Origin: Gammaproteobacteria bacterium
Lineage (GTDB): Bacteria > Pseudomonadota > Gammaproteobacteria > Steroidobacterales > Rariloculaceae
Length of the DNA stretch: 64,000 nt
Assembly: GCA_022820625.1 (NCBI GenBank)
Contig: JAJEFE010000146.1
Location: forward strand, 1 to 64,000
Direction of reading: 5' to 3'
Shown here: one piece after another, positions 1 to 64,000 of the stretch
How positions within the stretch are numbered: the first letter of the stretch is position 1
How the letters are laid out: each line of letters starts with the position of its first letter
Translations under genes and position numbers: made by a program
Notes under the pieces: generated by a model
The model's input: only the letters and a program-made list of their open reading frames with translations
Told to the model about the DNA's origin: nothing
The model's database searches: none

Positions 1-70
1 CCGATTTGAGCCCGCCAGGGATGGCGGGCGAAATTAAGCCCGCGAGGGCTGTCCGTACACACCCTCACGA
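1..70. repeat. Right half of conserved-core hairpin element (copy A, cut by window edge)
   Basis: Positions 1-37 match the last 37 nt of the 83-nt core seen at 20937-21019 and, in reverse orientation, at 50356-50438. There are two differences from the 50.4 kb copy. The segment contains the second core hairpin (arm 10-17, loop GGGA 18-21, arm 22-29) and ends in TTAA. Sequence from 38 onward should be the site-specific right arm; its partner would lie outside the window. The element is just downstream of the symporter gene that ends at 93. Confidence 0.75.
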
Positions 71-92
71 CGCCCCGACGGAAACCAACAAG

Positions 93-1700
93 CTAAATCA
101 GAGATTCGGTGATCCAGAGACCGATCACGCAAAGCACAAAGAACGCCAGTAACGGATAACTGGCACGGTCGATCTTCCCGGCGACCACATACCACCCCCC
201 TTCCATCAACGGTAGCCCCTCTTCCTCGTACCGCCGAAGCTGCCCCCTGACCGTATAGGGATCGTCTTCATCCCGAAACCCGCCCAGCAGGATGCTCGCC
301 GTCCAGCCCACCGCGATGCTTACGATTCCACCGAGAGCACAGTACCAGGGCCAGGCCACGTCCAGCGTGTACTCCACGTACGCCAGCGCCAAGAATCCGG
401 CGGCCACCCCGATCAACAACCCCTTCTCGTTGGTGTGCCTGGAGAAGAACCCCAGCCCGAACATGGCCAGCTTGGCGCCCACGAAGAACGAACCGACCTT
501 GCTGAGAATCTCGAGAACGGATCCGCCCGAGCGGGTAAAGATGATCGCCGGCACCACCATGAACACCGCCCAGAACAGCGTGAACCACCGCGAAGCGACG
601 AGATAGTGCCGCTGGGACCCGTCCTTCTTGAAGAACTTTTCGTAGAAGTCCAGCGTGGTCACCGTCGCCATGGAGTTCAGGCTTGAATCCAGGCTGGACA
701 TGGCGGCGGCCACGATCGCCGCCGTCACGATGCCCATCAGTCCGGGAAACCCCATCGTGGCCACGAATTCCAGCACGATGAGATTCTCGTTGTCGAACGG
801 CCTGCCGCCGTAGTAGCTGTAGAAGAGGATGCCAAGTCCGAAGAACAGCACGAAGATGAAGAACGCCACGTAGCCCATGAGGATGTAGGCCTTCTTCGCG
901 TCGCCCACCGACCGGGCGGCCAGCGTGCGCTGGACGATCATCTGGTTCACGCCATAGACGACCACGTGGTAAATGGACATGGCGATCACGCCGGTCCAGA
1001 TGGTTCCGACCACCGATGGGTCGATGGTGGTTTCGAAGGGGTTGGTCTTGCCGATCGCCTTGAGCGACTGGAGTGTCTCGTGAAGGCCCCCGGGCAACTC
1101 ACCCAAGAGCAGCACCACCGTGACGATGGCGCCGAAAAACAGGATCCCTGTCTGGATGAAATCGGTCCAGATCACCGCGGATATCCCGCCCAGCATGGTA
1201 TAGGTGACAGCCACGGCGGCAACGATCAGGATCGCGGTAACCACGTCGATTCCGGTGATGAACTCCAGCACCAGCGCCGTCGTATACAGCATGATTCCCG
1301 AGTAGGCGATGTTCCCCAGCAGGAAGACGGCGGACATGACGGTTCGCGAGGTCAGACCGAAGCGCCGCTCCAGGTAGTCGAAAATGGACGCGCAACCGCT
1401 GTTGTAGAAGAAGGGCAGGAACAGCGTTGCAACGATGAAGATGGCGATGGGGTAGTTGATGTGGATGAAGATGACCGAGAATCCATCCACGTATGACCAG
1501 GCCGGTCCACCCAGAAACGTGAGCGCGCCGATATAGGTGGCGACAACCGACACCCCGATCACCCACCAGGGCGTCGTTCGCCGGCCGACGAAGTAATGCT
1601 GTGCGGTCTTGACGCGCTTGCTGAGGAAGTACCCCAGAACGAGCGTACCGACGATGTAGGCAATCAGGATCGCCCAGTTCAGTGTGCCGAAACTGCTGAT
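93..1700 (-). CDS. Sodium:solute symporter (SSS family), non-canonical start
   Basis: Inner-membrane Na+-coupled substrate transporter of about 535 residues with many hydrophobic segments. It is a clear paralogue of the 9663-11273 product along its whole length: both share TTPWW near the N terminus, FLGGPAWSY, and a GATSR/GLTSR stretch. The substrate is unknown; it is last in a run with a TonB receptor, a sulfotransferase and a sulfatase, so it may import a product released by them. Its start is odd. The codon aligned with the paralogue's ATG is ATC (1700-1698), six bases after GGAG. An upstream in-frame ATG (1712-1710, sharing TGATG with the sulfatase stop) is followed two codons later by TAG (1703-1701). 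The first unambiguous ATG is at 1562 and would remove the first transmembrane region. Either ATC initiates, the amber codon is read through, or the gene is damaged. Confidence 0.8.
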   Translation of the reverse strand: MSSFGTLNWAILIAYIVGTLVLGYFLSKRVKTAQHYFVGRRTTPWWVIGVSVVATYIGALTFLGGPAWSYVDGFSVIFIHINYPIAIFIVATLFLPFFYNSGCASIFDYLERRFGLTSRTVMSAVFLLGNIAYSGIMLYTTALVLEFITGIDVVTAILIVAAVAVTYTMLGGISAVIWTDFIQTGILFFGAIVTVVLLLGELPGGLHETLQSLKAIGKTNPFETTIDPSVVGTIWTGVIAMSIYHVVVYGVNQMIVQRTLAARSVGDAKKAYILMGYVAFFIFVLFFGLGILFYSYYGGRPFDNENLIVLEFVATMGFPGLMGIVTAAIVAAAMSSLDSSLNSMATVTTLDFYEKFFKKDGSQRHYLVASRWFTLFWAVFMVVPAIIFTRSGGSVLEILSKVGSFFVGAKLAMFGLGFFSRHTNEKGLLIGVAAGFLALAYVEYTLDVAWPWYCALGGIVSIAVGWTASILLGGFRDEDDPYTVRGQLRRYEEEGLPLMEGGWYVVAGKIDRASYPLLAFFVLCVIGLWITESLI

Positions 1701-1715
1701 CTAGTGCTCCATCAA
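1701..1715. repeat. 15-bp copy of the end of the 27.8 kb MITE-like element
   Basis: CTAGTGCTCCATCAA is identical to the left terminus of the MITE-like element at 27824. It overlaps the sulfatase stop codon and contributes the in-frame TAG and the GGAG in front of symporter 1. It could be an excision scar or a chance match to a ribosome-binding-site context. Confidence 0.35.
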
Positions 1716-3919
1716 ATGTCCAAAGTGACGGTGAGCCGCTCGAGAATCTGGTCGAACCTGAACGAACCCGTGTAGGAGTGGCTGATCGGTGCGCCGCGAT
1801 TCTCGCCGCAGCGCACCCCTGAGTTCAGGCTCCTGACTTCCCACATTCCGGGAATATCCACGGACCCGGCCGAGTTGCCGTCTACAAACAGTTCGACATG
1901 CCCGGAGGTTGCGGAAGTCTTTCGGCCGCGCAATCCCAGTTCGTGCCGGCCGTCGGGAACGCGATCCCCGGACCTCACCGAGTAGCGCCGGCCGCGCGTA
2001 TACACGTAGGTGAATTCAAGATACCCGTCGATCATCAACAGTTCGTACCCGGCCATGCTGTCGCCGGATGCCAGCAACACCCCGTTGGCGGGGCTGCTGA
2101 CGATCTCGACCTCGGCCAGAATCGTGTAGTCGTGGCTGAAGATGTCCGGAGCGCTTCGGCGGTCGATACGGGTGGTATCGGGGTAGAACACGTAGCGGGA
2201 TTGCGGCTGCGGCGCGACGCCCGCCTCGAGCGACAGCACATCGTCCACCAGCGGAAGCACATTGTTGCGCTCCGCTTCCCGCCTCCAGGCGGCAACCATT
2301 TCCTCGACACGGGCGGGAAACTCCGCCGCCCTGTCGTGGATTTCGGAGAAATCGTCCCGTGAATGGTAAAGCGCCCATTCGTCTTCCTCGAAGGGCGTAT
2401 CGGACACATGCTGAGTGACGGCTTTCCATCCGTCCATCCAGATCGCGCGGTCTCCGGCGGTCTCGTAGTACTGGATCTCCTTGCGCGTCGGTTCGTTCGG
2501 CGAATCCAGCGTATAGGCGAGGCTGGTGCCGTCCAGGGGCTCCGCCGGTTGACCGGCCAGTTCCAGGAGCGTCGGCACGATGTCCGTCACGTGATGGTAT
2601 TGCGTGAGGATCTCGTTCCCCGGCAGGTCGCCGCCGGGCCAATGGACCACCAGCGGCGCGCGGATGCCGCCTTCGTACGTGTCGCCCTTGTAGAACTTGA
2701 GAGGCGTATTGCTGGCCTGTGCCCAACCGGGACCGTAGCTCGGCTGACTCCGTTCGCTGCCGACCTTGTCGATATTGGCGATCAGTTCCCCGATCGTCTC
2801 CGGTTCGATGTAGACGACACGGTGAACGTCCAGCCGGCCGGCGGGAGGTCCCCAGGAACCGGCGCCGTTGTCGGACAGGACCATGAGGACGGTGTCGTCA
2901 AGCTGCCCGCTTCGCTCCAGGAAGTCCACGAGGCGTTGCAGTTGGTCGTCCGTATGGTGGAGGAACGCTGCATACGCTTCCTGCGTCCGCGCGCCGAACC
3001 GCCTCTCCTCGTCGGAAATTTCGCGCCAGGCGGGCACGAGTTCGTCGCGCGGGGCGAGTTCCGCATTGGCCGGCACGATCCCCATCGCCTGCTGGCGAGC
3101 GAATCTCCGTTCGCGAATCGCATCCCATCCGGCGTCGTAGCGGCCGCGATGCCTTGCCATGTAGTCGCCAGGTACATGGTACGGAAAGTGACAGGCGCCG
3201 AACGAGAGGTACAGGAAGAAGGGGACTTCGGCCGACGCGACCAGGTGATCCCGTATGAAGGCCATGGATTGGTCCACCAGGTCCGTGGTCAGATGGTAGC
3301 CTGCTGTCTTGTCCGGATACGTCGCCCTGCGGTTGCGGAACAGTTCCGGGTGCCAGTGATCGGCCGCCGCGCCGTGAAAGCCGTACCAGTGATCGAATCC
3401 CCTGCCCGTGGGCCACTGATCGAATGGGCCGGTGGCGTTGCGGCCCGTCACGGTCGACAAGTGCCACTTGCCCACCGCGTAGTTTCGGTAGCCTGCCGGA
3501 CCCAGCATCTCGGCCAGTGTGCGTACATCGTCGCGAATCCAGCCGCGGTATCCGGGATGGTCCCGCCCCCATTCGGCAATGTTTCCCACACCGGCGGCGT
3601 GAGCATTGACGCCGGTCAGCAGGCTTGCCCGGGTCGGCGCACACAGTGACGTCACATGAAAGTTGTTGTAGCGGACGCCGTTGGCGGCCAGCCGGTCGAT
3701 GCATGGGGTGGGAACATCCGACCCATAGCACCCGAGGTCGCCGAAACCGACGTCATCGAGTACCGCGATCAGAATGTTCGGTTTACGGTCCGGATTCGGG
3801 CGGCGCCCGCCGGCCGAGTCGCCGGTTGCAGGCGTTGCAACCGTCTGGCAACCGCTGCCAAGCGCCGTGGCCGTGACTGCTGCAGAGGACTCCAGAAATT
3901 TTCGACGCGTAATGCTCAT
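1712..3919 (-). CDS. Tat-exported lipoprotein sulfatase (arylsulfatase type)
   Basis: Hydrolyses sulfate esters outside the cytoplasm. The N terminus has a twin-arginine motif (TRRKFLES, residues 4-11) followed by a lipobox ending at Cys24, so export by Tat and lipid anchoring are likely. The sulfatase signature CAPTR (93-97) supplies Cys93, the residue normally converted to formylglycine. The metal-binding pair D55-D56 lies in the expected N-terminal position. After the alkaline-phosphatase-fold domain, roughly the last 150 residues form a concanavalin/LamG-like beta domain, as in long (~730-775 aa) arylsulfatases. Its ATG is 12 nt after the stop of the TPR-sulfotransferase, indicating one operon. 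No canonical formylglycine-generating enzyme is in the window, so maturation must rely on one elsewhere. Exact substrate unknown. Confidence 0.9.
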   Translation of the reverse strand: MSITRRKFLESSAAVTATALGSGCQTVATPATGDSAGGRRPNPDRKPNILIAVLDDVGFGDLGCYGSDVPTPCIDRLAANGVRYNNFHVTSLCAPTRASLLTGVNAHAAGVGNIAEWGRDHPGYRGWIRDDVRTLAEMLGPAGYRNYAVGKWHLSTVTGRNATGPFDQWPTGRGFDHWYGFHGAAADHWHPELFRNRRATYPDKTAGYHLTTDLVDQSMAFIRDHLVASAEVPFFLYLSFGACHFPYHVPGDYMARHRGRYDAGWDAIRERRFARQQAMGIVPANAELAPRDELVPAWREISDEERRFGARTQEAYAAFLHHTDDQLQRLVDFLERSGQLDDTVLMVLSDNGAGSWGPPAGRLDVHRVVYIEPETIGELIANIDKVGSERSQPSYGPGWAQASNTPLKFYKGDTYEGGIRAPLVVHWPGGDLPGNEILTQYHHVTDIVPTLLELAGQPAEPLDGTSLAYTLDSPNEPTRKEIQYYETAGDRAIWMDGWKAVTQHVSDTPFEEDEWALYHSRDDFSEIHDRAAEFPARVEEMVAAWRREAERNNVLPLVDDVLSLEAGVAPQPQSRYVFYPDTTRIDRRSAPDIFSHDYTILAEVEIVSSPANGVLLASGDSMAGYELLMIDGYLEFTYVYTRGRRYSVRSGDRVPDGRHELGLRGRKTSATSGHVELFVDGNSAGSVDIPGMWEVRSLNSGVRCGENRGAPISHSYTGSFRFDQILERLTVTLDI

Positions 3920-3931
3920 ATGGATCGACGT

Positions 3932-5803
3932 TCAGCCCGGTATGGGCACTTTCAGATTCTCCATCAGCGGTCCGAGGTGTTTCTCGTAGTTTTTCCACAG
4001 GACCATGGCATCCCTGTAGATCGGCTCCCGCACCTGACTGGCGCTCGGCGTCTTGACCAGGCGTTTCGTCTCATAAAAGCTCAATACGCGTTCTTCGAAC
4101 CGCAACTCAAGGAAATCCAGCATGCGGCGGGCCTGTCCCTCGATATCGGTGACCGTGTCTTCGTAGCGCACATCGAGTATGCGTCCGGGGAACAGCTCGT
4201 GCCACTGCTGCATCAGGTTCCAGTAGCGAGTGTAGTACTTGCCCAGTGCCTCGAGGCTGTGCGCATACGTCTGCCGCAGATCGAAGGGAATGCGGTGAAT
4301 CGCGAGACAATTGGCGGCCGGATGGCGATGGCAGTGGACAAAGCGCGCACCCGGCAGCATGAGCGCAAGCGGTCCGACGTACTGGAAATTCAGCGGCGAC
4401 TTGTCGACGACGTATCGCGACGACAGGTATTCGCCGGAATGGCGGGACATGTAGTAGGCGCCCAGCTCCCGGAACTGTTCCGCCGACAGTTTTTCCATGT
4501 CCCGGGGAAACTTCTTGCCGGTGATCTTGCGTACGCGCCGGACCGTGTCGAAAGCGAAACTCAGTTCCCCCGCGCCTGCGACTTCCGAGTGGCTCGCCAG
4601 GATCTGCTCCGTCAGGCTCGTACCGGAGCGGGGCATGCCCACCACGAATACCGGCCGGTCGTCCCGATGCCCCATCGAACGCCCGAATCGTTCGACTGCT
4701 TTTTCTGTCGCTTCGGCAATGGCGTCAATGTAACGAGCCGAGTCGGCATCGTCGTAGGGCTTTACGGCAGCTTTCGCCCTGTTCGCCGCGGCCAGGAACT
4801 CGTACGCCTCATTGAAATTGCCCCGCTTCTCGTGAATTCGCGCGATCGCGAATGCCAGGTACATTCGGTTGTTCGGCGTCGTATCCTCCCGTTGCCAATG
4901 CGAGAGAAGCGCCCGGAATTCTTGTTCCGAGCTTCCGCGTCCCTTGATCTGAGCCAGGTAATAGTGCGATACCGCCATTTCGGGAGCGATGCGGATCGCC
5001 GTCTTGAACTGTTCGACCGCGCCCTCCCGATCCCCCATCTGTTCGAGCAGCACGCCCATCACGTGCATTGCCTCCGGATTTTCGGGCTCGATGTCCAACA
5101 CCCTGCGCAATGCGGTCAGCGCCTCCTCCGGCTCGTCCCTGTCCCGATAGGCCTTGGCCAGATTGATCAGGGCGACCGTGCTCCCGGGACTGAGGCTGGC
5201 GGCTTGCAGGTAGCTTTCCACCGCATCGTCGTACCGGGCCTGTTGAAGGCGAATGTCTCCGATGTGGTTGTGCGCCTGGGCCAGATCCGGACTCAGTTCA
5301 AGCGCCCTGGCCGCTGCCCGCAAACCGGCCTCTTGCTGACCGGATTCGTTGAGCGCAGCCGCGAGGTTGCTCCAGCACTCGGCGAAACGGCTGTCCAGCC
5401 GCAGCGCACGATCGTACGCGCGGACCGCCTTTCCGGGTTGGTCGAGCAATCGCAGTACGTTGCCGAAATTGTTGAACACCACCGGTCTGGACGGATCCAG
5501 CCTGACCGATTCTGCCAGGTGATCGGCGGCCTTGTACGCCATCCCCAGGTCCTTGTAGGCCAGTCCGATGTTGGCGTGTGCCTGGGGATCGGCATTGTCG
5601 ATCCCCAGCGCCCGGGTAATGAAATCCACCGCTTCCTTCGGCCGTTCCGTGTTGGTACAAAGCGCACCGAGCAGGTTCAGCGCGTGCCTGTTTCCGGAAT
5701 CGGTTTCCAGCACCTGCCGATACAGGCGCTCGGCTTGCCGAACATGACCCTTCTGCTGTGCATCGAATCCGGCTCTCAGCATCGTCGTAGGGTCTCGTAC
5801 CAT
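3932..5803 (-). CDS. TPR-sulfotransferase
   Basis: A 623-residue two-part protein. Residues ~8-345 are tetratricopeptide repeats with the A/G/Y/A spacing of the fold. Residues ~380-610 are a sulfotransferase domain with the PAPS 5'-phosphosulfate-binding loop VVGMPRSGTSL (387-397). It would transfer a sulfuryl group from PAPS to a substrate held by, or near, the TPR superhelix. No signal peptide is visible, so the domain is probably cytoplasmic. It sits between a TonB receptor and a sulfatase on the same strand, an unusual combination of sulfate addition and removal. The acceptor (peptide, glycan or small molecule) cannot be told from sequence. Confidence 0.88.
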   Translation of the reverse strand: MVRDPTTMLRAGFDAQQKGHVRQAERLYRQVLETDSGNRHALNLLGALCTNTERPKEAVDFITRALGIDNADPQAHANIGLAYKDLGMAYKAADHLAESVRLDPSRPVVFNNFGNVLRLLDQPGKAVRAYDRALRLDSRFAECWSNLAAALNESGQQEAGLRAAARALELSPDLAQAHNHIGDIRLQQARYDDAVESYLQAASLSPGSTVALINLAKAYRDRDEPEEALTALRRVLDIEPENPEAMHVMGVLLEQMGDREGAVEQFKTAIRIAPEMAVSHYYLAQIKGRGSSEQEFRALLSHWQREDTTPNNRMYLAFAIARIHEKRGNFNEAYEFLAAANRAKAAVKPYDDADSARYIDAIAEATEKAVERFGRSMGHRDDRPVFVVGMPRSGTSLTEQILASHSEVAGAGELSFAFDTVRRVRKITGKKFPRDMEKLSAEQFRELGAYYMSRHSGEYLSSRYVVDKSPLNFQYVGPLALMLPGARFVHCHRHPAANCLAIHRIPFDLRQTYAHSLEALGKYYTRYWNLMQQWHELFPGRILDVRYEDTVTDIEGQARRMLDFLELRFEERVLSFYETKRLVKTPSASQVREPIYRDAMVLWKNYEKHLGPLMENLKVPIPG

Positions 5804-5833
5804 GCGGTTTCGTAGCGCCCCCGGCAGAAACAG

Positions 5834-5859
5834 GAAAGCCCCGCACTGACGAGGCTTTC
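5834..5859 (-). terminator. Possible terminator or attenuator hairpin
   Basis: Read on the minus strand, GAAAGCCUCG pairs with CGGGGCUUUC, a 10-bp stem with one U-G pair and a six-nt loop, followed by CTGTTTC. It lies in the 109-nt gap between the TonB receptor stop and the TPR-sulfotransferase start. The U-rich tail is weak, so partial read-through is plausible. Confidence 0.4.
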
Positions 5860-5912
5860 AGGATTTCGAGCGGCGGACGCGCCTCCGATCGGCCGTGATT
5901 AGCAAATGTGAC

Positions 5913-8456
5913 TCAGAAATTATAGGCCACGCGGACGCCCCAGATGCGCGGAGTATTGAAATCGGCGACTACACGCCCCTGACTGAACTGATCCGAACCG
6001 ATCTGCACGATCTCGTCGGTTGCATTCAGCACAAAGCCCTGCACTGAAAGCGAATTGTCGGTGTTGTACCAGGTTGCCCGCAGATCAAGCGTCGTATAGG
6101 CGTCCTGATGGGTGAAGAAGTACGGGATATTGGTGGTCTTGTACTCGTCCGAGTAATACAGGAGGACGCCCGGAACGAGTGTTCCCGCGTTACCCAGGTT
6201 GAACTCGTAGCTCGCATCCACCGACAGCGTCATGTCGGGCGAAAACCGTGCCGATTGTCCGTCAAGGATATACACCTGCGAGCATGTCTGATCGCACATG
6301 TCAGGATCGGTAATGCCGGCGCCCAGGACAACTTCGTCTCCACCGCTTCGAAATACCCGGTTCAACACCGTGCGGCCGAATTGATCAAGTTTGGCGTTGG
6401 TCAGCGCCAGACCAGCCCGAATGCGCAGTTCGTCGGTGGCCAACCAGTCCATTTCGGCCTCGAGTCCGCTGGTGGTCATGCTGCCGGAGACAGTGCTGAT
6501 GGAGATGATGGTTCCGCCCCGTGCTTCGAAGGACGAGGTGGTCAATCCATCGTAGGCGTTCTGGTACGCCGCGAGATTCAGCCGCATGGCGCCGTTGAGC
6601 TGCGTGCTCTTCAGGCCGATCTCAAAGGTCTCGACTTCGTTCGGCTGCGTCAGTTCCGTGCTTCCGCCGCCTACGAGACCTCCAGCGATGTATCCGGTCG
6701 AGGCGGACGCGAACAACATCGTATCGCCGTTCAGGTCATGCTGAATCGCGACCTTGTAGTCCGTATTCGACTTCTCGCCGGTCTGGCGATTGGCCTCCGT
6801 TGCGTCGGTTGCAACGTAGGCGGGCCAGGGATCGAATCGGCTGCCCGGGTTTTCCAGATGCGCGTCGGTGTAGCCCGCCGCCCAGCCATGAACGGCGGAA
6901 CCCCAGTCAACATACTTGGTGAAGGAGTTGCGTTTATCGGTTGAACTGCGCAGTCCGAGCGTGGCTCGCGTAGCATCAGTGAAGGAGTACTCCGCCTGGC
7001 CGTAAATCGCCGTGGATTTCGTACCGCCATTGGCCTGATCCATCCAGTGGGCCCAGGACAGGCTGGTATCGTTATTCAGGCTGTCCACGTACCCCCAGAC
7101 GAACTCGCTGCTCGTATCGCCGTCGCCGGAATCGTCGTAGAGGAAATAACCCAGCGTCCACTGCAGCGGACCATCCCCGGAAGAATTGAGGTTGATGTCC
7201 ACCTGTTGCGCATTCGAATTGACCCGCTGACCGGCCAGGCGCCCGCAGGACGGCCCGTTCCAGCACTGAGCCCAATAGCCGCGGCCGTTCGACGCGGGCG
7301 GCGTCGCGCCCGGATTGTTTTCCGCCCACGCGGTCGGATTCGGCGAAAAATCGGAGTCTGCCGTTCGAAACTCCTCGTAGTCGAACACGCCGCCGTTCAC
7401 ACGCAATGCGACCGGCCCGAAATCCCAATTCAGCAATGCGCTGAACGAAGTCTCCGAAATGTCCCGGAAAGGCGTCAGGTCGTTGGTGATCTTGTATACG
7501 TCCGAGTTGACATTCGCGGTTTCATCGACGCCGAATACCCCCGCCCATGTGCGGCCGCCCGTGGCAGGCCATGACGCCGTTTCGTCACCGGGGAGGCGGC
7601 CCGCCCGCGGCTGAAGCACGCCGTTGATGCCGTCGGTCAGCCCCGTCCGAGGGTTCACGGGAATCCCGATGAGAACGCCCGCGTAGTCCGCATTGCCGTT
7701 GGAGGTGTCTTCCCACCAGGTACTCGCCAGCGTCAGGTCGAAGGTATCGCTCGGCTCGAACCGCAACTGGGCGCGAATATAGGTATTGTCCTCGTCGCGC
7801 ATACCCGCGTCCGGGTTGTAGATGTTCTCGATCGTCGGATCCCGTTTGGTGTCGCTGGCCGAAATGCGCAATGCCACCGCGTCTCCCATGGGCAGATTGA
7901 AGAAACCTTCGAACTTCTGCATGGAATAGCCGCCGAATGTCCCGCTGACGCCGTAGTCGATGTCTTCCGTCGATGGTCTCCTCGTGATGTAGTTGACCAG
8001 GCCGCCGAAGGTATTTCGACCGAACAAGGTCCCTTGAGGGCCGCGCAGGACCTCGATCCGTTCCAGATCGAGATTGCTCGCCAGTGCCTGGCCCGCCCGG
8101 GGGCGGTACAGGCCGTCGACGTAGATCGGCACGGCGATGTCGTTGGTGCCGGCCGCTCCGGCGCCGCGCATGATGATGGTTGGATCGGCACCGATGTACC
8201 TGACCTTCAATCCCGGTACGGTCTTGTCGATGTCGAGGACATTGACCAACTGCAGTTCGTTGATGAGGTCGCCGTCGATGGGCGTCACCGACACGGCCAG
8301 ATCCTGAACGCTGCTCTCGCGTTTTGTCGCGGTGACAATGATCTCTTCAAGTACGAGTTCCTGCGCCGCAGCCGAGCTACCCAACGCAGATGCCACTGCG
8401 ACAGCCAACGCTCTCTTCTTCAGGCCGGACACGGCCAACTGATCCTTTACCTTCAT
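5913..8456 (-). CDS. TonB-dependent outer-membrane receptor
   Basis: Outer-membrane active transporter powered by TonB-ExbB-ExbD. The likely start is the ATG at 8456 (MKVKDQLAVS), which gives a standard signal peptide ending in SSAAAQE; another ATG lies three codons upstream (8465), and an open frame continues further to 8519. A TonB box-like stretch (EEIIVTATKRE) follows the signal peptide, then a plug domain (ERIEVLRGPQGTLFGRNTFG) and a beta-barrel closing in the terminal Phe (RVAYNF) needed for BAM recognition. It heads a minus-strand set with TPR-sulfotransferase, sulfatase and symporter, suggesting uptake of a bulky, possibly sulfated substrate. A palindrome matching the putative LacI operator lies about 80 nt upstream. 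Confidence 0.93.
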   Translation of the reverse strand: MKVKDQLAVSGLKKRALAVAVASALGSSAAAQELVLEEIIVTATKRESSVQDLAVSVTPIDGDLINELQLVNVLDIDKTVPGLKVRYIGADPTIIMRGAGAAGTNDIAVPIYVDGLYRPRAGQALASNLDLERIEVLRGPQGTLFGRNTFGGLVNYITRRPSTEDIDYGVSGTFGGYSMQKFEGFFNLPMGDAVALRISASDTKRDPTIENIYNPDAGMRDEDNTYIRAQLRFEPSDTFDLTLASTWWEDTSNGNADYAGVLIGIPVNPRTGLTDGINGVLQPRAGRLPGDETASWPATGGRTWAGVFGVDETANVNSDVYKITNDLTPFRDISETSFSALLNWDFGPVALRVNGGVFDYEEFRTADSDFSPNPTAWAENNPGATPPASNGRGYWAQCWNGPSCGRLAGQRVNSNAQQVDINLNSSGDGPLQWTLGYFLYDDSGDGDTSSEFVWGYVDSLNNDTSLSWAHWMDQANGGTKSTAIYGQAEYSFTDATRATLGLRSSTDKRNSFTKYVDWGSAVHGWAAGYTDAHLENPGSRFDPWPAYVATDATEANRQTGEKSNTDYKVAIQHDLNGDTMLFASASTGYIAGGLVGGGSTELTQPNEVETFEIGLKSTQLNGAMRLNLAAYQNAYDGLTTSSFEARGGTIISISTVSGSMTTSGLEAEMDWLATDELRIRAGLALTNAKLDQFGRTVLNRVFRSGGDEVVLGAGITDPDMCDQTCSQVYILDGQSARFSPDMTLSVDASYEFNLGNAGTLVPGVLLYYSDEYKTTNIPYFFTHQDAYTTLDLRATWYNTDNSLSVQGFVLNATDEIVQIGSDQFSQGRVVADFNTPRIWGVRVAYNF

Positions 8457-8536
8457 CTCTTGCATATCCCCGGAACGGAAGACGATTTCCGCTGACAGAC
8501 CCTCTCTGCCAGCGCCCACGACAACAGCAGTCGTTT

Positions 8537-8552
8537 GTACTTCGAATGCAAA
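8537..8552 (-). promoter_or_regulatory. Putative LacI-type operator O1 (TonB receptor)
   Basis: On the minus strand this reads TTTGCATTCGAAGTAC, identical over 16 nt to the site at 15627-15642. It shares TTGCATTCGAA with the lacI/symporter-2 intergenic site. The centre TTCGAA is palindromic with a central CG, as is usual for LacI-family operators. It lies about 80 nt before the receptor start. Confidence 0.6.
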
Positions 8553-8616
8553 TCAATGTCAAATTTCATGCGAAAACCGTAGCACATTTGCAACAACAGG
8601 CCCTGTGCAGCGCCCG

Positions 8617-9666
8617 TCAGGGGTCAGACTGCGAATTCAATTCAGGCTGCGCTTCCGGGTCAGCGGGCAGAATCAGCGAGCGAAAATACTCGACGTCTCG
8701 CGCAACCGCCTCCGTCAGCGATTCGTCCTGGAAGAAATGGTCCGAGCCGGGGTAGCTGTGGAACCGGTACGGGTGGCCGAGCAGGTAGAGTTCCTTCGCC
8801 AGACGCTCCGACCAGTGGTAGGGCGCGCCGGTGTCGCCGACTGCGTGATGCATGACGACGGGCGCCTGAAGATAGCCCAGGTAGCGCAGCGGCTCGCGGG
8901 CGGTCCAGTCGTAGGGCTCGTCGAGTGCCGCCATGTCCCGGCGGAGTTCTTCGATTCGCGAGTTGTCTGTGTCGCTGCCGTCGTAGGCGAGCCGGTCGTC
9001 GTAACGCTGGTAGTAGTAGGCCTGATCCCAGATCTCGCCGCCGACGCCGGACCATAGCGCCGCGCCCCTGACCCGATCGGTTGCGAGCAGGACCCGCAAC
9101 GAAACTTCCGCGCCCAGGGAGTGCCCCCACATGAAAACGTTGCCGGTATCGGCCTCTTCGATATCCGCAAGGCCCGAGAGCAGCGCGAGCACGTCCTCGG
9201 AGTAGTAGCCAGTCGCCAGGAAACCGTCCGTGTACTCCACCCCCTCCGACGCGTTATGGCCCCGGTAGTCGGGCATGATGACCAGGAATCCACGCTGCAC
9301 GTACAGCTCCGGTATCGGGCGGTAGTAGTCGCCCGGCCTGGAATCCACGCCGCCCGCGGTAAAGCCGTACCGGGGAGGGTCCGGGTGAAAACCGTGATTG
9401 GCCACGATCACCGGAAACCCGGCATCGGGGCGTTCACCCATCGGGACCGCGACCATCGAGAAGACCGTCAGGCCGGAGGACGGGTACGACACAAGGTAGG
9501 CGGTGTAACCGGGTCCGCCATCCAGCTCGCGTTCGAACTGCAGGCTGGCGGAGAAATCGGTTTCGCGCAGCGCGTCGATGGACAAGGGCGCGGGCAGTGC
9601 CGAGGCGGCCGCCGGCAGGAGCCAGGCCAGGGCGAGTGCGAGTGCGAGTGCGATCATCCACTTCAT
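8617..9666 (-). CDS. Secreted alpha/beta hydrolase (prolyl-oligopeptidase/dienelactone-hydrolase-like)
   Basis: 349 residues with a hydrophobic signal peptide (ALALALALAWLLPAAASA), so probably periplasmic. The nucleophile elbow is GHSLG (Ser183), with Asp278 (VGDTGAP) and His310 (GSDHFF) as the likely remaining triad residues. HGF near residue 91 is the expected oxyanion-hole region. The family includes esterases and peptidases, so the bond cleaved is uncertain. Its ATG overlaps the stop of symporter 2 by four bases (ATGA), so the two are translationally coupled and likely act on one substrate, hydrolysis outside followed by import. Confidence 0.87.
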   Translation of the reverse strand: MKWMIALALALALAWLLPAAASALPAPLSIDALRETDFSASLQFERELDGGPGYTAYLVSYPSSGLTVFSMVAVPMGERPDAGFPVIVANHGFHPDPPRYGFTAGGVDSRPGDYYRPIPELYVQRGFLVIMPDYRGHNASEGVEYTDGFLATGYYSEDVLALLSGLADIEEADTGNVFMWGHSLGAEVSLRVLLATDRVRGAALWSGVGGEIWDQAYYYQRYDDRLAYDGSDTDNSRIEELRRDMAALDEPYDWTAREPLRYLGYLQAPVVMHHAVGDTGAPYHWSERLAKELYLLGHPYRFHSYPGSDHFFQDESLTEAVARDVEYFRSLILPADPEAQPELNSQSDP

Positions 9667-11273
9667 GGGATCAGTTGCTCGAACAGGAACAGGAACACGA
9701 TCGTCAGCGCGAAGAATCCCAACAACAGGTAGCTGATTCTATCCACCCGGCCGGAAACCAGGTACCAGCCGCCGTCCCGTTCGGGCAGCCCCCGCTCCCG
9801 GAACGCCTTCTGCTGACCCACGATCGAGTACTCGGACCACTCGTCCTGCCGTCCGTCGATCAGCCGGCTGGCCACCAGCGAGATGACGATATTCGAGGCG
9901 CCGCCGATCAGGCAATACCAGGGCCAGGCGATGTCGGTCTGGCTCGCGACGTACCAGATCACCGCGAATCCCACCGCCACCCCCACCAGCAGGCCCCGTT
10001 CCGTGGTCTGTTTCGAGAAGAACCCGAGCCCGTACATGCTGAGCTTGGCGCCGACGAAGTAGGAACCGATCCGCGAGAGCGTCTGCAGTATCGAGCCTTC
10101 GCTCTGGGAATAGACGATCGCGGGAACGATGATCAGCAAGGCCCAGACCACGGTGAAGCCCCGGGTGATCCTCAGGTAGTGTTCGGGCGATTGGCCGGGC
10201 CGGTAGTACTTCTCGTAGAAATCCACGGTGGAAATCGTCGCCAGCGAATTGAACGACGAGTCCAGCGACGACATGGACGCCGCGACGATCGCGGCGGCGA
10301 TGATGCCCATGAGGCCCGGCATCCCGTAGTCGGCGACGAATTCCAGGATGATGGTGTTGCCGTTTTCGAACTCCCGCCCCTCGTAGTAGCCGTAGAACAG
10401 GATGCCCAGCAGGAAGAACAGGAAATAGATGAAGAACGCGCCGAACCCCATCAGCAGGAAGGATTTCTTGGCATCGCCGATGTTCTTCGCCGCCAGCGTG
10501 CGCTGCACCATCATCTGGTTGGCGCCGTACACGGTGACGTGAAAGATCGTCATGGCGATGATCCCCGACCATACGGTCGCCTCGACGGTCCAGTCGAGGG
10601 AGAAGTCCAGTGGGTTCGTCTTGCCCTGGGCCTTGAGGTCGGCGAGGACTTCGCCCACCGGCGCGGGCATTTCGCCCAGCAGGGCGAAGAACACGATGAA
10701 GGCCCCGACGAACAGGACCGCGGCCTGGATCACGTCGGTCCAGATCACCGCCGTGATGCCGCCCAGCATCGTGTACACCAACGCGATGATCGTCACCGCG
10801 ACAATCGCCGTCACGACATCGACCCCGGTGATGAACTGGATGACCAGGGAAGTCGCGTAAAGGATCGCGGCCGAGGTCAGCGCCTGCGAAACCAGGAATA
10901 CCCCGGAAATCACGCTGCGGGACGTCGCGCCGAAGCGCCGCTCCATGTACTCGTAGATCGAGGCGACACCGCTGTTGAAGAAGAATGGCAGGAAAAAAGT
11001 CACCACGATGAAGACCACGATGGGGTAGTTCAGATGGATCGCGATGACCGCAAGACTGTCGGTGTAGGACCACGCGGGGCCGCCCAGGAATGACAGCGCA
11101 CTGACGTAGGTGGCTACCACCGAGACGCCGATCGCCCACCACGGCGTGGTCCGGCGGCCCAGGTAGAAGTCCTCGGCGGTGGCGATCCGCTTGCTCAGGA
11201 CGAAACCGAGCAGCAGATTGAGCAGCACGTAGGCGATGAGAATCGCCCAGTTCAGCGTTCCGAACGTACCCAT
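9663..11273 (-). CDS. Sodium:solute symporter (SSS family), paralogue 2
   Basis: 536-residue inner-membrane Na+ symporter starting MGTFGTLNWA, with the same motif set as the 93-1700 product (TTPWWAIGVSVV, FLGGPAWSY) and many transmembrane segments. First gene of a two-gene unit with the alpha/beta hydrolase. Transcribed divergently from lacI; the gap contains a palindrome (11357-11370) about 85 nt upstream that is the candidate operator. The two paralogues probably carry related organic acids or sugars, but the substrate cannot be read from sequence. Confidence 0.93.
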   Translation of the reverse strand: MGTFGTLNWAILIAYVLLNLLLGFVLSKRIATAEDFYLGRRTTPWWAIGVSVVATYVSALSFLGGPAWSYTDSLAVIAIHLNYPIVVFIVVTFFLPFFFNSGVASIYEYMERRFGATSRSVISGVFLVSQALTSAAILYATSLVIQFITGVDVVTAIVAVTIIALVYTMLGGITAVIWTDVIQAAVLFVGAFIVFFALLGEMPAPVGEVLADLKAQGKTNPLDFSLDWTVEATVWSGIIAMTIFHVTVYGANQMMVQRTLAAKNIGDAKKSFLLMGFGAFFIYFLFFLLGILFYGYYEGREFENGNTIILEFVADYGMPGLMGIIAAAIVAASMSSLDSSFNSLATISTVDFYEKYYRPGQSPEHYLRITRGFTVVWALLIIVPAIVYSQSEGSILQTLSRIGSYFVGAKLSMYGLGFFSKQTTERGLLVGVAVGFAVIWYVASQTDIAWPWYCLIGGASNIVISLVASRLIDGRQDEWSEYSIVGQQKAFRERGLPERDGGWYLVSGRVDRISYLLLGFFALTIVFLFLFEQLIP

Positions 11274-11356
11274 CAGACTCCCGGTTGTGTCCGTCGACCA
11301 CTGCCATGCGAACTTGCATCGCAGTCGCTGGCTCCGGAGCGATTCTCCGGCTCATC

Positions 11357-11378
11357 GCATTCGAATGCAATTGCATGC
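11357..11378. promoter_or_regulatory. Putative LacI-type operator O2 (lacI / symporter 2)
   Basis: GCATTCGAATGC (11357-11368) is a perfect 12-bp palindrome. With flanking bases it matches 14 of 16 positions of the symmetric consensus TTGCATTCGAATGCAA, and it is followed by GCAATTGC and GCATGC palindromes. It lies between divergent genes, about 74 nt before the lacI ATG and 85 nt before the symporter ATG, so one site could control both. Confidence 0.65.
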
Positions 11379-11443
11379 GGCATCGATACTGCCTACCATC
11401 ACCCGCATCGGGCGCGGACCGTGACGAACCGATATCGGTCAAA

Positions 11444-12490
11444 ATGGGCGAAAAGGCAAAGAAAAGCACCAGGGCAAATTGGAAGCGCGCCACGTCCTAC
11501 GACGTCGCCGAACTCGCCGGCGTCTCCCAGTCTGCCGTGTCGCGGGTATTTCAGGACGGCGCGAGCGCCTCCAAGCAGATGCGCAAGCGGGTCATGGCCG
11601 CCGCCAGCAAGCTCGGCTATCGGCCGAACGCCATCGCCCGGGGTCTGATCACGCGGCGTTCCAACATGGTCGCGGTGATCATGTCCCAGCAGACCAACCT
11701 CTACTACCCCGAAGTCCTGGTGCAACTGACACAACGGTTCTCCAACCACCGCATCAGGGTGCTGTTGTTTACGCTGAAGAGCGAGGGCGACATTGATTCC
11801 ACGCTGGAACAGGTCCTGCAGTTTCGGGTTGACGGCATCGTCACCGCCGCGATGCTTTCCGGCGCGCAGCTTGCAACGGTTCAGGAAGCCAACATTCCCA
11901 TCGTCTTTTACAACCGCTCGCTGCCGGACATTCCATCGAATTCCGTGCGCTGCGACCAGGAGGAGGGCGAGCGCTGGCTCGTGGCGCAACTGTTCGCCTC
12001 GGGCCACCGCACGTTCGCCATCGTCTCCGGACCCGAAGATTCTTCAGTCAGTACCGAACGCACGACAGGTGCAATACAGATGCTGCGGGAACACGGTGTC
12101 GACGGAGTGACCATCGTGACCGGCGACTATGGATACGACAGCGGCCGGGACGCCTTCGCCCGAATCGTGGACCGGCACGGCGGTCCACCGGACGCGGTGA
12201 TCGCGGCCAACGACGTCATGGCCATCGGCTGCATCGACGAGGCGCGCGAATCTTTCGGCCTCAATGTTCCCGCAGACGTGTCGATCGTAGGATTCGACGG
12301 AGTAGGACCGGCCCAATACGCTGCGTACGACCTGAGTACTGTGAGACAACCCGTCGAGCGGATGACGGAAGCTGCCGTATCCATGCTTATCGATCGCATT
12401 GAAAAACCCGATCTGTCGGAGGAGAAGCGCGTATTCTCCGGCGAGCGAATACGGGGAAGCTCGGCCGAATTCGCTGCCGACACGGGCTGA
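11444..12490 (+). CDS. LacI-family transcriptional regulator
   Basis: 348 residues from the ATG at 11444. The open frame runs further upstream but has no family sequence there. The helix-turn-helix is at residues 18-40 (SYDVAELAGVSQSAVSRVF), followed by the hinge region and a periplasmic-binding-protein-like sensor domain ending with the usual VRQPVERM segment. It would bind a palindromic operator and release it on binding a catabolite. The divergent gap carries the palindrome O2, and matching sites precede the TonB receptor and the cupin/SnoaL genes. That suggests local control of the island. The COG0620 gene follows after 57 nt on the same strand. Confidence 0.92.
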   Translation: MGEKAKKSTRANWKRATSYDVAELAGVSQSAVSRVFQDGASASKQMRKRVMAAASKLGYRPNAIARGLITRRSNMVAVIMSQQTNLYYPEVLVQLTQRFSNHRIRVLLFTLKSEGDIDSTLEQVLQFRVDGIVTAAMLSGAQLATVQEANIPIVFYNRSLPDIPSNSVRCDQEEGERWLVAQLFASGHRTFAIVSGPEDSSVSTERTTGAIQMLREHGVDGVTIVTGDYGYDSGRDAFARIVDRHGGPPDAVIAANDVMAIGCIDEARESFGLNVPADVSIVGFDGVGPAQYAAYDLSTVRQPVERMTEAAVSMLIDRIEKPDLSEEKRVFSGERIRGSSAEFAADTG

Positions 12491-12547
12491 TCCGGCCACC
12501 CGATCACAGACATCGTTTGACGCCCGACGAGGCGCCCCAAAAGCCCC

Positions 12548-13687
12548 ATGAAATACAGCCAGGATCGAATTCTGACCACCCATGTCGGCAGCCTGCCGAG
12601 ATCGAAACTCGTTGCGGATACGGTCTTTGCCCGGGACAGGGGCGAAACGGTCGAGAATGCCGACGACATCTTCCGTGACGCCGTGAACGCCGTCGTCGCG
12701 CGCCAGGCGGACACCGGAATCGACATCGTCAGCGACGGCGAAATGAGCAAGATCAGCTACGCCACCTACATCGGCGACCGCGTCACCGGTTTCGGTGGCG
12801 ACAGCGACCGCCAGCCCCCCGCGGACCTGGAAGACTATCCCGGCTTCCTCAGAAAACTGGCGACTTCGGGCGGCACTCCCACCTACCGGCGCCCCTGCTG
12901 CATCGGAGAGATCGCGGTCAAGGACATGGGGCCGGTCACCAGCGACATCGGCAACTTCAAGGTGGCGCTTGCGCGTAACAATCCGGTCGAGGGATTCATG
13001 AACGCGGCCTCTCCCGGCGTCATCGCGTTGTTCCAGCCGAACAAGTATTACTCCTCCCACGAGGCCTATCTGTACGCGCTCGCCGATGCCATGTCGCACG
13101 AATACCGCGCGATCGTGGGCGCAGGCCTCGTATTGCAACTGGATTCGCCCGACCTGGGCCTCGGACGCCACATGATGTTCAAGGACCGGCCGGATAACGA
13201 GTACCGCCGGTTGACGTCCCTGCACGTGGAGGCGCTCAATCACGCCATCCGCGACCTACCGAGGGACCGGGTGCGGCTGCATATCTGCTGGGGCAACTAC
13301 GAGGGGCCGCATCACCGCGACGCGCCCCTGGAGATGGTCCTACCCATCGCTCTAGAGGCCAACGTGGGCGCGCTGCTGTTCGAAGCGTCCAATCCCCGGC
13401 ACGCCCATGAATGGGAGGTATTTGAGACCATGGACCTGCCAGAGGAACTGATCCTGATTCCCGGCATGATCGATTCCACCACGAATTTCGTGGAACATCC
13501 GCGGCTCGTCGCGCAACGCATCCTGCGCTACGCGGACATCGTCGGCCGCGAGCGGGTGATGGCCGGGACGGATTGCGGCTTCTCCACGTTCGCCGGTTTC
13601 GGCGCGGTCGACGAAGACATCGTCTACGCGAAGCTGGGCAGCCTCGTAGAAGGCGCCGCGGCGGCAAGCGAAGCACTCTGGGCGTAG
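12548..13687 (+). CDS. Cobalamin-independent methionine synthase-like (COG0620) methyl/alkyl transferase
   Basis: 379 residues, about the size of the C-terminal catalytic half of MetE and of stand-alone family members such as epoxyalkane:coenzyme M transferase. It carries the family's HVGSLPR opening (12-18), the zinc ligand set H245-x-C247 (LHICWGN) and C343 (GTDCGF), and a conserved DGE (63-65). It lacks the MetE N-terminal folate-binding half. It lies between lacI and an HpcH/HpaI aldolase, so a catabolic role is more likely than methionine synthesis. The donor and acceptor are not deducible. Confidence 0.82.
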   Translation: MKYSQDRILTTHVGSLPRSKLVADTVFARDRGETVENADDIFRDAVNAVVARQADTGIDIVSDGEMSKISYATYIGDRVTGFGGDSDRQPPADLEDYPGFLRKLATSGGTPTYRRPCCIGEIAVKDMGPVTSDIGNFKVALARNNPVEGFMNAASPGVIALFQPNKYYSSHEAYLYALADAMSHEYRAIVGAGLVLQLDSPDLGLGRHMMFKDRPDNEYRRLTSLHVEALNHAIRDLPRDRVRLHICWGNYEGPHHRDAPLEMVLPIALEANVGALLFEASNPRHAHEWEVFETMDLPEELILIPGMIDSTTNFVEHPRLVAQRILRYADIVGRERVMAGTDCGFSTFAGFGAVDEDIVYAKLGSLVEGAAAASEALWA

Positions 13688-13691
13688 CGGC

Positions 13692-14462
13692 GTGGGAGAA
13701 CGAAACGCCGGCTTCCGCCAGCGCCTCCGGGCGTTCGAGCCGATGGCGGGCACCTTCGTCAAGACGCCTTCGCCCATCATCGCCGAAGTCCTTGCCCTGT
13801 CGAGCCTGGACCTGTTCTGCATCGATGTCGAGCATGCGCCGTTCGGCCGCTACGAACTCGATCAGTGTCTCGCCGTGTTCCGCGCCCTCGAACGGCCCTG
13901 CCTGGCCCGCGTGGCCGACGATTCCCCGACCGGAATCCGCAACGCGCTCGACAGCGGCGCAACCGGCATCGTGGTGCCCCATGTGACGTCGGCGGAGCAG
14001 GCGGCCGCGATCGTGAAGGCCGCACATTTCGGCGAGGGCGGCCGAGGTTACGCAGGCTCCACGCGGTCCGCGGGTTACACCACGAAAGCCGGCGCCGATT
14101 ACCGTGCCGCGAGCGCGCAGCAGACGACGGTGATCGTGCAGATCGAAGACATTGCCGCACTGGACAACGTTTCGGAGATCGCGGCCGTCGAGGGCGTCGA
14201 TGGCCTTTTTGTGGGCCGCACCGACCTCGCGGTGGCGATGGGCAGGGATGTCGCCCACGAAGAGGTAGTGGCCACAGTCGGCGACCTATGCCGGATCGCC
14301 CGGTCGGCGGGAACGGTCGCCGGCATGTTCACGCCGCTGCTCGATGAGATTCCCACGTGGCTCGACCTGGGCGCGAGCCTCTTCCTACTGAGTTCCGATC
14401 AGAGCTTTGTGCTGGACGGCGCCAACGCCCTGGCGTCCATTGTCAAACGCGGTGGAGCGTAA
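13692..14462 (+). CDS. HpcH/HpaI-family aldolase
   Basis: 256 residues beginning at a GTG four bases after the preceding stop. Family features include an N-terminal GTFVKTPSP segment, a metal-binding acid in DLFCIDVEHAPF (~42-53), a VVPHV strand (~98) and a C-terminal VDGLFVGRTDLAVAMG block that carries substrate-binding residues. Members are class II, divalent-metal pyruvate aldolases (2-keto-3-deoxy-acid or hydroxy-ketoacid cleavage). It is co-transcribed with the COG0620 enzyme and probably provides the carbon-carbon cleavage step of the island's pathway. Confidence 0.88.
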   Translation: MGERNAGFRQRLRAFEPMAGTFVKTPSPIIAEVLALSSLDLFCIDVEHAPFGRYELDQCLAVFRALERPCLARVADDSPTGIRNALDSGATGIVVPHVTSAEQAAAIVKAAHFGEGGRGYAGSTRSAGYTTKAGADYRAASAQQTTVIVQIEDIAALDNVSEIAAVEGVDGLFVGRTDLAVAMGRDVAHEEVVATVGDLCRIARSAGTVAGMFTPLLDEIPTWLDLGASLFLLSSDQSFVLDGANALASIVKRGGA

Positions 14463-14555
14463 CCCGGACTGGTGGAGGCCCTGACGGGCGAAGACACGCG
14501 CGCAGTATGCTCGCACGCTTGACTTCGCCCGCCAAGGTAGGTCAATCCACAGAGT

Positions 14556-15557
14556 CTAGACAAGTTGAGCCATCACGCCGAGTTGGTCGAAGACGGTCCA
14601 ATCCATCGCGATGCGCTCCCCGACGATCCGCCAATGTGTTGAACCCAGCACGAAGACGGACCGTCCCGTGGCCGGAATCCCAAGGTAGTCGCCGGTGTGC
14701 GCGCCGGAAGCGCACCATCTGACTGCGATACGCAGCCCGTCACCATCCACCGGCTGCCGGGCAACATGATCGATCGAGACGTTGCAACCGGATATGGCCT
14801 GGCGCAATTGCGCATAGTGGGCCTTGATCGAGTTTCGTCCCGAATAGAGCTCAACCGGCGAGCGGTACATGACGGCGTACCTGGCATAAGCGGCATTGGA
14901 CACTGCCTCGCTCTTGGCGCCGAGGTGACTCTCGATGACCCATTGCGCGAAACCCCGCGGGTCCGCCTGGGGCGACGGTAGCGACAACCCTTTCGCCGTC
15001 CCGCTGCCGCGGGCCAGTCTGGCGATTTCCCCTTCGATCCACCGTTCGGTCCCGGCGCCGCGTTCGCTCGCCATTTGCTCCGCGGCCCGCCGCGGGTCGA
15101 CCCCCAGTTGTTGCACCAACGAGTAGTGGTCGCGCAGCAGGTATTCGCGTGTGATGCGGCCTCCCTCGACGATACAGTCCGCGATGGTCAGCGTCCGGAC
15201 CCGTTTGCCCGTCGGCGGCCCATACGCCGACGGACCGGTGTTCGTCATGGGACTGAGCACCCGGTGCGAGGAGTAGTAGCCCTGCGCCGGTGAACCGGAC
15301 CAGATGACATCATCGGCAAGAAGCAGCCGGTCGGGAAACGCCTCGAGCATCCGCCGCGTACCGGCGATCATGCCCCCCGCCCCGTGGATGAGGCCGCTCA
15401 GGGCGAAAACCTGCGCATCGGCGGCATAGTAGTCGTTGATGCGCTCGATTCGGCCACATTCCCAGATCTCGAAGGTGATTCCAAGAATGAACTCGACCAA
15501 TCCCCGATCGCGGTGATACCGCGTCACGTTCCGAACCAATCCGGGTGGCTCACGCAA
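14556..15557 (-). CDS. Tandem SnoaL-like protein 1
   Basis: 333 residues made of two SnoaL/NTF2-like alpha+beta cone domains. The first spans about 1-150 and contains the DYYAADAQVF and YGPPTGKRVR elements typical of SnoaL-type ester cyclases. The second spans about 185-333. The start is uncertain: the longest frame begins with TTG at 15557, and a GTG ten codons in is possible. No signal peptide. Members bind small hydrophobic molecules and some are cyclases or hydratases, but many lack a known reaction. It is divergent from the cupin gene, with operator O3 between them, and a similar two-domain protein lies on the far side of the cupin. Confidence 0.75.
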   Translation of the reverse strand: MREPPGLVRNVTRYHRDRGLVEFILGITFEIWECGRIERINDYYAADAQVFALSGLIHGAGGMIAGTRRMLEAFPDRLLLADDVIWSGSPAQGYYSSHRVLSPMTNTGPSAYGPPTGKRVRTLTIADCIVEGGRITREYLLRDHYSLVQQLGVDPRRAAEQMASERGAGTERWIEGEIARLARGSGTAKGLSLPSPQADPRGFAQWVIESHLGAKSEAVSNAAYARYAVMYRSPVELYSGRNSIKAHYAQLRQAISGCNVSIDHVARQPVDGDGLRIAVRWCASGAHTGDYLGIPATGRSVFVLGSTHWRIVGERIAMDWTVFDQLGVMAQLV

Positions 15558-15626
15558 TCGACGAACCGCGATTCAACTCCGCATTCCGAGAGCGGCAGGC
15601 CCCCTCGGCGAGCGCCTTGAATTGGG

Positions 15627-15642
15627 TTTGCATTCGAAGTAC
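15627..15642. promoter_or_regulatory. Putative LacI-type operator O3 (SnoaL / cupin)
   Basis: TTTGCATTCGAAGTAC is identical, in inverted orientation, to the 16-nt site before the TonB receptor (8537-8552). It lies in the divergent gap, 44 nt before the cupin ATG and about 70 nt from the SnoaL-like start. Confidence 0.65.
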
Positions 15643-15685
15643 ATTCGGTCGCGGTAACGTCCCCAGCGGCGGTGAACTTCACCAT

Positions 15686-16768
15686 ATGTTCCAGAGTATG
15701 TCGTCCGAGAGCCGTCACTTGGCGCTCCTTGCCGAGCGAATGGTTCGATACCGGGACCTGAGGCCCTGTACGACTGCGTTCATCGACACCCGTACGCCCG
15801 GAAGCACCGAGAAGGAGAACTTCACGATCATCGGCCCCGGGGTCGCCGAGAATCCCGACCAATACGTGCATATCGATATCCCGCACGGATTCAATGTCGG
15901 CGGCGCCCGCCAGCCTCCGGGGTGCGTCAACTCGCAACACAGTCATGAAACCGCCGAGGTATTCATCGTCCACTCCGGGCAGTGGGCATTCTACACCGGC
16001 GTCGACTGCGAGGATGGAGAAGTCACGGTGGGCCCCGGCGATACAATTTCCATTCCCATCCACGTTTTCCGGGGCTTCAAGAACGTCGGCGACGATGTCG
16101 GTTACCTGTTCGCCGTGCTGGGCGGCGACGACCCCGGCATGGTGACGTGGGCGCCCTACGTATTCGACCAAGCGCGGGAACATGGACTGATTCTCCTCGA
16201 GGACGGCAGTCTCGTGGATACCGCACTGGGCGAGAAGATTCCGGAAAGCAAAAGCGCGATGCGGCCGACCAGCGAGGAAGACGTTGCCCGGCTCGATCGG
16301 CTCACCACCGACGGTCTGATCGACTGCATCGTACGGCGCCACGAGTTGCTGCAGGAGCCGGGCAAAGAATCCAAACCGGTTCGGGAGTTACCGATCATCG
16401 GTTCCGCAGCCAGCGCCGACGGCCTGGGCGCGGGTAAGATCAACTGGCCGCACGGCTTCCATCTTCGCCTGTTGACGGCCCAGCCGGGCGTGGAAACGGC
16501 GCCTCACTGCAGGCGGGAGGAAGAAGTCATTCTGATGCACAAGGGACGGTTCAACGTGTTGCTCGCCGATGGCTTGGTAGAACTCGGTCCGGGCGACGTG
16601 CTGTCCATCCCGGTCGGGATGCAGCGCAGTTTCGGCAATTTCGGATCCGAGCGAGCCGAAGCCTACGTCGTGCGCGGCGGCGACGAGCCGCAGCCGCCGG
16701 TACTCACGATTCCTTCCCCTTCTCACCGTGCGGCCAGTGACGGCAACCTGACGAATGTCGCCGACTGA
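15686..16768 (+). CDS. Bicupin protein
   Basis: 360 residues from the ATG at 15686, chosen because the upstream frame runs into the operator and is not family-like. It has two cupin beta-barrels. The first carries HSHETAEVF and VGPGDTISIP and the second HCRREEEVILMHKG and LGPGDVLSIP, the usual motif 1/motif 2 pairs. Histidine/glutamate metal ligands appear present in the first barrel and partly altered in the second. Bicupins include dioxygenases and isomerases, so the activity is open. The end overlaps the next gene by 14 nt, indicating coupled translation with the second SnoaL-like protein. Confidence 0.82.
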   Translation: MFQSMSSESRHLALLAERMVRYRDLRPCTTAFIDTRTPGSTEKENFTIIGPGVAENPDQYVHIDIPHGFNVGGARQPPGCVNSQHSHETAEVFIVHSGQWAFYTGVDCEDGEVTVGPGDTISIPIHVFRGFKNVGDDVGYLFAVLGGDDPGMVTWAPYVFDQAREHGLILLEDGSLVDTALGEKIPESKSAMRPTSEEDVARLDRLTTDGLIDCIVRRHELLQEPGKESKPVRELPIIGSAASADGLGAGKINWPHGFHLRLLTAQPGVETAPHCRREEEVILMHKGRFNVLLADGLVELGPGDVLSIPVGMQRSFGNFGSERAEAYVVRGGDEPQPPVLTIPSPSHRAASDGNLTNVAD

Positions 16769-17777
16769 AGCGCACATTCGAAACAAGCGCGGCGTCCACC
16801 ACAGCCTCAAGGCGCTGTGCCGCGCACCCGAGGCCGATCTCGAAAACGCTGTCGGAACGATATACGCAGATCACGCGAGCCTGTTTGCCTTCCACCCGGT
16901 CGACGAATGTTCCGGCGCCGCCGAAATTGCGAATGCACTATGGCGTCCGCTGCGATCGGCGCTGCCGAACCTTCAGCGCCGCGACTCGATCCTGATCGCC
17001 GGCGAATCCGACGGCCGGGACCTGGTCGCGGCCATGGGCCACTTCCAGGGCACATTCACAAAACCGCTGTTCGATATCCCGCCGACCCATGGCGTCGTAC
17101 ATGTTCGCTATGGGGAAGTTCATCGGCTGGTCGACGGCAGGATTTCCGAAACCTGGATGATTGCCGACATGCTCGACCTGATGCGCCAGGCCGGTTGCTA
17201 CCCTATTTCACCAGCGCTGGGCGCCGAGGGTCGCTGGCCCGGTCCGGCGACCCAGGACGGGATCTCGCCTGAAATCGTCGATCCCGACGGAGGCGCCGAA
17301 TCGCTGCATCTGGTCAGGCAAATGCACGCCGGATTGCTGAGGTTCGACGGCAAGCGCCTGGAAAGCATGGACCACGAGCAATTCTGGACCCCGGATTTCC
17401 TCTGGTACGGACCATCCGGTATCGGCACGACCCGCGGGCTCCGGGGATTTCGGGCCCACCACCAGATCCCGTTCCTGCGCGCCTTTCCGGATCGCCGCGT
17501 CGAGCACCATTTCGGGCAGGTCGGCGATGGCAACTACGCGGTGACGGGCGGCTGGCCAAGCGTGGTGGCGACGCACCTGGGCCCCGGATTTCTGGCGATG
17601 CCGCCCACCGGCAAGCCCGTGGGCATGCGGGTCATGGATTTCTACCGTGTCGAAGACGGCCGGATCGCCGAAAACTGGGTCCCCATCGACGTGATCGACC
17701 TGCTCGGGCAGATGGGTATCGATGTCTTCGAGCGCGTGAGGCACCTGCAGGGGCGCCCACGAATGGCACTGGACTGA
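16755..17777 (+). CDS. Tandem SnoaL-like protein 2
   Basis: 340 residues with two SnoaL-like domains: about 1-150, ending VDGRISETWMIADMLDLMRQ, and about 185-335, ending VEDGRIAENWVPIDVIDLLGQ. The paired endings are the hallmark of SnoaL-like proteins (an xDGRIxExW strand followed by a helix). It is distantly similar in architecture to the 14556-15557 product. It overlaps the cupin by 14 nt, so it belongs to the same transcript. Function unknown; likely binding or transformation of a small hydrophobic catabolite. Confidence 0.78.
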   Translation: MSPTEAHIRNKRGVHHSLKALCRAPEADLENAVGTIYADHASLFAFHPVDECSGAAEIANALWRPLRSALPNLQRRDSILIAGESDGRDLVAAMGHFQGTFTKPLFDIPPTHGVVHVRYGEVHRLVDGRISETWMIADMLDLMRQAGCYPISPALGAEGRWPGPATQDGISPEIVDPDGGAESLHLVRQMHAGLLRFDGKRLESMDHEQFWTPDFLWYGPSGIGTTRGLRGFRAHHQIPFLRAFPDRRVEHHFGQVGDGNYAVTGGWPSVVATHLGPGFLAMPPTGKPVGMRVMDFYRVEDGRIAENWVPIDVIDLLGQMGIDVFERVRHLQGRPRMALD

Positions 17778-17834
17778 TACCCGCTGGATCCTCTATCGGG
17801 CCAACAGATCCGTCTCGGGTAGTGTTAACAGGCC

Positions 17835-19484
<1,650 letters not shown>

Positions 19485-19566
19485 GTCAAGTCAGCGAATT
19501 GCTTGGTCCCTGTCCGCGGGCATTCTATTATCATCGGTTCCGGCCCGCTGAACACAGTCGAGCACC

Positions 19567-20157
19567 ATGTCTCACCGCACCGATGATCTCGCGCCGGGCG
19601 GCGCGTTCACGCGACTCATCCGCAAATTGCGGTACCACGAAGCATCCAGGCAGGTGCTGGCAGTGGTGCTGATGCTGTGGTTCAGCATCACCGCCCTTCC
19701 CGATGACCTGGTGTTGATGCTTGGAACGCCCTTCATCGTCGCGGGGACCGCGCTGCGGCTGTTCGCCAGCGGATTCATAACCAAGAACCGCGAACTGGCC
19801 ACCGACGGCCCCTATGCCATCGTGCGCCATCCCCTCTACACGGGCAACATCGCTATAGTCTGCGGATTCGCCGTCGCCAGTGGCCAGTGGTGGACGATCG
19901 TCATCGCACTGGCCTTTTTCTGGTTCTATTACCCCACCGCCATCGAGTACGAGGACCGCAAGCTGCACAATCTTTTCGGCGACCGGTGGCTCAAGTGGGC
20001 CGGGGACGTTCCGGCGCTCATGCCGACATTCAGGAACCCGGGCACAGCCTTCTCCGGCGGATGGTCATTCCGCAAGAGCCTGCTACGCAACGGCGAACCA
20101 TTGATCGCCCTCATCATCGCAGCGTGCCTCTTCAACATCATCCGGCAGTTACCATGA
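19567..20157 (+). CDS. ICMT/PEMT-like integral membrane methyltransferase
   Basis: 196 residues with about four or five hydrophobic segments. The C-terminal half carries the SAM-binding signature of the isoprenylcysteine carboxyl methyltransferase / phospholipid methyltransferase superfamily: GPYAIVRHPLYTGN (~79-92) and E-D-R-K-L followed by FGDRW. Bacterial members methylate membrane lipids or other acceptors; the substrate is not evident. A small kinase gene follows after 24 nt on the same strand, so the two are probably co-transcribed. Confidence 0.8.
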   Translation: MSHRTDDLAPGGAFTRLIRKLRYHEASRQVLAVVLMLWFSITALPDDLVLMLGTPFIVAGTALRLFASGFITKNRELATDGPYAIVRHPLYTGNIAIVCGFAVASGQWWTIVIALAFFWFYYPTAIEYEDRKLHNLFGDRWLKWAGDVPALMPTFRNPGTAFSGGWSFRKSLLRNGEPLIALIIAACLFNIIRQLP

Positions 20158-20181
20158 AAGTCTGCAAGGAATCGCTGAGAG

Positions 20182-20892
20182 ATGCCGGATGATCCCCAGA
20201 CACTGAATCCGGTCCAACGCCAAACGATTCTTGACTGGCTCGATTCGAGCGACGCGGGCATCGTACCCACCCCCGGATACCAGGCTTCGATTCGAATATA
20301 CAAGGGTCCCGCCGGTGACTTTGCCATCAAGGAACCATCGGGTCGGGGATTGCTGAGAGCCCTCAGCAAGGCTGCAATCAGAAGGGAAGCGGACGTTTAC
20401 CGCCGGCTTCAGGGCATCCCCGGAATTCCCGCGTGCTTCGGTTGCCTCGACGACCGCTATCTTGTCCTTGAACACATACCCGGCGATACGCTGCACGCGC
20501 TTGAAAACGAACTGATGTACCGCGAAAAGTTCTTTGCAAAGCTGCTGGAAACGCTCCGGACGATGCACGATGCCGGTGTGGCGCACGGAGACCTGAAGCG
20601 CAAGAAAAACATCCTGGTGGGACCGGCCGAGCAGCCGTACGTGATCGACTTCGGTATTGCAGTACTAGCCGACAATCAGCGCGGATTCCTGTTCGACCTG
20701 GTCCGCCAGGTCGATCGCAACGCCTGGATCAAACACAAGTACCGCGGCCGCACAAAGGAAATCGCGGCCGAAGATGCGCCACTCTACAAACCCATGCGCT
20801 CGGAACGCCTGATGCGACTACTGCGGCCGGCCTGGCATGCAGCAACGCTCCGACGCTGGAGAAAACGACGCCGAAACATGCGCCAAACCTGA
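20182..20892 (+). CDS. Small protein-kinase-fold enzyme (lipopolysaccharide kinase-like)
   Basis: 236 residues with a kinase fold reduced to its core: a beta-3 Lys in FAIKEPSG (~50), catalytic loop HGDLKRKKNIL (~134), and DFG in VIDFGIAV (~155). The HGDLK form, basic C terminus and short length resemble Kdo/WaaP-type or RIO-like kinases rather than Hanks-type kinases, so the target may be a lipid A/core sugar or another envelope molecule. Pairing with a membrane methyltransferase supports a role in lipid or glycolipid modification (inference). Confidence 0.72.
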   Translation: MPDDPQTLNPVQRQTILDWLDSSDAGIVPTPGYQASIRIYKGPAGDFAIKEPSGRGLLRALSKAAIRREADVYRRLQGIPGIPACFGCLDDRYLVLEHIPGDTLHALENELMYREKFFAKLLETLRTMHDAGVAHGDLKRKKNILVGPAEQPYVIDFGIAVLADNQRGFLFDLVRQVDRNAWIKHKYRGRTKEIAAEDAPLYKPMRSERLMRLLRPAWHAATLRRWRKRRRNMRQT

Positions 20893-20906
20893 CGATCACC
20901 ACCAAA

Positions 20907-21049
20907 GGCGGCCATACACGGAACAGGCTTGTGAGCGTCGTGTGCGCGGCGCGGGGCCATGGATGGCCAGGAGCGCCGCGCGCCGATCCGAGCCCGCCAT
21001 GGATGGCGGGCGAGGTTAAGCTCACAAGCCTGTTCCGTGTATGGCCGCC
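20907..21049. repeat. Conserved-core, unique-arm hairpin element (copy B)
   Basis: Perfect 30-bp inverted arms (20907-20936 and 21020-21049) enclose an 83-nt core (20937-21019). The arms have no similarity to those of the copy at 50325-50469, while the cores differ at only 7 of 83 positions. The core folds into two hairpins. The first has a GC stem topped by GGCCA-TGGA-TGGCC; the second is GCCCGCCA-TGGA-TGGCGGGC. The core ends in TTAA. It lies between convergent genes (kinase and rplQ), so it could also act as a two-way terminator. Confidence 0.9.
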
Positions 21050-21110
21050 GCCCAACCCAGCGCGCAGATCTGTCGGCTCACACTCTCCAATCTTATGGAA
21101 AGACCGCGCC

Positions 21111-21479
21111 CTACTCCGACTCAGGCTGATCCAGAAGCTGCACCACCGCCATCGGCGCCGCATCCCCTGCCCGATATCCGATCTTCAGAATCCTGAGATA
21201 CCCACCCGGCCGATCCCTGAACCGCGGCCCCAACTCGTCAAAGAGCTTGCCCACCGCTACATCGTCGCGAAGCCGCGCGAACGCCAGCCGCCGCCGCGCC
21301 GTCCCGTCCTGCTTGGCCAGCGTGATCAGCGGCTCCGCAACGCGGCGCAACTCCTTGGCCTTCGGCAAGGTGGTCCTGATGGTTTCGTGGCGAAACAGCG
21401 ACGCGGCCATATTGCGGAACATGGCCTTGCGGTGGGCGGAATTCCGCCCCAGCTTCCTGCCGGACTTGCGGTGACGCAT
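21111..21479 (-). CDS. rplQ: 50S ribosomal protein L17
   Basis: 122 residues opening [12 protein letters not shown], the diagnostic L17 start, and containing the [16 protein letters not shown] block. Last gene of the ribosomal cluster, 16 nt after rpoA as usual for the alpha operon. The hairpin element at 20907-21049 lies downstream and may end the transcript. Confidence 0.97.
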
Positions 21480-21495
21480 GGTGGGACCCTCCGGA

Positions 21496-22506
21496 TCAGA
21501 ACGCCATCGGACTGGGCTGTTCGTCCGTCCGCAGCGCCGGCGGCGGCCAGTTGTCCAACCGCATGCCCAGCGTCAGCCCGTGACCCTCGAGCACTTCCTC
21601 GATCTCCGTCAGGGACTTCTTGCCGAGATTGGGCGTGCGCAGCAACTCCACCTCGGTCCTCTGCACCAGGTCGCCGATGTAGTTGATGTTTTCAGCCTTC
21701 AGGCAGTTGGCCGAGCGCACCGTCAGCTCCAGCTCATCCACCGGCCTGAGCAGGATCGGGTCGACCAGCGTATCCGGACGGCCGTAACCCAGATCCGCCT
21801 CGCCCTGCAGTTCCACGAACACGTCGAGCTGGTTCTTGAGGATGCTTCCCGCCCGGCGAATCGCCTCTTCGGGGTCGATGGCGCCGTTGGTCTCGATGTC
21901 GATGATGAGCTTGTCCAGGTCCGTGCGCTGCTCCACGCGGGCCGCTTCCACGTTGTAGGTCACCCGCCGTATCGGGCTGAATGACGCATCGAGCTGGAGC
22001 CGGCCGATGGGCCGCGTGGGACCGTCGAACTCCGTTTCCCTGACCGCCGGCCGATAACCGCGCCCCCGGGCCACCTTGAGGAACGCCCTGAGTTCGCCGG
22101 CCTTGGTCAGGTTCGCGATGATCAGGTCCTTGTTGACGATTTCCACGTCGTGATCGCAGACGATGTCGCCCGCGGTGACCGGGCCCGCGCCCTTCTTGTG
22201 CAGCGTCAGCTCGGCTTCCTCGCGGGCGTGCATGCGGATGGCCACCGCCTTGAGGTTGAGCAGGATATCCACGACGTCTTCCTGCACGCCCTCGATGCTG
22301 GTGTACTCGTGCAGCACGCCGTCGATCTCCACCTCGGTCACCGCCGCCCCTGGCATGGAAGACAGCAGCACCCGCCGCAGCGCATTGCCGAGAGTATGGC
22401 CGAAGCCACGCTCGAAGGGCTCGACGATGATTCGAGCATTGTGTTCGTCGGAGGGCTGAACCTTTACGGTCCGCGGCCTCAAGAACTCGGTGGCTGATTC
22501 CTGCAT
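21496..22506 (-). CDS. rpoA: RNA polymerase alpha subunit
   Basis: 336 residues. The N-terminal dimerisation domain (to ~235) contains [18 protein letters not shown] flexible linker leads to the C-terminal DNA-binding domain, with [17 protein letters not shown] and GKKSLTEI, which contacts UP elements and activators. ATG follows GGAGCACTAA. Placed between rpsD and rplQ as in the alpha operon. Confidence 0.97.
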
Positions 22507-22517
22507 TTAGTGCTCCA

Positions 22518-23138
22518 TTACTTGGAATACAACTCGACGACCAGATTCTCGTTGATGTCGGGAAGGATCTCGTCCCGCTCCGGTAGCGCCTTGAGCACCC
22601 CCTCCATTTTCTTTTCGTCCACTTCCACCCATTCGGGTATCCCGACCTGGGTGGCGATGTCCAGGGCGGCCTTGATGCGCATCTGCGCCCTGGCCCGCTG
22701 CCGGACCGCCACCGTATCCCCTTCCTTTACCTGGTACGAGGGGATGTTGACGATCCGTTCGTTGACCACGATGCCCTTGTGGCTCACCAACTGGCGCGCC
22801 TCGGCCCGGGTGGAGGCGAATCCCATGCGGTAGACCACGTTGTCCAGGCGGCCTTCCAGCATGCGCAGCAGGTTCTCGCCGGTGGAGCCCTTGCCGCGCG
22901 CCGCGCGCTTGTAGTAGTTGCGGAACTGCCGCTCCAGGATGCCGTACATGCGCCGCAGCTTCTGCTTCTCGCGAAGCTGCAGGCCGTAGTCGGAGAAGCG
23001 CGGCCGGCGTTGCCCGGGCCCTCCAGGCGGAACTTCCAGCTTGCACTTGGCCTCCAGGGGTTTGACGCCGCTCTTCAGGAACAGGTCGGTGCCCTCCCGG
23101 CGGGCCAGCTTACAGGTCGGTCCTCGATATCTCGCCAT
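22518..23138 (-). CDS. rpsD: 30S ribosomal protein S4
   Basis: 206 residues with the opening [15 protein letters not shown] and the S4 RNA-binding domain ([20 protein letters not shown]). In enterobacteria S4 is the translational repressor of this operon; no obvious pseudoknot leader was identified here. Twelve nt separate it from rpsK. Confidence 0.97.
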
Positions 23139-23150
23139 ATTTGCTTCCGA

Positions 23151-23537
23151 TCAGACGCGGCGCCGCTTGGGGGGGCGGCAGCCGTTGTGAGGAATGGGTG
23201 TGACGTCCTCGATCTGGGTCACCCGGAACCCGAGGGCGTTCAACGCGCGGATGGACGACTCGCGCCCCGGCCCCGGCCCCTTGACCCGGACTTCCAGGTT
23301 CTTGACGCCGTAATCCTTGGCGACGTTGCCCACCTTCTCCGCGGCAACCTGGGCCGCAAAGGGCGTGCTCTTGCGCGATCCCCGAAATCCGCAACCGCCG
23401 GACGTCGCCCACGCGAGCGTGTTGCCCTGGCGGTCGGTGATCGTGATGATCGTATTGTTGAAGGAAGCGTGCACATGCGCCACGGCGTCCAGCACCGTGC
23501 GCTTGATTTTCTTCCGGCCTCGGGTCGGTTTCGCCAT
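23151..23537 (-). CDS. rpsK: 30S ribosomal protein S11
   Basis: 128 residues with the S11 hallmarks [14 protein letters not shown] and the C-terminal [13 protein letters not shown]. Six nt after rpsM. Forms the platform of the small subunit together with S18 and S6. Confidence 0.97.
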
Positions 23538-23542
23538 GTCGG

Positions 23543-23899
23543 TTATTTCCTGATGGGCCGCCGCGGTCCCTTGCGGGTGCGGGCGTTGGTTCTCGTGCGC
23601 TGGCCGTTCGTGGGCAGCCCGCGGCGATGCCGGATGCCGCGGTAGCAGCCCAGGTCCATGAGCCGCTTGATGTTCATCGCGGTTTCCCGGCGCAGATCGC
23701 CTTCGATGGTGAATCGGCCGACGACTTCGCGGAGCTTGGCCACCTCGGGCTCGCTCAGGTCGCGTACCTTCGTGCCGGGGTCGACCGCGGCCACCTGGCA
23801 GGCAATCTTTGCGCTGCTGCGCCCGATGCCGTAAATGTGCGTCAGCGCGATGCCGACGTGCTTGTGTACGGGAATATTGATTCCGGCGATACGAGCCAA
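23543..23899 (-). CDS. rpsM: 30S ribosomal protein S13
   Basis: 118 residues beginning [19 protein letters not shown] and ending in the basic tail ([12 protein letters not shown]) that contacts tRNA in the P site. Starts 13 nt downstream of the rpmJ stop. Confidence 0.97.
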
Positions 23900-23912
23900 G
23901 ACGCTACCCTCC

Positions 23913-24026
23913 TTAACCTTGCCTTTGCTTGTGGCGGGGATCCTTGCAGATCACCCGGACCACGCCCTTGCGGCGGACGATCTTGCAGTTCCTGCACATT
24001 CGCTTGACCGATGCCCTGACTTTCAT
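23913..24026 (-). CDS. rpmJ: 50S ribosomal protein L36
   Basis: 37-residue gene, ATG at 24026 and TAA at 23913-23915, translating as [19 protein letters not shown] and continuing to HKQRQG. Carries the zinc ligands C11, C14, C27 and H32, so it is the zinc-binding (C+) form. Located between secY and rpsM as in most proteobacteria. Confidence 0.96.
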
Positions 24027-24044
24027 GTCCGCCTCCCGAAAGAC

Positions 24045-25376
24045 CTAACGACGGCCGACGCCGCGAAGGTTGGCCTTCTTCAACAGCCCCTCGTATTGAT
24101 GGCTCATCATGTGCGCCTGCAACTGCGACATGAAATCCATGGTCACCACCACGATGATCAGCAGCGAGGTGCCGCCGAAATAGAACGGCACGTTGAACTG
24201 GTAGATCATGAACTCGGGCATCAGGCAGACGCCGGTGATGTACATCGCGCCCCAGAACGTCAGCCGGGTCAGCACCTTGTCGATGTAGTCCGCGGTCTGC
24301 CGCCCCGGCCGGATCCCCGGGATGAACGCGCCGGAGCGCTTGAGATTGTCCGCCGTATCCCGGGAATTGAATACCAGCGAAGTGTAGAAAAAGCAGAAGA
24401 AGATGATCAGCGCCGCGTAGAGCAGGATGTAGATGGGCTGACCGGGCGCCAGGCTGGCCGCCAGGCGCTGCAACCAGGAAACCGCCTGGCCGGTGCCGAA
24501 CCAGGTTGCGATGGTGGCCGGAAACAGGATCAGGCTGGAGGCGAATATCGGCGGGATGACGCCGGACATGTTGATCTTGAAGGGCAGATGCGAGGTTTGT
24601 CCCGCGTACAGCCTGCGTCCCTGCTGCCGCTTGGCGTAATTGACGGTGATTCGCCGCTGGGCGCGCTCCATGTAGACGACGAATCCGGTCACGGCCAGCA
24701 GCAACAGTCCCATCACGAAGGGCAGGGCCGGGTTCATGCCGCCGGTATTGACCAGTTCCAGCGTGCCGCCGATGGCCGCCGGAAGCCCGGATACGATGCT
24801 GGCGAGAATGATCATCGAGATGCCGTTGCCGATGCCCCGCTCGGTGATCTGCTCGCCCAGCCACATGAGGAACACGGTGCCGGTGACCAGCGTGGCCGAT
24901 GCGCTGAACACGAATCCGATGCCGGGATTCAGCACCACGCCCTGGTTCTGCAGCGCGCTGGTGGCCGCGACGGACTGGAACGAGCACAACAGTACCGTTC
25001 CGTAACGGGTGTACTGAGTGATCTTCCGGCGGCCTGCTTCACCCTCCTTGCGCAATTGCCCCAGCGTCGGGACCACATGGACGGCCAGTTGCATGATGAT
25101 GGACGCGGAAATGTACGGCATGATGCCCAGGGCGAAAATCGACATCCGCTCCAGCGCCCCCCCCGAGAACATGTTGAACATGCTCAGGATCGTGCCGGAT
25201 TGCTGCTCGAAGAACTGCCCCAGCGCGAACGGATCGATGCCGGGCACCGGGATAAAGGTACCGATGCGGTAGACCACGAGCGCGCCCACCAGGAAGAACA
25301 ACCGCTGGCGTACCTCCGAGAAGCGCCCGGCCGCGCCGAGCACCGATGCAGGATTTGCCGCGCCCGCTCTGGCCAT
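24045..25376 (-). CDS. secY: Protein translocase channel subunit SecY
   Basis: 443 residues with ten expected transmembrane helices. Recognisable blocks include [23 protein letters not shown] and [11 protein letters not shown], and the C-terminal loop. Forms the SecYEG pore in the inner membrane. Two nt from rplO, co-transcribed with the ribosomal genes. Confidence 0.97.
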
Positions 25377-25378
25377 GG

Positions 25379-25813
25379 TCAGGCCTCCACGCTACCGCCG
25401 GCGGCCTCGATCGCCTCGCGCGCACCGCGCGTGACGCCGAGCCCGACCACCTTGACCGCCCGGTCGATCGTGCCGGAGAGGAACACCTTGGCGCGGCGTG
25501 CGGACCTGGGCGCCAGCCCAGCCGCTTTCAGCGCCGCCAGGTCCACGGTCTCACCCTCCACCCGGGCCAGCTCATGCAGCCGGACTTCGGCGACATACCG
25601 CGCCTTGCGGGAGCTGAAGCCCACTTTCGGCAGGCGCCGCTGCAGGGGCATCTGGCCGCCCTCGAAGCCGACCTTGCTGTAGCCGCCCGAGCGGGACCGC
25701 TGGCCCTTGTCGCCGCGGCCGGCGGTCTTGCCCTGACCGGCCGCAATACCCCGGCCGACGCGCTTGCGCGTCTTGCGCGAGCCGTCGCCGGGCTTGAGGG
25801 AGTTCAGCCGCAT
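25379..25813 (-). CDS. rplO: 50S ribosomal protein L15
   Basis: 144 residues with the L15 start [20 protein letters not shown] and the glycine-rich [15 protein letters not shown] stretch. Adjacent to rpmD with a one-nt gap. Confidence 0.97.
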
Positions 25814-25814
25814 T

Positions 25815-26006
25815 TCAGACCTCCTCCACCTTCAACAGGTACGACACCTTGTTGATCATCCCGCGGTTCTCGGGCGTATCGGCCACCACCACGGTCTGCT
25901 CGCGGCGTCTCAGCCCCAGCCCCGCCACGCACTCGGCGTGACCGGGTTTGCGCCCGTACTTGCTCTTCATCAGCGTGACTTTCAACCTGGCCATGTCCGA
26001 TCTCAT
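25815..26006 (-). CDS. rpmD: 50S ribosomal protein L30
   Basis: 63 residues, containing the L30 block [25 protein letters not shown]. Overlaps the rpsE stop by four bases. Confidence 0.95.
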
Positions 26007-26509
26007 CCGGTGATTTCAGCCACGGTCTTGCCGCGCTTCGCGGCGATTTCCTCGGGCGAGCGCATGTTTGTCAGCGCGTTCACGGTCGCCCGCACCACGT
26101 TGATGGGATTGCGCGAACCGTAACTCTTGGCCAGCACGTTGCGCACCCCGGCGCACTCGAAGACGGCGCGCATGGCGCCGCCGGCGATGATGCCCGTGCC
26201 CTCGGAAGCCGGTTGCATGAACACCCGGGTAGCGCCGTGGCGGCCGAGAAGTTCGTACTGCAGCGTCTCGTTGCGCAGGTGGATCCGCGCGAGGTTGCCG
26301 CGGGCCGCCTGCATCGACTTCTGGATGGCCAGCGGCAGTTCCCGCGCCTTGCCGTAACCGAAGCCCACGCGGCCATTGCCGTCGCCGACCACCGTCAGGG
26401 CGGTAAACCCGAACTGGCGCCCGCCCTTGACGACCTTCGCGACGCGGTTGACCGCGACGAGTTTTTCCTGGAGTTCTTCCGTGCCTGCCATTCGCTGCTT
26501 ACCGTTCAA
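26003..26509 (-). CDS. rpsE: 30S ribosomal protein S5
   Basis: 168 residues with the S5 N-terminal double-stranded-RNA-binding domain ([20 protein letters not shown]) and C-terminal domain ([21 protein letters not shown]). Overlaps rplR and rpmD by four bases each. Confidence 0.97.
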
Positions 26510-26859
26510 AAGCTCAACCCCCCTTCACGGGCCGCTTCGGCCAGCGCCCTGACCCGGCCGTGATAACTGAACCCGGATCGGTCGAAGGCGACCCGGTCGA
26601 CGCCCTGCGCGGTGGCGCGCTCGGCGATCAACCGGCCCACGGCAGCGGCCGCTTCCCTGTTGCCCGTACCCTTCAACTCGCCACGCAGTTCCGGGCTGAG
26701 CGTGGATACGCTGGCGATGACGCGGTTGCCTTCCGGTGCGATGACCTGCGCATAAATGTGCCGCGGCGTCCGGTGCACACACAGCCGCGTGGCGCCCAAC
26801 CGCCTGATCCCGGCTCTCGCGCGCCGCGCCCGTCTCTGCCTGCGTTGCTTCTTGTCCAT
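26506..26859 (-). CDS. rplR: 50S ribosomal protein L18
   Basis: 117 residues with a basic N terminus ([18 protein letters not shown]) and the L18 blocks [13 protein letters not shown] and [16 protein letters not shown]. Binds 5S rRNA with L5. Six nt after rplF. Confidence 0.96.
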
Positions 26860-26865
26860 GGAGTG

Positions 26866-27399
26866 CTATTTCTTCTTCGCTTCCTTCAGTACGACCCGCT
26901 CATCCGAATAGCGCACGCCCTTGCCCTTGTAGGGCTCCGGGGGCCGGAAGCGGCGCAGTTCGGCCGCCACCTGGCCGACACGCTGCCGGTCGATGCCCTG
27001 AACCACGATCTCGGTCTGGCTCGGCGTCTCGATGGTCACGTCCTCCGGCACCCGGTAGTTGATCGGGTGGGAGAATCCCAGGGTCATGTTCAGTTGCCGT
27101 CCCTGCGCCTTCGCCCGGTATCCGACGCCCACCAGCGTGAGCTTGCGCTCGAATCCCGCGGTCACCCCCGTCACCATGTTGTTGATGAGCGAGCGGGTGG
27201 TGCCCGCAATGGCCCTGGCAAACCGGCTTCCGGACCTGGGCGATACCCGCAGTTCGCCGTCCACCTTGTCCACCTGGACCTCCGTATGGCATTCCAGCAC
27301 CAGACTCCCCTTGGGCCCCTTGACGGTCAGGGAGTTCCCCTTGAGATCGGCTTCGACACCGCTTCCGATGGGGACTGGATTCTTTGCGACTCTGGACAT
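26866..27399 (-). CDS. rplF: 50S ribosomal protein L6
   Basis: 177 residues with two L6 repeats and the diagnostic RRFRPPEPYKGKGVRYS near the C terminus. Eighteen nt after rpsH. Confidence 0.97.
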   Translation of the reverse strand: MSRVAKNPVPIGSGVEADLKGNSLTVKGPKGSLVLECHTEVQVDKVDGELRVSPRSGSRFARAIAGTTRSLINNMVTGVTAGFERKLTLVGVGYRAKAQGRQLNMTLGFSHPINYRVPEDVTIETPSQTEIVVQGIDRQRVGQVAAELRRFRPPEPYKGKGVRYSDERVVLKEAKKK

Positions 27400-27417
27400 G
27401 ACTGTTCCTTGCGCCGG

Positions 27418-27813
27418 TCAGGAGACCAGGCAGATCACCTCGCCGCCGTGGCCCTGGTGGCGAGCCTGCCGATCGCTCATCACTCCCCTTGAGGTGGAAA
27501 CGACCGCCAGGCCGAGGCCTCCCTGAACCCTGGGAATTTCGTCGACGCCCGCATAGAGGCGCAGACCGGGCCGGCTCGCCCTTGCAATATGCTCGATGAC
27601 CGGTTCGCCCTCGTGGTACCTGAGCGTAACCGTCATGTTGCGTTTGACGCCGTCCTCTTCAACGGAAACATCGTCCAGATAGCCTTCGGCGACCAGCACG
27701 TTGGCGACCGCGAGCTTCATCTTCGACGCGGGCATCGACACGGTACGCATCCTGGCCTTCTGCCCGTTCCTGATTCGGGTCAACATGTCGGAAATCGGGT
27801 CCGTCATACTCAT
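27418..27813 (-). CDS. rpsH: 30S ribosomal protein S8
   Basis: 131 residues beginning [18 protein letters not shown] and containing the [16 protein letters not shown] block of S8. It is the first gene of this ribosomal run. Its usual upstream partners rpsN, rplE, rplX and rplN are missing here and are replaced by a 269-bp MITE-like element starting 10 nt upstream. The native promoter and the upstream control context have therefore been lost or substituted. Confidence 0.97.
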
Positions 27814-27823
27814 TGGGCATCCT

Positions 27824-28092
27824 CTAGTGCTCCATCAACCTTATTACGCCGTATCAGCGCGTTCACAAGCGCGCAGATGCGCGACGCCGGCTCGCCGACG
27901 TATTGGGCATACGTCAAGAGACGGCAACAAAGCAGATGCGCGCTTGTGGACGCGCCCTTCGGGTGGCCGCAGGCCCGCCTCTGGCGGCGTTGCGCCCCTT
28001 GACCATGGGCCCACCATGGCCGGCGGGCCGCGCCTTGCCAGGAGCGGGCCTGCGGCCACTGATACGACATTATGAGGTTGACGCAGCACTAG
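27824..28092. mobile_element. MITE-like palindromic element, 269 bp
   Basis: No coding capacity. Terminal inverted repeats of 34 bp (27824-27857 and 28059-28092) match at 28 of 34 positions, and both ends begin with CTAG. Internal structure includes a ~24-bp inverted repeat (about 27857-27880 with 27933-27956, core CACAAGCGCGC) and perfect 16-bp arms (27963-27978 and 28044-28059) around a GC-rich loop. It occupies the break between the ferredoxin gene and rpsH, where rpsN is normally found. Confidence 0.75.
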
Positions 28093-28095
28093 TGT

Positions 28096-28416
28096 CTAGA
28101 ACTCCTCCGGCGCCACGGTCAGGGTCAGTCCGTCCAGTTCGTCGGTGAGCGTGATCTGGCAACTCAGCCGGGATCGCTCGGGATCAAAGTACATGGAGTC
28201 GCTGACCAGAAGGTCTTCTTCTTCGTGCCGGGGCGGCAACTTCGCCAGCCACTCGGAGTCTACATGGACATGGCAGGTGGCGCAGGAACACAGTCCACCG
28301 CATATGGCATCCACGCTGTCGTCCAGCTCCCGGATGTTCTCCATGACCGATATGCCGGTCTGGCCTTCAATTTCGACCTGCCGACCCTCGCGATCGGTTA
28401 CCGCCAACCTGGCCAT
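28096..28416 (-). CDS. [2Fe-2S] ferredoxin, adrenodoxin type
   Basis: 106 residues. The cluster ligands are C39, C45, C48 (C-x5-C-x2-C) and C86 (RLSCQI), the arrangement of vertebrate-type and putidaredoxin-like ferredoxins. It would carry one electron from an FAD ferredoxin reductase to a P450, a ring hydroxylase or the Fe-S assembly machinery. No partner reductase is adjacent. It reads toward rpsH, with only the MITE-like element between. Confidence 0.92.
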   Translation of the reverse strand: MARLAVTDREGRQVEIEGQTGISVMENIRELDDSVDAICGGLCSCATCHVHVDSEWLAKLPPRHEEEDLLVSDSMYFDPERSRLSCQITLTDELDGLTLTVAPEEF

Positions 28417-28502
28417 CGCACTTACCTCTGGATGCCGCGAAAGCGGGCACTATACTACTGTCGCACTCAAAGCATAACCGGCCCTGGCCGGCAAGCCCAG
28501 GA

Positions 28503-29333
28503 ATGGATACTCTGACCGACGACAGCATGACCGCTCCCGCGCACACAGGGCTTGTGGTCATGTTGAAGGCGCCGGCCAACGCCAAACGCAGGCTCGCCGC
28601 CCAGGTCGGTGGCCTGGCGGAGGAAGCCGCTGCGCACCTGTTGGCGTGCGTGCTGGAAGACGCGCTCGCCTGGTCCGGACCCACGTGGTTGTCGCCGGCG
28701 AATCCGCGGGACAGGGATTGGCTCATGTCCGAAATCGGCACGGAGACAATGTCGGCGCCGACTCCTTTTCCGCTACCGGCCACATGTGGCGAACCGAACG
28801 ACGTTACCGCAATGAACCGTAGTGCGATGTGCGGACTCATACTTCAACAAGGCGAGAACCTGGGCGAACGCATCAACCACGTTGATGGCGAATTGCGCCG
28901 CCGGAGCCGAGGGATCAGCAGATTCGTGTTCGTGGGCACGGACTGTCCCGGACTCAATGCCGCCTACCTACAGCAGGCTGCTTTCGGACTCAAACGTGCG
29001 GACGCCGTTCTGGGTCCTGCCAGAGACGGTGGCGTCGTCCTGATGGGGGCACGCCGACCCTGGCCGGATCTGAGCGGATTGAGCTGGAGTACGCAAGACC
29101 TGTTCGCGGAACTCCGGGGTGTTTGCCTCGATGCCGGTTGGAGCGTCACGATGCTGGATGCTCGCAAGGATGTCGATACCTTGCAGGATCTGCTGGGTAC
29201 GGGCGCCGCACTGTCGGGCGATCGGCGGCGGTCGCGGCGCGACTTCGCAGAATGGTTGAGCGCACATCGCGGCGCCCTGTTGGCGCAGCAACCCGATGGC
29301 GCTGCCGAGGCGCGCCGGGAAGAAGTATCTTGA
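28503..29333 (+). CDS. TIGR04282/DUF2064-type glycosyltransferase
   Basis: 276 residues of the nucleotide-sugar-transferase-like family often annotated as arsenosugar biosynthesis glycosyltransferase. Motifs include LVVMLKAPANAKRRL near the N terminus, FVGTDCPGL (~143) and LGPARDGGVVLMG (~168). It may start at the ATG at 28503 or eight codons later. The final TGA overlaps the TTG start of the flavoenzyme. It is partnered with a TIGR04283-type enzyme two genes on, a linkage known from arsenosugar loci, although arsM and arsS are not present here. Confidence 0.85.
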   Translation: MDTLTDDSMTAPAHTGLVVMLKAPANAKRRLAAQVGGLAEEAAAHLLACVLEDALAWSGPTWLSPANPRDRDWLMSEIGTETMSAPTPFPLPATCGEPNDVTAMNRSAMCGLILQQGENLGERINHVDGELRRRSRGISRFVFVGTDCPGLNAAYLQQAAFGLKRADAVLGPARDGGVVLMGARRPWPDLSGLSWSTQDLFAELRGVCLDAGWSVTMLDARKDVDTLQDLLGTGAALSGDRRRSRRDFAEWLSAHRGALLAQQPDGAAEARREEVS

Positions 29334-30796
29334 ACCCGCTCGGCACGCTCGACGAGTACCCCGGCGAGAGCTACGACCGCACATGGCGGGAACTGGTGTT
29401 CCCGCGGGACTACCGCAATCCCACTCCCCGCTTCCGGTATCACCTGATAGTCATCGGCGCCGGACCCGCGGGCCTGGTGACAGCCATCGCTGCGGCAGGT
29501 CTGGGGGCGCGGGTCGCCTTGGTGGAACGTCAGGCGATGGGCGGCGACTGTCTCAACGTGGGCTGCATCCCTTCCAAGTCACTGCTGGAATTCACCCGGC
29601 GAAATCCCGGCTGCCCGGCGGACGAAGCCTTTGCCTGGCTGCGGCAGGTCCGGGCGGAAGTCGCCCGTCACGATTCGGTGGACCGTTATCGCCGCCGCGG
29701 AGTGGATGTATTCCTCGGTTCGGCGCATTTTCTCGACCGAGAGAGCGTCGCGGTGGACGAGCTTCAGCTCCGCGCCCGGCGGTTTGTCATCGCGACCGGC
29801 GCGCGAGCCGCCATGCCGCCGATTCCGGGCCTTGCGTCGAGCAATCCCCTCACCAACGAATCGATCTTCGATCTGGCAGAGCCGCCACGGCGGCTGGCGA
29901 TCCTCGGCGCGGGACCCATCGGGTGCGAAATGGCGCAGGCCATGGCTCGGCTCGGCGTTGAGGTTCACCTGTTCGAATTGGCGGACAGGGTGCTGCCCGG
30001 CGAGTCGGCAAGTGCCGGAAACGTGCTGGGGCCGGCGCTTGAGTCCGACGGGGTGACGCTTCACCTGGGATCCCTGGTCTCGGACGTCACCGTGGGCGAT
30101 GACGGACCAGTCCTGCACGCCGACGGGATCAGCATTGCCGCCGGGCAGGTGCTGGTCGCCGCGGGGCGCCGTGCCAATGTGGAAGGATTGCGACTCCACA
30201 GGGCTGGAGTGGAACTCCACGACAGACGGATCGTGGTAGACAAGAAGTTGCGGACCGCCAATCGGAGAATCTACGCGGCGGGCGATGTCTGCTCCAGGCA
30301 CCAGTTCACGCATAACGCCGACGCACATGCAAGGATCGTCGTCCAGAACGCACTGTTTGCACCGACCGCGAACACTTCGTCGCTGGTGGTGCCCCGGTGT
30401 ACCTATACCGATCCGGAGGTGGCCCAGGTGGGCCCGACCCACGAGGAACTCGATCTGGCCGGAACCGCTTACGACAGCTACCGGGTGGAGTTTGCGGACC
30501 TGGACCGGGGCAAGGCCGCCGGCGACCGGCACGGTTTCGTCGAGGTGATGACAAAAAAGGGCCGGGATACGATCCTGGGAGGAACCATTGTCGGTGAGGA
30601 TGCGGGTGAACAACTCGCTGGCCTCTGCCTGGCGATGAACAATGGCTTCGGGCTGAGCAGACTGGGCAAGACCATGCTCCCCTACCCGACCCGCGGCGAG
30701 TACTTGAAGCACCTCGCCGACGCCTACAACAGGACGCGGCTCACGCCGCTGGCGCAAGCCTTGATGAATCTCTGGTTACGCTATGCCGCCCGTTGA
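29330..30796 (+). CDS. FAD-dependent pyridine nucleotide-disulfide oxidoreductase (mercuric reductase-like)
   Basis: 488 residues from a TTG that overlaps the upstream stop (TTGA) and follows GGGAAGAAG; an open frame extends further upstream without homology. It has an FAD fold GAGPAG (43-48), an active redox disulfide C74-C79 in GGDCLNVGCIPSK, an NAD(P) fold GAGPIGCEMA, and a C-terminal dimerisation domain with YPTRGEYLK. It lacks the N-terminal HMA domain and C-terminal vicinal Cys pair of true MerA, so mercury reduction is doubtful. A role as a reductase in the same pathway as the flanking glycosyltransferases is more likely. Confidence 0.87.
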   Translation: MNPLGTLDEYPGESYDRTWRELVFPRDYRNPTPRFRYHLIVIGAGPAGLVTAIAAAGLGARVALVERQAMGGDCLNVGCIPSKSLLEFTRRNPGCPADEAFAWLRQVRAEVARHDSVDRYRRRGVDVFLGSAHFLDRESVAVDELQLRARRFVIATGARAAMPPIPGLASSNPLTNESIFDLAEPPRRLAILGAGPIGCEMAQAMARLGVEVHLFELADRVLPGESASAGNVLGPALESDGVTLHLGSLVSDVTVGDDGPVLHADGISIAAGQVLVAAGRRANVEGLRLHRAGVELHDRRIVVDKKLRTANRRIYAAGDVCSRHQFTHNADAHARIVVQNALFAPTANTSSLVVPRCTYTDPEVAQVGPTHEELDLAGTAYDSYRVEFADLDRGKAAGDRHGFVEVMTKKGRDTILGGTIVGEDAGEQLAGLCLAMNNGFGLSRLGKTMLPYPTRGEYLKHLADAYNRTRLTPLAQALMNLWLRYAAR

Positions 30797-31538
30797 CAAC
30801 CACCGCATCACGCCTGCCGATATCGCCATTGTCGTACCGGTGTTAGGCGACACCGCCCGACTGCGCGCTCTGCTCGATCTGGTCGCCGCCTGGACACACA
30901 AGCCCCGCGAAATCGTCGTCGTCGCGGCCGTGGCGGATCCGCAGGCGAGCGCCCTGTGCGATGACCGTGGTTGCCGCTATATCACGTCGGATCCATGCCG
31001 CGGAAAACAGCAGGATCTGGGCGCGAGGGCGGCCGAGGCCGAAATAGTCTGGTTCCTCCACGCGGATGCGGCACCCGGCCCATCGTGCCTCGGCGACATC
31101 GCCGGAGCCGTGGCAGGCGGAGCCGAAGGCGGCCATTTCACATTCACGTTCTCCGGCAGCCCCATGCGCCGCAAGGCAGCTATCGAGTGGCTGACCAACC
31201 TTCGCGTCAGGCTCGGTGGGATTCCTTACGGCGACCAGGGAATCTTCGTACGCAGGGACATCTACCTCGAGTGCGGAGGATTCCCTCACCAGCCATTGTT
31301 CGAAGAAGTCGCGCTGGTGCGCAAGCTCCGGTCCCGCGGACGGTTTCGAGCCCTTGCAGCGCCCATGGGAGTGTCGCCCCGGCGTTGGGAACGGGACGGA
31401 TGGGTTCGCCGGAGCCTGAACAACCGCCTACTGGCCCTGGCCTACGCGTGCGGGCAGACCGCGCACCGGGTTGCCGCTCGCTACGATCCACCCCGCCGGG
31501 TCCAACCGGACACGACCGACGAAGGGCCCCGTCCGTGA
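30783..31538 (+). CDS. TIGR04283-type family 2 glycosyltransferase
   Basis: 251 residues of GT-A fold. It has the VVPVLGDTARL start, HADAAP at the metal/nucleotide site (DxD equivalent), and the family signature IPYGDQGIFVRR followed by GGFP and EEVALVRKL. It overlaps the flavoenzyme by 14 nt, giving a three-gene coupled unit (28503-31538). Commonly annotated as arsenosugar biosynthesis glycosyltransferase; without arsM/arsS in view, another glycosidic product is possible. Confidence 0.87.
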   Translation: MPPVDNHRITPADIAIVVPVLGDTARLRALLDLVAAWTHKPREIVVVAAVADPQASALCDDRGCRYITSDPCRGKQQDLGARAAEAEIVWFLHADAAPGPSCLGDIAGAVAGGAEGGHFTFTFSGSPMRRKAAIEWLTNLRVRLGGIPYGDQGIFVRRDIYLECGGFPHQPLFEEVALVRKLRSRGRFRALAAPMGVSPRRWERDGWVRRSLNNRLLALAYACGQTAHRVAARYDPPRRVQPDTTDEGPRP

Positions 31539-31665
31539 ACGCGATCGTAGCCATACCTGCCCCGCGCCTGGCGTGTCCTGCAGCGAAATCGGGTAGAAAG
31601 CCCTTGCTGTTCGGGTACCGTGACTGCAGTGCGAGGCAATGCAAGCACGAGCCGGGGGTGCTGCG

Positions 31666-33267
31666 CTACTCGCTCCCTTCCGGGTCCTCGAACCGTGGGT
31701 AATCGACGCCAAGCTGCTCCAGGTAGGTGTCGAAGCCCGATGGATCGTAGTAGTAGTCTTCAAGCCGGTCCCTGAACTGCGCCGTGATTCCGGCGTTCTT
31801 CTCGATCGCCGGGGCGTCGTCGGGTCCGATAAACGGTATGTAGGACTCGTCGGCCGTCTGTTCCTCGCGGAAATACGTCCACGCCGATTGCAACAGGGCG
31901 GGTTCCTGCAACAGGTCGATCAGTGTGGCTGCGACGACCTTCGCACCCGCGACGGCGCCCTTGTGGGCCACCGGCGTCGCCATGGCGATCGCGCTGGACC
32001 AATGGTGTCCCTGCCGACCTTCGATGTTGGATGGATATCGAAGCGTCACTGTCGGCACGACCCAGGAAATGTCGCCAATGTCATCCGATCCGCCCGACTG
32101 GGGAATCTCCGACGGCTCCCCGAGTTCGTCCACCTCGGTCTTGAGTCCCTCGATCTCCTCGGCTTCCATGAACGCCTGAAACGCGCGCGCAAAGGCCTGA
32201 TCTTCCTCCGACCAGTCCGGCATGCCGACCGCGCGAATATTTTCGTTCATGGCCTCGGCGATAGGCCGGTTGAAGTGCCGGGGATAGGCGGTGCCGACGA
32301 TGCGCCGAGACACCGTCGTGTCCGTCATGAGCGCGGCGCCCTCGGCGGTGCGCTGCAGGGCCTCGAAGTTCTCCCGGATTCGTTCGCCCGTCATCTCGCG
32401 GACGAAGTACCACACCGTTGCCCTGGGCGGAACGACATTCGGCTGATCCCCGCCATCGACGATGACGTAGTGGGAGCGCTGCAGGGGCCTGAGATGCTCG
32501 CGGCGAAAATTCCAGGCCACGTTCATGATCTCCACCGCGTCCAGTGCGCTGCGGCCCCGCCAGGGATCGCCGGCTCCGTGCGCAGCCACGCCTTCGAAGG
32601 TGTATTCCACCGACACGAGACCGGTACCGGGAGCCTGCCCCCAACTGACGGCCATGGAATCGTCCACATGGGTGAAGATCACCGCGTCCACGTCATCGAA
32701 GCGTCCGTCGCGGGCGAACCAGGCCTTGGTGGCCAGCAGTTCCTCGGCGACCCCCGGCCAGATGACCAGTGTGCCGCCGAGTTCCTCGCGCTCCATGATT
32801 TCCTTGACGGCGAGCGCGGCCGCGATCACCACGGCCTGCCCCGAATTGTGACCCTCACCATGCCCTGGAGCGCCTTCGATCATCGGTCTGCGGTAAACAA
32901 CGCCCGGAAGCTGCGACGACTGCGGAATACCGTCCACGTCCGAGCCCAGCGCGATCACCGGGTCGCCCTGGCCCCAGGTCGCCCACCAGGCACTGGGGAT
33001 ACCGGAGACCTCGTTATCGATGGAGAAGCCGTTTGCTTCGAGTATGCCCGTAAGGTAGCGCTTGGTTTCGAATTCCTGGAACCCAAGCTCGGAAAACGAA
33101 AACAGACTGTCGACGATTTCCTGGACGAGTTTGCCATGGCCGTCCACCCGCCCGACGGCCTCGGCTTTCAATCCGCTCAGGGTTGGCGTCTCGACATCCT
33201 GAGCGGAGACACCCATGGCTGACGCAAGGCCGGTCGCCCCAAGAACCAGAGTAGCCAGTCTCACCAT
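31666..33267 (-). CDS. Exported M20-family amidohydrolase (AbgB-like)
   Basis: 533 residues from the ATG at 33267, chosen because it begins a signal peptide (VRLATLVLGATGLASAMGVSAQ); the frame opens 12 codons earlier. Metal-site features of M20 peptidases are present: GSDVDGIPQ, EGAPGHGEGHNSG, GVAEELLATK and a SGGSDDIGDIS region near the C terminus. Similar to the aminobenzoyl-glutamate hydrolase subunit B branch. It would hydrolyse an acyl-amino-acid amide in the periplasm. Monocistronic between unrelated neighbours. Confidence 0.88.
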   Translation of the reverse strand: MVRLATLVLGATGLASAMGVSAQDVETPTLSGLKAEAVGRVDGHGKLVQEIVDSLFSFSELGFQEFETKRYLTGILEANGFSIDNEVSGIPSAWWATWGQGDPVIALGSDVDGIPQSSQLPGVVYRRPMIEGAPGHGEGHNSGQAVVIAAALAVKEIMEREELGGTLVIWPGVAEELLATKAWFARDGRFDDVDAVIFTHVDDSMAVSWGQAPGTGLVSVEYTFEGVAAHGAGDPWRGRSALDAVEIMNVAWNFRREHLRPLQRSHYVIVDGGDQPNVVPPRATVWYFVREMTGERIRENFEALQRTAEGAALMTDTTVSRRIVGTAYPRHFNRPIAEAMNENIRAVGMPDWSEEDQAFARAFQAFMEAEEIEGLKTEVDELGEPSEIPQSGGSDDIGDISWVVPTVTLRYPSNIEGRQGHHWSSAIAMATPVAHKGAVAGAKVVAATLIDLLQEPALLQSAWTYFREEQTADESYIPFIGPDDAPAIEKNAGITAQFRDRLEDYYYDPSGFDTYLEQLGVDYPRFEDPEGSE

Positions 33268-33311
33268 CGGAAACCTCCAAGTGCAAGTATGGAACCAACC
33301 CATCCGGCTTG

Positions 33312-36300
33312 TCAGTATGTATCCCGCACGACCTCACCCCCTTCGCCCACGCTGAGACCTAGGATACGGGACCAGTTGCGGCTCAGCAGGACCGAATCGG
33401 ACGGAAGGGGTTCGGCGCCCGATCGCACCATGTCCAGTTCGCGGAATCGCGGTTCACCCGTCTCGCGGCCGCCGATCATCCTTATGCGGCTGCCGTCCGG
33501 AACCAGCAGCGCGGCGCCCGCCTCCGTTCCTGCATCCAGCAGGCGGCTGCCCGCGAGCACGAGCCCGTCGTCGTCCATCGAGAACCGATGCATCCAGTGG
33601 TCGGTCTGGACCAACAGGAACCGGCCATCGCCGTTGAAACCCAGCCACCGCACAGGATGGACAAAATTGTGAGGTTCGCCCACGGGGGCCAGGCCTTCCA
33701 CTTCCCAAAGCTGCACATTGCCCGCCGCATCGCCGGAAACCAGGCGCGATCCGCCGGCACCGAATGCGAGCGCCGTTGCTGCGGCGCCGACGCGCACCGA
33801 TCCCGGCGTTTCCACCGATTCCACGCCTGTCAGGAATACGTTGCCGTCCCGGTCGCCCACGCTGAGCAAACCGGAGCGGCTGTCGACTGCGATCGACACG
33901 ACGCCTCCGCTGACAGGCACTTCGCGCACCAGTTCACCGTCCGCGGCATGCCAGACCCTTGCGGTGAGTTCAGCGCCGCTCGCCAGCCACTGCCCATCGT
34001 CGCTGATCGTCACGACATGGACCGGCCCCTGGGGATGGCGCATGAACGGCGCGGTGGGCGCTCCGGAATCCAGCTCCCATGTCCGGACCAGGCCATCGCT
34101 TCCACCGCTGGCGATCACGTCGCCGGCAGCGTTTACGGCAATGCTGGTGATGCTGCCCTGGTGCCCGATGAAGTTGACTCCCGGATCGGCGGAAAGGGGA
34201 ATGTCTGCCTGTCCTTCGCGCGTTACGCCGACGTGCCCGTCCTGAAACCCCAGCACCGCGATACTTTCCACCGGGTCAAGGCCGATCGCCGTCAGTTCGG
34301 CATCCACTACCCCCGCAGGCCCGGTATCGGCCAGGCGCCAGAGTTGGAATTGCTGCTCGTTGTATGTGAGCAGTCGGCTGCCGTCGGGCGCCAGCCGCGT
34401 GTGAATCGGCGCCCCCTCCTGACTCACCCCGAAGCTCATGGGCGCCGATCGGCCGGTCAGTCCGCGCACCACGACCTGGCCGGCCAGGGCCTGGTAGGCC
34501 ACCTTCGAGGCGTCGGCAGCGATGCTAACGCTCTCGGGCGCGCCGGTCTGCCCAAGGCGGACACCCTGGGCGGAGCCCGGCGGCGTCCCGTTCAGATGCC
34601 AGACGAACATGTCGCCGATATCGTCGATGGTCAGCAGCAGATCGCCCGTCGCAGCGGCCACCAGCCGCACCGGGTCGCGCTGGTGGGGCAACTCACGCAG
34701 TACTTCCCCGCTGCGGGGGTCCATGACCCGTACCAGCCGGGACGGTCCGATCAATACCAGGTAACCGGCATCGGGTCCCAGCATCCAACCGGTCACCCCG
34801 GCCGGTCCGGCAACGCTCGACAGGAGTTCTCCATCCTCCGTGCGAAACAGGCTGTAGAGCGAGTCCTGCTCGTCGAGCTGCTCGGCGATCACGACGTGCC
34901 CGCCGCTGTCCGTGAGGGCCGGGGGCAGCATGAATCCCGTCTGCGTTCCCACGCGCGACACCAGGTCGCCGGTCCTCGCATCCCACAGTTCCAGGCTGTT
35001 TCCCGCAACGGCAAGAATCCGGGACGTGTCGCCGGTCAGCGCAACGTATTCCGGCTCCGCGTCCAGTTGCACGTCACCCACCAGAGAATTGGTCCGCAGG
35101 TCCCAGAGCGACACCGCGCCCACTACGCTCTGCCGCGACGGATGCGCGATGGCCAGCCGGCCGTCGATGCTGAGGTCCACGTCCACCTGATCGGTGCGCA
35201 GCGGGTCGGAAATGGCGAGGCCCTGGGGCTGATCTTCCCAGCCACGCACTTCCTCGGCGAAGTACAGGCCCCAGCTGATCAATTGTCCTGCGGATTCCAC
35301 GCCACGATCCACCAGCGTCAGGCGCCACACTCCGCGCCGATTCTCATCGGCCAGTATCGCCAGCGGCGAACGGCCGCCGGCTGCGATCGAGAAGCTACCG
35401 GAGCTTTCGGCGCCGGGCGCGAAGCTCACCTGGGCGCCGCTGGGAGCCTGTAACGTGGCCAGCAATTCCTCCGGAGCGGGGTGATCCAGGGTCAGGCGCA
35501 GTTGAAATGCACCAGCCGAACCGGGTTCGTTGACAGTGATCTCCCGGCTTACGGGCAGATGCTGCAGCGAGGTGAGCCGATTCTCGAAGTCCATCCTGCC
35601 GAAACTGTTGAGACGCAACCGGCGTACCTGGTGGTCCAGGTCAACCAGCGCCAGTTCCCCGGACTGCCAGTCCACCTCCCAGCGGGCCGGCGCTTCGGTG
35701 AGCCTGAAACTGCGCACCAGGGAACGGTAATCGTCGCCGACCAGCTCCGCAGCCAGCCGGCGAGCGTTTTCATCCCCGCCCGCCGCCGCCCGGGCGCTGA
35801 GAAGCAACGCTTCATCGCGGCGTTCCTGCCGGATTGCGTCCTCTGCTCTCCGGACCCAGTACTCGTCCATGAGCCGGTCGGCCAGATCGCCATAGCCCTC
35901 CAACCCGCGCAACACCGCATCGAAGCCCGTCACATCTTCGAACGATTCCGCTTCACGGCTGCGCCGCTCCATCACGGAGGCCAGCAGCCGGTCGGCGACA
36001 CCGGCAAACCCGGGCAGTCGACCCAGCCTGTCGTGGGCCTGCATGTCGGCATCGAGATCCGCCGTGACCGACATGAGGGTGTCAATGTGCGGGCGGGGAA
36101 CGTAGCGAACGTACCAGATGGAACCGGCGATCAGCGCGGCAACCACAGTGGCGGCGACGGACCACCTGCGCCAGTTGAACGGCATCACCGACGTGACCCA
36201 TTCCCTGCCGAAGACGCGCTCGAACAGCTTGTTCCGAAACGCCAGCCGGCCATCCGCGCGCACTCCGATCACGCCCGATAGAAGTAATAGGTGGTTTGCA

Positions 36301-37280
36301 AGCGAACCCGGGTCATAAAGAAGCATCTCGCCCCTGACGACTCGCCCCAGGAGCGCCAGCGTCTGCCGTTGCGCGCGCGTGCGGCCGGTCAGGAACGTGC
36401 GAATGTGGCTGAGAAGTGCTTCGTTACGTCGCGCGCCCGGACCGAGGAACTGATCCTTCAGCACCTCTTCGAGTTTGCCGGGCATGCCGCCTCGGCGCGC
36501 CAGTCCCCGTGCGATCTTCTGGGTGAGAAAGGGTTGACCCGACGCCCAGGAGAAAATTTCCCGAAGTGCGCCGTGTCCGTGCCGGGTGTCCTCCCCGAAT
36601 CCCGGCGCCAACTCGTAAGTTTCCTCCAGGTTGAAGTCGTGCAAGTCGATGCGGCGACCTTCGACGAACGGGGAAATCGAGGTATCCGGGCAAAGCTGCC
36701 GCGGCGCTGCAACGCCCAGCACGACGAAGTTCAACCGCGCAAGTTCGGGTTCCGTCGTGCGGCCAGTGTAGCATGACCGGATGCCGCCGAACAACTCTTT
36801 TGCAAACGGCAGACCGATGGCCCGTTCGATCTCGTCCAGGAACACGGTAACGGGTTCCGTGGTGTTGGGGAGTACCACCTCCCAGAAGAATTCGGCAAGC
36901 CTTTGCTCACCCGGCAGCGCGCCCTTGGCTTGCCACCAGGACTGCAGATCCACCTTCAGCCGAAGTTCGCGCAGCACCCTGTAGGCAATACTGTAGGACC
37001 AGCGGCCGGCCTCTGCTCCTCCGGCCCCCTCGCCGCCCATGCCGATCTGGGTCAGATCCACGACAGCGACCAACTGACCCTCGGCACGCAGGCTGCGGAC
37101 CGCGCGGGCCATCAGACTGGATTTGCCGCTGGCCCTGGGGGCCAGGACGTAGCAGAACTGCCGATCCCGGATGCCCTGCAACAGCGCCGCGTCCGCGGAT
37201 CTCTCGATGTAGCACGCCCGATCAGGCTGAACCGCACCGCCTACGGCAAAGAACTGGCCTGTTTGAGAGACCCTGGACAA
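33312..37280 (-). CDS. AAA-like ATPase / TM / P-domain / WD40 fusion protein
   Basis: 1322 residues from a TTG at 37280, preceded by AGGAG at good spacing; a longer open frame reaches 37487 but lacks family sequence. Residues 1-365 are an AAA-like (AAA_35 type) NTPase with the opening FFAVGGAVQPDRACYIER, P-loop APRASGKSS (47-55) and Walker B VFLDEIE (~146-152). A single transmembrane helix lies at 373-391. A helical region follows, then a proprotein-convertase-like P-domain (about 576-676). The rest (~690-1322) is WD40 repeats forming one or two propellers. The layout implies a cytoplasmic ATPase tethered to a large periplasmic sensor. Distant relatives are STAND-like signalling ATPases. No partner gene is obvious. 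Confidence 0.8.
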   Translation of the reverse strand: MSRVSQTGQFFAVGGAVQPDRACYIERSADAALLQGIRDRQFCYVLAPRASGKSSLMARAVRSLRAEGQLVAVVDLTQIGMGGEGAGGAEAGRWSYSIAYRVLRELRLKVDLQSWWQAKGALPGEQRLAEFFWEVVLPNTTEPVTVFLDEIERAIGLPFAKELFGGIRSCYTGRTTEPELARLNFVVLGVAAPRQLCPDTSISPFVEGRRIDLHDFNLEETYELAPGFGEDTRHGHGALREIFSWASGQPFLTQKIARGLARRGGMPGKLEEVLKDQFLGPGARRNEALLSHIRTFLTGRTRAQRQTLALLGRVVRGEMLLYDPGSLANHLLLLSGVIGVRADGRLAFRNKLFERVFGREWVTSVMPFNWRRWSVAATVVAALIAGSIWYVRYVPRPHIDTLMSVTADLDADMQAHDRLGRLPGFAGVADRLLASVMERRSREAESFEDVTGFDAVLRGLEGYGDLADRLMDEYWVRRAEDAIRQERRDEALLLSARAAAGGDENARRLAAELVGDDYRSLVRSFRLTEAPARWEVDWQSGELALVDLDHQVRRLRLNSFGRMDFENRLTSLQHLPVSREITVNEPGSAGAFQLRLTLDHPAPEELLATLQAPSGAQVSFAPGAESSGSFSIAAGGRSPLAILADENRRGVWRLTLVDRGVESAGQLISWGLYFAEEVRGWEDQPQGLAISDPLRTDQVDVDLSIDGRLAIAHPSRQSVVGAVSLWDLRTNSLVGDVQLDAEPEYVALTGDTSRILAVAGNSLELWDARTGDLVSRVGTQTGFMLPPALTDSGGHVVIAEQLDEQDSLYSLFRTEDGELLSSVAGPAGVTGWMLGPDAGYLVLIGPSRLVRVMDPRSGEVLRELPHQRDPVRLVAAATGDLLLTIDDIGDMFVWHLNGTPPGSAQGVRLGQTGAPESVSIAADASKVAYQALAGQVVVRGLTGRSAPMSFGVSQEGAPIHTRLAPDGSRLLTYNEQQFQLWRLADTGPAGVVDAELTAIGLDPVESIAVLGFQDGHVGVTREGQADIPLSADPGVNFIGHQGSITSIAVNAAGDVIASGGSDGLVRTWELDSGAPTAPFMRHPQGPVHVVTISDDGQWLASGAELTARVWHAADGELVREVPVSGGVVSIAVDSRSGLLSVGDRDGNVFLTGVESVETPGSVRVGAAATALAFGAGGSRLVSGDAAGNVQLWEVEGLAPVGEPHNFVHPVRWLGFNGDGRFLLVQTDHWMHRFSMDDDGLVLAGSRLLDAGTEAGAALLVPDGSRIRMIGGRETGEPRFRELDMVRSGAEPLPSDSVLLSRNWSRILGLSVGEGGEVVRDTY

Positions 37281-37468
37281 ACCTTTCGCTCCTGATCGAC
37301 GCTCACGCCGGAATGATCGTTCCGGCGCAGATTGTTGTATTCCGACGCATCGAAACTCGCCGATGATCCGCCCGAGTCCACCCGCGCGCCGGCGAGACAT
37401 CCGGGTTAAGATTGTAGCAGGCAAAGCCTGCCTCGCTTGGCGGGCCGGAACGCAAAGGAACCTCGGGA

Positions 37469-37738
37469 ATGGATATCTGCCATCCACACAATCTCAATCG
37501 GCTGCCCACCTCCGAAAAGCCCTATGGCATTCGCGTCAGGCTGCCGGCCGGGGATACTTTCGGAAGCCTCCTCGGGACGGACTGGGAGCAGTTCCATTGG
37601 TACGCCAGCCGCGCGGAGCGCGACGCGGTGCTCAGGGACATGGCCAGCGAGCACCTCTATTCCCGGAGCGGAGACCGCCCGCACCTGATACACGAAGCCG
37701 TGCAGGCGCCCGACACGCCGAACGATCCTTCCGTATAA
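37469..37738 (+). CDS. Conserved small protein of unknown function
   Basis: 89 residues, hydrophilic, starting MDICHPHNLNRLPTSEKPYG, with the memorable segment DWEQFHWYASRAERDAVLRD and YSRSGDRPHLI. It resembles a small uncharacterised proteobacterial family whose members share a W-E-x-x-H-W-Y segment followed by an ERD helix, from memory. GGGA precedes the ATG. Transcribed divergently from the AAA/WD40 gene. Confidence 0.6.
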   Translation: MDICHPHNLNRLPTSEKPYGIRVRLPAGDTFGSLLGTDWEQFHWYASRAERDAVLRDMASEHLYSRSGDRPHLIHEAVQAPDTPNDPSV

Positions 37739-37826
37739 TTCCCGCCGCTACAGGTACCGCCCTCAGAATCGGGACGCCGATGCGCGAGGCGCTGTTCCCC
37801 ACTTCATCCGCCCGGAAACCAAGATC

Positions 37827-39191
37827 ATGCTCGACCTGATGAAAATCGCCCGCACGGAAGCCGCCGGAGGAGATCTCTTCGGCGCCCTGGAAGCCCTCTA
37901 CGAACCTGCCGATCTGCGGCCCGAAGGATTCCCCGATGCGGTCATCTGGCGCGGCGGCAATCACGACGGTTCGGTCCAGCCCGTCGCCCATTCGCTCACG
38001 GACGCCTACGCGCTGCTGGGCACCGTCGCCGCCGCCGATATTCTTGGCCTGCCGTTCTACGCGGTCCCCATGTGGGCGCAGTACCGCCACGACATGAAGC
38101 TGGCGCCCCTGAGCTGGTTCGGCAACATGCCCTGCATCTCCATCAAGTGGTCCACTGCAGGAGACGCTTACGTCAACGGTGATGACGGGGAGCGTGTCGT
38201 GGTCATGGGCAAGTCCGGCAACGCGCCGCTTCGCACCCAGGCGGGCGTGTATTGCAACGTGCGGCCCTACGGTCCGATCACCGTGGTCCGCTGCATGCCC
38301 TGCCTGCCGTATTCACAGGACAAATCGGTTTTCGACGTCGATCCCGTCACCGGAATCATTCACACCGAGATGAACACGCCCGGCATCCAGATGGCGTACG
38401 CCGTGCGGCGGTTTCTGCGAATGGTGCACGAAACCGGCGCGGTCGGCAGGGTAGCCTACAAGCCGACCCAGGCCCAGGAGGATGGCGTCAACGCCGGTAT
38501 CCTCTCCTGGATGCTGCAGGGAACACGGTTTCAGATCGGGCGGCGGTACGCCGTGGACGGCTATGTGGAGCACCGGAAACTGGTCGACCGCATCGTGAAT
38601 CTCCTTCCGGCGGACTTCAAGGACGGCATGGAGAACTGGAGCGGGCGTATCGAGCAGCATATCGCCGATACAAACTACGGAATCCTGCTTTGGGACCTGA
38701 TCCAGCAGCGCGACGCCATCATCCTCGCCACGGACCTGGACGGCGACCGCCTCACCGACCTGCTCGCCGACGTTTCCGATCCGCTAAGGTACTTTGCCGG
38801 CAAGGTGCTCGAGCACGTGGGCGCGCGTGCCTACTATCTCTGGGAGGAAATGGGCTACACCACCGGCAACGGCCGTGACATGACGTCGGTGATGTACCGC
38901 ATGGAGGGCCCGCCGATCCACGAGCAGACCCTGGGTTCCGCCGATGCGATGCTCCTTCGACTACTGGACGGCGACGAGTCCATGGGCGGCACGAAGAAAC
39001 CCTACGATCCGCGAATTCACTTCGTGCTGATCCGCGACGCCTACCGGGACGCCAATCCCGATCATCGTGAATTGCATGCCTGGCTGGACAGGGTGCTCCG
39101 AAGGTTCGACAAGATTTACTCCGGGGAACGCCCGGGATTCCTGGAGGGCTACGCGCAATTGAAAGACGCGATCAAGCCCTGGGGAAACTAG
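37827..39191 (+). CDS. Unrecognised 454-residue protein
   Basis: I do not recognise this family. The reading frame is long, with good codon periodicity, and starts MLDLMKIARTE. It is soluble in appearance: no signal peptide or transmembrane segment. It has an unusual cysteine cluster (CNVRPYGPITVVRCMPCLP, ~148-166), acidic motifs (DDGERVVVMG, ATDLDGDRLTDLL) and aromatic-rich stretches (WAQYRHDMKLAPLSWFGN). The three cysteines with conserved-looking Arg/Pro context could bind a metal. Neighbours are a small unknown protein upstream and a decayed nucleotidyltransferase downstream, so context gives no role. Confidence 0.7.
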   Translation: MLDLMKIARTEAAGGDLFGALEALYEPADLRPEGFPDAVIWRGGNHDGSVQPVAHSLTDAYALLGTVAAADILGLPFYAVPMWAQYRHDMKLAPLSWFGNMPCISIKWSTAGDAYVNGDDGERVVVMGKSGNAPLRTQAGVYCNVRPYGPITVVRCMPCLPYSQDKSVFDVDPVTGIIHTEMNTPGIQMAYAVRRFLRMVHETGAVGRVAYKPTQAQEDGVNAGILSWMLQGTRFQIGRRYAVDGYVEHRKLVDRIVNLLPADFKDGMENWSGRIEQHIADTNYGILLWDLIQQRDAIILATDLDGDRLTDLLADVSDPLRYFAGKVLEHVGARAYYLWEEMGYTTGNGRDMTSVMYRMEGPPIHEQTLGSADAMLLRLLDGDESMGGTKKPYDPRIHFVLIRDAYRDANPDHRELHAWLDRVLRRFDKIYSGERPGFLEGYAQLKDAIKPWGN

Positions 39192-39203
39192 CCGAAACTC
39201 ACG

Positions 39204-39458
39204 GTGCGCGCGTCAGGACAAGCCGACCATGCACGAGCGCAGGATAAAACGTATCGCCATCGTCGGCAGCCCGCCACGTACAGGGACGCCGGACTGACGT
39301 CCGGTTTTCACGAAGGCGCCGAATGGATCTACGAAGTGCTTTCGAACTCACCCATCGCGGAGGAATCGCGGGACGAGGCAGACGCGAAGAAGCGTAGCCT
39401 CGACGAAGTCACCGAAATTTACCACCGGGCGCTGCTGGATCACCTCGGTCGCGTCTGA
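39204..39458 (+). CDS. Doubtful small ORF
   Basis: 84 codons from a GTG. The last ~55 residues (from TSGFHEGAEWIYEVL) look protein-like and acidic, while the first ~28 are Arg/Ala-rich and unconvincing. A separate short frame from the ATG at 39229 (RIKRIAIVGSPPRTGT) ends after 22 codons, so this may be the frameshifted remains of one gene. It runs into the convergent nucleotidyltransferase remnant. Confidence 0.3.
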   Translation: MRASGQADHARAQDKTYRHRRQPATYRDAGLTSGFHEGAEWIYEVLSNSPIAEESRDEADAKKRSLDEVTEIYHRALLDHLGRV

Positions 39459-39577
39459 CCGGTCGCGTCGGTGGCGTCGCCTCCGGCCATGGAACCGAAA
39501 TCGCGGACATCACGCGGACCGCGGCACTCGGCGATGGCGAAGATTTCGGCGCGATGTTGTTCGATCAGCGGGTGCAT
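39440..39577 (-). pseudogene. Remnant of an MNT-type minimal nucleotidyltransferase
   Basis: 45 codons opening MHPLIEQHRAEIFAIAE and reaching FGSMAGGDATDATG before losing family sequence and stopping. Intact family members continue with GSMARGDAxxxSDxDLLV, so the metal-binding Asp pair and everything after it are absent, and the conserved Arg of the GSxxRG motif is Gly. The ATG overlaps the ilvB stop (TGATG). MNT proteins usually pair with HepT as an antitoxin, but no HepT is seen. Confidence 0.6.
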
Positions 39578-41427
39578 CAGAACAGTTCCGACTCGTCCGG
39601 TTCGGCCGCGTCGCGTCCCTCGTAGCGGTTGGGGATGAAGTCGCCCGTCAGCATGTCCCGGTAGGACATGCCCGGTGGCACCATGGGGTAGACGCCCGCT
39701 TGCGGATCGATGATCACCTCGAGGAAGGCCGCTCCTTCGAACTCCAGGAATTCCCGCAAGACCCGGGGCACGTCTTCCTTTTGGTCGAGCCGCTCCGAGT
39801 ATTCGAAACCGTCCGCCTGGGCGGCCCTGACGAAGTCCTTCTTGCGCAGCGACTTGTCGCTGGCGGACAGGCGGCCCCTGAAGAACAGCCGCTGCCACTG
39901 CATGACCATGCCGTCGCCGTAGTTGTTCAGAACCAGCACCTTGATGGGCAGTCCGTACGTGGTCACGGTTTCCAGTTCGCCCAGGTTCATGCGGATGCTG
40001 GCGTCGCCGTCCACGTCGATGACCAGCCGGCCGGGCCGGCCGAACTGGGCGCCGATCGCCGCGGGCAGACCGAAGCCCATGGTGCCCATGCTGCCGGAGG
40101 TCAGCCAGAGCCTGGGTTCGCTGAAATCGAAGTATTGCGCCGCCCACATCTGGTGCTGCCCGACGCCGGTGGAGATGATGGCCTTGCCCCGGGTGATCTC
40201 GTTGATGGTCTCGATGACGTAGTTGGGCTGGATCAGCTCGCTGTCCCGGTCGTAATTCAGGGCGTACGTGGTCTTCAGGTCCTGCAACTCGGCGTGCCAC
40301 CGGGAAAAATCGCACGAAAAGCCCGTGCGCCGGCCGTAGCGGGTCAGCGTTTCCAGGGCCTCAGGGAGCAGACCGACATGAAACCAGTCCGCCCGCTTGA
40401 CCTTGTGGATTTCCGATGGGTCGATGTCGAAGTGCAGCACCCGCCTGGCATTGCGTGCGAATTTGGGAGGATCGCCGGCCACCCGGTCGTCGAAGCGCGC
40501 GCCGACCGCGATCAGCAGGTCGCAGTCGTCGACGGCATAGTTGGCGTAGGCCGTTCCGTGCATGCCCAGCATGTGCATCGCCTGCGGGTGCCGGGTATCG
40601 AAGCTCCCGAGGCCCATGAGCGTAGTCGTGACCGGAATGCGGAAGGCCAGGGCGAGTCCGCGCAGGGCGGGTGCGGCATTGCCGTTGATCACGCCGCCGC
40701 CGGCGTAGATCAGAGGCCTGCGGCTCTCGCCCAGCAGCGCGAAGAATTCCCGGCAACGCTCTTCGGTCATGGTGTTTTCGCGAATCTTCTGAATCCGGTG
40801 GCGGTAGCCGGGGACGGGCAGAAGACCCTCGCCCCTGTAAGGGCCGACCCAGTTCTGTACATCCTTGGGAACGTCCACGACCACCGGGCCGGGACGGCCG
40901 GACTGGGCGATTTCCAGAGCCGATCGCACCGTCGCCTCGAGGCGCTCGGGATCCGTGACCAGGAATACATGCTTCGCAACCGAGCCCATGACACCCGTGA
41001 CCGGGGCTTCCTGGAAGGCATCGGTGCCAATGGCGGCAGAGGGCACCTGCCCGCAGATGACCACGATGGGAATCGAGTCGGCGATACAGTCGCGCACCGG
41101 CGTCACGCAGTTGGTCGCGCCCGGCCCGGAGGTCACGATGACCACACCGGGGCGGCCGGTGGCGCGCGCGTAACCGGATGCCATGAAACAGGCCCCTTGT
41201 TCGTTGGCGGGCACGATCAACGACATCGCGTCCTGCCCGTCGCGCCCATGCTCGTCGTTGTAGCGGAACACGGCATCGTACGTGGGCAGAATGGCCCCGC
41301 CGCTGTAGCCGAATACGGTGTCGATGCCCTCATCCGCGAGCACCTGCACGATCATTTCGGCGCCGCTCATTTCGGCGCCGGCCAGCGGGTGCATGCCGGG
41401 CGTCCCGGTCTTCGATTGCGCTTTCAT
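39577..41427 (-). CDS. ilvB: Acetolactate synthase, large (catalytic) subunit
   Basis: 616 residues. Condenses two pyruvates, or pyruvate and 2-oxobutyrate, in branched-chain amino-acid synthesis. ThDP-enzyme features are FGYSGGAILPTYDA with its flanking conserved acid, the FAD/pyrimidine core, and the ThDP-Mg motif DVDGDASIRMN. Length is typical for a biosynthetic AHAS. It is transcribed away from the regulatory subunit ilvH rather than with it, an uncommon arrangement. ilvB alone is followed by the MNT remnant. Confidence 0.93.
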   Translation of the reverse strand: MKAQSKTGTPGMHPLAGAEMSGAEMIVQVLADEGIDTVFGYSGGAILPTYDAVFRYNDEHGRDGQDAMSLIVPANEQGACFMASGYARATGRPGVVIVTSGPGATNCVTPVRDCIADSIPIVVICGQVPSAAIGTDAFQEAPVTGVMGSVAKHVFLVTDPERLEATVRSALEIAQSGRPGPVVVDVPKDVQNWVGPYRGEGLLPVPGYRHRIQKIRENTMTEERCREFFALLGESRRPLIYAGGGVINGNAAPALRGLALAFRIPVTTTLMGLGSFDTRHPQAMHMLGMHGTAYANYAVDDCDLLIAVGARFDDRVAGDPPKFARNARRVLHFDIDPSEIHKVKRADWFHVGLLPEALETLTRYGRRTGFSCDFSRWHAELQDLKTTYALNYDRDSELIQPNYVIETINEITRGKAIISTGVGQHQMWAAQYFDFSEPRLWLTSGSMGTMGFGLPAAIGAQFGRPGRLVIDVDGDASIRMNLGELETVTTYGLPIKVLVLNNYGDGMVMQWQRLFFRGRLSASDKSLRKKDFVRAAQADGFEYSERLDQKEDVPRVLREFLEFEGAAFLEVIIDPQAGVYPMVPPGMSYRDMLTGDFIPNRYEGRDAAEPDESELF

Positions 41428-41583
41428 CGTCTTTGGACGCCGTGCCGAGGCGGCCGCCGTCCCCCTGCCAATTCCACCCCAACTCCGATAGGTGGCGAGT
41501 GTTGATGAAAAAACGGCTTATTGCAATAGTCGTTGCACTGGGCCAACATTCGCGGCGAGCGCGGGACCGGTGGTGGATTGGGC

Positions 41584-42093
41584 GTGACCGACGGCGTACG
41601 GCATATCATTTCGATTCTGCTTCAGAACGAGGCGGGTGCGTTGGCGCGCGTGGCCAACCTGTTCTCCACGCGCGGCTACAACATCGAGAGCCTGAATGTT
41701 GCGCCGACGCACGATCCGACCGTTTCGCGATTGACACTGGTGACCGTCGGCTCGGAAACGGTGATGGACCAGATCATCAAGCAGCTCGGCAAGCTGGTGG
41801 ACGTGGTCAACATCATCGACATGACCGATGACGATCACATCGAGCGGGAACTGGCGCTGTTCAAGATCCAGGTCGAGGGCAACGACCGGGAAATCGTGAC
41901 CCGTGCCGCCAGTGAATTCGGAGCCACCGTGCTGGACGATCACGAGAGCCACTTCACCGTGGAACTCACCGGCGACAGCGGCGCGATCGACCGTTTCGTC
42001 GCGGCGATTTCGGCGCGGGCGCGAATGTCCACTGTGGTGCGCAGCGGTGCGATGGCGGTCGCCCGGGGCGCGCCCATCCTGACGCCTACGTAA
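41584..42093 (+). CDS. ilvH: Acetolactate synthase, small (regulatory) subunit
   Basis: 169 residues from the GTG at 41584 (TDGVRHIISILLQNEAGALA). The N-terminal ACT domain contains NEAGALARVANLFSTRGYNIESLNV, the valine-binding region for feedback inhibition, followed by the AHAS small-subunit C-terminal domain. Earlier in-frame codons exist (TTG at 41533) but are not family-like. Divergent from ilvB with a 156-nt gap; proB starts 42 nt downstream, so it may share a transcript with proline genes. Confidence 0.93.
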   Translation: MTDGVRHIISILLQNEAGALARVANLFSTRGYNIESLNVAPTHDPTVSRLTLVTVGSETVMDQIIKQLGKLVDVVNIIDMTDDDHIERELALFKIQVEGNDREIVTRAASEFGATVLDDHESHFTVELTGDSGAIDRFVAAISARARMSTVVRSGAMAVARGAPILTPT

Positions 42094-42135
42094 CCGGCGC
42101 GCCGCATCGCCGACACAGATTTCCCGGGGGCTCCG

Positions 42136-43287
42136 ATGGACTCTCACAGGCAAAATGCCGAACGCCTGGCGCAGGCAAAGCGTTGCGTCCTGAAGATCGG
42201 TTCGACGCTGTTCGTCGATCGCGCCACGGGCAACCTGCAGCGCGACTGGCTTGAAGGTGTATGCGCCGACGTCGCCTTCATGCGTGCCCGGGGCCAGGAC
42301 GTCGTAATCGTATCGTCCGGAGCCATTGCCCTGGGCGCCGGGTCGCTGGGAATCGACCCGCTGACGCACCGCCTTCAGGAAAGCCAGGCCGCTGCGGCGG
42401 CCGGTCAGATCAGGCTGGCCCACGCGTACCAGGAGATTCTCGCTGCCCACGGCATCGCCGCGGCTCAGGTACTGTTGACGCTGGACGACAGCGAGAACCG
42501 CCGCCGTTACCTGAACGCTGCGAATACGCTCTTCACTCTGTTGAAACGCGGAGCGGTCCCCGTGGTCAACGAAAACGACACGGTGGCGACGGAGGAGATT
42601 CGTTACGGAGACAATGATCGGCTGGCGGCACGGGTCGCCCAGATGATCAGCGCAGACTGCCTGATAGTGCTGTCGGACGTGGATGGTTTCTATTCCGCCG
42701 ATCCCAACGTGGACCCCGACGCCGAGCACATTGAAGAGATTTCGGCGTTGACCGACGCTCACTTGACAATGGCGGGCGGCACAGGGTCCGCCTATGGCTC
42801 CGGCGGCATGCGCACCAAGCTCGACGCGGCCCGCATCGCCATGGGCGCCGGGTGCCGCATGGTCATCGCGTCGGGACATGTACCGTATCCGCTCAAGGCG
42901 TTGCGGCAGGGTGCAAGAGCCACCTGGTTCCTGCCCGGATCCACTCCGAGGGCATCCAGGAAACAGTGGATCGCCGGTACCTTGAAGCCGCGCGGCACGC
43001 TGACCGTTGACGACGGCGCCAGGCGCGCGCTGCGTTCCGGGCGCAGCCTCCTGCCCGCGGGCGTCACCGCGGTCGACGGGCATTTCGAACGCGGCGATGC
43101 CGTGCGGGTGGTAGACCGCTCAGGGTCCGAACTGGGACGGGGTCTTGTCGCCTATCCCGCTGACGAGGCTCGCGCCATCGCCGGACAACGCTCGGATGCG
43201 ATCGAGGACATTTTGGGCTATCGTGGCCGCGACGAACTGATCCACCGTGACGATCTGGCGCTGCTGATCGATGAGGTAGGGAAATGA
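42136..43287 (+). CDS. proB: Glutamate 5-kinase
   Basis: 383 residues. First step of proline synthesis, ATP-dependent phosphorylation of glutamate. The amino-acid kinase domain has [26 protein letters not shown] and LSDVDGFYS; a C-terminal PUA domain ([20 protein letters not shown] and onward) is present, as in long ProB. The first residues are [10 protein letters not shown], where most ProB proteins have VVKxGS. Overlaps proA by four bases. Confidence 0.95.
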
Positions 43288-44570
43288 TTGCCGTAGAAAA
43301 AGACGCCGCGGGAGATCTGCGGCAGCAGATGATGACCCTGGGTGCTGCCGCGCGGGAAGCGGCGAAGCAGTTGACCCGAGTGGATTCCGGCGCCAAGACA
43401 CGGGCATTGAAGGCCGCCGCCGCCGCCATGCGCAAACGGGCTCCGGAGATAATTGAAGCCAATTCCAGGGACATGGAGGCAGGCCGGCGCAAAGGGTTGA
43501 CGGCCGCGCTCCTGGACCGTCTCGCGCTTGACGAAGAGCGCATCGAGGCGACCGCGCGGGGCGTGGAGAGCATCGCCGAATTCGATGACCCCGTTGGCGG
43601 CGTGATCGCCGAATGGGAACGCCCGAACGGCCTGCGGATACAGCGGGTACGGGTGCCGCTGGGCGTCATCGGGATCATCTACGAGAGCCGCCCCAACGTC
43701 ACCGCCGACGCCGGGGCGCTGTGCCTGAAGAGCGGAAACGCCGTGATCCTGCGCGGTGGTACGGAGGCGGCCCACTCCAACGCGGCCATTCACGCCTGCC
43801 TGGTGGAAGGACTGGAGGCGGCGGGGCTGCCGGCTGCGGCCATACAACGAGTACCGACCCAGGATCGCGAGGCCGTGGGAATCCTGCTGCGGGAGTTGGG
43901 CGAGTATCTGGACGTCATCGTTCCCCGAGGCGGCAAGGGCCTGATCGCCCGCGTGCAGCAGGATGCCCGAGTGCCGGTCATGGGTCACCTCGAAGGCATC
44001 TGTCATACCTATGTGCATGAATCGGCCGATCCGGAGAAGGCGAGGAAGGTGGTCGTCAACGCCAAGATGCGGCGCACGGGCATCTGCGGCGCCACCGAGA
44101 CGCTGCTTGTGGATCGCAGCGCGCCCGCGGGGACGCTCGGTGCGCTCGTCGATGACCTGATCGCGGCCGGCTGCGAAGTACGTGGCGACACGGCGGCGCA
44201 ACGCGCGGATTCGCGTGTAAGAGCGGCCGCCGATTCAGATTGGGGCAAGGAGTATCTGGACGCGATCATCGCGCTGCGGGTGGTGGACGATGTCGATGAA
44301 GCCATGGCTCACGTTCGTCGCTACGGTTCGGGCCATACCGAGGCCATCATCGCCGAAGATGCCGGCGTCGCCGAACGGTTCCTGAACGAGCTGGACAGCT
44401 CCATCCTGCTTCACAACGCTTCGACCCAGTTCGCCGACGGAGGCGAGTTCGGCATGGGCGCCGAGATCGGGATCGCCACGGGCCGGATTCACGCCCGCGG
44501 ACCTGTGGGCGCGGAGCAACTGACGAGCTACAAGTACGTGGTTCGGGGCGACGGTCAGACGCGACCTTGA
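43284..44570 (+). CDS. proA: Gamma-glutamyl phosphate reductase
   Basis: 428 residues. NADPH-dependent reduction of glutamyl-5-phosphate in proline synthesis. Aldehyde-dehydrogenase fold with [30 protein letters not shown] and the catalytic Cys in [13 protein letters not shown]. Coupled to proB by ATGA overlap. Confidence 0.96.
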
Positions 44571-44598
44571 GCCGTTTGTCGCACGTCTCCGGCAGGAA

Positions 44599-44640
44599 TT
44601 GCAGGGCGCCGGCATCGTAACCATTCCCGGCGCCCTGCAA
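44599..44640. terminator. Bidirectional terminator-like hairpin
   Basis: Perfect 14-bp arms TTGCAGGGCGCCGG (44599-44612) and CCGGCGCCCTGCAA (44627-44640) around a 14-nt loop, between convergent proA and bioA. T-tracts are short on both sides. Confidence 0.6.
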
Positions 44641-44687
44641 ATCTTGCCAACCTGATCCGGATACCCGTCCGGCGGTCTCGGGAACGG

Positions 44688-45926
44688 TCAGCGGGCACCT
44701 ACAACCCGGTGTACGGCGCCGGTCAGCGCACGCAGGTCATCGGGCTCGATGACCAGCGCCGGCATGAGGTAAACAACGTTTCCGAATGGGCGCACCCAGA
44801 CGCCTTCCTCAACGAACCGCTCGCGCAACCGGCCGACGTCGGGACGACCATCGAGCTCGATCACTCCGATGGCGCCCTTTACGCGAACGTCCACAACCCC
44901 GGGCATCCCGGCGCAGTCCGCGAGTTCGTGCCTGAGTTGCGCCTCGATAGCCGACACCTGGACCAATCGCGGCTCCGTCTCGAACAGGTCCAGCGAGGCG
45001 TTGGCGGCGGCGCAGCCCAGTGGATTGCCACAGTACGTGGGCCCGTGCATCAATACCTGCTCGGGCGATTCCGACAGGAACGCTCCGTAAACGGATTCTG
45101 TCGCGACGGTGGCCGCCAACGGCAACGCGCCTCCCGTCAGCGCCTTGGAGAGCGTCACGATATCCGGCGTCACGCCGGCCTGTTCGCAGGCGAACATCGT
45201 TCCCGTGCGGCCGAAGCCGGTGGCGATCTCGTCCAGGATCAGCAGCAGATCATGGCGCCGTGCCGCGGCCGCCAATCGGGCGAGCACTTCCGGTTCATGG
45301 AACTTCATGCCGGCCGCAGCCTGCACCAGGGGCTCGACGATGACCGCGGCGATCTGCCCGGCATGGCGATCCAGCGATTTCTCCAGGGCGTTGGCCTGGT
45401 CCTCCGTGCGCGGCAGATCGACGATGACCTGATCCGCGAGGGCTCCCTTGAACAGCCGGTGCATGCCGTCCTCGGGATCGCAGACCGACATGGCCGCGAA
45501 CGTGTCGCCGTGATAGGCGTCGCGAAAACTCAGGAACCGCGTTCGCCCCGATACACCCTGGTTGATCCAGTACTGCAGGGCCATCTTCATGGCAATCTCG
45601 ACGGAGACGGATCCCGATTCCGAATAGAACACGTGATTCAAGGGGCCGGGAAGGAGTTCGGTCAGCCGTTCCGTGAGCGTGACGACCGGATCGTGGACCA
45701 ATCCTCCCAGCATGATGTGGGGCATGCTCTCGAGCTGCCGAATGATGGCCCAGCGGATGTGCGGGTGATTGTATCCATGGCAGGCGGTCCACCAGGAAGC
45801 CGTTCCGTCGATGAGACAACGTCCGTCCTCCAGATAGATCCGCACGCCCTCGGTGCGCGTCGCGACGCGAGGGGACGGGGCCGTCTGCATCTGACTATAA
45901 GGCAGCCAGAGTCGATCCAGGTTCAT
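44688..45926 (-). CDS. bioA: Adenosylmethionine-8-amino-7-oxononanoate aminotransferase
   Basis: 412 residues from the ATG at 45926 (MNLDRLWLPYSQMQTAP, the usual BioA start); an open frame extends upstream without homology. PLP enzyme converting KAPA to DAPA in biotin synthesis. Features are DGTASWWTACHGYNHP, the PLP-binding GSVSVEIAMKMALQYW region, ILDEIATGFGRTGTMFA, and the PLP lysine in LSKALTGG. It lies opposite a phosphomannomutase, while bioF and bioD sit just beyond on the other strand. Confidence 0.95.
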   Translation of the reverse strand: MNLDRLWLPYSQMQTAPSPRVATRTEGVRIYLEDGRCLIDGTASWWTACHGYNHPHIRWAIIRQLESMPHIMLGGLVHDPVVTLTERLTELLPGPLNHVFYSESGSVSVEIAMKMALQYWINQGVSGRTRFLSFRDAYHGDTFAAMSVCDPEDGMHRLFKGALADQVIVDLPRTEDQANALEKSLDRHAGQIAAVIVEPLVQAAAGMKFHEPEVLARLAAAARRHDLLLILDEIATGFGRTGTMFACEQAGVTPDIVTLSKALTGGALPLAATVATESVYGAFLSESPEQVLMHGPTYCGNPLGCAAANASLDLFETEPRLVQVSAIEAQLRHELADCAGMPGVVDVRVKGAIGVIELDGRPDVGRLRERFVEEGVWVRPFGNVVYLMPALVIEPDDLRALTGAVHRVVGAR

Positions 45927-46073
45927 TGCAGGCTTCTCGGCTTGATCGTATACGCTGCATGTTAACCCGCACGGACCGCCGAACCGCTGCAAGCATACCG
46001 GTACCGGGCGCCGGTGAGTATTTTCGAACATTCCATATATACTCCCGCATCGCCATCACCGTGAAATGGGGCA

Positions 46074-47423
46074 ATGACCGCCATCACCTGCTTCAAGGCC
46101 TACGACGTTCGCGGACGCGTCCCGGAGGAACTGAACGAGGACGTGGTCTACCGGATCGGGCGCGGCTACGCTGAATTCCTGCGGCCCCGGACGGTGGCCG
46201 TCAGCCGGGACATCCGCCTGTCGAGCAACGCACTGACCGATGTTCTGATCGGCAGCCTGCTCGACGCGGGAGTAAACGTGGTGGACATCGGCGTGGGCGG
46301 AACCGAGATGGTCTACTACGCCACGTTCGCCCGCGAGCTTGACGGTGGAATCATGGTGACGGCGAGCCACAACCCACCGAACTACAACGGCATGAAGTTC
46401 GTCCGGGAAGGCGCGCGTCCAATCAGTGCGGATACCGGGCTGCAGGACATCCGGGCACTGGCCGAGCACGGCGAATTCGCCGAGGCGTCTGCCCGGGGAG
46501 GCTTGCAGAAGATCGACCTGCACGCCGACTACATCGATCACCTGCTCGGTTACGTCGATCCCGCCAAACTGAGCCCCCTGGGGATCGTGGTCAACGCGGG
46601 CAACGGCGGCGCCGGACCCATCGTCGACCGGTTGGAAGCGCACCTGCCATTCGAATTCATCAAGGTTCACCACCGGCCCGACGGAACCTTCCCCAACGGC
46701 GTTCCCAACCCCATGCTGGAAGAGAACCGGCGGGTGACCGCCGAGACGGTGTTGCGGGAGCGCGCGGACGCGGGAATCGCCTGGGACGGCGACTTCGACC
46801 GCTGCTTCTTCTTCGACGAGAACGGCCGCTTCATCGACGGTTACTACGTCGTCGGACTGCTGGCGCAGTCGTTCCTGGCCCGGTCGCCCGGGGCGCGGAT
46901 CGTCCATGACCCGAGGCTGACCTGGAATACGCTTGAAGTGGTGGAGAAGTGCGGCGGCGACGCGGTCCAGAGCGTATCCGGACACGCCTTCATGAAGCAG
47001 GCCATGCGCGACGCCGACGCTGAGTACGGCGGGGAGATGAGCGCCCACCATTACTTTCGCTCCTTCGCCTATGCCGACAGCGGCATGATCCCCTGGCTGC
47101 TCGTCACCCAGCTCATGAGCGAGCGCGGCCTGGCGTTGTCCGCCCTGGTGGACGAGCGCATGGAACGCTTTCCCGCCAGCGGCGAAATCAACCGGACCGT
47201 GGACGACGCCGCTGAAGTTCTGGCGCGGATCGAACTCACCTATGCGGGTGAGGCCGAACGCATCGAGCATGTGGACGGCCTGAGCATGGAATTCTCCCGC
47301 TGGCGCTTCAACCTGCGCGCGTCCAATACGGAACCGCTGTTGCGGCTCAACGTGGAAAGCCGCGGCGACGCGGCGCTGATGAAGGCGCGCACCGCCGAGC
47401 TGCTGGAGCAAATTTCCGGGTAG
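46074..47423 (+). CDS. Phosphomannomutase/phosphoglucomutase (ManB/AlgC type)
   Basis: 449 residues. Interconverts hexose 6- and 1-phosphates for GDP-mannose, LPS or exopolysaccharide precursors. The phosphoserine loop is TASHNPPNYNG (Ser98), the metal loop is DGDFDRC (Asp238, 240, 242), the sugar-binding loop is GGEMSAHHYF, and the phosphate-binding loop is RASNTEPLLRLN. Start ATG at 46074 after a GTGAAATGGGGCA context. It sits within a biotin gene group but is functionally unrelated. Confidence 0.92.
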   Translation: MTAITCFKAYDVRGRVPEELNEDVVYRIGRGYAEFLRPRTVAVSRDIRLSSNALTDVLIGSLLDAGVNVVDIGVGGTEMVYYATFARELDGGIMVTASHNPPNYNGMKFVREGARPISADTGLQDIRALAEHGEFAEASARGGLQKIDLHADYIDHLLGYVDPAKLSPLGIVVNAGNGGAGPIVDRLEAHLPFEFIKVHHRPDGTFPNGVPNPMLEENRRVTAETVLRERADAGIAWDGDFDRCFFFDENGRFIDGYYVVGLLAQSFLARSPGARIVHDPRLTWNTLEVVEKCGGDAVQSVSGHAFMKQAMRDADAEYGGEMSAHHYFRSFAYADSGMIPWLLVTQLMSERGLALSALVDERMERFPASGEINRTVDDAAEVLARIELTYAGEAERIEHVDGLSMEFSRWRFNLRASNTEPLLRLNVESRGDAALMKARTAELLEQISG

Positions 47424-47455
47424 CGCGGCATGCAGCCAGTACAGGAATCAAGGCG

Positions 47456-48616
47456 TTGAGCGAAGAGAGTCTGAAGAGTTTCGCACGCGAGAAGCTGCAA
47501 ATCCTGCGGGATGGAAACCTTCTGCGGTCCCTGATCGCCACCGAACGTCTTCCCCGAACCCGAACACGCCAACAGTCCAGGGACCTGATCTCCTTCGCGT
47601 GCAACGACTATCTGGGTCTTTCTCATCATCCGGCCGTCATCGAGGCAAGCCGCCAGGCCACTAGCACCTACGGCACGGGCGCCGGAGCGTCCCGCCTGAT
47701 CTCCGGAAACAACCCGCTCTATGCCGGTCTGGAGGCGGCACTGTCGAAGCTCAAGGGCACCGAGGATGCCGTGGTTTTCGGCAGCGGGTACCTGGCGAAC
47801 GTGGGCGTGGTGCCCGCGCTGGCAGCGAGGCAGGATCTGATCCTGATGGACGAGCTGTGCCATGCGTGTCTGCACGCCGGGGCCACCCTCGCGCGCTGCC
47901 GGACCATCCGCTACCGCCACCTCGACCTGGCCGAGCTGTCGGAACTCCTGCGCAAGCACAGGTCAGCGCACCGCCACTGCCTGGTGCTCACCGATGGCGT
48001 CTTCAGCATGGACGGCGACCGTGCGCCGGTGGATGACCTTCTCGGGATATGCGAGGAGCACGATGCGTGGCTGATGACCGACGACGCCCACGGGCTGGGC
48101 GTCGTCGAGAACGGCCGCGGCTCCGGATTCGTCGGCGGCCGTGCCGTGCCGGTACCGCTGCAGATGGGCACCTTGTCCAAGGCCGTCGGCGCGTACGGCG
48201 GGTACTTGTGCACGAACGCCGAGGTGGCGGAACTGATTCGCAACCGCGCCAGAAGCCTGCAATACGCCACCGGCCTGCCCCCGGGCACGCTGGCAGCGGC
48301 GACCGCTGCGCTTGAACTGATTGCGACGGACAGGGACCTGGTTCGCAAGCCGCTCGAGCGGGCACGCCGTTTCACCGGCCGGCTGGGGGTCGCGGCCCCC
48401 GATAGCCCGATCGTGCCGCTCGTTCTGGGCGATGCCCAGCGCACCATGCAAGTGGCGGCGGCGCTGCGGCAACGAGGTTTTCTTGTCGGCGCCATTCGCC
48501 CGCCCACGGTGCCGGACGGTACGGCACGGCTGCGTCTGACGTTCTCCGCCGTTCACGCCGAGGAAAATGTCGACGGCCTGGCCGCGGCGGTCGAGGAGGT
48601 CTTGCCCACCCGATGA
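47456..48616 (+). CDS. bioF: 8-amino-7-oxononanoate synthase
   Basis: 386 residues from a TTG at 47456 preceded by AGGAATCAAGG; no better ATG fits. PLP-dependent condensation of pimeloyl-ACP and alanine. Recognisable are FACNDYLGLSHHP, YGTGAGASRLISG, DGVFSMDGDRAP, DDAHGLGVVENGRG and the PLP lysine in MGTLSKAVGAYGGY. Its end overlaps bioD by four bases. Confidence 0.94.
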   Translation: MSEESLKSFAREKLQILRDGNLLRSLIATERLPRTRTRQQSRDLISFACNDYLGLSHHPAVIEASRQATSTYGTGAGASRLISGNNPLYAGLEAALSKLKGTEDAVVFGSGYLANVGVVPALAARQDLILMDELCHACLHAGATLARCRTIRYRHLDLAELSELLRKHRSAHRHCLVLTDGVFSMDGDRAPVDDLLGICEEHDAWLMTDDAHGLGVVENGRGSGFVGGRAVPVPLQMGTLSKAVGAYGGYLCTNAEVAELIRNRARSLQYATGLPPGTLAAATAALELIATDRDLVRKPLERARRFTGRLGVAAPDSPIVPLVLGDAQRTMQVAAALRQRGFLVGAIRPPTVPDGTARLRLTFSAVHAEENVDGLAAAVEEVLPTR

Positions 48617-49308
48617 GCACGATATTCGTTACCGCGTCGGGAACGGAAATCGGCAAGACCTTTGTCACCTGCGCCCTGATCCACCAACTGCGCAATCAGG
48701 GCTACAGCGTCCGCGCGTTGAAGCCCGTTGCGACGGGTGTGACGAGTGACACCGTGGACACCAGCGATAGCGGAATACTGCTGCGCACGTTGGGGCGACC
48801 CATTGATGCCGAGCAGGTCGCCAGCGTATCACCCTGGAGATTCAGGGAACCGCTCTCGCCGGACATGGCAGCTGAACGCGAAGGCCGCGCCATACCGTTC
48901 TACGAGCTCGTTGCGTTCTGCCGGGAAGATGCCGGCGAAGATGTCACGCTGATCGAAGGAATCGGCGGGGTCATGGTACCGCTGGACCCGCGCCACACGG
49001 TACTGGACTGGATTGCGGCGCTTGAAGTGCCCGCGCTGTTGGTCACGGGCAGCTATCTGGGCACCTTGAGTCATACGCTGACCGCGGCCGGCATGCTGCG
49101 GGCGCGAAACGTGGAACTCGCGGGCATTGTCGTCAACGAGTCCGAAGCGCAGCCCGTCGCCCCCGAGGAAACCGCGGATGTGCTCTCGCGGTTCGAAGCG
49201 AACGCGCCGGTCCGGGTGGTCGGCCGCCTTGACGCGCCGGAAAGCGCCCCGGATCTGCTGCCGCTGCTCGATCCGTATCTTCCGCACTCCCGGCGTCCCG
49301 CCCCTTGA
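48613..49308 (+). CDS. bioD: Dethiobiotin synthetase
   Basis: 231 residues. ATP-dependent ureido ring closure in biotin synthesis. P-loop GTEIGKT (~9-15), KPVATG (~37), EGIGGVMVPL (~116) and NE near the nucleotide site. Translationally coupled to bioF (ATGA). bioB, bioC and bioH are not in the window. Confidence 0.95.
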   Translation: MSTIFVTASGTEIGKTFVTCALIHQLRNQGYSVRALKPVATGVTSDTVDTSDSGILLRTLGRPIDAEQVASVSPWRFREPLSPDMAAEREGRAIPFYELVAFCREDAGEDVTLIEGIGGVMVPLDPRHTVLDWIAALEVPALLVTGSYLGTLSHTLTAAGMLRARNVELAGIVVNESEAQPVAPEETADVLSRFEANAPVRVVGRLDAPESAPDLLPLLDPYLPHSRRPAP

Positions 49309-49340
49309 TTTCCTGCCGCTTCGAAGCGAGCCGGATAATG

Positions 49341-49371
49341 AAAAAAGGGGCGCCGAAGAAACCGGCGCCCC
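49341..49371 (-). terminator. Rho-independent terminator of the OmpA-like gene
   Basis: On the minus strand, GGGGCGCCG and CGGCGCCCC arms (9 bp, 7-nt loop) are followed directly by six T residues (49346-49341). It lies 18 nt past the stop of the OmpA-like gene and is a textbook intrinsic terminator. Confidence 0.85.
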
Positions 49372-49388
49372 CAGCCAGGCCGCAACTC

Positions 49389-50153
49389 TCACTGGTCGGT
49401 TGCCGCTGCTATCGATTGGCGCGTCACGCGCGATTCATCATCCCTGGGTATGACCGTCAGTTGCACGCGACGTTCCATGGCGAGCCCGTCGAGATCGTTC
49501 TCCGCCGCCGACGAATGCTGCTCGCCGTAGGAATTCACGCTGATCCGCTCCGCCGGGACACCGGCGCGAATCAACGTCTCCATGACCGCGGCAGCGCGCT
49601 GCGCGGATAGCAGCTCATTGTGATCGGTCTCACCGCGGGAATCGGCGTAGCCCTCAATGCGCACCAGCATGCCGTCCAGTTCGGCCAGCGCACCCGCCAA
49701 CCGTACCAACCGCCGCTGGGTCTCGTCGGGAAGCGTGTCCTCGTCCGTCCTGAAGAGCACCTGGACATCCAGCGCGTCGCGAACCGCGGCCCGCAGTTGG
49801 CGTGTTTCCTGGCGCGAACGGGACTCCAGTTCCGCCACCTGCGATTCCATGGAAGAAACCTGTTGCTCGGCATCGTTCAGCAAGCCGTCGAGTTCCGTCA
49901 CCCGCGTCTCCGACGCCATCCAGTTCTGCTCGAATTCATCCCGCGCCTGACCCTGCTGGTGGAACTGGTCGCCCAGCCAGGCGCCCACCGCGGCGCCGAC
50001 GATGAATCCCACCGGGCCGCCGGCCGCCGCACCGATGGCCCCGCCGCTGCCGATGCCGATGGTTTCGTACGTGGAAGTCCTTGTTTCGTCCGCTGCCCAA
50101 CCTGCGGTCGAAAACGCGGCGGCAACCAAAAGGACGATTGCGTTTCTGATCAT
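49389..50153 (-). CDS. OmpA-like protein with glycine zipper
   Basis: 254 residues from the ATG at 50153, which starts a signal peptide (IRNAIVLLVAAAFSTAGWA); the longer frame to 50228 has no support. A glycine-zipper segment (IGIGSGGAIGAAAGGPVGF, ~32-50) probably inserts in a membrane. A coiled-coil stretch (~75-125) follows, then a C-terminal OmpA/MotB peptidoglycan-binding domain with IEGYADSRGETDHNELLSAQ and ERISVNSYGE. The layout resembles PdsO-type sortase-associated proteins, but no sortase is here. It follows the ten-gene cluster on the same strand, separated by the hairpin element at 50325-50469. Confidence 0.83.
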   Translation of the reverse strand: MIRNAIVLLVAAAFSTAGWAADETRTSTYETIGIGSGGAIGAAAGGPVGFIVGAAVGAWLGDQFHQQGQARDEFEQNWMASETRVTELDGLLNDAEQQVSSMESQVAELESRSRQETRQLRAAVRDALDVQVLFRTDEDTLPDETQRRLVRLAGALAELDGMLVRIEGYADSRGETDHNELLSAQRAAAVMETLIRAGVPAERISVNSYGEQHSSAAENDLDGLAMERRVQLTVIPRDDESRVTRQSIAAATDQ

Positions 50154-50494
50154 GGCGTTACTCCTCTGTCTGTCTGCCCGTGCTTTCCTGCACGCCGACA
50201 TTGAAGCGCAAACGCCGGTCAACTCCATGATGGATCAGGGCAACGAACGTGGCAAAAATGATGAATTGTGATGGGTGGCTAACCGGCTCCACATCCGAGA
50301 CGTCCACAAAACGCATCCCCCGCTGCGGGCGCGTGTGCAGATACCGCTTGCGCACTTAATCTCGCCCGCCATCCCTGGCGGGCTCGAATCGGGGCTCGGC
50401 GCTCCTGGCCATCCATGGCCCCGCGCCGAGCCCACGACGTGCGCAAGCGGTATCTGCACACGCGCCCGCGGCTAAACTTGCGAATCGCCCGAGA
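50154..50494. other. 341-nt intergenic region holding hairpin element C
   Basis: Between the OmpA-like gene and the last vWA gene. Apart from the element at 50325-50469, I see no gene or clear promoter. The OmpA-like promoter, if separate, should lie within 50154-50324. Confidence 0.6.
50325..50469. repeat. Conserved-core, unique-arm hairpin element (copy C)
   Basis: Perfect 31-bp inverted arms (50325-50355 and 50439-50469) enclose an 83-nt core (50356-50438) that is the reverse complement of copy B's core with 7 substitutions. The arms share nothing with those of B or A. In the first core hairpin, substitutions relative to B keep pairing (G-C to T-A, and T-G to G-C). It lies between two genes transcribed in the same direction. 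Confidence 0.9.
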
Positions 50495-51502
50495 TTAACC
50501 CCGCCGCAGCGTCGGCAGCGCCACGAACGTGCCGCCGTTTCTCTGGCACAGCTCGCGCATCAGGACCGCGTAGCGCGCGGACGTTCCCAGCTGGCCGTCG
50601 AATGCCACGTAGTAGACGGGAAACGCCACCGCGTGGATCCGCACGCGAGGGGTGCCGTCCGTGGCAATTCGGTTGCGCCGGTCCACCTCCCGAACCACCG
50701 CGTCGATGGACCCCGAGGAGAAATCGTCGCTGTAGACATACAGACTGATCTTTTTTTCCGGGTCGTAGAACGTATCGATCGCGGCGAGGATGCCTTCGCG
50801 GGGGCTGGAGTTCGAAAAGACGCGCCAGTTGCGCAACGCATCGATGATCGATTCGCGAATCGTCGGCGTATCGGGGATCCACTCGTTGCGGTAGCTCCTG
50901 AACATGTAGTCGCCCATGTCGTTCAGGACCTGAATCCCCCTGACCTGGGGATAGACCTCAAGCGTTTCGCGTATCTGCTGCTGGACCCGATTCCAGGCGT
51001 ACTGCTGCATGCTCCCGGAAGTATCGATGATGAAGATGATGTACTCGCTGTCCACGGGGATGCCGCCCACCATGTACTCGTCCGGATCGGGCCGGTAGTC
51101 GGCGAGCAGGCGCTGCATCTCCTCCGTGAGACTCTGTCTCGCCAGGACCAGTTCGTTCTGGATCTCCTCGGCCAGTTCAACACCGTCCAGGGAAGCCAGG
51201 AATTCAGCACGGATGCGTTCGAGTTCGTCCTCGAGCTGCGCGATTTCGATCTCGTCGACATCCACCCGCTCGACCGTGGCGCTGCGTTCGCGCGTCACCT
51301 CTTCGGTCTCGCCCAGAATCTCCTCCAGCTCCTGCTCGTACCGGGCGATCAGGCCCTCCAGTTCGACATGGCTCTCTTCCAGGCGGATCGGCTCGAAGAT
51401 CTTGGCGATCACCAGCAACAGAATCACCGCGCCGAATCCGCAGCACACCACGTCCAGGAACGACAGGCTCCCGGTTTCGATATCGCGTCGGGTCTTGCTC
51501 AT
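50495..51502 (-). CDS. vWA protein with TolR/ExbD-like membrane anchor (1)
   Basis: 335 residues from the ATG at 51502, which overlaps the previous stop as ATGA; another ATG lies two codons earlier. One N-terminal helix (~13-34) contains SFLDVVCCGFGAVILLL with Asp17 at its start, as in TolR/ExbD/MotB stators. A long coiled coil (~42-135) follows, then a von Willebrand A domain with a MIDAS motif DTSGSM (D160, S162, S164) that should bind Mg2+. The bulk of the protein is likely periplasmic. It shares the SFLD-x3-CGFGAVIL motif with the next vWA protein. Last gene of the cluster. Confidence 0.82.
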   Translation of the reverse strand: MSKTRRDIETGSLSFLDVVCCGFGAVILLLVIAKIFEPIRLEESHVELEGLIARYEQELEEILGETEEVTRERSATVERVDVDEIEIAQLEDELERIRAEFLASLDGVELAEEIQNELVLARQSLTEEMQRLLADYRPDPDEYMVGGIPVDSEYIIFIIDTSGSMQQYAWNRVQQQIRETLEVYPQVRGIQVLNDMGDYMFRSYRNEWIPDTPTIRESIIDALRNWRVFSNSSPREGILAAIDTFYDPEKKISLYVYSDDFSSGSIDAVVREVDRRNRIATDGTPRVRIHAVAFPVYYVAFDGQLGTSARYAVLMRELCQRNGGTFVALPTLRRG

Positions 51503-52587
51503 GGCCAATCCTCCGAGGGCGCCATCATCGATCCGCCCGTGTCAAGCGCCATCAGCCAGTACGCCGGGGCTGCCGACGGATCCCCTTCCATGGCGTAGAG
51601 AATGATGTTCACCGGCACATTGAACGGCAGCGACCGCCGGGCCCGCTCGAAGTGCCGCACGCGCTCCTCCCCGGTTACGCCCGGCCGGTTGGGCGGGACC
51701 TCTCCCATGGTGGGCAACCCGTCGACCAGCAGGTAGATGTTATCCGGTCTGGGGTCCAGCGGACGCATGGCCGCGAAAGCCGCGTGCAGGCTGGTGGGAC
51801 CCTGCGGTACCGTCTCACCCAGTTTCTCCACCGCCGCATCGAGCTGGCTGCCGTCGACGATGGTATGCCATGCCGTGCCGTCTCCATCCAGCAACGACCA
51901 GGCCGTGTCGTTGAAGGCGAAAATCTGGATCTCCGTGCCGGGGGGTATCTGGGTCGTCAGCCAGTCGAGGGTATTCACCACCTGGCGCCACTTGGGCGCC
52001 TGCAGTTGCTGCTCTTCGCTCATGTTGCGGCGCCGGAAGATGTTGACCACCGTGCGGTCCAGCATGCTGGTGGAGGCATCGACGAGAATGACCACGCGCT
52101 GCCCGCCCATTCGCAGGCCCGTCAGGTATTGACGATTGCCTTCACCGGTGAAGCCTCGCAGGCGATCGCCGGCAATCTGCGGCGTCTGGGCGTCGGCCAG
52201 GCGCTCGGTTTCCGCTTCCAGTTCCTCCAGTTCCGCGCGCAGGCGCTCGATGATCTCGTCCCTCGTCGAACTGTCCGCGTTGATCGCGTCGGACTCCTCC
52301 TCGATGTTGCGGATTTCGGTGACGATCTGTTCCCGCCGGTCCCTGAGAATGGACCATTGCTCGATCAGGCGAACCAGGTCCTCCTTCATCTCGACCAGGT
52401 TTCGGCGCCCGGTGAGCACCTTGAGTTCCATCCGGTCCACTTCGCTGGCCAGGTCGTCCAGGGTATCCTCGCGGCGAAGGTCGATATTGGCGTTGATGAT
52501 CATGAAGAACAGGATCACCGCCCCGAATCCGCAGGTCATCGCGTCCAGGAAGGACAGCGAAAAGACGTTCATCTGCTTACGGGCCAT
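51499..52587 (-). CDS. vWA protein with TolR/ExbD-like membrane anchor (2)
   Basis: 362 residues from the ATG at 52587, preceded by GGTGGAGG and lying 11 nt inside the end of the FHA gene. N-terminal helix (~12-33) with SFLDAMTCGFGAVILFF and Asp15, a coiled coil (~40-135), and a vWA domain with MIDAS residues in LVDASTSML (D170, S172, S174). Paralogous in plan to the following gene, suggesting a heterodimeric partner set for the TolQ/MotA-like channel three genes upstream in the transcript. Confidence 0.82.
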   Translation of the reverse strand: MARKQMNVFSLSFLDAMTCGFGAVILFFMIINANIDLRREDTLDDLASEVDRMELKVLTGRRNLVEMKEDLVRLIEQWSILRDRREQIVTEIRNIEEESDAINADSSTRDEIIERLRAELEELEAETERLADAQTPQIAGDRLRGFTGEGNRQYLTGLRMGGQRVVILVDASTSMLDRTVVNIFRRRNMSEEQQLQAPKWRQVVNTLDWLTTQIPPGTEIQIFAFNDTAWSLLDGDGTAWHTIVDGSQLDAAVEKLGETVPQGPTSLHAAFAAMRPLDPRPDNIYLLVDGLPTMGEVPPNRPGVTGEERVRHFERARRSLPFNVPVNIILYAMEGDPSAAPAYWLMALDTGGSMMAPSEDWP

Positions 52588-53980
52588 CGTGCGCCTCCAC
52601 CGAAATGACCTGCAGTTCTTCGCCGGGCGAACCCACGCGAATGACATCGGCCGGACGCAGAACCGTTTCGCCGCGAACGCGCTTCTCGTTGACGAATGTC
52701 CCGAAGCGGCTGCTGTCCTTCAGACGCAATTCCCCGTCCCGCCGGGCGACCTCGCAGTGGGCGCGGGACACCGCCTGGTGCTGATCGTCGATGACGATCG
52801 TGCGGCGCCCGTTGACGGCTTCCCGGCCAATGTGCAACGCACTTTGCCCCACGGGAAGCGCAACGCCACGGTGCACGACATGCGTAGCCGCACCTTCGGC
52901 ATCCGGCACCGGCGGCGGCTCATTGACAGGTTCGACCTCCTCGACCGTCAAGGGTCCGTCCCGCTCCGGTTCGAGCCGCCACGGCAGCCGCTTGAGCAGC
53001 TTCACCTGACCGGAAGCCGAACCCAGCCGATCGACGCACACCAGGGCCCCCATCACGGCGGCATCGCGAGGCAGGGTCACGATTCGGGTATCGTCAAGGC
53101 GTTTCAATTCGGATTCCAGACCCGGAAGACGCCCGACACGGTGAGACACCTGCAGCGTGAGGCTGGCGCCCGGCTCCCGTTGTTGCGCCACGAATTGGAC
53201 CACCGCGCGCCAGGCGCCGGCTGCGACGCCGAGCACTTGTTTGCGGTCCAACCGGACGATGCGTTCCTCTCCGCCGAACGTCAGTCCGAGTTCGACGTCG
53301 TCGTCGCTGTGCAGCGCAGCCAGCGACTCCGGCAACCGGTCGTAGACGAGCTGCTCGGATTCGGCGCGGTGAAATGGATCGAAGCGCGTCTGCAGCACGA
53401 ACATTTCCGCCACGCGCTTGGCCCAGAGATCCATCAGCGACACAAGCCCGATGCCGTTCAGCGCCTCCTCCGGATCGGCGGCAACGCCATCGCCCTGCCT
53501 CAGTCCCGTCGCAGAGAAGCGGTGCAGGTGGACATCCAGGTGGACCAGCTGGCACCCCGGCCACGGGCGTGCACTGGCCGCTGCGGCCGCGTTGACCATC
53601 GCCCGAACCGGCATCCGGCATTCCTGAACCAGCCCCAGCAGCAAACCCAGTTGCTCCCGGTTGTAGTGGCCCGGCACGACGAGTACCGCCTGCTTGCCCG
53701 AGCCGCCGAACCGGCTCCACAATGCGTCCAGTTGCCTGTAGGCGAGTTCCGCAGAACTGCCGACACCTTCAATTCCCGCGCTTTCGGGGTCCAGGCTCAG
53801 GTTTTCCCAATAGCGATTGCTGGTTTGCCGGGGACGCAGCCGCGCCTGGGCGTATGCCGTGGCCCCGGTGAGGCACTTGCCGCCCTCCATCGAAGCGTAA
53901 CCGGGCTCCACGGCCAGCACGCCGGAACCATCGGCGACGGTCAACCCCGCGTCATTGATCTCGATGGCCAGCGTGTTCAC
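52577..53980 (-). CDS. Hsp70/actin-like ATPase domain fused to an FHA domain
   Basis: 467 residues. Residues 1-~280 resemble an actin/Hsp70 nucleotide-binding fold: AIEINDAGLTV (5-15) at the phosphate-1 position, VLVVPGHYNREQLGLLLGL (99-117) followed by MVNAAAAA, like Hsp70's VPAYFN...NEPTAAA, and LVHLDVHLHRFSATGL at phosphate-2. The DLGGG glycines are missing there, so ATPase activity may be weak. The C terminus (~375-455) is an FHA domain with IGRE, SRAHCEV and GTFVNEKRV, which reads phosphothreonine. It probably recognises a target of the Hanks kinase encoded upstream in the same run. Confidence 0.75.
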   Translation of the reverse strand: MNTLAIEINDAGLTVADGSGVLAVEPGYASMEGGKCLTGATAYAQARLRPRQTSNRYWENLSLDPESAGIEGVGSSAELAYRQLDALWSRFGGSGKQAVLVVPGHYNREQLGLLLGLVQECRMPVRAMVNAAAAASARPWPGCQLVHLDVHLHRFSATGLRQGDGVAADPEEALNGIGLVSLMDLWAKRVAEMFVLQTRFDPFHRAESEQLVYDRLPESLAALHSDDDVELGLTFGGEERIVRLDRKQVLGVAAGAWRAVVQFVAQQREPGASLTLQVSHRVGRLPGLESELKRLDDTRIVTLPRDAAVMGALVCVDRLGSASGQVKLLKRLPWRLEPERDGPLTVEEVEPVNEPPPVPDAEGAATHVVHRGVALPVGQSALHIGREAVNGRRTIVIDDQHQAVSRAHCEVARRDGELRLKDSSRFGTFVNEKRVRGETVLRPADVIRVGSPGEELQVISVEAHDGP

Positions 53981-54015
53981 TGTTCGCTACGTCCCGTTGT
54001 CAGCCCGCCTGCCCG

Positions 54016-54822
54016 TCAGCTCCTGCCCCGTACCTGCATGTGCCTGATCAGATTGTGGTCGATGTACGTCTGCGTATCGAAGACCTGGCGCTCCTGGAGC
54101 AGCTGCAACTGGTGCACCAGGAACATGACCACGATGGAGATCAGCAGTGCGATGAACGTGCTGTTGAAGGCCGTGCCCAGGCTTTCGGTCACGCCGGCGA
54201 TATCGCCGTCCACGGCCCGGTGCGCCTGGCTCAGGGCCTCACCGATACCCCGGACGGTGCCGATAAATCCCACCGAAGGGATGGCCCAGGCGATGTACCG
54301 GATCATGGAGAGCTCCGATTCCAGGCGCTCGCCCTCCGACTCGCAGAGCGTATTCGCCACCGAAGAGACGTCCTGAACGTTTCGTGTCGACCCGAAGCGC
54401 TCCAGGGACGAGAGCATCACCCGCGGCAACAGCATCCCGCGCAACTGGTCCGGCAGGGACTGAATATTGCGTGCATACTCCCGGGTATCCTCGGGGAGGA
54501 TGCGGACCCCCTCCGGCACGGGCACCAGTTCCTCCTGCAGCAACTTGCGTTCTCCGACCGCCCTGAACGCCTTGAAGCCCATGATCGAGAAGGCCCAGAA
54601 CATGAGCACGAAACACGCCTCCTGCTCGAAATCCCGAATGAGAACGTACAGCGAGCGCTCGGGGGTGTAGGTCTCGTCCTGCTCGATCAGCATGGCCTGC
54701 TCGGCCATGACCGCCGTGGCCTGGGGGCGGATCAGCGTCACGTACACGGCGTGTACGATGATCACCGCGATGATCAGCGCGAAAACCTGGTAAAGGAATT
54801 CGCTGGAAAAACTTCGGTTCAT
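54016..54822 (-). CDS. MotA/TolQ/ExbB-like ion channel protein
   Basis: 268 residues with transmembrane segments near 10-30, 68-88, 178-196 and 218-238. The conserved pair of C-terminal helices carries IPSVGFIGTVRGIGEAL and SLGTAFNSTFIALLISIVV, matching the G-x-x-G-T-V-x-G and T-A-x-A signatures of TolQ/ExbB/MotA. It would form an ion-conducting pentamer around the vWA proteins' anchor helices. A cytoplasmic loop of about 85 residues separates helices 2 and 3. 17 nt after the small acidic protein. Confidence 0.85.
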   Translation of the reverse strand: MNRSFSSEFLYQVFALIIAVIIVHAVYVTLIRPQATAVMAEQAMLIEQDETYTPERSLYVLIRDFEQEACFVLMFWAFSIMGFKAFRAVGERKLLQEELVPVPEGVRILPEDTREYARNIQSLPDQLRGMLLPRVMLSSLERFGSTRNVQDVSSVANTLCESEGERLESELSMIRYIAWAIPSVGFIGTVRGIGEALSQAHRAVDGDIAGVTESLGTAFNSTFIALLISIVVMFLVHQLQLLQERQVFDTQTYIDHNLIRHMQVRGRS

Positions 54823-54839
54823 CTGCGTCCTGCCTGAGT

Positions 54840-55166
54840 CTAAAAGTCCACCGGAAACGTCACGGGTTCGTCCGCGCGGATGTTTTGGCTGGGGACAAAG
54901 AGTTCATCAAGGGGCGGGACTTCCGGAAAAGCCTCACCGGCTTCGGTCGCGCCGGCTTCGGTCGCGCCCGCATCCGCGATGACTTCGGGTTGTTCCTCGC
55001 TACCCGCTTCCGCCTCTTCGCCCGCCGCGGCGGAATCGTCCTCGGCTGCAACCTCTTGCTGCGCGTCCGCTGCAGCCGAGTTTTCCTCCGCAACCTCCTG
55101 CGCAATGCCGGCGAAAATCCACAATCCCAACAATCCGGCGGCGCAGATTCGTATTACCGCAGTCAC
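54840..55166 (-). CDS. Small acidic secreted protein
   Basis: 108 residues from a GTG at 55166 with GGAGGT six bases upstream; the frame opens earlier without support. Signal peptide (AVIRICAAGLLGLWIFAGIAQ), then an Ala/Glu-rich low-complexity stretch and a short C-terminal segment ending FPVDF. No known domain. Embedded in the cluster between the SUMF1/PEGA gene and the channel gene, so probably a periplasmic accessory. Confidence 0.65.
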   Translation of the reverse strand: MTAVIRICAAGLLGLWIFAGIAQEVAEENSAAADAQQEVAAEDDSAAAGEEAEAGSEEQPEVIADAGATEAGATEAGEAFPEVPPLDELFVPSQNIRADEPVTFPVDF

Positions 55167-55228
55167 GTTGATACCTCCGCAATATGGCCATCGGCCGCCA
55201 AATAACATTTGACCATGCTACATCGAAA

Positions 55229-57664
55229 TCATTCCAGGTTGCGCGCGATCCTGAAGCCGGTCCATTCGTCTCCGTCGGCGCTGAAACCCCGGGACGCCAT
55301 GCGCAATTCGGTCACCGTCGCGCCGCGCCAACTGGGTCCCCTGACCACTCTGAATCGCCCGTCCACGGGCCCGAGCGGATCCTCGACCACCGCCTCGGTC
55401 TCGGTCCGGCCGACCTCATAGTAGTCTTGAACCCATTCCGAAACATTACCACCGAGGTCGAAAATCCCCAGCGGATTGGCCGGGAAGCTCCCGGACGGAG
55501 CCGACACGACGTAACCGTCGTTATAGGTAACCAGAGTTGTGGGCAGCAACTGCCTGGCTGAAATGTCGGCGAAATTTCCGATCCGGTCGGGCGGAGGCAG
55601 CTCCGCGCCCCATGCATAAATCAGGGGTTCCTCGCGGTTGGCAAAGCGGGCTGCCCACGCCCATTCAGCTTCGCTGGGCAGACGGTAACCGCTGCGCAGC
55701 GGCCGGACCGGCAACCATGTGCCGTCGGCCTCTTCATAGACGGGTTGCAGCCCGTCCGTGATACTCAACCAGTTCATGAACTGCGCCACCTGTTCCCAGG
55801 TTATCCGAACTACCGGCTGTTCGTCGCCGTCCAGCGATTCGCCAGAGAACGAGCCCGAATCATGCTCGGGATCGAACTGCCGGAATTCCGCGTTGCTGAC
55901 CTCCCTTGCTCCCAGGTAAAACCCTTCGGTAAGCCTGACGGCGCGCAACGCCTCGTTGGATCGGCGTCCCTGTTCGCGGCGCGATGACCCCATGGTGAAC
56001 TCGCCCGGCAGCACCAAACGCAACTCCTGACCGAGGCTTGTCTGGACGAGCTGCGGGTACCCGGCTCCGGTCACCGTATTCTGCGCAACCAGAGTCACGT
56101 CCCAACGTTGGGGAAAGCCGGTCCGTGGCGTCACGGTTGTCAACTGCGAGGCATACCCGTCAAGCCGGATTTCCAGTTCATGGAGCACCGCGAGCAGGTT
56201 GAGCTGCCTCGGCGCGACACCAGCGAATTCGCCGTCGACATAGATCTCCGCAGCCTCCGGGTCGGTCACCACTTCGATCATGCCGAATTGCGCCGTCAGC
56301 GGGACTTCCAGCCGCCGGCCGCTGTCCGCCTCCACGGAAAGCTCCCGGGTCTCGGTATCGTAGCCGGGTCTGGTCAGGGTGATGGCGTGCGGGCGGCCCG
56401 GCCGGAGCCTCAGGGTCAGCGGTGTCGCGCCCTGGTACTCGCCGTTGACGCTGACCGCCGCGCCTGCGGGGTCGGTGACCAGTTCCACCCGCCCGTCGGC
56501 CTGGGTCAGGATGACCTCGGGTACGCTCAGCGGCTGGTCGGCAAGCACCGTGATCGTGTCGCGCCACGCGTTGTAACCCGCAAGCCGCAACTCCACTTGC
56601 CGCTCGCCGGCGCCCAGTTCCAGTTCAGCCGGGGTGGTCGCCATGGCGGTGCCGTCCACCAGCACCTGAGCGCCATCCGGCCGGCTGCTCAGGCTGACCG
56701 GCGCCCAGTTCGGGGTCAGTTCGGCGGCAAGACTCTGCCGCCGGCCCTCGCCGAACACATCGAGCTCCAGCACCTCGGAAAGGAACCGCTCGGCGATGAA
56801 CTCCACCCGGCGCCGGCCCGGCTCGACTTCCACGTCGGTCAGCGGGGCGGTACCGATGGAAACGCCGTCCACGTGGATATCCGCCGCCACGTCCGGTTCC
56901 GTGGTGAATGTGATGAGCCCGGGGAGCTTGGCCAGTTCGAGCTCCACCGTCTGGGCGGGCAACTGGCCAACCTCGATGACCACATCCAGTTCATGGTAGC
57001 CGTCCCGCCGGGCGACCACGCGATGGGATCCGGATCGAACCAGGAACCTGTCGCCGATGCGGAACTTGAACAGCGTACCCGGCAAACCGACTTCATCCGC
57101 CAGCGGTACGGTCACCAGTTGCACGGACTTTGCCGTGAAGGCAAACCACCCGGCGATCGCCAGTACGCCGAAGGCCGTGCCCACGATGACGGCGGTGCGC
57201 CGTTTACGCCCGCCGTGATCCACGGCCGTCTCGCTCATGCCCGGCCGGAACGCGATGGGCTCCACCGCGACGTCGTCGTCTTCGGATATCTCCAGGGCCA
57301 GCTCTTCAAGATCCGGCGGCGCCGTATCGCCGCCGGTCACCTGGCCCTCGATCGACAGTTCCAGCCGCTCGCCCCGCAAACCGCAGTGGGCCCGCGCGGT
57401 GTCCAGCGCGATCATCTGACCGTCCCTGAGCCAACGTGACCCGGTGACGAGCTCGCCGTCCAGGCGCAGTCCACGGGTATTCTTGCCCGGCTGGACGAAA
57501 TAGGCACCGTCAAGGGTGCCGATCTGCAGCGAGCCTGAAATACCTTGCAAGCGGATATCGCACTCCGGACCGCCGCCGATGAGTACCGGCAATTCGGCGG
57601 CCGAAAACCGTCGTTCTTCGCCTCCAACCCTTGCGGTCAGCACGCAGCGATCGATATCCGCCAT
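55229..57664 (-). CDS. FHA-like / TM / PEGA / SUMF1-domain protein
   Basis: 811 residues from the ATG at 57664, which overlaps the preceding stop as TGATG. A degenerate FHA-like domain (~1-100) is followed by one transmembrane helix (~160-180). At least four PEGA-type beta repeats come next, each with a DGxxxGxxP or equivalent core (for example VDGEFAGVAP). The C-terminal ~250 residues form a SUMF1/formylglycine-generating-enzyme fold (PGEFTMGSS, YRLPSEAEWAWAARF, GIFDLGGNVSEWVQDYY, RVVRGPSWRG). This domain has no cysteine, so it cannot be a normal formylglycine-generating enzyme; PvdO-like or structural roles are more likely. It spans the inner membrane, linking a cytoplasmic phospho-reader to periplasmic domains. 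Confidence 0.82.
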   Translation of the reverse strand: MADIDRCVLTARVGGEERRFSAAELPVLIGGGPECDIRLQGISGSLQIGTLDGAYFVQPGKNTRGLRLDGELVTGSRWLRDGQMIALDTARAHCGLRGERLELSIEGQVTGGDTAPPDLEELALEISEDDDVAVEPIAFRPGMSETAVDHGGRKRRTAVIVGTAFGVLAIAGWFAFTAKSVQLVTVPLADEVGLPGTLFKFRIGDRFLVRSGSHRVVARRDGYHELDVVIEVGQLPAQTVELELAKLPGLITFTTEPDVAADIHVDGVSIGTAPLTDVEVEPGRRRVEFIAERFLSEVLELDVFGEGRRQSLAAELTPNWAPVSLSSRPDGAQVLVDGTAMATTPAELELGAGERQVELRLAGYNAWRDTITVLADQPLSVPEVILTQADGRVELVTDPAGAAVSVNGEYQGATPLTLRLRPGRPHAITLTRPGYDTETRELSVEADSGRRLEVPLTAQFGMIEVVTDPEAAEIYVDGEFAGVAPRQLNLLAVLHELEIRLDGYASQLTTVTPRTGFPQRWDVTLVAQNTVTGAGYPQLVQTSLGQELRLVLPGEFTMGSSRREQGRRSNEALRAVRLTEGFYLGAREVSNAEFRQFDPEHDSGSFSGESLDGDEQPVVRITWEQVAQFMNWLSITDGLQPVYEEADGTWLPVRPLRSGYRLPSEAEWAWAARFANREEPLIYAWGAELPPPDRIGNFADISARQLLPTTLVTYNDGYVVSAPSGSFPANPLGIFDLGGNVSEWVQDYYEVGRTETEAVVEDPLGPVDGRFRVVRGPSWRGATVTELRMASRGFSADGDEWTGFRIARNLE

Positions 57665-59178
57665 CAGATCGGCTCCACGCATTCCACGCGGATGGGATCC
57701 AGCGGCTGTCCCGGCAGAACGGTGAAGGTCATGCGCACGTCGCGGTAGCCGGACCGGCTCCCAACCACGGTGTAAGCGCCGGGGCGAAGTTCTAGATCCC
57801 TGACCAGAAACTGCCCAAGACGACCGACCCGAAACAGCGTGACCTCCGTCTGTTCATCGGACTGCAACTGCACCGGCAGCGGCGTCGAGGCCAGTGTGAG
57901 CAGCCGTTCCAGTGACTCCACCTGATCCCCGAGACGCGGTCCCATAGGGGAAATCCCGCCGGCCTCGGCGGCCAGCAACTGCGCGTCACGCAATACATCA
58001 TCGTCGAAGAGCAGATCGGGGTGGGCGACGAGATTCTGGAGCTTCAGCTCCAGGTCGACGCGATACTGGGTCCGTGTCCGGCCCTCCTGTGCAAAGGCCA
58101 GGGTTGGGTCCGTCTGAAGCGCGTCGTTGTACAGGCGCAGCGCGTCGTCCCAGCGTTCCCGCAACTCGAACGCCAGTGCGCGCGCTTCCACCAGTGCGAT
58201 CTGCTCGAGTTTCAGGCTCTGGTCGGCCTGCGTCTGTGCACTCCGCGCCTCCTCGGAATCGGGGCGCAACGCGAGCGCCTGGGCGAAAAGCTCATGGGCG
58301 TCCTCGAACTCTTCAGCCGCCATGGCGTTCAGTCCCCGAGACATCAGGTTATCGAATCGCCGGTCCCTGATTGTCGCCTCGAGCGCATCGAGTGCAGAGC
58401 GGGCCGGCGCCCAGAGTCCGTCCAGCGCCACCGCCTCGCGATAGGCCCGGACGGCTCCCTCCAGATCGCCGGACCGTTCCAGTTCTTCGCCCTGCCGCAC
58501 GAGCGCCAAAACGTCGGGCAACTGCTGCGCCCGGAGCAGGCCGACCTGGGCGACGGCATTGTCCGGTTCGATCTGTAGCACCAGCGAAAATTGCTCGGCT
58601 GCAACGGCCGCATTGCCGGCCGCAAGCGCCTCACTGGCGGCACCCAGTGCAGCGTCGATCAGTTCGATGGAGCGTGTCAGCAACTCCTCCCCAATGTCGA
58701 GGGCCTGCTCATACGCATCGACGGAATCCCCGAATGCGTCCGCAAGATAGGCATCGTCTCCGCTTCGGCCAAGCTCCTGGTAGGTCTCGAAGTCGTCACT
58801 GCCCCACTCCGCCGCCGATCGCCGATCGAGCTGGGACTGCTGGTTCAACAGCTGCGCCAGTAGTCCATCCGCCTCTTCACGCAGCGCCTCGAGTTCTTCC
58901 TCGGTGTAGACCGGGCCTGTCTCTTCAGGGGGTTCAGGCGGCGGCGGTTCCTCGGCAATGGGTTCCTGCGGCTGTTGGTCATCGACCCAACTTGGCAGCC
59001 ACATGAAGACCACGGCCACCGCAACCACCAACCCGCCGAGCGCCACGAGCCGAACGGGCATGGACATTGCCCGCCCAGGTTCAGGCCGCCGGAACTCCGT
59101 GCCGGGCTTGCGAAAGCCGGGTTCTACCGGGACGATGGTTTCGTCGTGTCCGGGGCTTTGTGGATCCCGTTCCGCCAA
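57664..59178 (-). CDS. Membrane-anchored TPR protein
   Basis: 504 residues. A cytoplasmic tail rich in Pro/Arg (1-38) leads to a single transmembrane helix (~41-61), a Pro/Glu linker (PPPPEPPEETGP), a coiled-coil/TPR region (~95-400), and a C-terminal PEGA-like beta unit (LELRPGAYTVVGSRSGYRDVR). Most of the chain should be periplasmic. The short cytoplasmic tail contains Ser/Thr residues that could be kinase targets. Adjacent to the kinase gene (12-nt gap) and overlapping the SUMF1/PEGA gene. Confidence 0.78.
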   Translation of the reverse strand: MAERDPQSPGHDETIVPVEPGFRKPGTEFRRPEPGRAMSMPVRLVALGGLVVAVAVVFMWLPSWVDDQQPQEPIAEEPPPPEPPEETGPVYTEEELEALREEADGLLAQLLNQQSQLDRRSAAEWGSDDFETYQELGRSGDDAYLADAFGDSVDAYEQALDIGEELLTRSIELIDAALGAASEALAAGNAAVAAEQFSLVLQIEPDNAVAQVGLLRAQQLPDVLALVRQGEELERSGDLEGAVRAYREAVALDGLWAPARSALDALEATIRDRRFDNLMSRGLNAMAAEEFEDAHELFAQALALRPDSEEARSAQTQADQSLKLEQIALVEARALAFELRERWDDALRLYNDALQTDPTLAFAQEGRTRTQYRVDLELKLQNLVAHPDLLFDDDVLRDAQLLAAEAGGISPMGPRLGDQVESLERLLTLASTPLPVQLQSDEQTEVTLFRVGRLGQFLVRDLELRPGAYTVVGSRSGYRDVRMTFTVLPGQPLDPIRVECVEPI

Positions 59179-59190
59179 CGAGCGTATCTC

Positions 59191-60021
59191 CTAGTGATTT
59201 AATCCGACTGATTCTAATGCATGAAGCAGCGGTCCGATGCCCCTGGACAGCGCTGCGTCGCGCTCGTTCAGGATGTCGGTCACAGCTTCCGCCACGTCAC
59301 GCAAGCCGCGCACTCCCGGAACCGGCTGCAACGCTGGAAATACTCGCCGACGCTCTCTATCCGCCAATTGCGGATTCCTGCCGAACGGCAGGTCCCCTGC
59401 CCACAATTCATGAACCAGAACTGCAAGGGCGTAGATATCTTCGGCCGCTTCGGTTCCACGCGCCGGCTCTCGGCGCAGATAGGCCGCCGTTCCACCGCCT
59501 CCCGGCGCCCGGCCGCCAATGCGCGCAGCCATGGCAAAGTCGATCAGGCACGGCATGCCCCCGCTGCGCATCAGGATGTTCCGAGGCTTGAGGTCCCGAT
59601 GAACGATCCCGGAACGATGCAGATGGTCCACGGCGCGCACAATCCGGGTGGCCACGGGCACCCAGATTCGCGGTGGGCCGCCTGCCAGGGACACAAGGTC
59701 TCCACCGTCCAGGTACTCCATGACCATCCCGAGCCCGGACGCGGACGCGGGTCCAGCCTGATCGTCCGGTATACGCACAAGACCGTGGGCCTTGACCACG
59801 TTTGGGTGCGTTATCTCCTTCAGAAAGCAATACTCGCGACGCACCAGCGCACGGACCGCGGCGCGGTTGGCGCTGCCGTTGAGGCGAGGAAACTTAACGG
59901 CGACCCGCCGTCCGTCGGTGGTTACGGCTTCGCGAACCCGGGACATGCCCCCGCGCCCGAGGGGCTCGCCAAGGGTCAAGCCTTTCAGAAAACGCTCTGA
60001 AGTCGTATCACGGGACCGCAT
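59191..60021 (-). CDS. Hanks-type Ser/Thr protein kinase with DFA variant
   Basis: 276 residues, kinase domain only, no transmembrane segment. Glycine loop GRGGMS (22-27), Lys43 (VAVKFP), Glu in RREYCFLKE, catalytic HRDLKPRN (141-148) and a C-lobe with AEDIYALAVLVHELWAG. The DFG motif is DFA (161-163); Asp is kept, so metal binding is likely retained. It is the only Hanks-type kinase in this cluster; two downstream proteins carry FHA or FHA-like domains, so a phosphorelay inside the cluster is probable. Confidence 0.88.
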   Translation of the reverse strand: MRSRDTTSERFLKGLTLGEPLGRGGMSRVREAVTTDGRRVAVKFPRLNGSANRAAVRALVRREYCFLKEITHPNVVKAHGLVRIPDDQAGPASASGLGMVMEYLDGGDLVSLAGGPPRIWVPVATRIVRAVDHLHRSGIVHRDLKPRNILMRSGGMPCLIDFAMAARIGGRAPGGGGTAAYLRREPARGTEAAEDIYALAVLVHELWAGDLPFGRNPQLADRERRRVFPALQPVPGVRGLRDVAEAVTDILNERDAALSRGIGPLLHALESVGLNH

Positions 60022-60080
60022 GAGGCAACGCCTCGCGACAGGGCTGCCCGGGGCGCTGACGCCGTCCTGGCCCCGGTGGA

Positions 60081-61418
60081 TCAGGCTCCCGCGGGGACCG
60101 CAGCGGCTGCATCGGGCACTGCTGCAGTATCGGTTTCGCCTTCCGCAGCTTCGGCAGGTGTCTCAGCCGGTTCAGCGTCTTCCGAAACCGTCTCTTCGGG
60201 CAGCGCCTCCGTGTAGAAATCCATGCTGCCGAGGCCTGTTTCCTCGATGTAAATCTGTCTCAGCAGGTCCCGCCAATCCTCGTACTGGGCTTCGGCGGTT
60301 CCCGTGAACCGGTGCTGAACGCCCTCGATCTCCACCACCATGGGCTTGACTTCCTCGTCGAAACCCACCGAAAGCTCCTCCAGCGCCGAACTGTGGAGCT
60401 GTTTCTCCTGCCGGCGCAGCATGCCGCTCTGCAGCATTTCCATGCTCATGTACATGATCGAGTCGCGCACCACGCGGTCGGCAAAGTCACCGTCGCTGTT
60501 CACTCCGTAGACCACCGAGGCCAGGATGCCCGCGATGCCCAGTCCGGTGCGCCAGCGGCTGGATCTCTGCAGCTCCCGAATGGCGATGGACTCCTCGCGC
60601 GCGAACTCGCGCCAGCCATGGTAGGGCTCCAGCGAGTTCTGGTAGAAATCCACGTAGTGTTCGTTGAGCGTCTCCACGAAGAGGTGCTCGCGGTCGCGAA
60701 CCAATTGGGTTCGTTCGAACTGCGGATCGTCTTCGGCCGGCAGCCGGCTCAGCGAATAGCGTCCGTTGCGCTCCTGCACGACGTAGTCGCCGAACGCTTC
60801 GGGACTCAATTCGCCGGCGAATCGAAGCTGCGAAACCGTCCTGATATTGCGTTTGTCGTCGGATGAAAAGCCGTCCCTGGCGGCGGCCAGATCGTTGGCG
60901 ATCCGGTTGAAGACATCCTGGTAGGGATCCAGCCCCGGGTACTGCTGGCGGTTGAACGCACCGGCTGCCGTCTCCATGAAGTACTCGCCGTCGACCCACA
61001 CCTCGCCGGTCGAATCCACGGCGCGGACCTTCAACCGAAGCTGGCTGCCGTCGGAGTGAATAATCTCTGCGCTGACATTGATGTCCGCCGCCGAGGATTC
61101 CCCGGGAGTGGCCCAGACCGCTCCCCAGTGACCGCTCCTTTGCAACGTATCCCGGAGGTGCACGGCCAGGTACCGCGATTCGGCGCGCCGGATATGTACA
61201 AAGGTGCCGTCGCGCAGCAACTCCTCCAGTATTTCCTTCTCGATTTCACCTTCCGGGACGCCTGGGTCGAATACCACCACGCCCACGTCGAGCAGTTCGT
61301 CTTCCGGAACGGTTTCGGTTTCCGCAACCAGTTGTACGGAATGGGGGATGAGCACCTGGTTGCTGCTGCATCCCGCCAGCAACCCGATGCCCAATGCGAA
61401 AATTGCAAGTCTTCTCAT
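60081..61418 (-). CDS. Lipoprotein of unknown function (445 aa)
   Basis: Signal peptide with a lipobox LLAGC (Cys17). The mature protein has a beta-rich first half (DINVSAEIIHSDGSQLRLKVRAV), a central amphipathic segment containing SRWRTGLGIAGILASVVYG, and an acidic, Ala/Pro/Glu-rich tail. I recognise no domain with certainty, although the first half is reminiscent of lipoproteins that assemble multimeric periplasmic rings (weak). It is between the first lipoprotein (12-nt gap) and the kinase. Confidence 0.7.
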   Translation of the reverse strand: MRRLAIFALGIGLLAGCSSNQVLIPHSVQLVAETETVPEDELLDVGVVVFDPGVPEGEIEKEILEELLRDGTFVHIRRAESRYLAVHLRDTLQRSGHWGAVWATPGESSAADINVSAEIIHSDGSQLRLKVRAVDSTGEVWVDGEYFMETAAGAFNRQQYPGLDPYQDVFNRIANDLAAARDGFSSDDKRNIRTVSQLRFAGELSPEAFGDYVVQERNGRYSLSRLPAEDDPQFERTQLVRDREHLFVETLNEHYVDFYQNSLEPYHGWREFAREESIAIRELQRSSRWRTGLGIAGILASVVYGVNSDGDFADRVVRDSIMYMSMEMLQSGMLRRQEKQLHSSALEELSVGFDEEVKPMVVEIEGVQHRFTGTAEAQYEDWRDLLRQIYIEETGLGSMDFYTEALPEETVSEDAEPAETPAEAAEGETDTAAVPDAAAAVPAGA

Positions 61419-61429
61419 GACTGCCGCAC

Positions 61430-62680
61430 CTATTGAGCTATGATCTTCCTGTACTCGTTGTATTCATCCCAGAGGGCCGCCCGCAACAGCGGATCCTCCT
61501 CCTTGGTGGCCGCCTCGCAAAGCTGCCGGGCAACCTTGTCCGTGTCCTCGCATCCCTCGACGGGGGGAGGCGCTTCCTCCGGCAATTCGGCTCGCGCGAG
61601 AATCGGCCGCCGGCTGGCAGGGTCGTTGCCGCCACCGCCACCAGCGGACCCGCCGGTGGGCACGTTGCCGCCGCCATCGGCGCCACCGCCCGGCATGGAG
61701 CCGTCTCCACCGGGCACGCCGCCCGCACCGCCGAAGCCCTCGTCGGCGGCAGAGCCTATGCCGCCCCTGGCGATGGCCTCCTGCTCGGCGCCCATGATTT
61801 CGTCGAAGTCTTCCAGGGATTCGTTGAAGATACCCTCAGCGTCCGATACGCGGCCCGCTACGCCGGTGCCGCCTGCGCCGCTGCCGGGCCAGGCGCCTTC
61901 CTCGCCTCCAGCGCCCGCCGAGTCGCCGCCGAACCCGCCGTCACCGGTCTCCTGACCGCCGCCCGCCTGACGGGAATCGCCGCCCTGACCGCTGCCGTCT
62001 TCGCCGCCCATTCCACCGTTGCCGGATTCCCCGCCACCGGCCTGACGCGAGTCGCCGCCCTGGCCACCCTCTTCGCCGCCGTCACCGCCCGGCATGCCGT
62101 CCTGTCCGCCTCCTCCTTCCTGGCCTTCGCCGCCTGCGCCCTGGCCACCGGCCTGACGTGAATCGCCACCCTGACCGTCTCCGTCTCCTTCCTGACCTGG
62201 AGTACCGCCCATTCGATCACCTGACTGGCCGTCACCGCCATCGCCCTGACCGCCCGCCTGCTGACCCTGCTCGCCCTGCTGACCACCGGAGGGGAAGGGG
62301 AAACCACCGCTCGGTGAGGGTAAGCCGCCGCTGGGGGAAGGCATCCCACCACTCGGCGAGGGCATCCCGCCGCTCGGTGAAGGCATACCGCCACTCGGCG
62401 AGGGCATACCGCCACTCGGTGAAGGCATACCGCCACTCGGCGAGGGCATACCGCCACTCGGTGAGGGCATACCGCCACTCGGTGAGGGCATACCGCCACT
62501 GGGCGAGGGCGGTGGCGGCATTCCGCCGCTCGGTGAGGGCATCCCGCCGCTGGGCGAAGGCGGTGGCGGCATTCCGCCGCTGGGGGGCGGGGGCACCGTT
62601 GACTGGCTCTTGCAACCCAACAGGAGTACAGCGCCTGCGCAAACCAACAACAACCTGAAAGGGATGTTCCCGAGACGCAT
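61430..62680 (-). CDS. Repeat-rich lipoprotein (PSPSGGM heptads and Gly-rich region)
   Basis: 416 residues with a lipobox LLLGC (Cys23). Residues ~30-135 are about a dozen copies of the heptad PSPSGGM, encoded by 21-bp tandem repeats (~62290-62590). A long Gly/Gln/Asp/Glu region follows, with three GGDSRQAGG units. The C-terminal ~120 residues are non-repetitive and carry two cysteines (CEDTDKVARQLC) that could form a disulfide. It probably forms a flexible tether from a membrane to the periplasm or cell surface. First gene of the cluster. Confidence 0.75.
   Translation of the reverse strand: MRLGNIPFRLLLVCAGAVLLLGCKSQSTVPPPPSGGMPPPPSPSGGMPSPSGGMPPPPSPSGGMPSPSGGMPSPSGGMPSPSGGMPSPSGGMPSPSGGMPSPSGGMPSPSGGMPSPSGGLPSPSGGFPFPSGGQQGEQGQQAGGQGDGGDGQSGDRMGGTPGQEGDGDGQGGDSRQAGGQGAGGEGQEGGGGQDGMPGGDGGEEGGQGGDSRQAGGGESGNGGMGGEDGSGQGGDSRQAGGGQETGDGGFGGDSAGAGGEEGAWPGSGAGGTGVAGRVSDAEGIFNESLEDFDEIMGAEQEAIARGGIGSAADEGFGGAGGVPGGDGSMPGGGADGGGNVPTGGSAGGGGGNDPASRRPILARAELPEEAPPPVEGCEDTDKVARQLCEAATKEEDPLLRAALWDEYNEYRKIIAQ
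62285..62590. repeat. 21-bp tandem repeat within a lipoprotein gene
   Basis: About a dozen in-frame 21-bp units (one form: ggtgagggcataccgccactc) encode PSPSGGM. Copy number is likely to vary by slippage without frameshift because the unit is a multiple of three. Confidence 0.8.
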
Positions 62681-62861
62681 GGTCCTCTCCTTGCGGAACG
62701 ATACTTCCTGTAGTTTATGAAACCTGGCGACTACAGAAGTTCACTTCGCGCACATTCTTCTCATATTGTGCCAAAATCCCGCAACCGGTGACGATGTGGT
62801 TGACCGCGCGTTGCCTCATCAAACCATCGAGATCGGTATCACCGAATTGAAGGAACAACTT

Positions 62862-63311
62862 ATGAGAACCATACCACTTATTGCCGGACTTCTTCTATCC
62901 GCCGGCGCCGCAGCCACCTTTGCGCAGGATGTGCCCGAGATGCCGCGAACGCCGGCGCCGGAAGGTGCGGAGGTTTATTTTCAATCCCCTGCCGATGGCG
63001 ACACCGTCACCTCCCCGGTCCTGGTGCGGTTCGGACTCCGCGGCATCGGCGTCGCCCCGGCCGGAATCATCTTCCCGGATACGGGACACCACCACATACT
63101 CATCGACGTCGGCGAGGATGAAATGCCGCCGTTCAACCTGCCGCTGCCGACCACCGAGCAGTCGGTGCATTTCGGGCTCGGCCAGACGGAAGCCGAACTG
63201 ACGCTTGAACCCGGCGAGCACACGCTGCAGCTGGTGGTCGGCGACCACCTGCACACACCGCACCTGCCACCGATCGTGTCCGAGGTCATCACCATCACCA
63301 TCACCGAATAG
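62862..63311 (+). CDS. DUF4399 periplasmic protein
   Basis: 150 residues from the ATG at 62862 after AAGGAACAACTT; a longer frame begins at 62766. Signal peptide (IPLIAGLLLSAGAAATFAQ). The mature part contains TGHHHILID and HTLQLVVGDHLHTPH, a histidine-rich pattern typical of DUF4399, suggesting metal binding. Function not established. Divergent from the first lipoprotein of the cluster. Confidence 0.85.
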   Translation: MRTIPLIAGLLLSAGAAATFAQDVPEMPRTPAPEGAEVYFQSPADGDTVTSPVLVRFGLRGIGVAPAGIIFPDTGHHHILIDVGEDEMPPFNLPLPTTEQSVHFGLGQTEAELTLEPGEHTLQLVVGDHLHTPHLPPIVSEVITITITE

Positions 63312-63342
63312 GGCACAGTACTCTTTGCCTGCCGGCGGCCGC

Positions 63343-63383
63343 CCGCAGATGCCGCGCGTTCGCAACGCCTGGCGCATCTGCGG
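63343..63383. terminator. Stem-loop between the DUF4399 and cysteine synthase genes
   Basis: CCGCAGATGC (63343-63352) pairs with GCATCTGCGG (63374-63383). No T-tract follows, so it may be a weak or Rho-assisted terminator. Confidence 0.4.
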
Positions 63384-63445
63384 CGGCGGCCCGGTCATCA
63401 TGACCAGTATGTAACGGCCGCCTTCAACCTCCTGGGACGACAGAT

Positions 63446-64000
63446 ATGGAAATTCGCGACGGATTCGTGGATTCGGTGGGCAATACGCCCCTGATCAAAC
63501 TTCGCAAGGCATCGGAACTGACCGGCTGCACGATTCTCGGCAAGGCCGAGTTTCTGAATCCCGGCGGATCCGTGAAGGATCGCGCGGCCAAGTACATGGT
63601 GCTCGACGCCGAGCGCCGCGGCGTGCTGGAACCTGGGGGGCTGATCGTGGAAGGCACGGCGGGGAACACGGGTATCGGCCTGGCCCTGGTCGGGAATGCC
63701 AGGGGTTACCGGACGCTGATCTTGATGCCGGATACGCAGAGCCAGGAAAAGAAGGACGCGCTGCGGCTCTGCGGCGCGGAACTTCGGGAAGTGCCCGCGG
63801 TACCGTATCGGAACCCGAACAATTACGTCCACATCGCCGAGCGCACGGCGGCGGAACTCGCGGCCACCGAACCCCACGGCGTTCTCTACGCCAATCAGTG
63901 GGACAACGTCGCCAACCGGGAAGGGCACAAGGTGAGCACCGGACCGGAGATCTGGGAGCAGACCAACGGCGCTGTCGATGGATTCATCTGCGCCGTCGGT
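63446..64000 (+). CDS. Cysteine synthase-like PLP enzyme (5' part; runs off the window)
   Basis: 185 codons are visible from the ATG at 63446 (MEIRDGFVDSVGNTPLIKL); the frame is open to the edge. PLP lysine in NPGGSVKDRAAKYM and phosphate-binding GTAGNTGIGLALV are those of O-acetylserine sulfhydrylase / cystathionine beta-synthase-fold enzymes. NTPLIKL and the SVKDR context favour a CysK-like enzyme. It would use O-acetylserine and sulfide to make cysteine; the subfamily cannot be settled from half the protein. Confidence 0.9.
   Translation, partial: MEIRDGFVDSVGNTPLIKLRKASELTGCTILGKAEFLNPGGSVKDRAAKYMVLDAERRGVLEPGGLIVEGTAGNTGIGLALVGNARGYRTLILMPDTQSQEKKDALRLCGAELREVPAVPYRNPNNYVHIAERTAAELAATEPHGVLYANQWDNVANREGHKVSTGPEIWEQTNGAVDGFICAVG

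Follow-up and report, generated by a model that had tools for sequence, protein, structure and literature searches.

A dispersed REP/MITE-like repeat whose sense strand folds as a three-way junction with two GGA-loop hairpins

The 64,000-nucleotide stretch of DNA analysed here (the window) carries copies of a dispersed, REP/MITE-like repeat of about 150 nt, the sense strand of which folds as a three-way junction composed of an outer stem of some 30 bp (P1) and two hairpins with GGA loops (P2 and P3). The fold covaries, copies are present or absent at collinear sites, the two arms of P1 change in pairs, and cores differ in type and orientation between genomes. Three further steps complete our reading, namely, in falling order of confidence, an exchange between arms, selection on the sense strand as RNA and docking of a CsrA-type protein, and for the reading as a whole with these steps included we put the chances at about even. 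The general kind of element is already known, since it is that of REPs and MITE-like palindromes, including CGTC-tagged REPs without a transposase.

The copy at the left edge of the window bears on a specific prediction. The sequence-only reading had taken positions 1-37 for the 3' end of a core and position 38 for the start of an arm, and had placed the other 46 nt of core, preceded by the inverted arm, to the left. Both assignments within the window are correct: CCGATTTGAGCCCGCCAGGGATGGCGGGCGAAATTAA matches the last 37 nt of the 83-nt core found whole in copies 2 and 3 (Table 1), and the arm starts as GCCCGCGAGGGCTGTCCG. At up to 3 mismatches this arm word matches the window once, at position 38, and because 0.40 matches are expected by chance the word by itself proves nothing; the hairpin word GAGCCCGCCAGGGATGGCGGGC gave 3 window matches at the same tolerance and 0 in 100 shuffles. 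The window corresponds to positions 1-64000 of contig C109 of genome G000, with window base 1 being contig base 1. A copy is thus cut at the edge as had been claimed, but the edge is a contig end and not an arbitrary cut, and what had been counted as a third copy is one of at least 40 in the genome.

Since nothing lies to the left of base 1 on C109 itself, the upstream check was run via C108, a contig of the same genome that opens with the reverse complement of core bases 1-37, followed by an arm. The 34-nt arms of C108 and C109 are identical letter for letter, and a search of the whole G000 genome for the arm start returned exactly two places, C109:38 and C108:38. Because C108 starts with the reversed core 1-37 and the same arm, C108 (-) joined to C109 (+) reads arm-37 nt-gap-37 nt-arm, and placed head to head the two contigs hold 74 of the 83 core bases, with 9 unread. 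The whole inverted arm and 37 of the 46 predicted core bases are therefore accounted for within G000. All 46, including the 9 bases unread in G000, are present together with the inverted arm in a sister species of the same genus (G005, L080), where the site is intact on one contig and is flanked by 700 bp upstream that are 99.3% identical to C108 and 700 bp downstream that are 94.9% identical to C109. The prediction for the edge copy is therefore confirmed on two independent grounds, C108 and the G005 orthologue. A chance palindrome or an assembly artefact at a contig end would fit the position of the edge copy, and 10 of the 45 listed own-genome BLAST matches touch a contig end or lie within 25 nt of one. 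However, whole copies are found inside contigs and the edge site is intact in another genome; the G005 orthologue refutes this explanation, and we give it practically no weight. Two further contig-split copies of G000 (C30/C154 and C23/C37) can be rejoined by arm identity, and their flanks lie side by side in another genome, G004.

Table 1. Copies of the element in the window and the genes next to them
Feature	Position	Strand	Remarks
Copy 1, core, last 37 nt	1..37	+	end of CGAT; P3 hexaloop AGGGAT 17-22; linker TTAA 34-37; missing left part on C108; whole in G005 L080
Copy 1, right arm of outer stem P1, 34 nt	38..71	+	identical to C108 arm
Copy 1 neighbour, sodium:solute symporter (PF00474)	93..1562	-	3' end faces element
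Copy 2 left neighbour, protein-kinase-like (PF00069)	20182..20892	+	ends 14 bases before arm
Copy 2, left P1 arm, 30 nt	20907..20936	+	100% complementary to 21020-21049
Copy 2, core, type A, whole (83 nt)	20937..21019	+	P2 loop ATGGAT 20959-20964; P3 loop ATGGAT 20999-21004
Copy 2, right P1 arm	21020..21049	+	
Copy 2 right neighbour, ribosomal protein L17 (PF01196)	21111..21479	-	convergent with kinase-like gene
RNA polymerase alpha gene, behind L17	21496-22506		polymerase-alpha/L17 gene pair
Copy 3 downstream neighbour, OmpA-family (PF00691)	49389..50228	-	
Copy 3, right arm	50322..50355	-	
Copy 3, core, type A, whole (83 nt)	50356..50438	-	P2 loop 50411-50416; P3 loop 50371-50376
Copy 3, left arm (5' on sense strand), 34 nt	50439..50472	-	97% complementary
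Copy 3 upstream (sense) neighbour, VWA-like (PF00092, below cut-off)	50495..51508	-	ends 22 bases before arm

The window also holds repeats of other kinds. At 62254-62560 there are 21-nt periodic repeats, with nine 105-nt registers that are 62-100% alike to the reference. Direct repeat pieces of 71-73% identity lie 9573 bp apart at 1091-1619 and 10664-11192, and because the first piece falls within the symporter gene, the other probably marks a second symporter gene. A long imperfect inverted repeat at 27963-28059 (46-nt arms, 72%, 5-nt loop) is unlike the element.

The three-way junction is shown by covariation in an alignment (A3) of 22 ungapped 151-nt copies. Of its 1276 cells, 97.8% are paired, and 37 of the 58 pairs have changes on both sides; both-side-changed cells number 207 against a shuffle mean of 49.2, and sliding the partner by one base lowers pairing to a third. 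P1, the outer stem between the arms, accounts for 30 of the pairs, 29 of them with both-side changes. P2 has an invariant GTCG/CGAT opening, a bulged T and a long stem (15 pairs before its internal loop), then a GG/AGGA internal loop and a hexaloop, and P3 has covarying outer pairs, a GAG/CGA step of the tandem G.A type (in some copies the paired form GAG/CTC) and a hexaloop. The linker TTNA, and GTCG with CGAT, form the conserved junction. A second core type, B (for example L036, L037, L039 and L040), has its junction and loops in common with type A. Diverged copies from other families have for the most part retained GTCGT, CGAT, TTNA and both GGA loops through changes in the stems; copies in G076 have GGCGT in place of GTCGT.

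By a strict test, the loop pattern CA(N)GGA-N-G is present in 210 of 220 hairpins (113/118 genus, 97/102 order), and by a lenient one, any GGA in a loop closed by at least 2 pairs, in 219 of 220. The position preceding GGA is unconstrained: 114 genus loops picked out by a separate loop pattern have T in 66 cases, G in 37, C in 9 and A in 2, and in 22 of the 51 P2 loops of the order set the base is missing, giving AGGAC. These proportions come from copies chosen for having a GGA in the core and matching pairs at a minimum of 12 (genus) or 14 (order) of the first 20 arm positions, so that arm purity and one of the two GGA loops were partly selected for. The genus rows comprise 118 hits in fetched loci of three genomes, a few places being counted twice because some loci overlap (L004/L042, for instance); 59 complete copies passed the filters, 52 were kept after weak-armed ones were set aside, and 47 remain without near-duplicates. 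Two features of individual copies were also seen. GTAG stands at the outer foot of the left arm in L010, L018, L019 and L023 of G000, recalling GTAG REPs, and other copies have AGAG, GGAG or CGAG there. Truncated 5' halves, consisting of the left arm with part of the core or of the left arm alone, lie directly upstream of whole or broken copies in L044 (1405-1444) and L055 (1404-1446) of G005 and in L210 of G004.

The core gave 45 listed BLAST matches in G000 at E <=10 and 40 at E <=0.001, five of the 45 being weak reverse matches inside copies already listed. The copy number of at least 40 is a lower bound because 40 of the 74 G000 candidates were scored; in the order search up to 21 per genome were scored. 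Within the genus, core BLAST of 7 genomes found the element in three (at least 40, 30 and 42 matches) and no element in the four smaller ones. A covariance model (R1) detected it in 19 of the 147 order genomes sampled, spread over 10 of 55 genera, and matched 7 of 369 sampled genomes of the class, of which two (G000 and G012) belong to the order. When the folds of class matches were judged by eye, G469 was a clear member, G236 had a related junction with GGA loops and G357 was equivocal; G362 and G433 look like chance palindromes. The G236 loci, from another family of the class (L311, L316, L319, L321 and L323), hold long-armed junctions of a related kind, with two hairpins whose loops are mostly of the GGA type, built on a different junction sequence. 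Beyond the two sister genomes, a sequence-pattern search of the collection picked out nine records, in which R1 recognises the element once clearly (L188, 126 bits), once weakly (L207, 39 bits) and in none of the other seven. The L188 copy, at 210-360 of JAJDWF010000062.1, scores as a full element in a record labelled Dehalococcoidia (jk18x22bins.99), and as this MAG label belongs to the same naming series as that of G005, a binning error or a transfer is indicated. Searching 7 loci that contain whole copies against Rfam 15 (E <=1) yielded a tRNA elsewhere in L007 and nothing for the element.

The arms remain paired while their sequence changes. Watson-Crick pairs make up 1557 of the 1591 arm pairs counted in the 59 complete genus copies, the rest being 15 G.T, 4 A.C and 15 other, and despite this pairing the arm sequences differ widely from copy to copy as variants of a consensus. 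The 51 order copies gave 1020 Watson-Crick, 32 G.T, 4 A.C and 38 other pairs, 8 of the copies yielding no arm pairs and the stem counts ending where pairing decays. Comparison of 11 orthologous site pairs revealed 35 paired arm changes that hold pairing against 10 single changes. The 35 consist of 18 double transversions and 17 double transitions, and a G.U is gained or lost in 6 of the 10 single changes. These 11 are the pairs with readable arms, contig-end cuts, replaced inner arms and indels having been left out (L010/L075, L029/L074, L018/L076 and L013/L221 are examples). For example, the edge copy differs from its G005 orthologue by paired changes from A-T to G-C and from G-C to T-A, and copy 2, at 20.9 kb, has the same arms as G005 L211 bar three adjacent paired changes. 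Some of the paired changes may have arisen through conversion by other copies and not through new mutation.

Cores also differ between orthologous sites. The core type (A or B) differs at five sites with at least the outer arm kept: both flanks are matched for copy 2 (type A) and G005 L211 (type B) and for L039/L118, and one flank is matched for L013/L221, L037/L081 and L040/L058. The core also lies in opposite orientations, with respect to the flanking DNA, at three sites. The cleanest case is G004 L100 against G005 L085, where collinearity extends across 3.8 kb but the inner 144 bp run the other way; the others are L099 against L009/L030 and L116 against L074, the L116 element containing a run of N.

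These differences probably reflect an exchange between arms at the DNA level, by polymerase template switching or arm-arm recombination, that would keep the arms complementary and flip the core, together with gene conversion that would swap cores between copies. Template switching is described as homogenising the arms of inverted repeats and inverting the spacer (PMC8604942), and has been proposed to maintain RNA hairpins and stems (PMC8794818). Arm homogenisation and core inversion are thus the described outcome, and our observations fit template switching, although RecA-type recombination between arms could produce the inversions equally well from the same data. The likeness to the repeats of those two reports lies in arm homogenisation and spacer inversion; as described there, they are found in yeast genes and RNA genes and have short spacers, whereas here a bacterial repeat family has a structured spacer of 83 nt. 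Arms could instead be kept paired by RNA selection alone, through point mutation followed by compensation via G.U, without template switching. Such selection would account for G.U being tolerated more than A.C and for the single same-site changes that create or abolish a G.U. However, double transversions, for which there is no G.U intermediate, account for 18 of the 35 paired changes and argue against it; moreover, G.U makes up only 47 of the 2685 counted pairs, and cores invert. We consider RNA selection alone very improbable.

The exchange between arms would act on DNA, and several features distinguish the two strands. Across genus and order copies the arms have 47 G.T against 8 A.C (p = 8e-8), a T.G pair occurs in P2 in 11 of 22 A3 copies and A.C never does, and only the sense strand has the invariant G-T closing pair and the tandem G.A step. 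This asymmetry fits selection on folded sense RNA, or strand-biased mutation. That selection acts on the sense strand as RNA, at transcript 3' ends, seems to us somewhat the better bet. Gene neighbours, taken from codon-scored ORFs and not from a gene finder, could be classed for 42 of the 59 genus copies, the remaining 17 lacking a called gene on one side or overlapping an ORF. They were convergent in 20 cases, tandem in 18 and divergent in 4; for 41 order copies the counts were 23, 18 and 0, the other 10 of 51 having one side missing. For comparison, 62 of 321 gene pairs are convergent in the sampled DNA of G094, one of the genomes carrying the element. Genus copies often lie within some 60 nt of a gene end, and the upstream gap is longer in G094. 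In tandem cases, the element has the same sense as the preceding gene 8 times out of 18 in the genus and 6 times out of 18 in the order, and this lack of sense preference means that a cis role in mRNA is not supported. For G094 a replication-strand bias was rejected, 19 copies falling about evenly, by our reading, on a weak GC-skew map from 20 sampled stretches.

The same context could point to a bidirectional 3'-end hairpin, that is, a terminator or mRNA 3'-end protector between convergent genes, in which the long perfect stem is functional and the loops are incidental. The excess of convergent neighbours over the G094 figure favours it, as do copies 2 and 3 in the window, which begin 14 and 22 bases after a gene end, and a symmetric stem would work in both directions. 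On the other hand, it leaves unexplained why the GGA loops are kept through stem change, the element is absent at collinear sites of sister species, and the T-run of intrinsic terminators is lacking: in none of 54 copies is the right arm followed by TTTT within 10 nt, and AAAA precedes the left arm in 1 of 54. We rate a 3'-end hairpin of this kind unlikely.

Copies differ in presence as well as in sequence. Copy 3, at 50.3 kb, is absent at the collinear G005 site L223 (210 bp versus 52 bp), the L082 copy is absent from G000 and G004, and the L035 copy is absent from G004. Among the inspected sites, the empty site could be defined to the base at L035 alone, where the junction is exact and the copy has a 5-bp direct repeat; the L082 and copy 3 sites are empty, but the intergenic DNA has diverged. 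Flanks of 52 copies showed no target-site duplication, the mean longest shared word being 4.04 against 4.12 in shuffles. A transposase was sought as Y1_Tnp (PF01797) and among the ORFs between three inverted-copy pairs; PF01797 gave no match in any of the 7 genus genomes, and the control rang in 5 of 14. The three inverted-copy pairs, in G005 L064, L076 and L089, bound segments of about 3 kb and have a common arm sequence. An autonomous transposon was rejected for these segments, which by our reading of their translations hold TonB-receptor-like, transport-type and oxidoreductase-type genes and no transposase. A longer unit in G094 was likewise rejected, because the similarity upstream, which extends for some 400 nt, seems to come from other repeats present in both orientations. 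In L270-L284 of that genome, the region 120-400 nt upstream of the core contains other dispersed repeats in both orientations, including GGCTGAAGCCGCTCCCAC-like units.

The main rival to our reading is that the element is selfish palindromic DNA only, its folded single strand being the substrate of a hypothetical transposase or recombinase, as REPs are for RAYTs, with no host function. The GGA loops and the GTCG/CGAT/TTNA junction would then be enzyme recognition marks. The patchy distribution in genus and order, the absences at collinear sites, the scarcity of divergent neighbours (4/42 genus, 0/41 order), which spares promoters, and the lack of sense preference relative to genes all agree with this. 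Against it stand the lack of a Y1_Tnp match, the lack of target duplication above shuffled flanks (L035 alone having its 5-bp repeat), the ordinary genes in the 3-kb segments and the fact that arms keep co-evolving after insertion. Selfish DNA is a possible explanation that we nevertheless regard as doubtful.

If the folded sense RNA is what is selected, its loops suggest a reader. The CsrA SELEX site is RUACARGGAUGU, mostly in six-base loops, CsrB repeats read CAGGA(U/A/C)G and the sites form an ANGGAN hexaloop; the CsrA dimer has two RNA-binding surfaces (PMC7652899 and PMC3791407). The element loops fit the CsrA/RsmE site pattern, with A-N-GGA-N in a hairpin, and each copy has two. As in the CsrA, RsmA and RsmE hairpins described for CsrB, RsmZ and SELEX RNAs, the hexaloop is closed by C-G and two sites lie close together. 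Whereas CsrB or RsmZ is one sRNA gene, the element consists of dozens of dispersed copies with two candidate sites each in a fixed junction. The paired A-N-GGA-Y loops may thus be recognised by a protein, most likely CsrA, for which the copies would serve as docking or decoy sites. A CsrA gene is present in 7 of 7 genus genomes, and the G000 protein scores as a normal CsrA in Pfam. However, co-occurrence was rejected as support, CsrA being found in 14 of 19 element carriers and 115 of 147 order genomes (Fisher p = 0.56), and three carriers that are 94-96% complete and have 1-2 copies each (G022, G058 and G141) have no CsrA by two models (best 15 bits, cut-off 70). Because CsrA is no commoner in carriers and three carriers have none detected, we name it only tentatively, as the best candidate for the reader of the loops. 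A more elaborate version is a long shot: the element would be a recombinase-free invertible RNA element in which each copy presents a pair of CsrA-type GGA hairpins on one strand, core inversion by template switching would toggle their display in the neighbouring transcript, and the 40 or more copies would together supply at least some 80 movable CsrA sites across the genome.

Among described repeats, the closest are the CGTC- and GTAG-tagged REPs (Di Nocera et al. 2013, PMC3733652), which are likewise dispersed palindromes that lie 3' of genes and between convergent genes with a patchy distribution. In that account, CGTC REPs have an 8-9 bp stem starting AT/AT, a loop of 4-5 nt and a CCA tail; they have no dedicated transposase, and some REP dimers are nested inside longer palindromes, as in H. 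neapolitanus and A. variabilis (PMC3733652). The placement of the element agrees with that of CGTC REPs, as it lies 3' of genes and between convergent genes with no associated transposase gene found. CGTC itself is invariant at A3 columns 34-37, but there it is paired, providing the last P1 pair and the first P2 pairs, and no unpaired CGTC tag stands at one end of the A3 copies. P2 starts GTCG/CGAT rather than AT/AT, has 15 pairs before its internal loop and is followed by no CCA tail. Unlike REPs, which are 20-40 nt long as described there, the element is a three-way junction of about 150 nt with GGA loops, locus-specific arms and core inversion. It also lacks the companion of a GTAG REP with a RAYT, the Y1 transposase being found in 0 of 7 genus genomes.

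Like MITEs, the element is short, holds no gene, has inverted ends and is present or absent between species. Its ends are terminal inverted repeats as in a MITE, but the arms vary in sequence among copies, the 52 copies gave no sign of a general target duplication, and no parent transposase was found. Integron attC sites are recognised through the structure of a folded strand, and were considered as an analogy for this reason. No description of such a family was contained in the portions of the literature searched, which include PMC8632094 and few subscription journals.

The arms act as locus barcodes, which makes them practical for rejoining contigs broken at the hairpin. If the GGA loops bind CsrA, the element would be a mobile, dispersed form of CsrA site. 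In any case, the family shows with unusual clarity how the two arms of an inverted repeat correct each other in nature. How long RNA stems stay near-perfectly paired while their sequence changes is a standing question for which real site-by-site data are now available, and because sister-species site pairs display paired double changes, core swaps and inversions in one family, the question of stem maintenance can be tested here.

Follow-up and report, generated by a model that had tools for sequence, protein, structure and literature searches.

Paired drift of site-specific arms and exchange of cores in an amplified TwoAYGGAY-like element of a Rariloculaceae genome

TwoAYGGAY (Rfam RF01731; Weinberg et al. 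2010, PMC2864571) is an RNA family proposed to bind CsrA, in which two GGA hairpins are held inside a poorly conserved external stem (PMC4333381). It shares an Rfam clan (CL00106) with RsmW. Like CsrB/C and RsmX/Y/Z, RsmW is a single-locus small RNA with many sites, and the hairpins of these RNAs present A(N)GGAX loops that a CsrA dimer usually uses in pairs. The high-affinity site for RsmE is an ANGGAX hexaloop situated directly on a stem (PMC4005645). Among DNA repeats, the REPs of the GTAG and CGTC families are palindromic, dispersed and intergenic, and lie near the 3′ ends of genes (PMC3733652). Perfect hairpins can additionally be created and repaired by template switching, with new ones arising in a single event (PMC8794818). 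The element described here has TwoAYGGAY as its closest known family. Both are gammaproteobacterial and multi-copy, with adjacent twin hairpins bearing ANGGAX-type loops and an enclosing stem that is variable (P1, 31 bp, in the present element). An earlier note on this DNA, which held that no described family has such a plan, is thus corrected by TwoAYGGAY, with its GGA hairpin pair in a variable external stem.

The window analysed is a stretch of 64,000 nt from contig JAJEFE010000146.1 (assembly GCA_022820625.1) of a gammaproteobacterium of the Rariloculaceae. Copy B of the element occupies the plus strand, with a protein-kinase-like gene and the gene for ribosomal protein L17 as neighbours. 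Its left arm (20,907–20,936), the 5′ strand of P1, is complementary at 30 of 30 positions to its right arm (21,020–21,049), the 3′ strand, and between them is a constant 83-nt core (20,937–21,019) composed of the P1 junction and two hairpins. Both apical loops (20,959–20,964 and 20,999–21,004) read ATGGAT closed by CC/GG, a hexaloop of the CsrA/RsmE ANGGAX type, and the fold of the whole copy has an energy of −123.7 kcal/mol (z = −12.8 relative to shuffled sequences). Copy C lies on the minus strand, downstream of a gene that weakly matches the VWA domain and upstream of a gene of the OmpA family. Its left arm (50,439–50,472) and right arm (50,322–50,355) pair at 33 of 34 positions around a core, again of 83 nt (50,356–50,438), whose loops read ATGGAT (50,411–50,416) and AGGGAT (50,371–50,376). 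Placed in the same orientation, the cores of B and C have 7 differences; the arrangement that the earlier note reported for these two copies, inverted arms around a shared core, is therefore accurate. A scan of the whole window for inverted repeats gave no long, near-perfect spaced pair beyond B and C. Copy A, on the plus strand, is cut by the contig end and retains the 3′ half of the core with hairpin 2 (1–37) and the right arm (38–68). Contig ends hold many copies, as expected for repeats. Since one locus of the related genome G005 (L066) matches, across a single element, both the start of the window contig (L041; contig C109 of the window's own genome, G000) and the start of contig C108 (L037), the window contig probably runs into C108 via copy A.

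These copies belong to a real, amplified and structured family. A search of the whole 4.56-Mb genome with the core, as the earlier note had suggested, finds about 40 core copies by BLAST and at least 45 distinct places with a covariance model trained on 50 copies, and the intact copies are flanked by near-perfect arms. Intact copies measure 143–150 bp in total, their arms of 27–37 bp enclosing a double-hairpin core of 83–86 nt, and well over 95% of their arm pairs are Watson-Crick on average. On the strand that carries the GGA loops, the layout is P1 (27–37 bp), hairpin 1, hairpin 2 and the return strand of P1, forming a three-way junction. In the 50-copy alignment, 30 of the 31 P1 pairs vary on both sides, and P1 covariation reaches 0.459 as against 0.135 for shuffled columns and 0.05–0.08 for slid columns; paired changes are present in the hairpin stems as well. 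Cores fall into two subtypes with an identical layout, and a GCGTC tag precedes or borders the core. The same covariance model finds about as many copies in G005 as in G000, 30 rows in G001, fewer in four other genera of the family, and no copies in four congeners with small genomes.

Arms and cores differ sharply in how far they are shared. Mean pairwise identity in this genus is 61% for arms and 89% for cores, whereas a MITE has constant terminal inverted repeats. The claim that arms have no similarity between sites is correct for B against C alone; family-wide, the arms follow a degenerate consensus that, read outward, is GC-NNNN-AAGGGCTGTCCGCACACACCCTCGC. Among paralogs, arm identity and core identity are uncorrelated (r = 0.06), which means that arms and cores have had separate histories.

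The model for RF01731 matches 23 of 369 gammaproteobacterial genomes sampled across the class, often with several copies each, and the folded matches display the same plan as the element. It has no match in G000, nor to nine loci of the window's type (B, C and seven more) even at E ≤ 10, and no known Rfam family matched this type. Because it fails the RF01731 score, the element is termed TwoAYGGAY-like and is not counted as a member. Its loops are ANGGAX and not strictly AYGGAY, its core sequences differ from those of TwoAYGGAY, and it further departs from that family in its roughly 50 copies, its site-specific arms of 27–37 bp, their lockstep drift and the exchange of cores; our literature search found no description of TwoAYGGAY with about 50 copies, lockstep site-specific arms and core exchange. 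It is likewise distinct from CsrB/C, RsmX/Y/Z and RsmW in being a two-site module present in many dispersed copies.

The plan recurs across Gammaproteobacteria. Chance model matches in relatives brought to light a second type, with another core and the same combination of long arms and two ANGGAX hairpins. Because its model rests on two sequences and readily gives long hairpins high scores, the counts need confirming with a better model; these are 81 rows in G014, 49 in G017, 20 in G009, 17 in G020, 14 in G019, 8 in G015, 6 in G013, 2 in G007 and 1 each in G000 and G005, along with occurrence in 33 of the 369 genomes. One second-type copy (L276) scores 44 bits against the RF01731 gathering cut-off of 43, and two others score 42.7 (L243) and 37.6 (L261). 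Nearly all second-type sequences inspected carry both ANGGAX loops, which are kept in six genera and class-wide. Their arms pair at about 23 of 24 positions, with outer-arm identities of 0.36 in genus g4 and 0.32 class-wide. A constant core inside long, near-perfect, site-specific arms is thus the rule, and since second-type arms are nearly unrelated between sites, the plan is realised more strictly there than in the window. Weak matches to the first type were also seen in other families (G026, G147, G397 and G273; L324–L327), with L324 and L326 retaining the GGA loops and an ATTTAGC / CTTAAGC junction.

The loops are strongly conserved. C-ANGGAX-G is found in 74 of 79 copies at loop 1 and again in 74 of 79 at loop 2, with the A, the GGA and the closing pair fixed and the N and X positions free. 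N is T or C in 59 of the 74 at loop 1 and G in 44 of the 74 at loop 2. In genus g9 the N is missing from the second loop, a variant also known in RsmZ (PMC4005645). Both loops, in the window's type and in the second type, accordingly agree with the high-affinity CsrA/RsmE consensus of the same study. The mismatches that remain in the arms of 74 intact copies comprise 16 G-U and 2 A-C (p = 0.0013), and this preference indicates that one strand matters. CsrA (PF02599) is encoded in all three element-rich genomes (G000, G001 and G005), and its RNA-binding ends, MLILTRR and VHREEI, appear intact by eye. Element-free congeners with small genomes encode it too, and the element is thus dispensable for CsrA function. 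A model of the RsmZ family gave no match in six genomes, but it also produced below-cut-off signals in unrelated controls, which makes its result uninformative. The best-supported function is that of a two-site docking RNA for CsrA; the prediction draws on loop evidence that is strong.

At orthologous sites, arms are passed on with the site and acquire their changes in matched pairs; cores, by contrast, are exchanged between sites. Eleven ortholog pairs, with 319 pair positions, contain 32 paired changes, 4 G-U half-changes, no A-C and 3 other differences, which amounts to about 10% change per arm position against 13.4% in the flanks. Twelve of the 32 paired changes are of transversion types, as are 48% of the flank substitutions; transversion types cannot pass via G-U, and the paired changes therefore did not arise solely along a G-U path. 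The site of copy B in G005 has kept its arms with three adjacent paired changes (pairs 19–21) around a core of the other subtype, and between locus L022 and its ortholog in G005 one base has been inserted at matching positions of the two arms. Across 21 site pairs, the arms most resemble those of the orthologous copy in 14 but the core does so in only 6, and in 16 of the 21 a paralogous core from the same genome is closer than the orthologous one. The flank search used 3774 of 4420 query bases, with sites L027, L028 and L035 covered in part. The genomes compared are metagenome-assembled, and some copies (L043 and L088) look chimeric; in most of the copies compared, the arms are intact and lie on one contig with orthologous flanks. 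If the k141 in the names of the G005 contigs denotes k-mer length, most k-mers would span core and arm together, and chimeric assembly would then be unlikely to explain the swaps.

Taken together, these data are best read, with a probability of roughly 0.55, as an amplified TwoAYGGAY-like RNA element whose stem drifts in lockstep, probably through template-switch repair, whose cores are exchanged and which may dock CsrA; the evolutionary part of this reading is firmer than the CsrA part. Each copy would be the DNA of an element that acts single-stranded, most likely as RNA transcribed from the GGA-loop strand, and that serves as a small module on which a single CsrA/RsmA dimer docks. From the 3′ flanks of genes, it could titrate CsrA or mark transcripts for it. 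The family, which we infer to have been mobile at first, has been amplified to about 50 dispersed copies in these genomes. After a copy has settled, its P1 would drift near the neutral rate, a change in one arm being matched in the other, probably because template switching during replication copies one arm onto the other and because selection acts against unpaired stems. Copying from arm to arm predicts a pair change rate close to the mutation rate of a single site, and the observed 10% is nearly so. The G-U bias requires a strand-specific single-stranded form under selection, so that arm copying is not the whole story; hence the paired-change pattern and the bias together lead to an explanation that combines copying with selection. 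Cores would be homogenised and swapped among sites by ectopic recombination or gene conversion. The reversed pattern of a constant middle and private ends then has a plain cause, namely that cores are exchanged while stems stay at home. As in the hairpins attributed to template switching (PMC8794818), the stems are perfect and change by matched multi-base events. Those hairpins are rRNA and microRNA stems, whereas the element offers some 50 parallel copies, longer stems and far more events. It thereby constitutes a natural experiment in how long stems change yet stay paired, with 30-bp stems trackable at orthologous sites in several species.

The position of the copies relative to genes favours another possible reading, albeit a doubtful one, in which the element is a bidirectional 3′-end hairpin, a terminator or exonuclease block whose stem forms in both directions of transcription. 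By a simple codon-usage gene caller, 42 of the 53 copies of this genus with both neighbours called lie closest to a 3′ gene end, and these cases peak sharply at 22–28 nt past the stop codon whichever way the copy is oriented (18 sense and 24 antisense). The gene context is convergent for 22 of the 53 and divergent for 7, as against 6 convergent and 8 divergent among the window's gaps of at least 60 nt. The 24 of 42 genes whose 3′ ends face the antisense strand would not carry the GGA loops on their transcripts, a point against the CsrA-docking reading. The stems are not followed by a T-run, however, and a hairpin of this kind leaves the two conserved GGA loops and the strand bias unexplained. 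The 3′-end preference is seen in this genus alone; for the second type in other genomes, a rough check with a home-made gene caller gave 11:11 and no such preference.

It is improbable, too, that compensatory evolution acted alone, with selection on a folded RNA keeping P1 paired and no copying between arms. The excess of G-U over A-C (16:2) points to selection, which may explain some of the pairing with no need for template switching, and the paired changes in the hairpin stems and the strong conservation of the loops are consistent with this. To that extent the suggestion that arms are selected at each site for stem formation is upheld, though it fits only part of the evidence. Against it, paired changes accumulate almost as fast as flank substitutions and leave few intermediates; 12 of the 32 are transversion types that lack a G-U intermediate, and both a clustered triplet and a paired insertion occur. 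Pairing across 27 bp is also unusually strict, at some 97–99% Watson-Crick and about 1% G-U.

A palindromic repeat acting at the level of DNA, of the REP/BIME or MITE kind and moved by a transposase in trans with its RNA-like features incidental, is unlikely. The element shares with REPs and BIMEs a palindromic, dispersed and intergenic character and a placement mostly at 3′ ends and in convergent gaps (PMC3733652), and the GCGTC tag beside the core is reminiscent of them. Yet the stem of the element is not a REP stem. REPs are 20–40 bp long with a constant stem, whereas the element, at 143–150 bp, has a constant core and loops, a variable outer stem and no RAYT. A cognate RAYT is typical of GTAG REPs and not of CGTC REPs. 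The Y1 transposase (PF01797) is absent from the 13 members of the bacterial family that were searched (G000–G012), the element-rich ones included, and variable ends with constant loops are the opposite of the design of REPs and MITEs. Both the loop conservation and the G-U bias, moreover, are strand-specific.

The least probable alternative, raised in the earlier note, has the arms made when a core inserts, by inverted copying of one flank (fold-back or template-switch insertion); the nearly unrelated second-type arms (0.32–0.36), the ability of template switching to make perfect hairpins in one event (PMC8794818) and the G005 allele of site C, a lone diverged right arm beside an identical distal stretch, are in its favour, but within this genus the arms follow a common consensus, orthologous arms are inherited with paired changes while cores are swapped, and the G005 alleles of L008 and L017 are clean empty sites with no arm. 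A one-arm empty site, which the note had proposed to look for in relatives, was thus encountered at site C; the alleles of L013 and L019 in G001, where the element is gone and 7–13 nt of the distal right arm are left, are deletions, given that sister and outgroup are both filled. No precise target duplication was found at the junctions examined, and the empty sites of L008 and L017 have no precise junction. At L168, the G001 locus orthologous to site C, about 900 bp of other sequence occupies the element's place. Other candidate vehicles were rejected: reverse transcriptase (PF00078) is absent from G000 and G001, the core pattern occurs in no IMG/VR contig, and an integron attC site, considered because the core ends in GTTAAGC, lacks its partner site.

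A broader form of the preferred reading, an amplified TwoAYGGAY-like RNA element with lockstep stems and circulating cores, may be put forward tentatively. These would be dispersed CsrA-docking elements found throughout the class, in which only the GGA hairpins are selected, cores circulate, private stems are rewritten by template switching, and tens of copies tune CsrA. The element also offers a possible explanation of the orphan RNA family TwoAYGGAY as a dispersed, multi-copy element, and its copies would allow titration of CsrA by repeats to be tested directly.

Several minor features of the copies and of the window were recorded. At L043, L088, L052 and L075, left and right arms are mismatched to each other, and at L043 one arm is similar to those of L011 and the other to that of L020; such copies reflect either recombination between copies or assembly chimeras. 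Ten loci (L038, L084, L009, L085, L017, L165, L172, L175, L042 and L049) have tandem partial end copies beside a full copy, each made of an arm alone or of half a hairpin and an arm, and each carrying the arm sequence of its own site. Two contigs filed under Dehalococcoidia, JAJEIA010000101.1 (L062) and JAJDWF010000062.1 (L088), are 93% and 98% identical to G000 beside their elements and are likely mis-binned rather than transferred. Within the window, an inverted repeat whose 24-nt arms (88%) enclose 51 nt containing small hairpins (27,857–27,955) shares a gene gap with a 46-nt imperfect hairpin (72%; 27,963–28,059); GGA twin loops were not seen in either, and the two possibly represent another repeat family. 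Tandem repeats of 21 nt, about 12 units, lie at 62,254–62,560, where they form the end of an open reading frame with no Pfam match or adjoin it. Two sodium:solute symporter paralogs (93–1562 and 9663–11,273), about 9.5 kb apart, are 71–73% identical in DNA over several stretches.

Follow-up and report, generated by a model that had tools for sequence, protein, structure and literature searches.

Our analysis of a 64,000-nucleotide stretch of the gammaproteobacterial contig JAJEFE010000146.1 (the window) identifies a conserved, vertically inherited operon of ten genes that is a much larger form of a kind of motor first proposed in 2025 (PMC12204202). At a probability that we put at roughly 60%, its products make up a phospho-regulated motor that is driven by ions, probably protons, and works across the cell envelope, and the more general interpretation of the operon as an envelope machine, as read from its protein sequences, is likely. 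The ten open reading frames, here called A to J, run from position 62680 to position 50495, all on the minus strand, with junctions that range from a 71-nt overlap to a 59-nt gap. The first-pass annotation of this DNA had described ten minus-strand genes with gaps below 70 nt, and all ten were recovered where it had placed them, confirming that the co-directional and tightly spaced cluster is real. The 71-nt overlap lies between H and I and depends on the annotated start of I; it shrinks to 11 nt if I begins at M21 (codon 21, base 52587), a methionine that is nearly invariant among relatives and gives the protein a length fitting the ~360-367 aa of most of them.

The recurrence of this gene set is far above chance. 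We compared 75 distinct loci, each of them complete from B to J. All 75 contain B, D, E, G, I and J, always on a single strand, accompanied by A in 69, F in 72 and H in 62, the kinase C being optional; the loci were collected through G, so that these figures state what accompanies G. The lipoproteins A and B and the small secreted protein F, which had been taken for accessories, are conserved members (69, 75 and 72 of the 75, respectively). The order A-B-(C)D-E-F-G-(H)-I-J is kept in 72 of the 75 loci, the remaining three having G after H or after J, so the condition under which the first-pass annotation would have been refuted, an order conserved nowhere else, does not apply; C and D form one fused protein in many genomes. 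Within the same order of bacteria, G was found as a single copy in 52 of 58 relatives sampled from many families, including genomes of 1.2-1.8 Mb. Of the 369 genomes in a class-wide sample, 37 have G (roughly six of them by distant match alone), a phylum-wide sample revealed a G-bearing clade in one other class, and a plasmid collection gave one weak match. Scanning of named genomes returned more than 590 places, mostly in gammaproteobacterial metagenome-assembled genomes (MAGs) of Woeseiaceae, Pseudomonadales and Cellvibrionales, together with the cultured organisms Microbulbifer agarilyticus and Exilibacterium. Five loci (L116, L118, L128, L121 and L086) carry MAG labels outside Gammaproteobacteria, which may reflect transfer or misbinning. 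Two distant relatives of G (L153 and L155) were ruled out as the same system, as a different gene set surrounds them.

The core of the proposed motor consists of G, I and J. The first of these (54016..54822; 268 aa with about four transmembrane helices) is an ion-channel subunit of the TolQ/ExbB/MotA family (PF01618, 7e-14) that also matches the TolQ chain 8odt (E 0.005) and bears two threonines, T189 and T222, present in 100% of 120 homologues. Its putative partners I (51499..52587, annotated start 52647) and J (50495..51508) share one layout, in which an N-terminal membrane helix beginning at an invariant Asp (SFLDxxxCGFGA; SFLDAMTCGFGAVILFF in I and SFLDVVCCGFGAVILLL in J) is followed by a coiled-coil and a von Willebrand factor A (vWA) domain. 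This Asp is conserved in 98% of 98 homologues of I and in 100% of 93 homologues of J, the N-terminal segments of the two proteins are clearly homologous to each other (hhalign 99.6%), and I and J always occur as a pair (75/75 loci). HMM searches give weak VWA matches for both, the metal-binding MIDAS motif is kept in both according to alignment and motif check, and the AF2 model of J predicts a helix of ~120 residues comprising the membrane part and the coiled-coil (17-107 and 112-136), followed by a vWA head (150-335) that contains the MIDAS and compares with solved vWA domains at Z ~17, which makes the modelled vWA fold of J firm. The suggestion that an ion channel is encoded together with stator-like partners is thus borne out by the MotA_ExbB family membership of G and by the two membrane-anchored vWA proteins with their invariant Asp. 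No ExbD or TolR gene lies in the operon, and three ExbD/TolR genes are found on other contigs of the genome. Profile comparison of the N-terminal helix of I and J with ExbD/TolR and MotB gave no homology signal, a comparison with almost no power, because ExbD and MotB themselves barely match each other in the control.

This anatomy is that of the TPH-vWA motors, in which a TolQ-like gene and two heterologous vWA proteins, each with an Asp-bearing trans-pore helix, were proposed to form a 5:2 motor driven by the proton motive force, with AF3 models that put the helix of the vWA protein inside a TolQ-like pentamer (PMC12204202). Set beside that description (Fig. 4c,d of PMC12204202), G is a TolQ-like gene without tolR, exbD or motB nearby, I and J are a heterologous pair of membrane-anchored vWA proteins, and the three together hold both the helix Asp and the threonine ring of the channel. 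The first-pass annotation had suggested that the machine may be undescribed; this no longer holds for the combination of G, I and J, and it stands for the remaining members, since the text of PMC12204202 defines the channel and the vWA pair and does not mention a kinase, FHA, PEGA/SUMF1 or TPR proteins, lipoproteins, an actin-like member or the tails of A and F. As far as the open-access literature shows, and allowing for a description elsewhere, the operon members beyond G, I and J are new here. Among the better known systems, Tol-Pal and Ton resemble the operon in the TolQ/ExbB-family channel, in the TolB-N-like fold of B and, in some clades, in the OmpA-family neighbour K, but in the operon vWA heads replace the periplasmic TolR domains. 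The earlier view that the set matches neither Tol-Pal nor Zorya agrees with the profile searches, which detected no TolR/ExbD, TolA, TolB propeller or Pal in the ten genes, and with PADLOC, which detected no ZorB, ZorC or ZorD among the ten proteins.

On the presumed side of the outer membrane, the operon begins with two lipoproteins that, like F, have no confident family match in profile searches. Protein A (61430..62680; lipobox LLGC) combines a low-complexity linker of Pro/Ser/Gly-rich repeats with a conserved C-terminal helix (DDDIVARQLREAAxxExDPELREKLWEEYRKYK, ending in DTDKVARQLCEAATKEEDPLLRAALWDEYNEYRK in the window), and 69 of the 75 loci have this C-terminal motif immediately ahead of B. 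Protein B (60081..61418; lipobox LAGC) is predicted by its AF2 model (pLDDT 82.9) to contain a CsgG/PelC/FlgT/TolB-N fold over the domain at residues ~40-190 and a long helical hairpin at 232-356. FlgT, PelC, CsgG, TolB-N and PqiC are periplasmic or outer-membrane parts, several of which form rings. In VIA-align the model of B reaches Z values of 11.3 with FlgT (over 133 residues), 10.4 with the LPHT ring, 10.3 with PelC (2.4 A over 112 residues), 9.6 with CsgG, 9.2 with TolB and 8.8 with PqiC, middling values that indicate the fold but not a ring.

Two further proteins are anchored in the inner membrane, in line with the periplasmic reach proposed in the first-pass annotation. D (57664..59178) has a cytosolic tail, one transmembrane segment (44-62, by hydropathy), TPR repeats (TPR_2, 3e-14) and a PEGA-like C-terminus, and E (55229..57682) has a cytosolic N-terminus of ~160 residues with the juxtamembrane motif VEPIAF, a transmembrane segment (164-182), PEGA repeats (5e-39) and a C-terminal FGE-sulfatase/SUMF1-like domain (2e-37). 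An FHA-like part had been assigned to E as well, for which HMM searches give no support in its N-terminus. The SUMF1-like domain was rejected as an active formylglycine-generating enzyme (FGE): the two catalytic cysteines are missing, the window reading GPSWRGATVTELRMAS at that place, and an alignment of E homologues (A6) contains no conserved Cys. Between E and G lies F (54840..55208), a small secreted acidic protein. Its C-terminal tail is conserved, as FPVDF in the window and as FP[V/T/S]DI at the extreme C-terminus in other loci, and follows a variable acidic linker; in one clade the predicted mature peptide is only ~17 residues long. A search for the tail immediately behind E was positive in 71 of 75 loci, whereas none of 75 antisense windows and 5 of 1559 other windows contained it. 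The tails of A and F look like hooks, and the Asp-bearing tail of F, encoded in the same operon as the two vWA metal sites, suggests a ligand-receptor pair, a speculative reading.

The best NCBIfam match of the SUMF1-like domain of E is GldK (5e-26; 92 bits, the cut-off being 350), and among PDB chains the PorK structures match it well (6e-26), as do those of FGE, which brings up the foremost alternative, namely that the motor drives cargo secretion or surface movement in the manner of GldLM with PorK/GldK or of Agl-Glt, with E as a PorK-like ring part, B as the outer-membrane ring and I and J as the drive shaft. The fold that B has in common with CsgG, PelC and FlgT would also suit it. However, similarity to SUMF1 is common to many unrelated proteins, the operon is without an outer-membrane barrel or a cargo gene, and the F tail was rejected as a general sorting tag, as four of six genomes have FPxDI-stop a single time each and nowhere else, the FPVDF of the window lying outside the pattern. 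The type 9 secretion motor (GldLM, PorK/GldK, PorN) does share a motor driven by the proton motive force and a SUMF1-like protein with the operon, but E is anchored in the inner membrane with PEGA repeats and is not a lipoprotein, no homologues of GldL, GldM, PorN/GldN or Sov were seen in the operon, and the GldK match is confined to the SUMF1 domain of E. Dedicated export or gliding is an unlikely function, albeit the strongest of the competitors.

Superimposed on the proposed motor is an optional control layer. C (59191..60021) is a Hanks-type Ser/Thr kinase (PF00069, 7e-29) in which motif alignment identifies the VAIK lysine, the HRD and the DFG-type Asp as intact VAVK, HRDLKPRN and DFA, and H (52577..53980) is a cytosolic protein with an Hsp70/actin-like domain (residues 97-276 match the Hsp70 nucleotide-binding domain at E 4.5e-4) and a C-terminal FHA domain (6e-13), in line with the pairing of a kinase and a phospho-reader that had been predicted. 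A present and intact kinase was found in 31 of the 75 loci, and in all 31 the phosphothreonine-binding signature of the H FHA domain is intact, whereas of the loci without an intact kinase 4 have an intact FHA domain, 27 a degenerate one and 13 no H at all; the kinase is dead, with HRD lost, in several loci (L084, L092, L098, L126 and L062). The G+I+J tree shows seven changes of the kinase, giving seven independent contrasts, and the FHA domain follows it in about five and opposes it in none (sign test p ~0.06), which makes the link suggestive. The juxtamembrane motif of E, [IV]x[PAS]xxF (IxPxxF), occurs in 49 of the 62 H-bearing loci, where shuffling would lead one to expect 2.5, and in none of the 13 loci that are without H, an association spanning only three independent losses of H, and D often has a similar motif. 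The simplest reading would be that H docks on E, and on D, with the kinase acting through the FHA domain of H; PilM-PilN is a known analogue of such docking. With the PilM-PilN and GspL adaptors this arrangement would share a cytosolic protein of actin/Hsp70 fold and bitopic partners whose cytosolic tails carry short motifs, but H has no sequence match to PilM, the motif differs and its binding is deduced from co-occurrence.

The prominence of kinase and FHA domain, which travel together, could also be taken to mean that nothing rotates at all and that the operon encodes an envelope signalling scaffold, G, I and J acting as an ion-gated sensor while kinase and FHA protein relay envelope stress. 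Yet the set is without a conserved regulator gene, and the core outlives the repeated loss of kinase and H, so that signalling cannot be the whole function; we regard this explanation as improbable, clearly more so than export or gliding.

Downstream of J, after a 266-nt gap, begins K (49389..50228, minus strand), whose membership is doubtful. It had been noted as an OmpA-like follower of the cluster, and while its family is right (PF00691, 4e-16), it is specific to certain clades: K is found in a minority of loci, chiefly those with the kinase, two different lipoproteins take its place in other clades, and it was ruled out as a core member. The operon is located outside any defence setting, its neighbours being housekeeping genes (proB-, pgm-, bioF- and bioD-like). 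An anti-phage function related to Zorya, to which the MotA-family channel with a transmembrane partner, a weak PADLOC match of ZorA (E 5e-4) and the match of ZorB models to the OmpA domain of K might point, is rejected as exceedingly improbable, like other defence, by the single-copy and near-universal distribution of G in its order, with hardly a trace on plasmids, by these neighbours and by PADLOC, which otherwise matched generic kinases, and it differs further in that G is without the long ZorA tail, its partners carry vWA domains, not a peptidoglycan-binding domain, and ZorC and ZorD are missing.

We thus favour a phospho-regulated, ion-driven trans-envelope motor, which may be pictured as follows. 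G, by its family, would assemble in the inner membrane as a pentamer of the TolQ/MotA type, I and J would insert their N-terminal helices into its pore as a heterodimer, replacing ExbD/TolR/MotB, and ion flow would turn or pull the pair. The helices would extend into the periplasm as a coiled-coil of ~100 residues bearing two vWA heads, with metal sites predicted by the model in J and by the motif in I; these heads may bind partners, and the C-terminal Asp tail of F is a candidate, if speculative, ligand. E, as a PEGA rod with a SUMF1-like cap, and D, with its TPR and PEGA-like parts, would extend from the inner membrane through the periplasm, B may make up an outer-membrane ring or attach to one, and A may serve as a lipoprotein tether with a helical hook. 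In the cytosol, H would bind E and D at their short tail motifs, as PilM holds PilN, and the kinase would phosphorylate a component read by the H FHA domain, thereby gating the machine through a layer that appears dispensable. Candidate tasks at the outer membrane are to stabilise, constrict, export or move something. A more far-reaching idea, that the operon represents a new class of double-membrane machine with a 5:2 ion motor, a heterodimeric vWA rotor shaft, a lipoprotein ring in the outer membrane, a secreted peptide that offers its C-terminal FPxDI as ligand to a vWA metal site and a kinase-gated Hsp70/actin-like clutch in the cytosol, is put forward tentatively, as all these details together are rather unlikely to be correct.

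If the favoured reading is right, many gammaproteobacteria, even those with streamlined genomes, carry an energised trans-envelope machine that awaits experimental study, and the small group of outer-membrane processes that draw their power from the inner membrane (Ton, Tol, T9SS/gliding) would gain a further member. This machine would come with built-in phospho-control and with a natural on/off series of active kinase, dead kinase and none, and, as cultured hosts such as Microbulbifer and Exilibacterium exist, its output is testable now.

The linker of A, the lipoprotein encoded by the first gene of the ten-gene operon A-J (window 61430-62680, minus strand), is a run of PSGGM repeats, and the length of this linker differs widely from genome to genome. 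At the other end of the operon, G, the TolQ/ExbB/MotA-family channel subunit, is relocated in L049 and L158 to a position behind the vWA gene J, and in L039, L125 and other kinase-less loci two other small lipoproteins, here named lipoX and lipoY, are encoded 3' of J. These two lie close to the operon in clades without the OmpA-family neighbor K, usually also without the kinase.

Elsewhere in the window, a second, small kinase-like ORF (20182-20892, plus strand) has an rpoA-like gene nearby on the opposite strand, and a 1391-aa protein (33312-37487, minus strand) combines an AAA-like domain, a proprotein-convertase P-domain and WD40 repeats.

Distant relatives of G occur in L153 (8994-18452) and L155 (7513-10750), within a gene set unlike the A-J operon, in which one single protein carries the helix NREINIFxxSALDLFASAxGAFIL. 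By eye rather than by HMM, other ORFs of this set resemble a zinc-ribbon/FHA-type protein, a PP2C-like protein and trypsin-like proteins, with a large kinase, likewise labeled by eye, also present in L153. Perhaps these sets represent a second phospho-controlled motor family.
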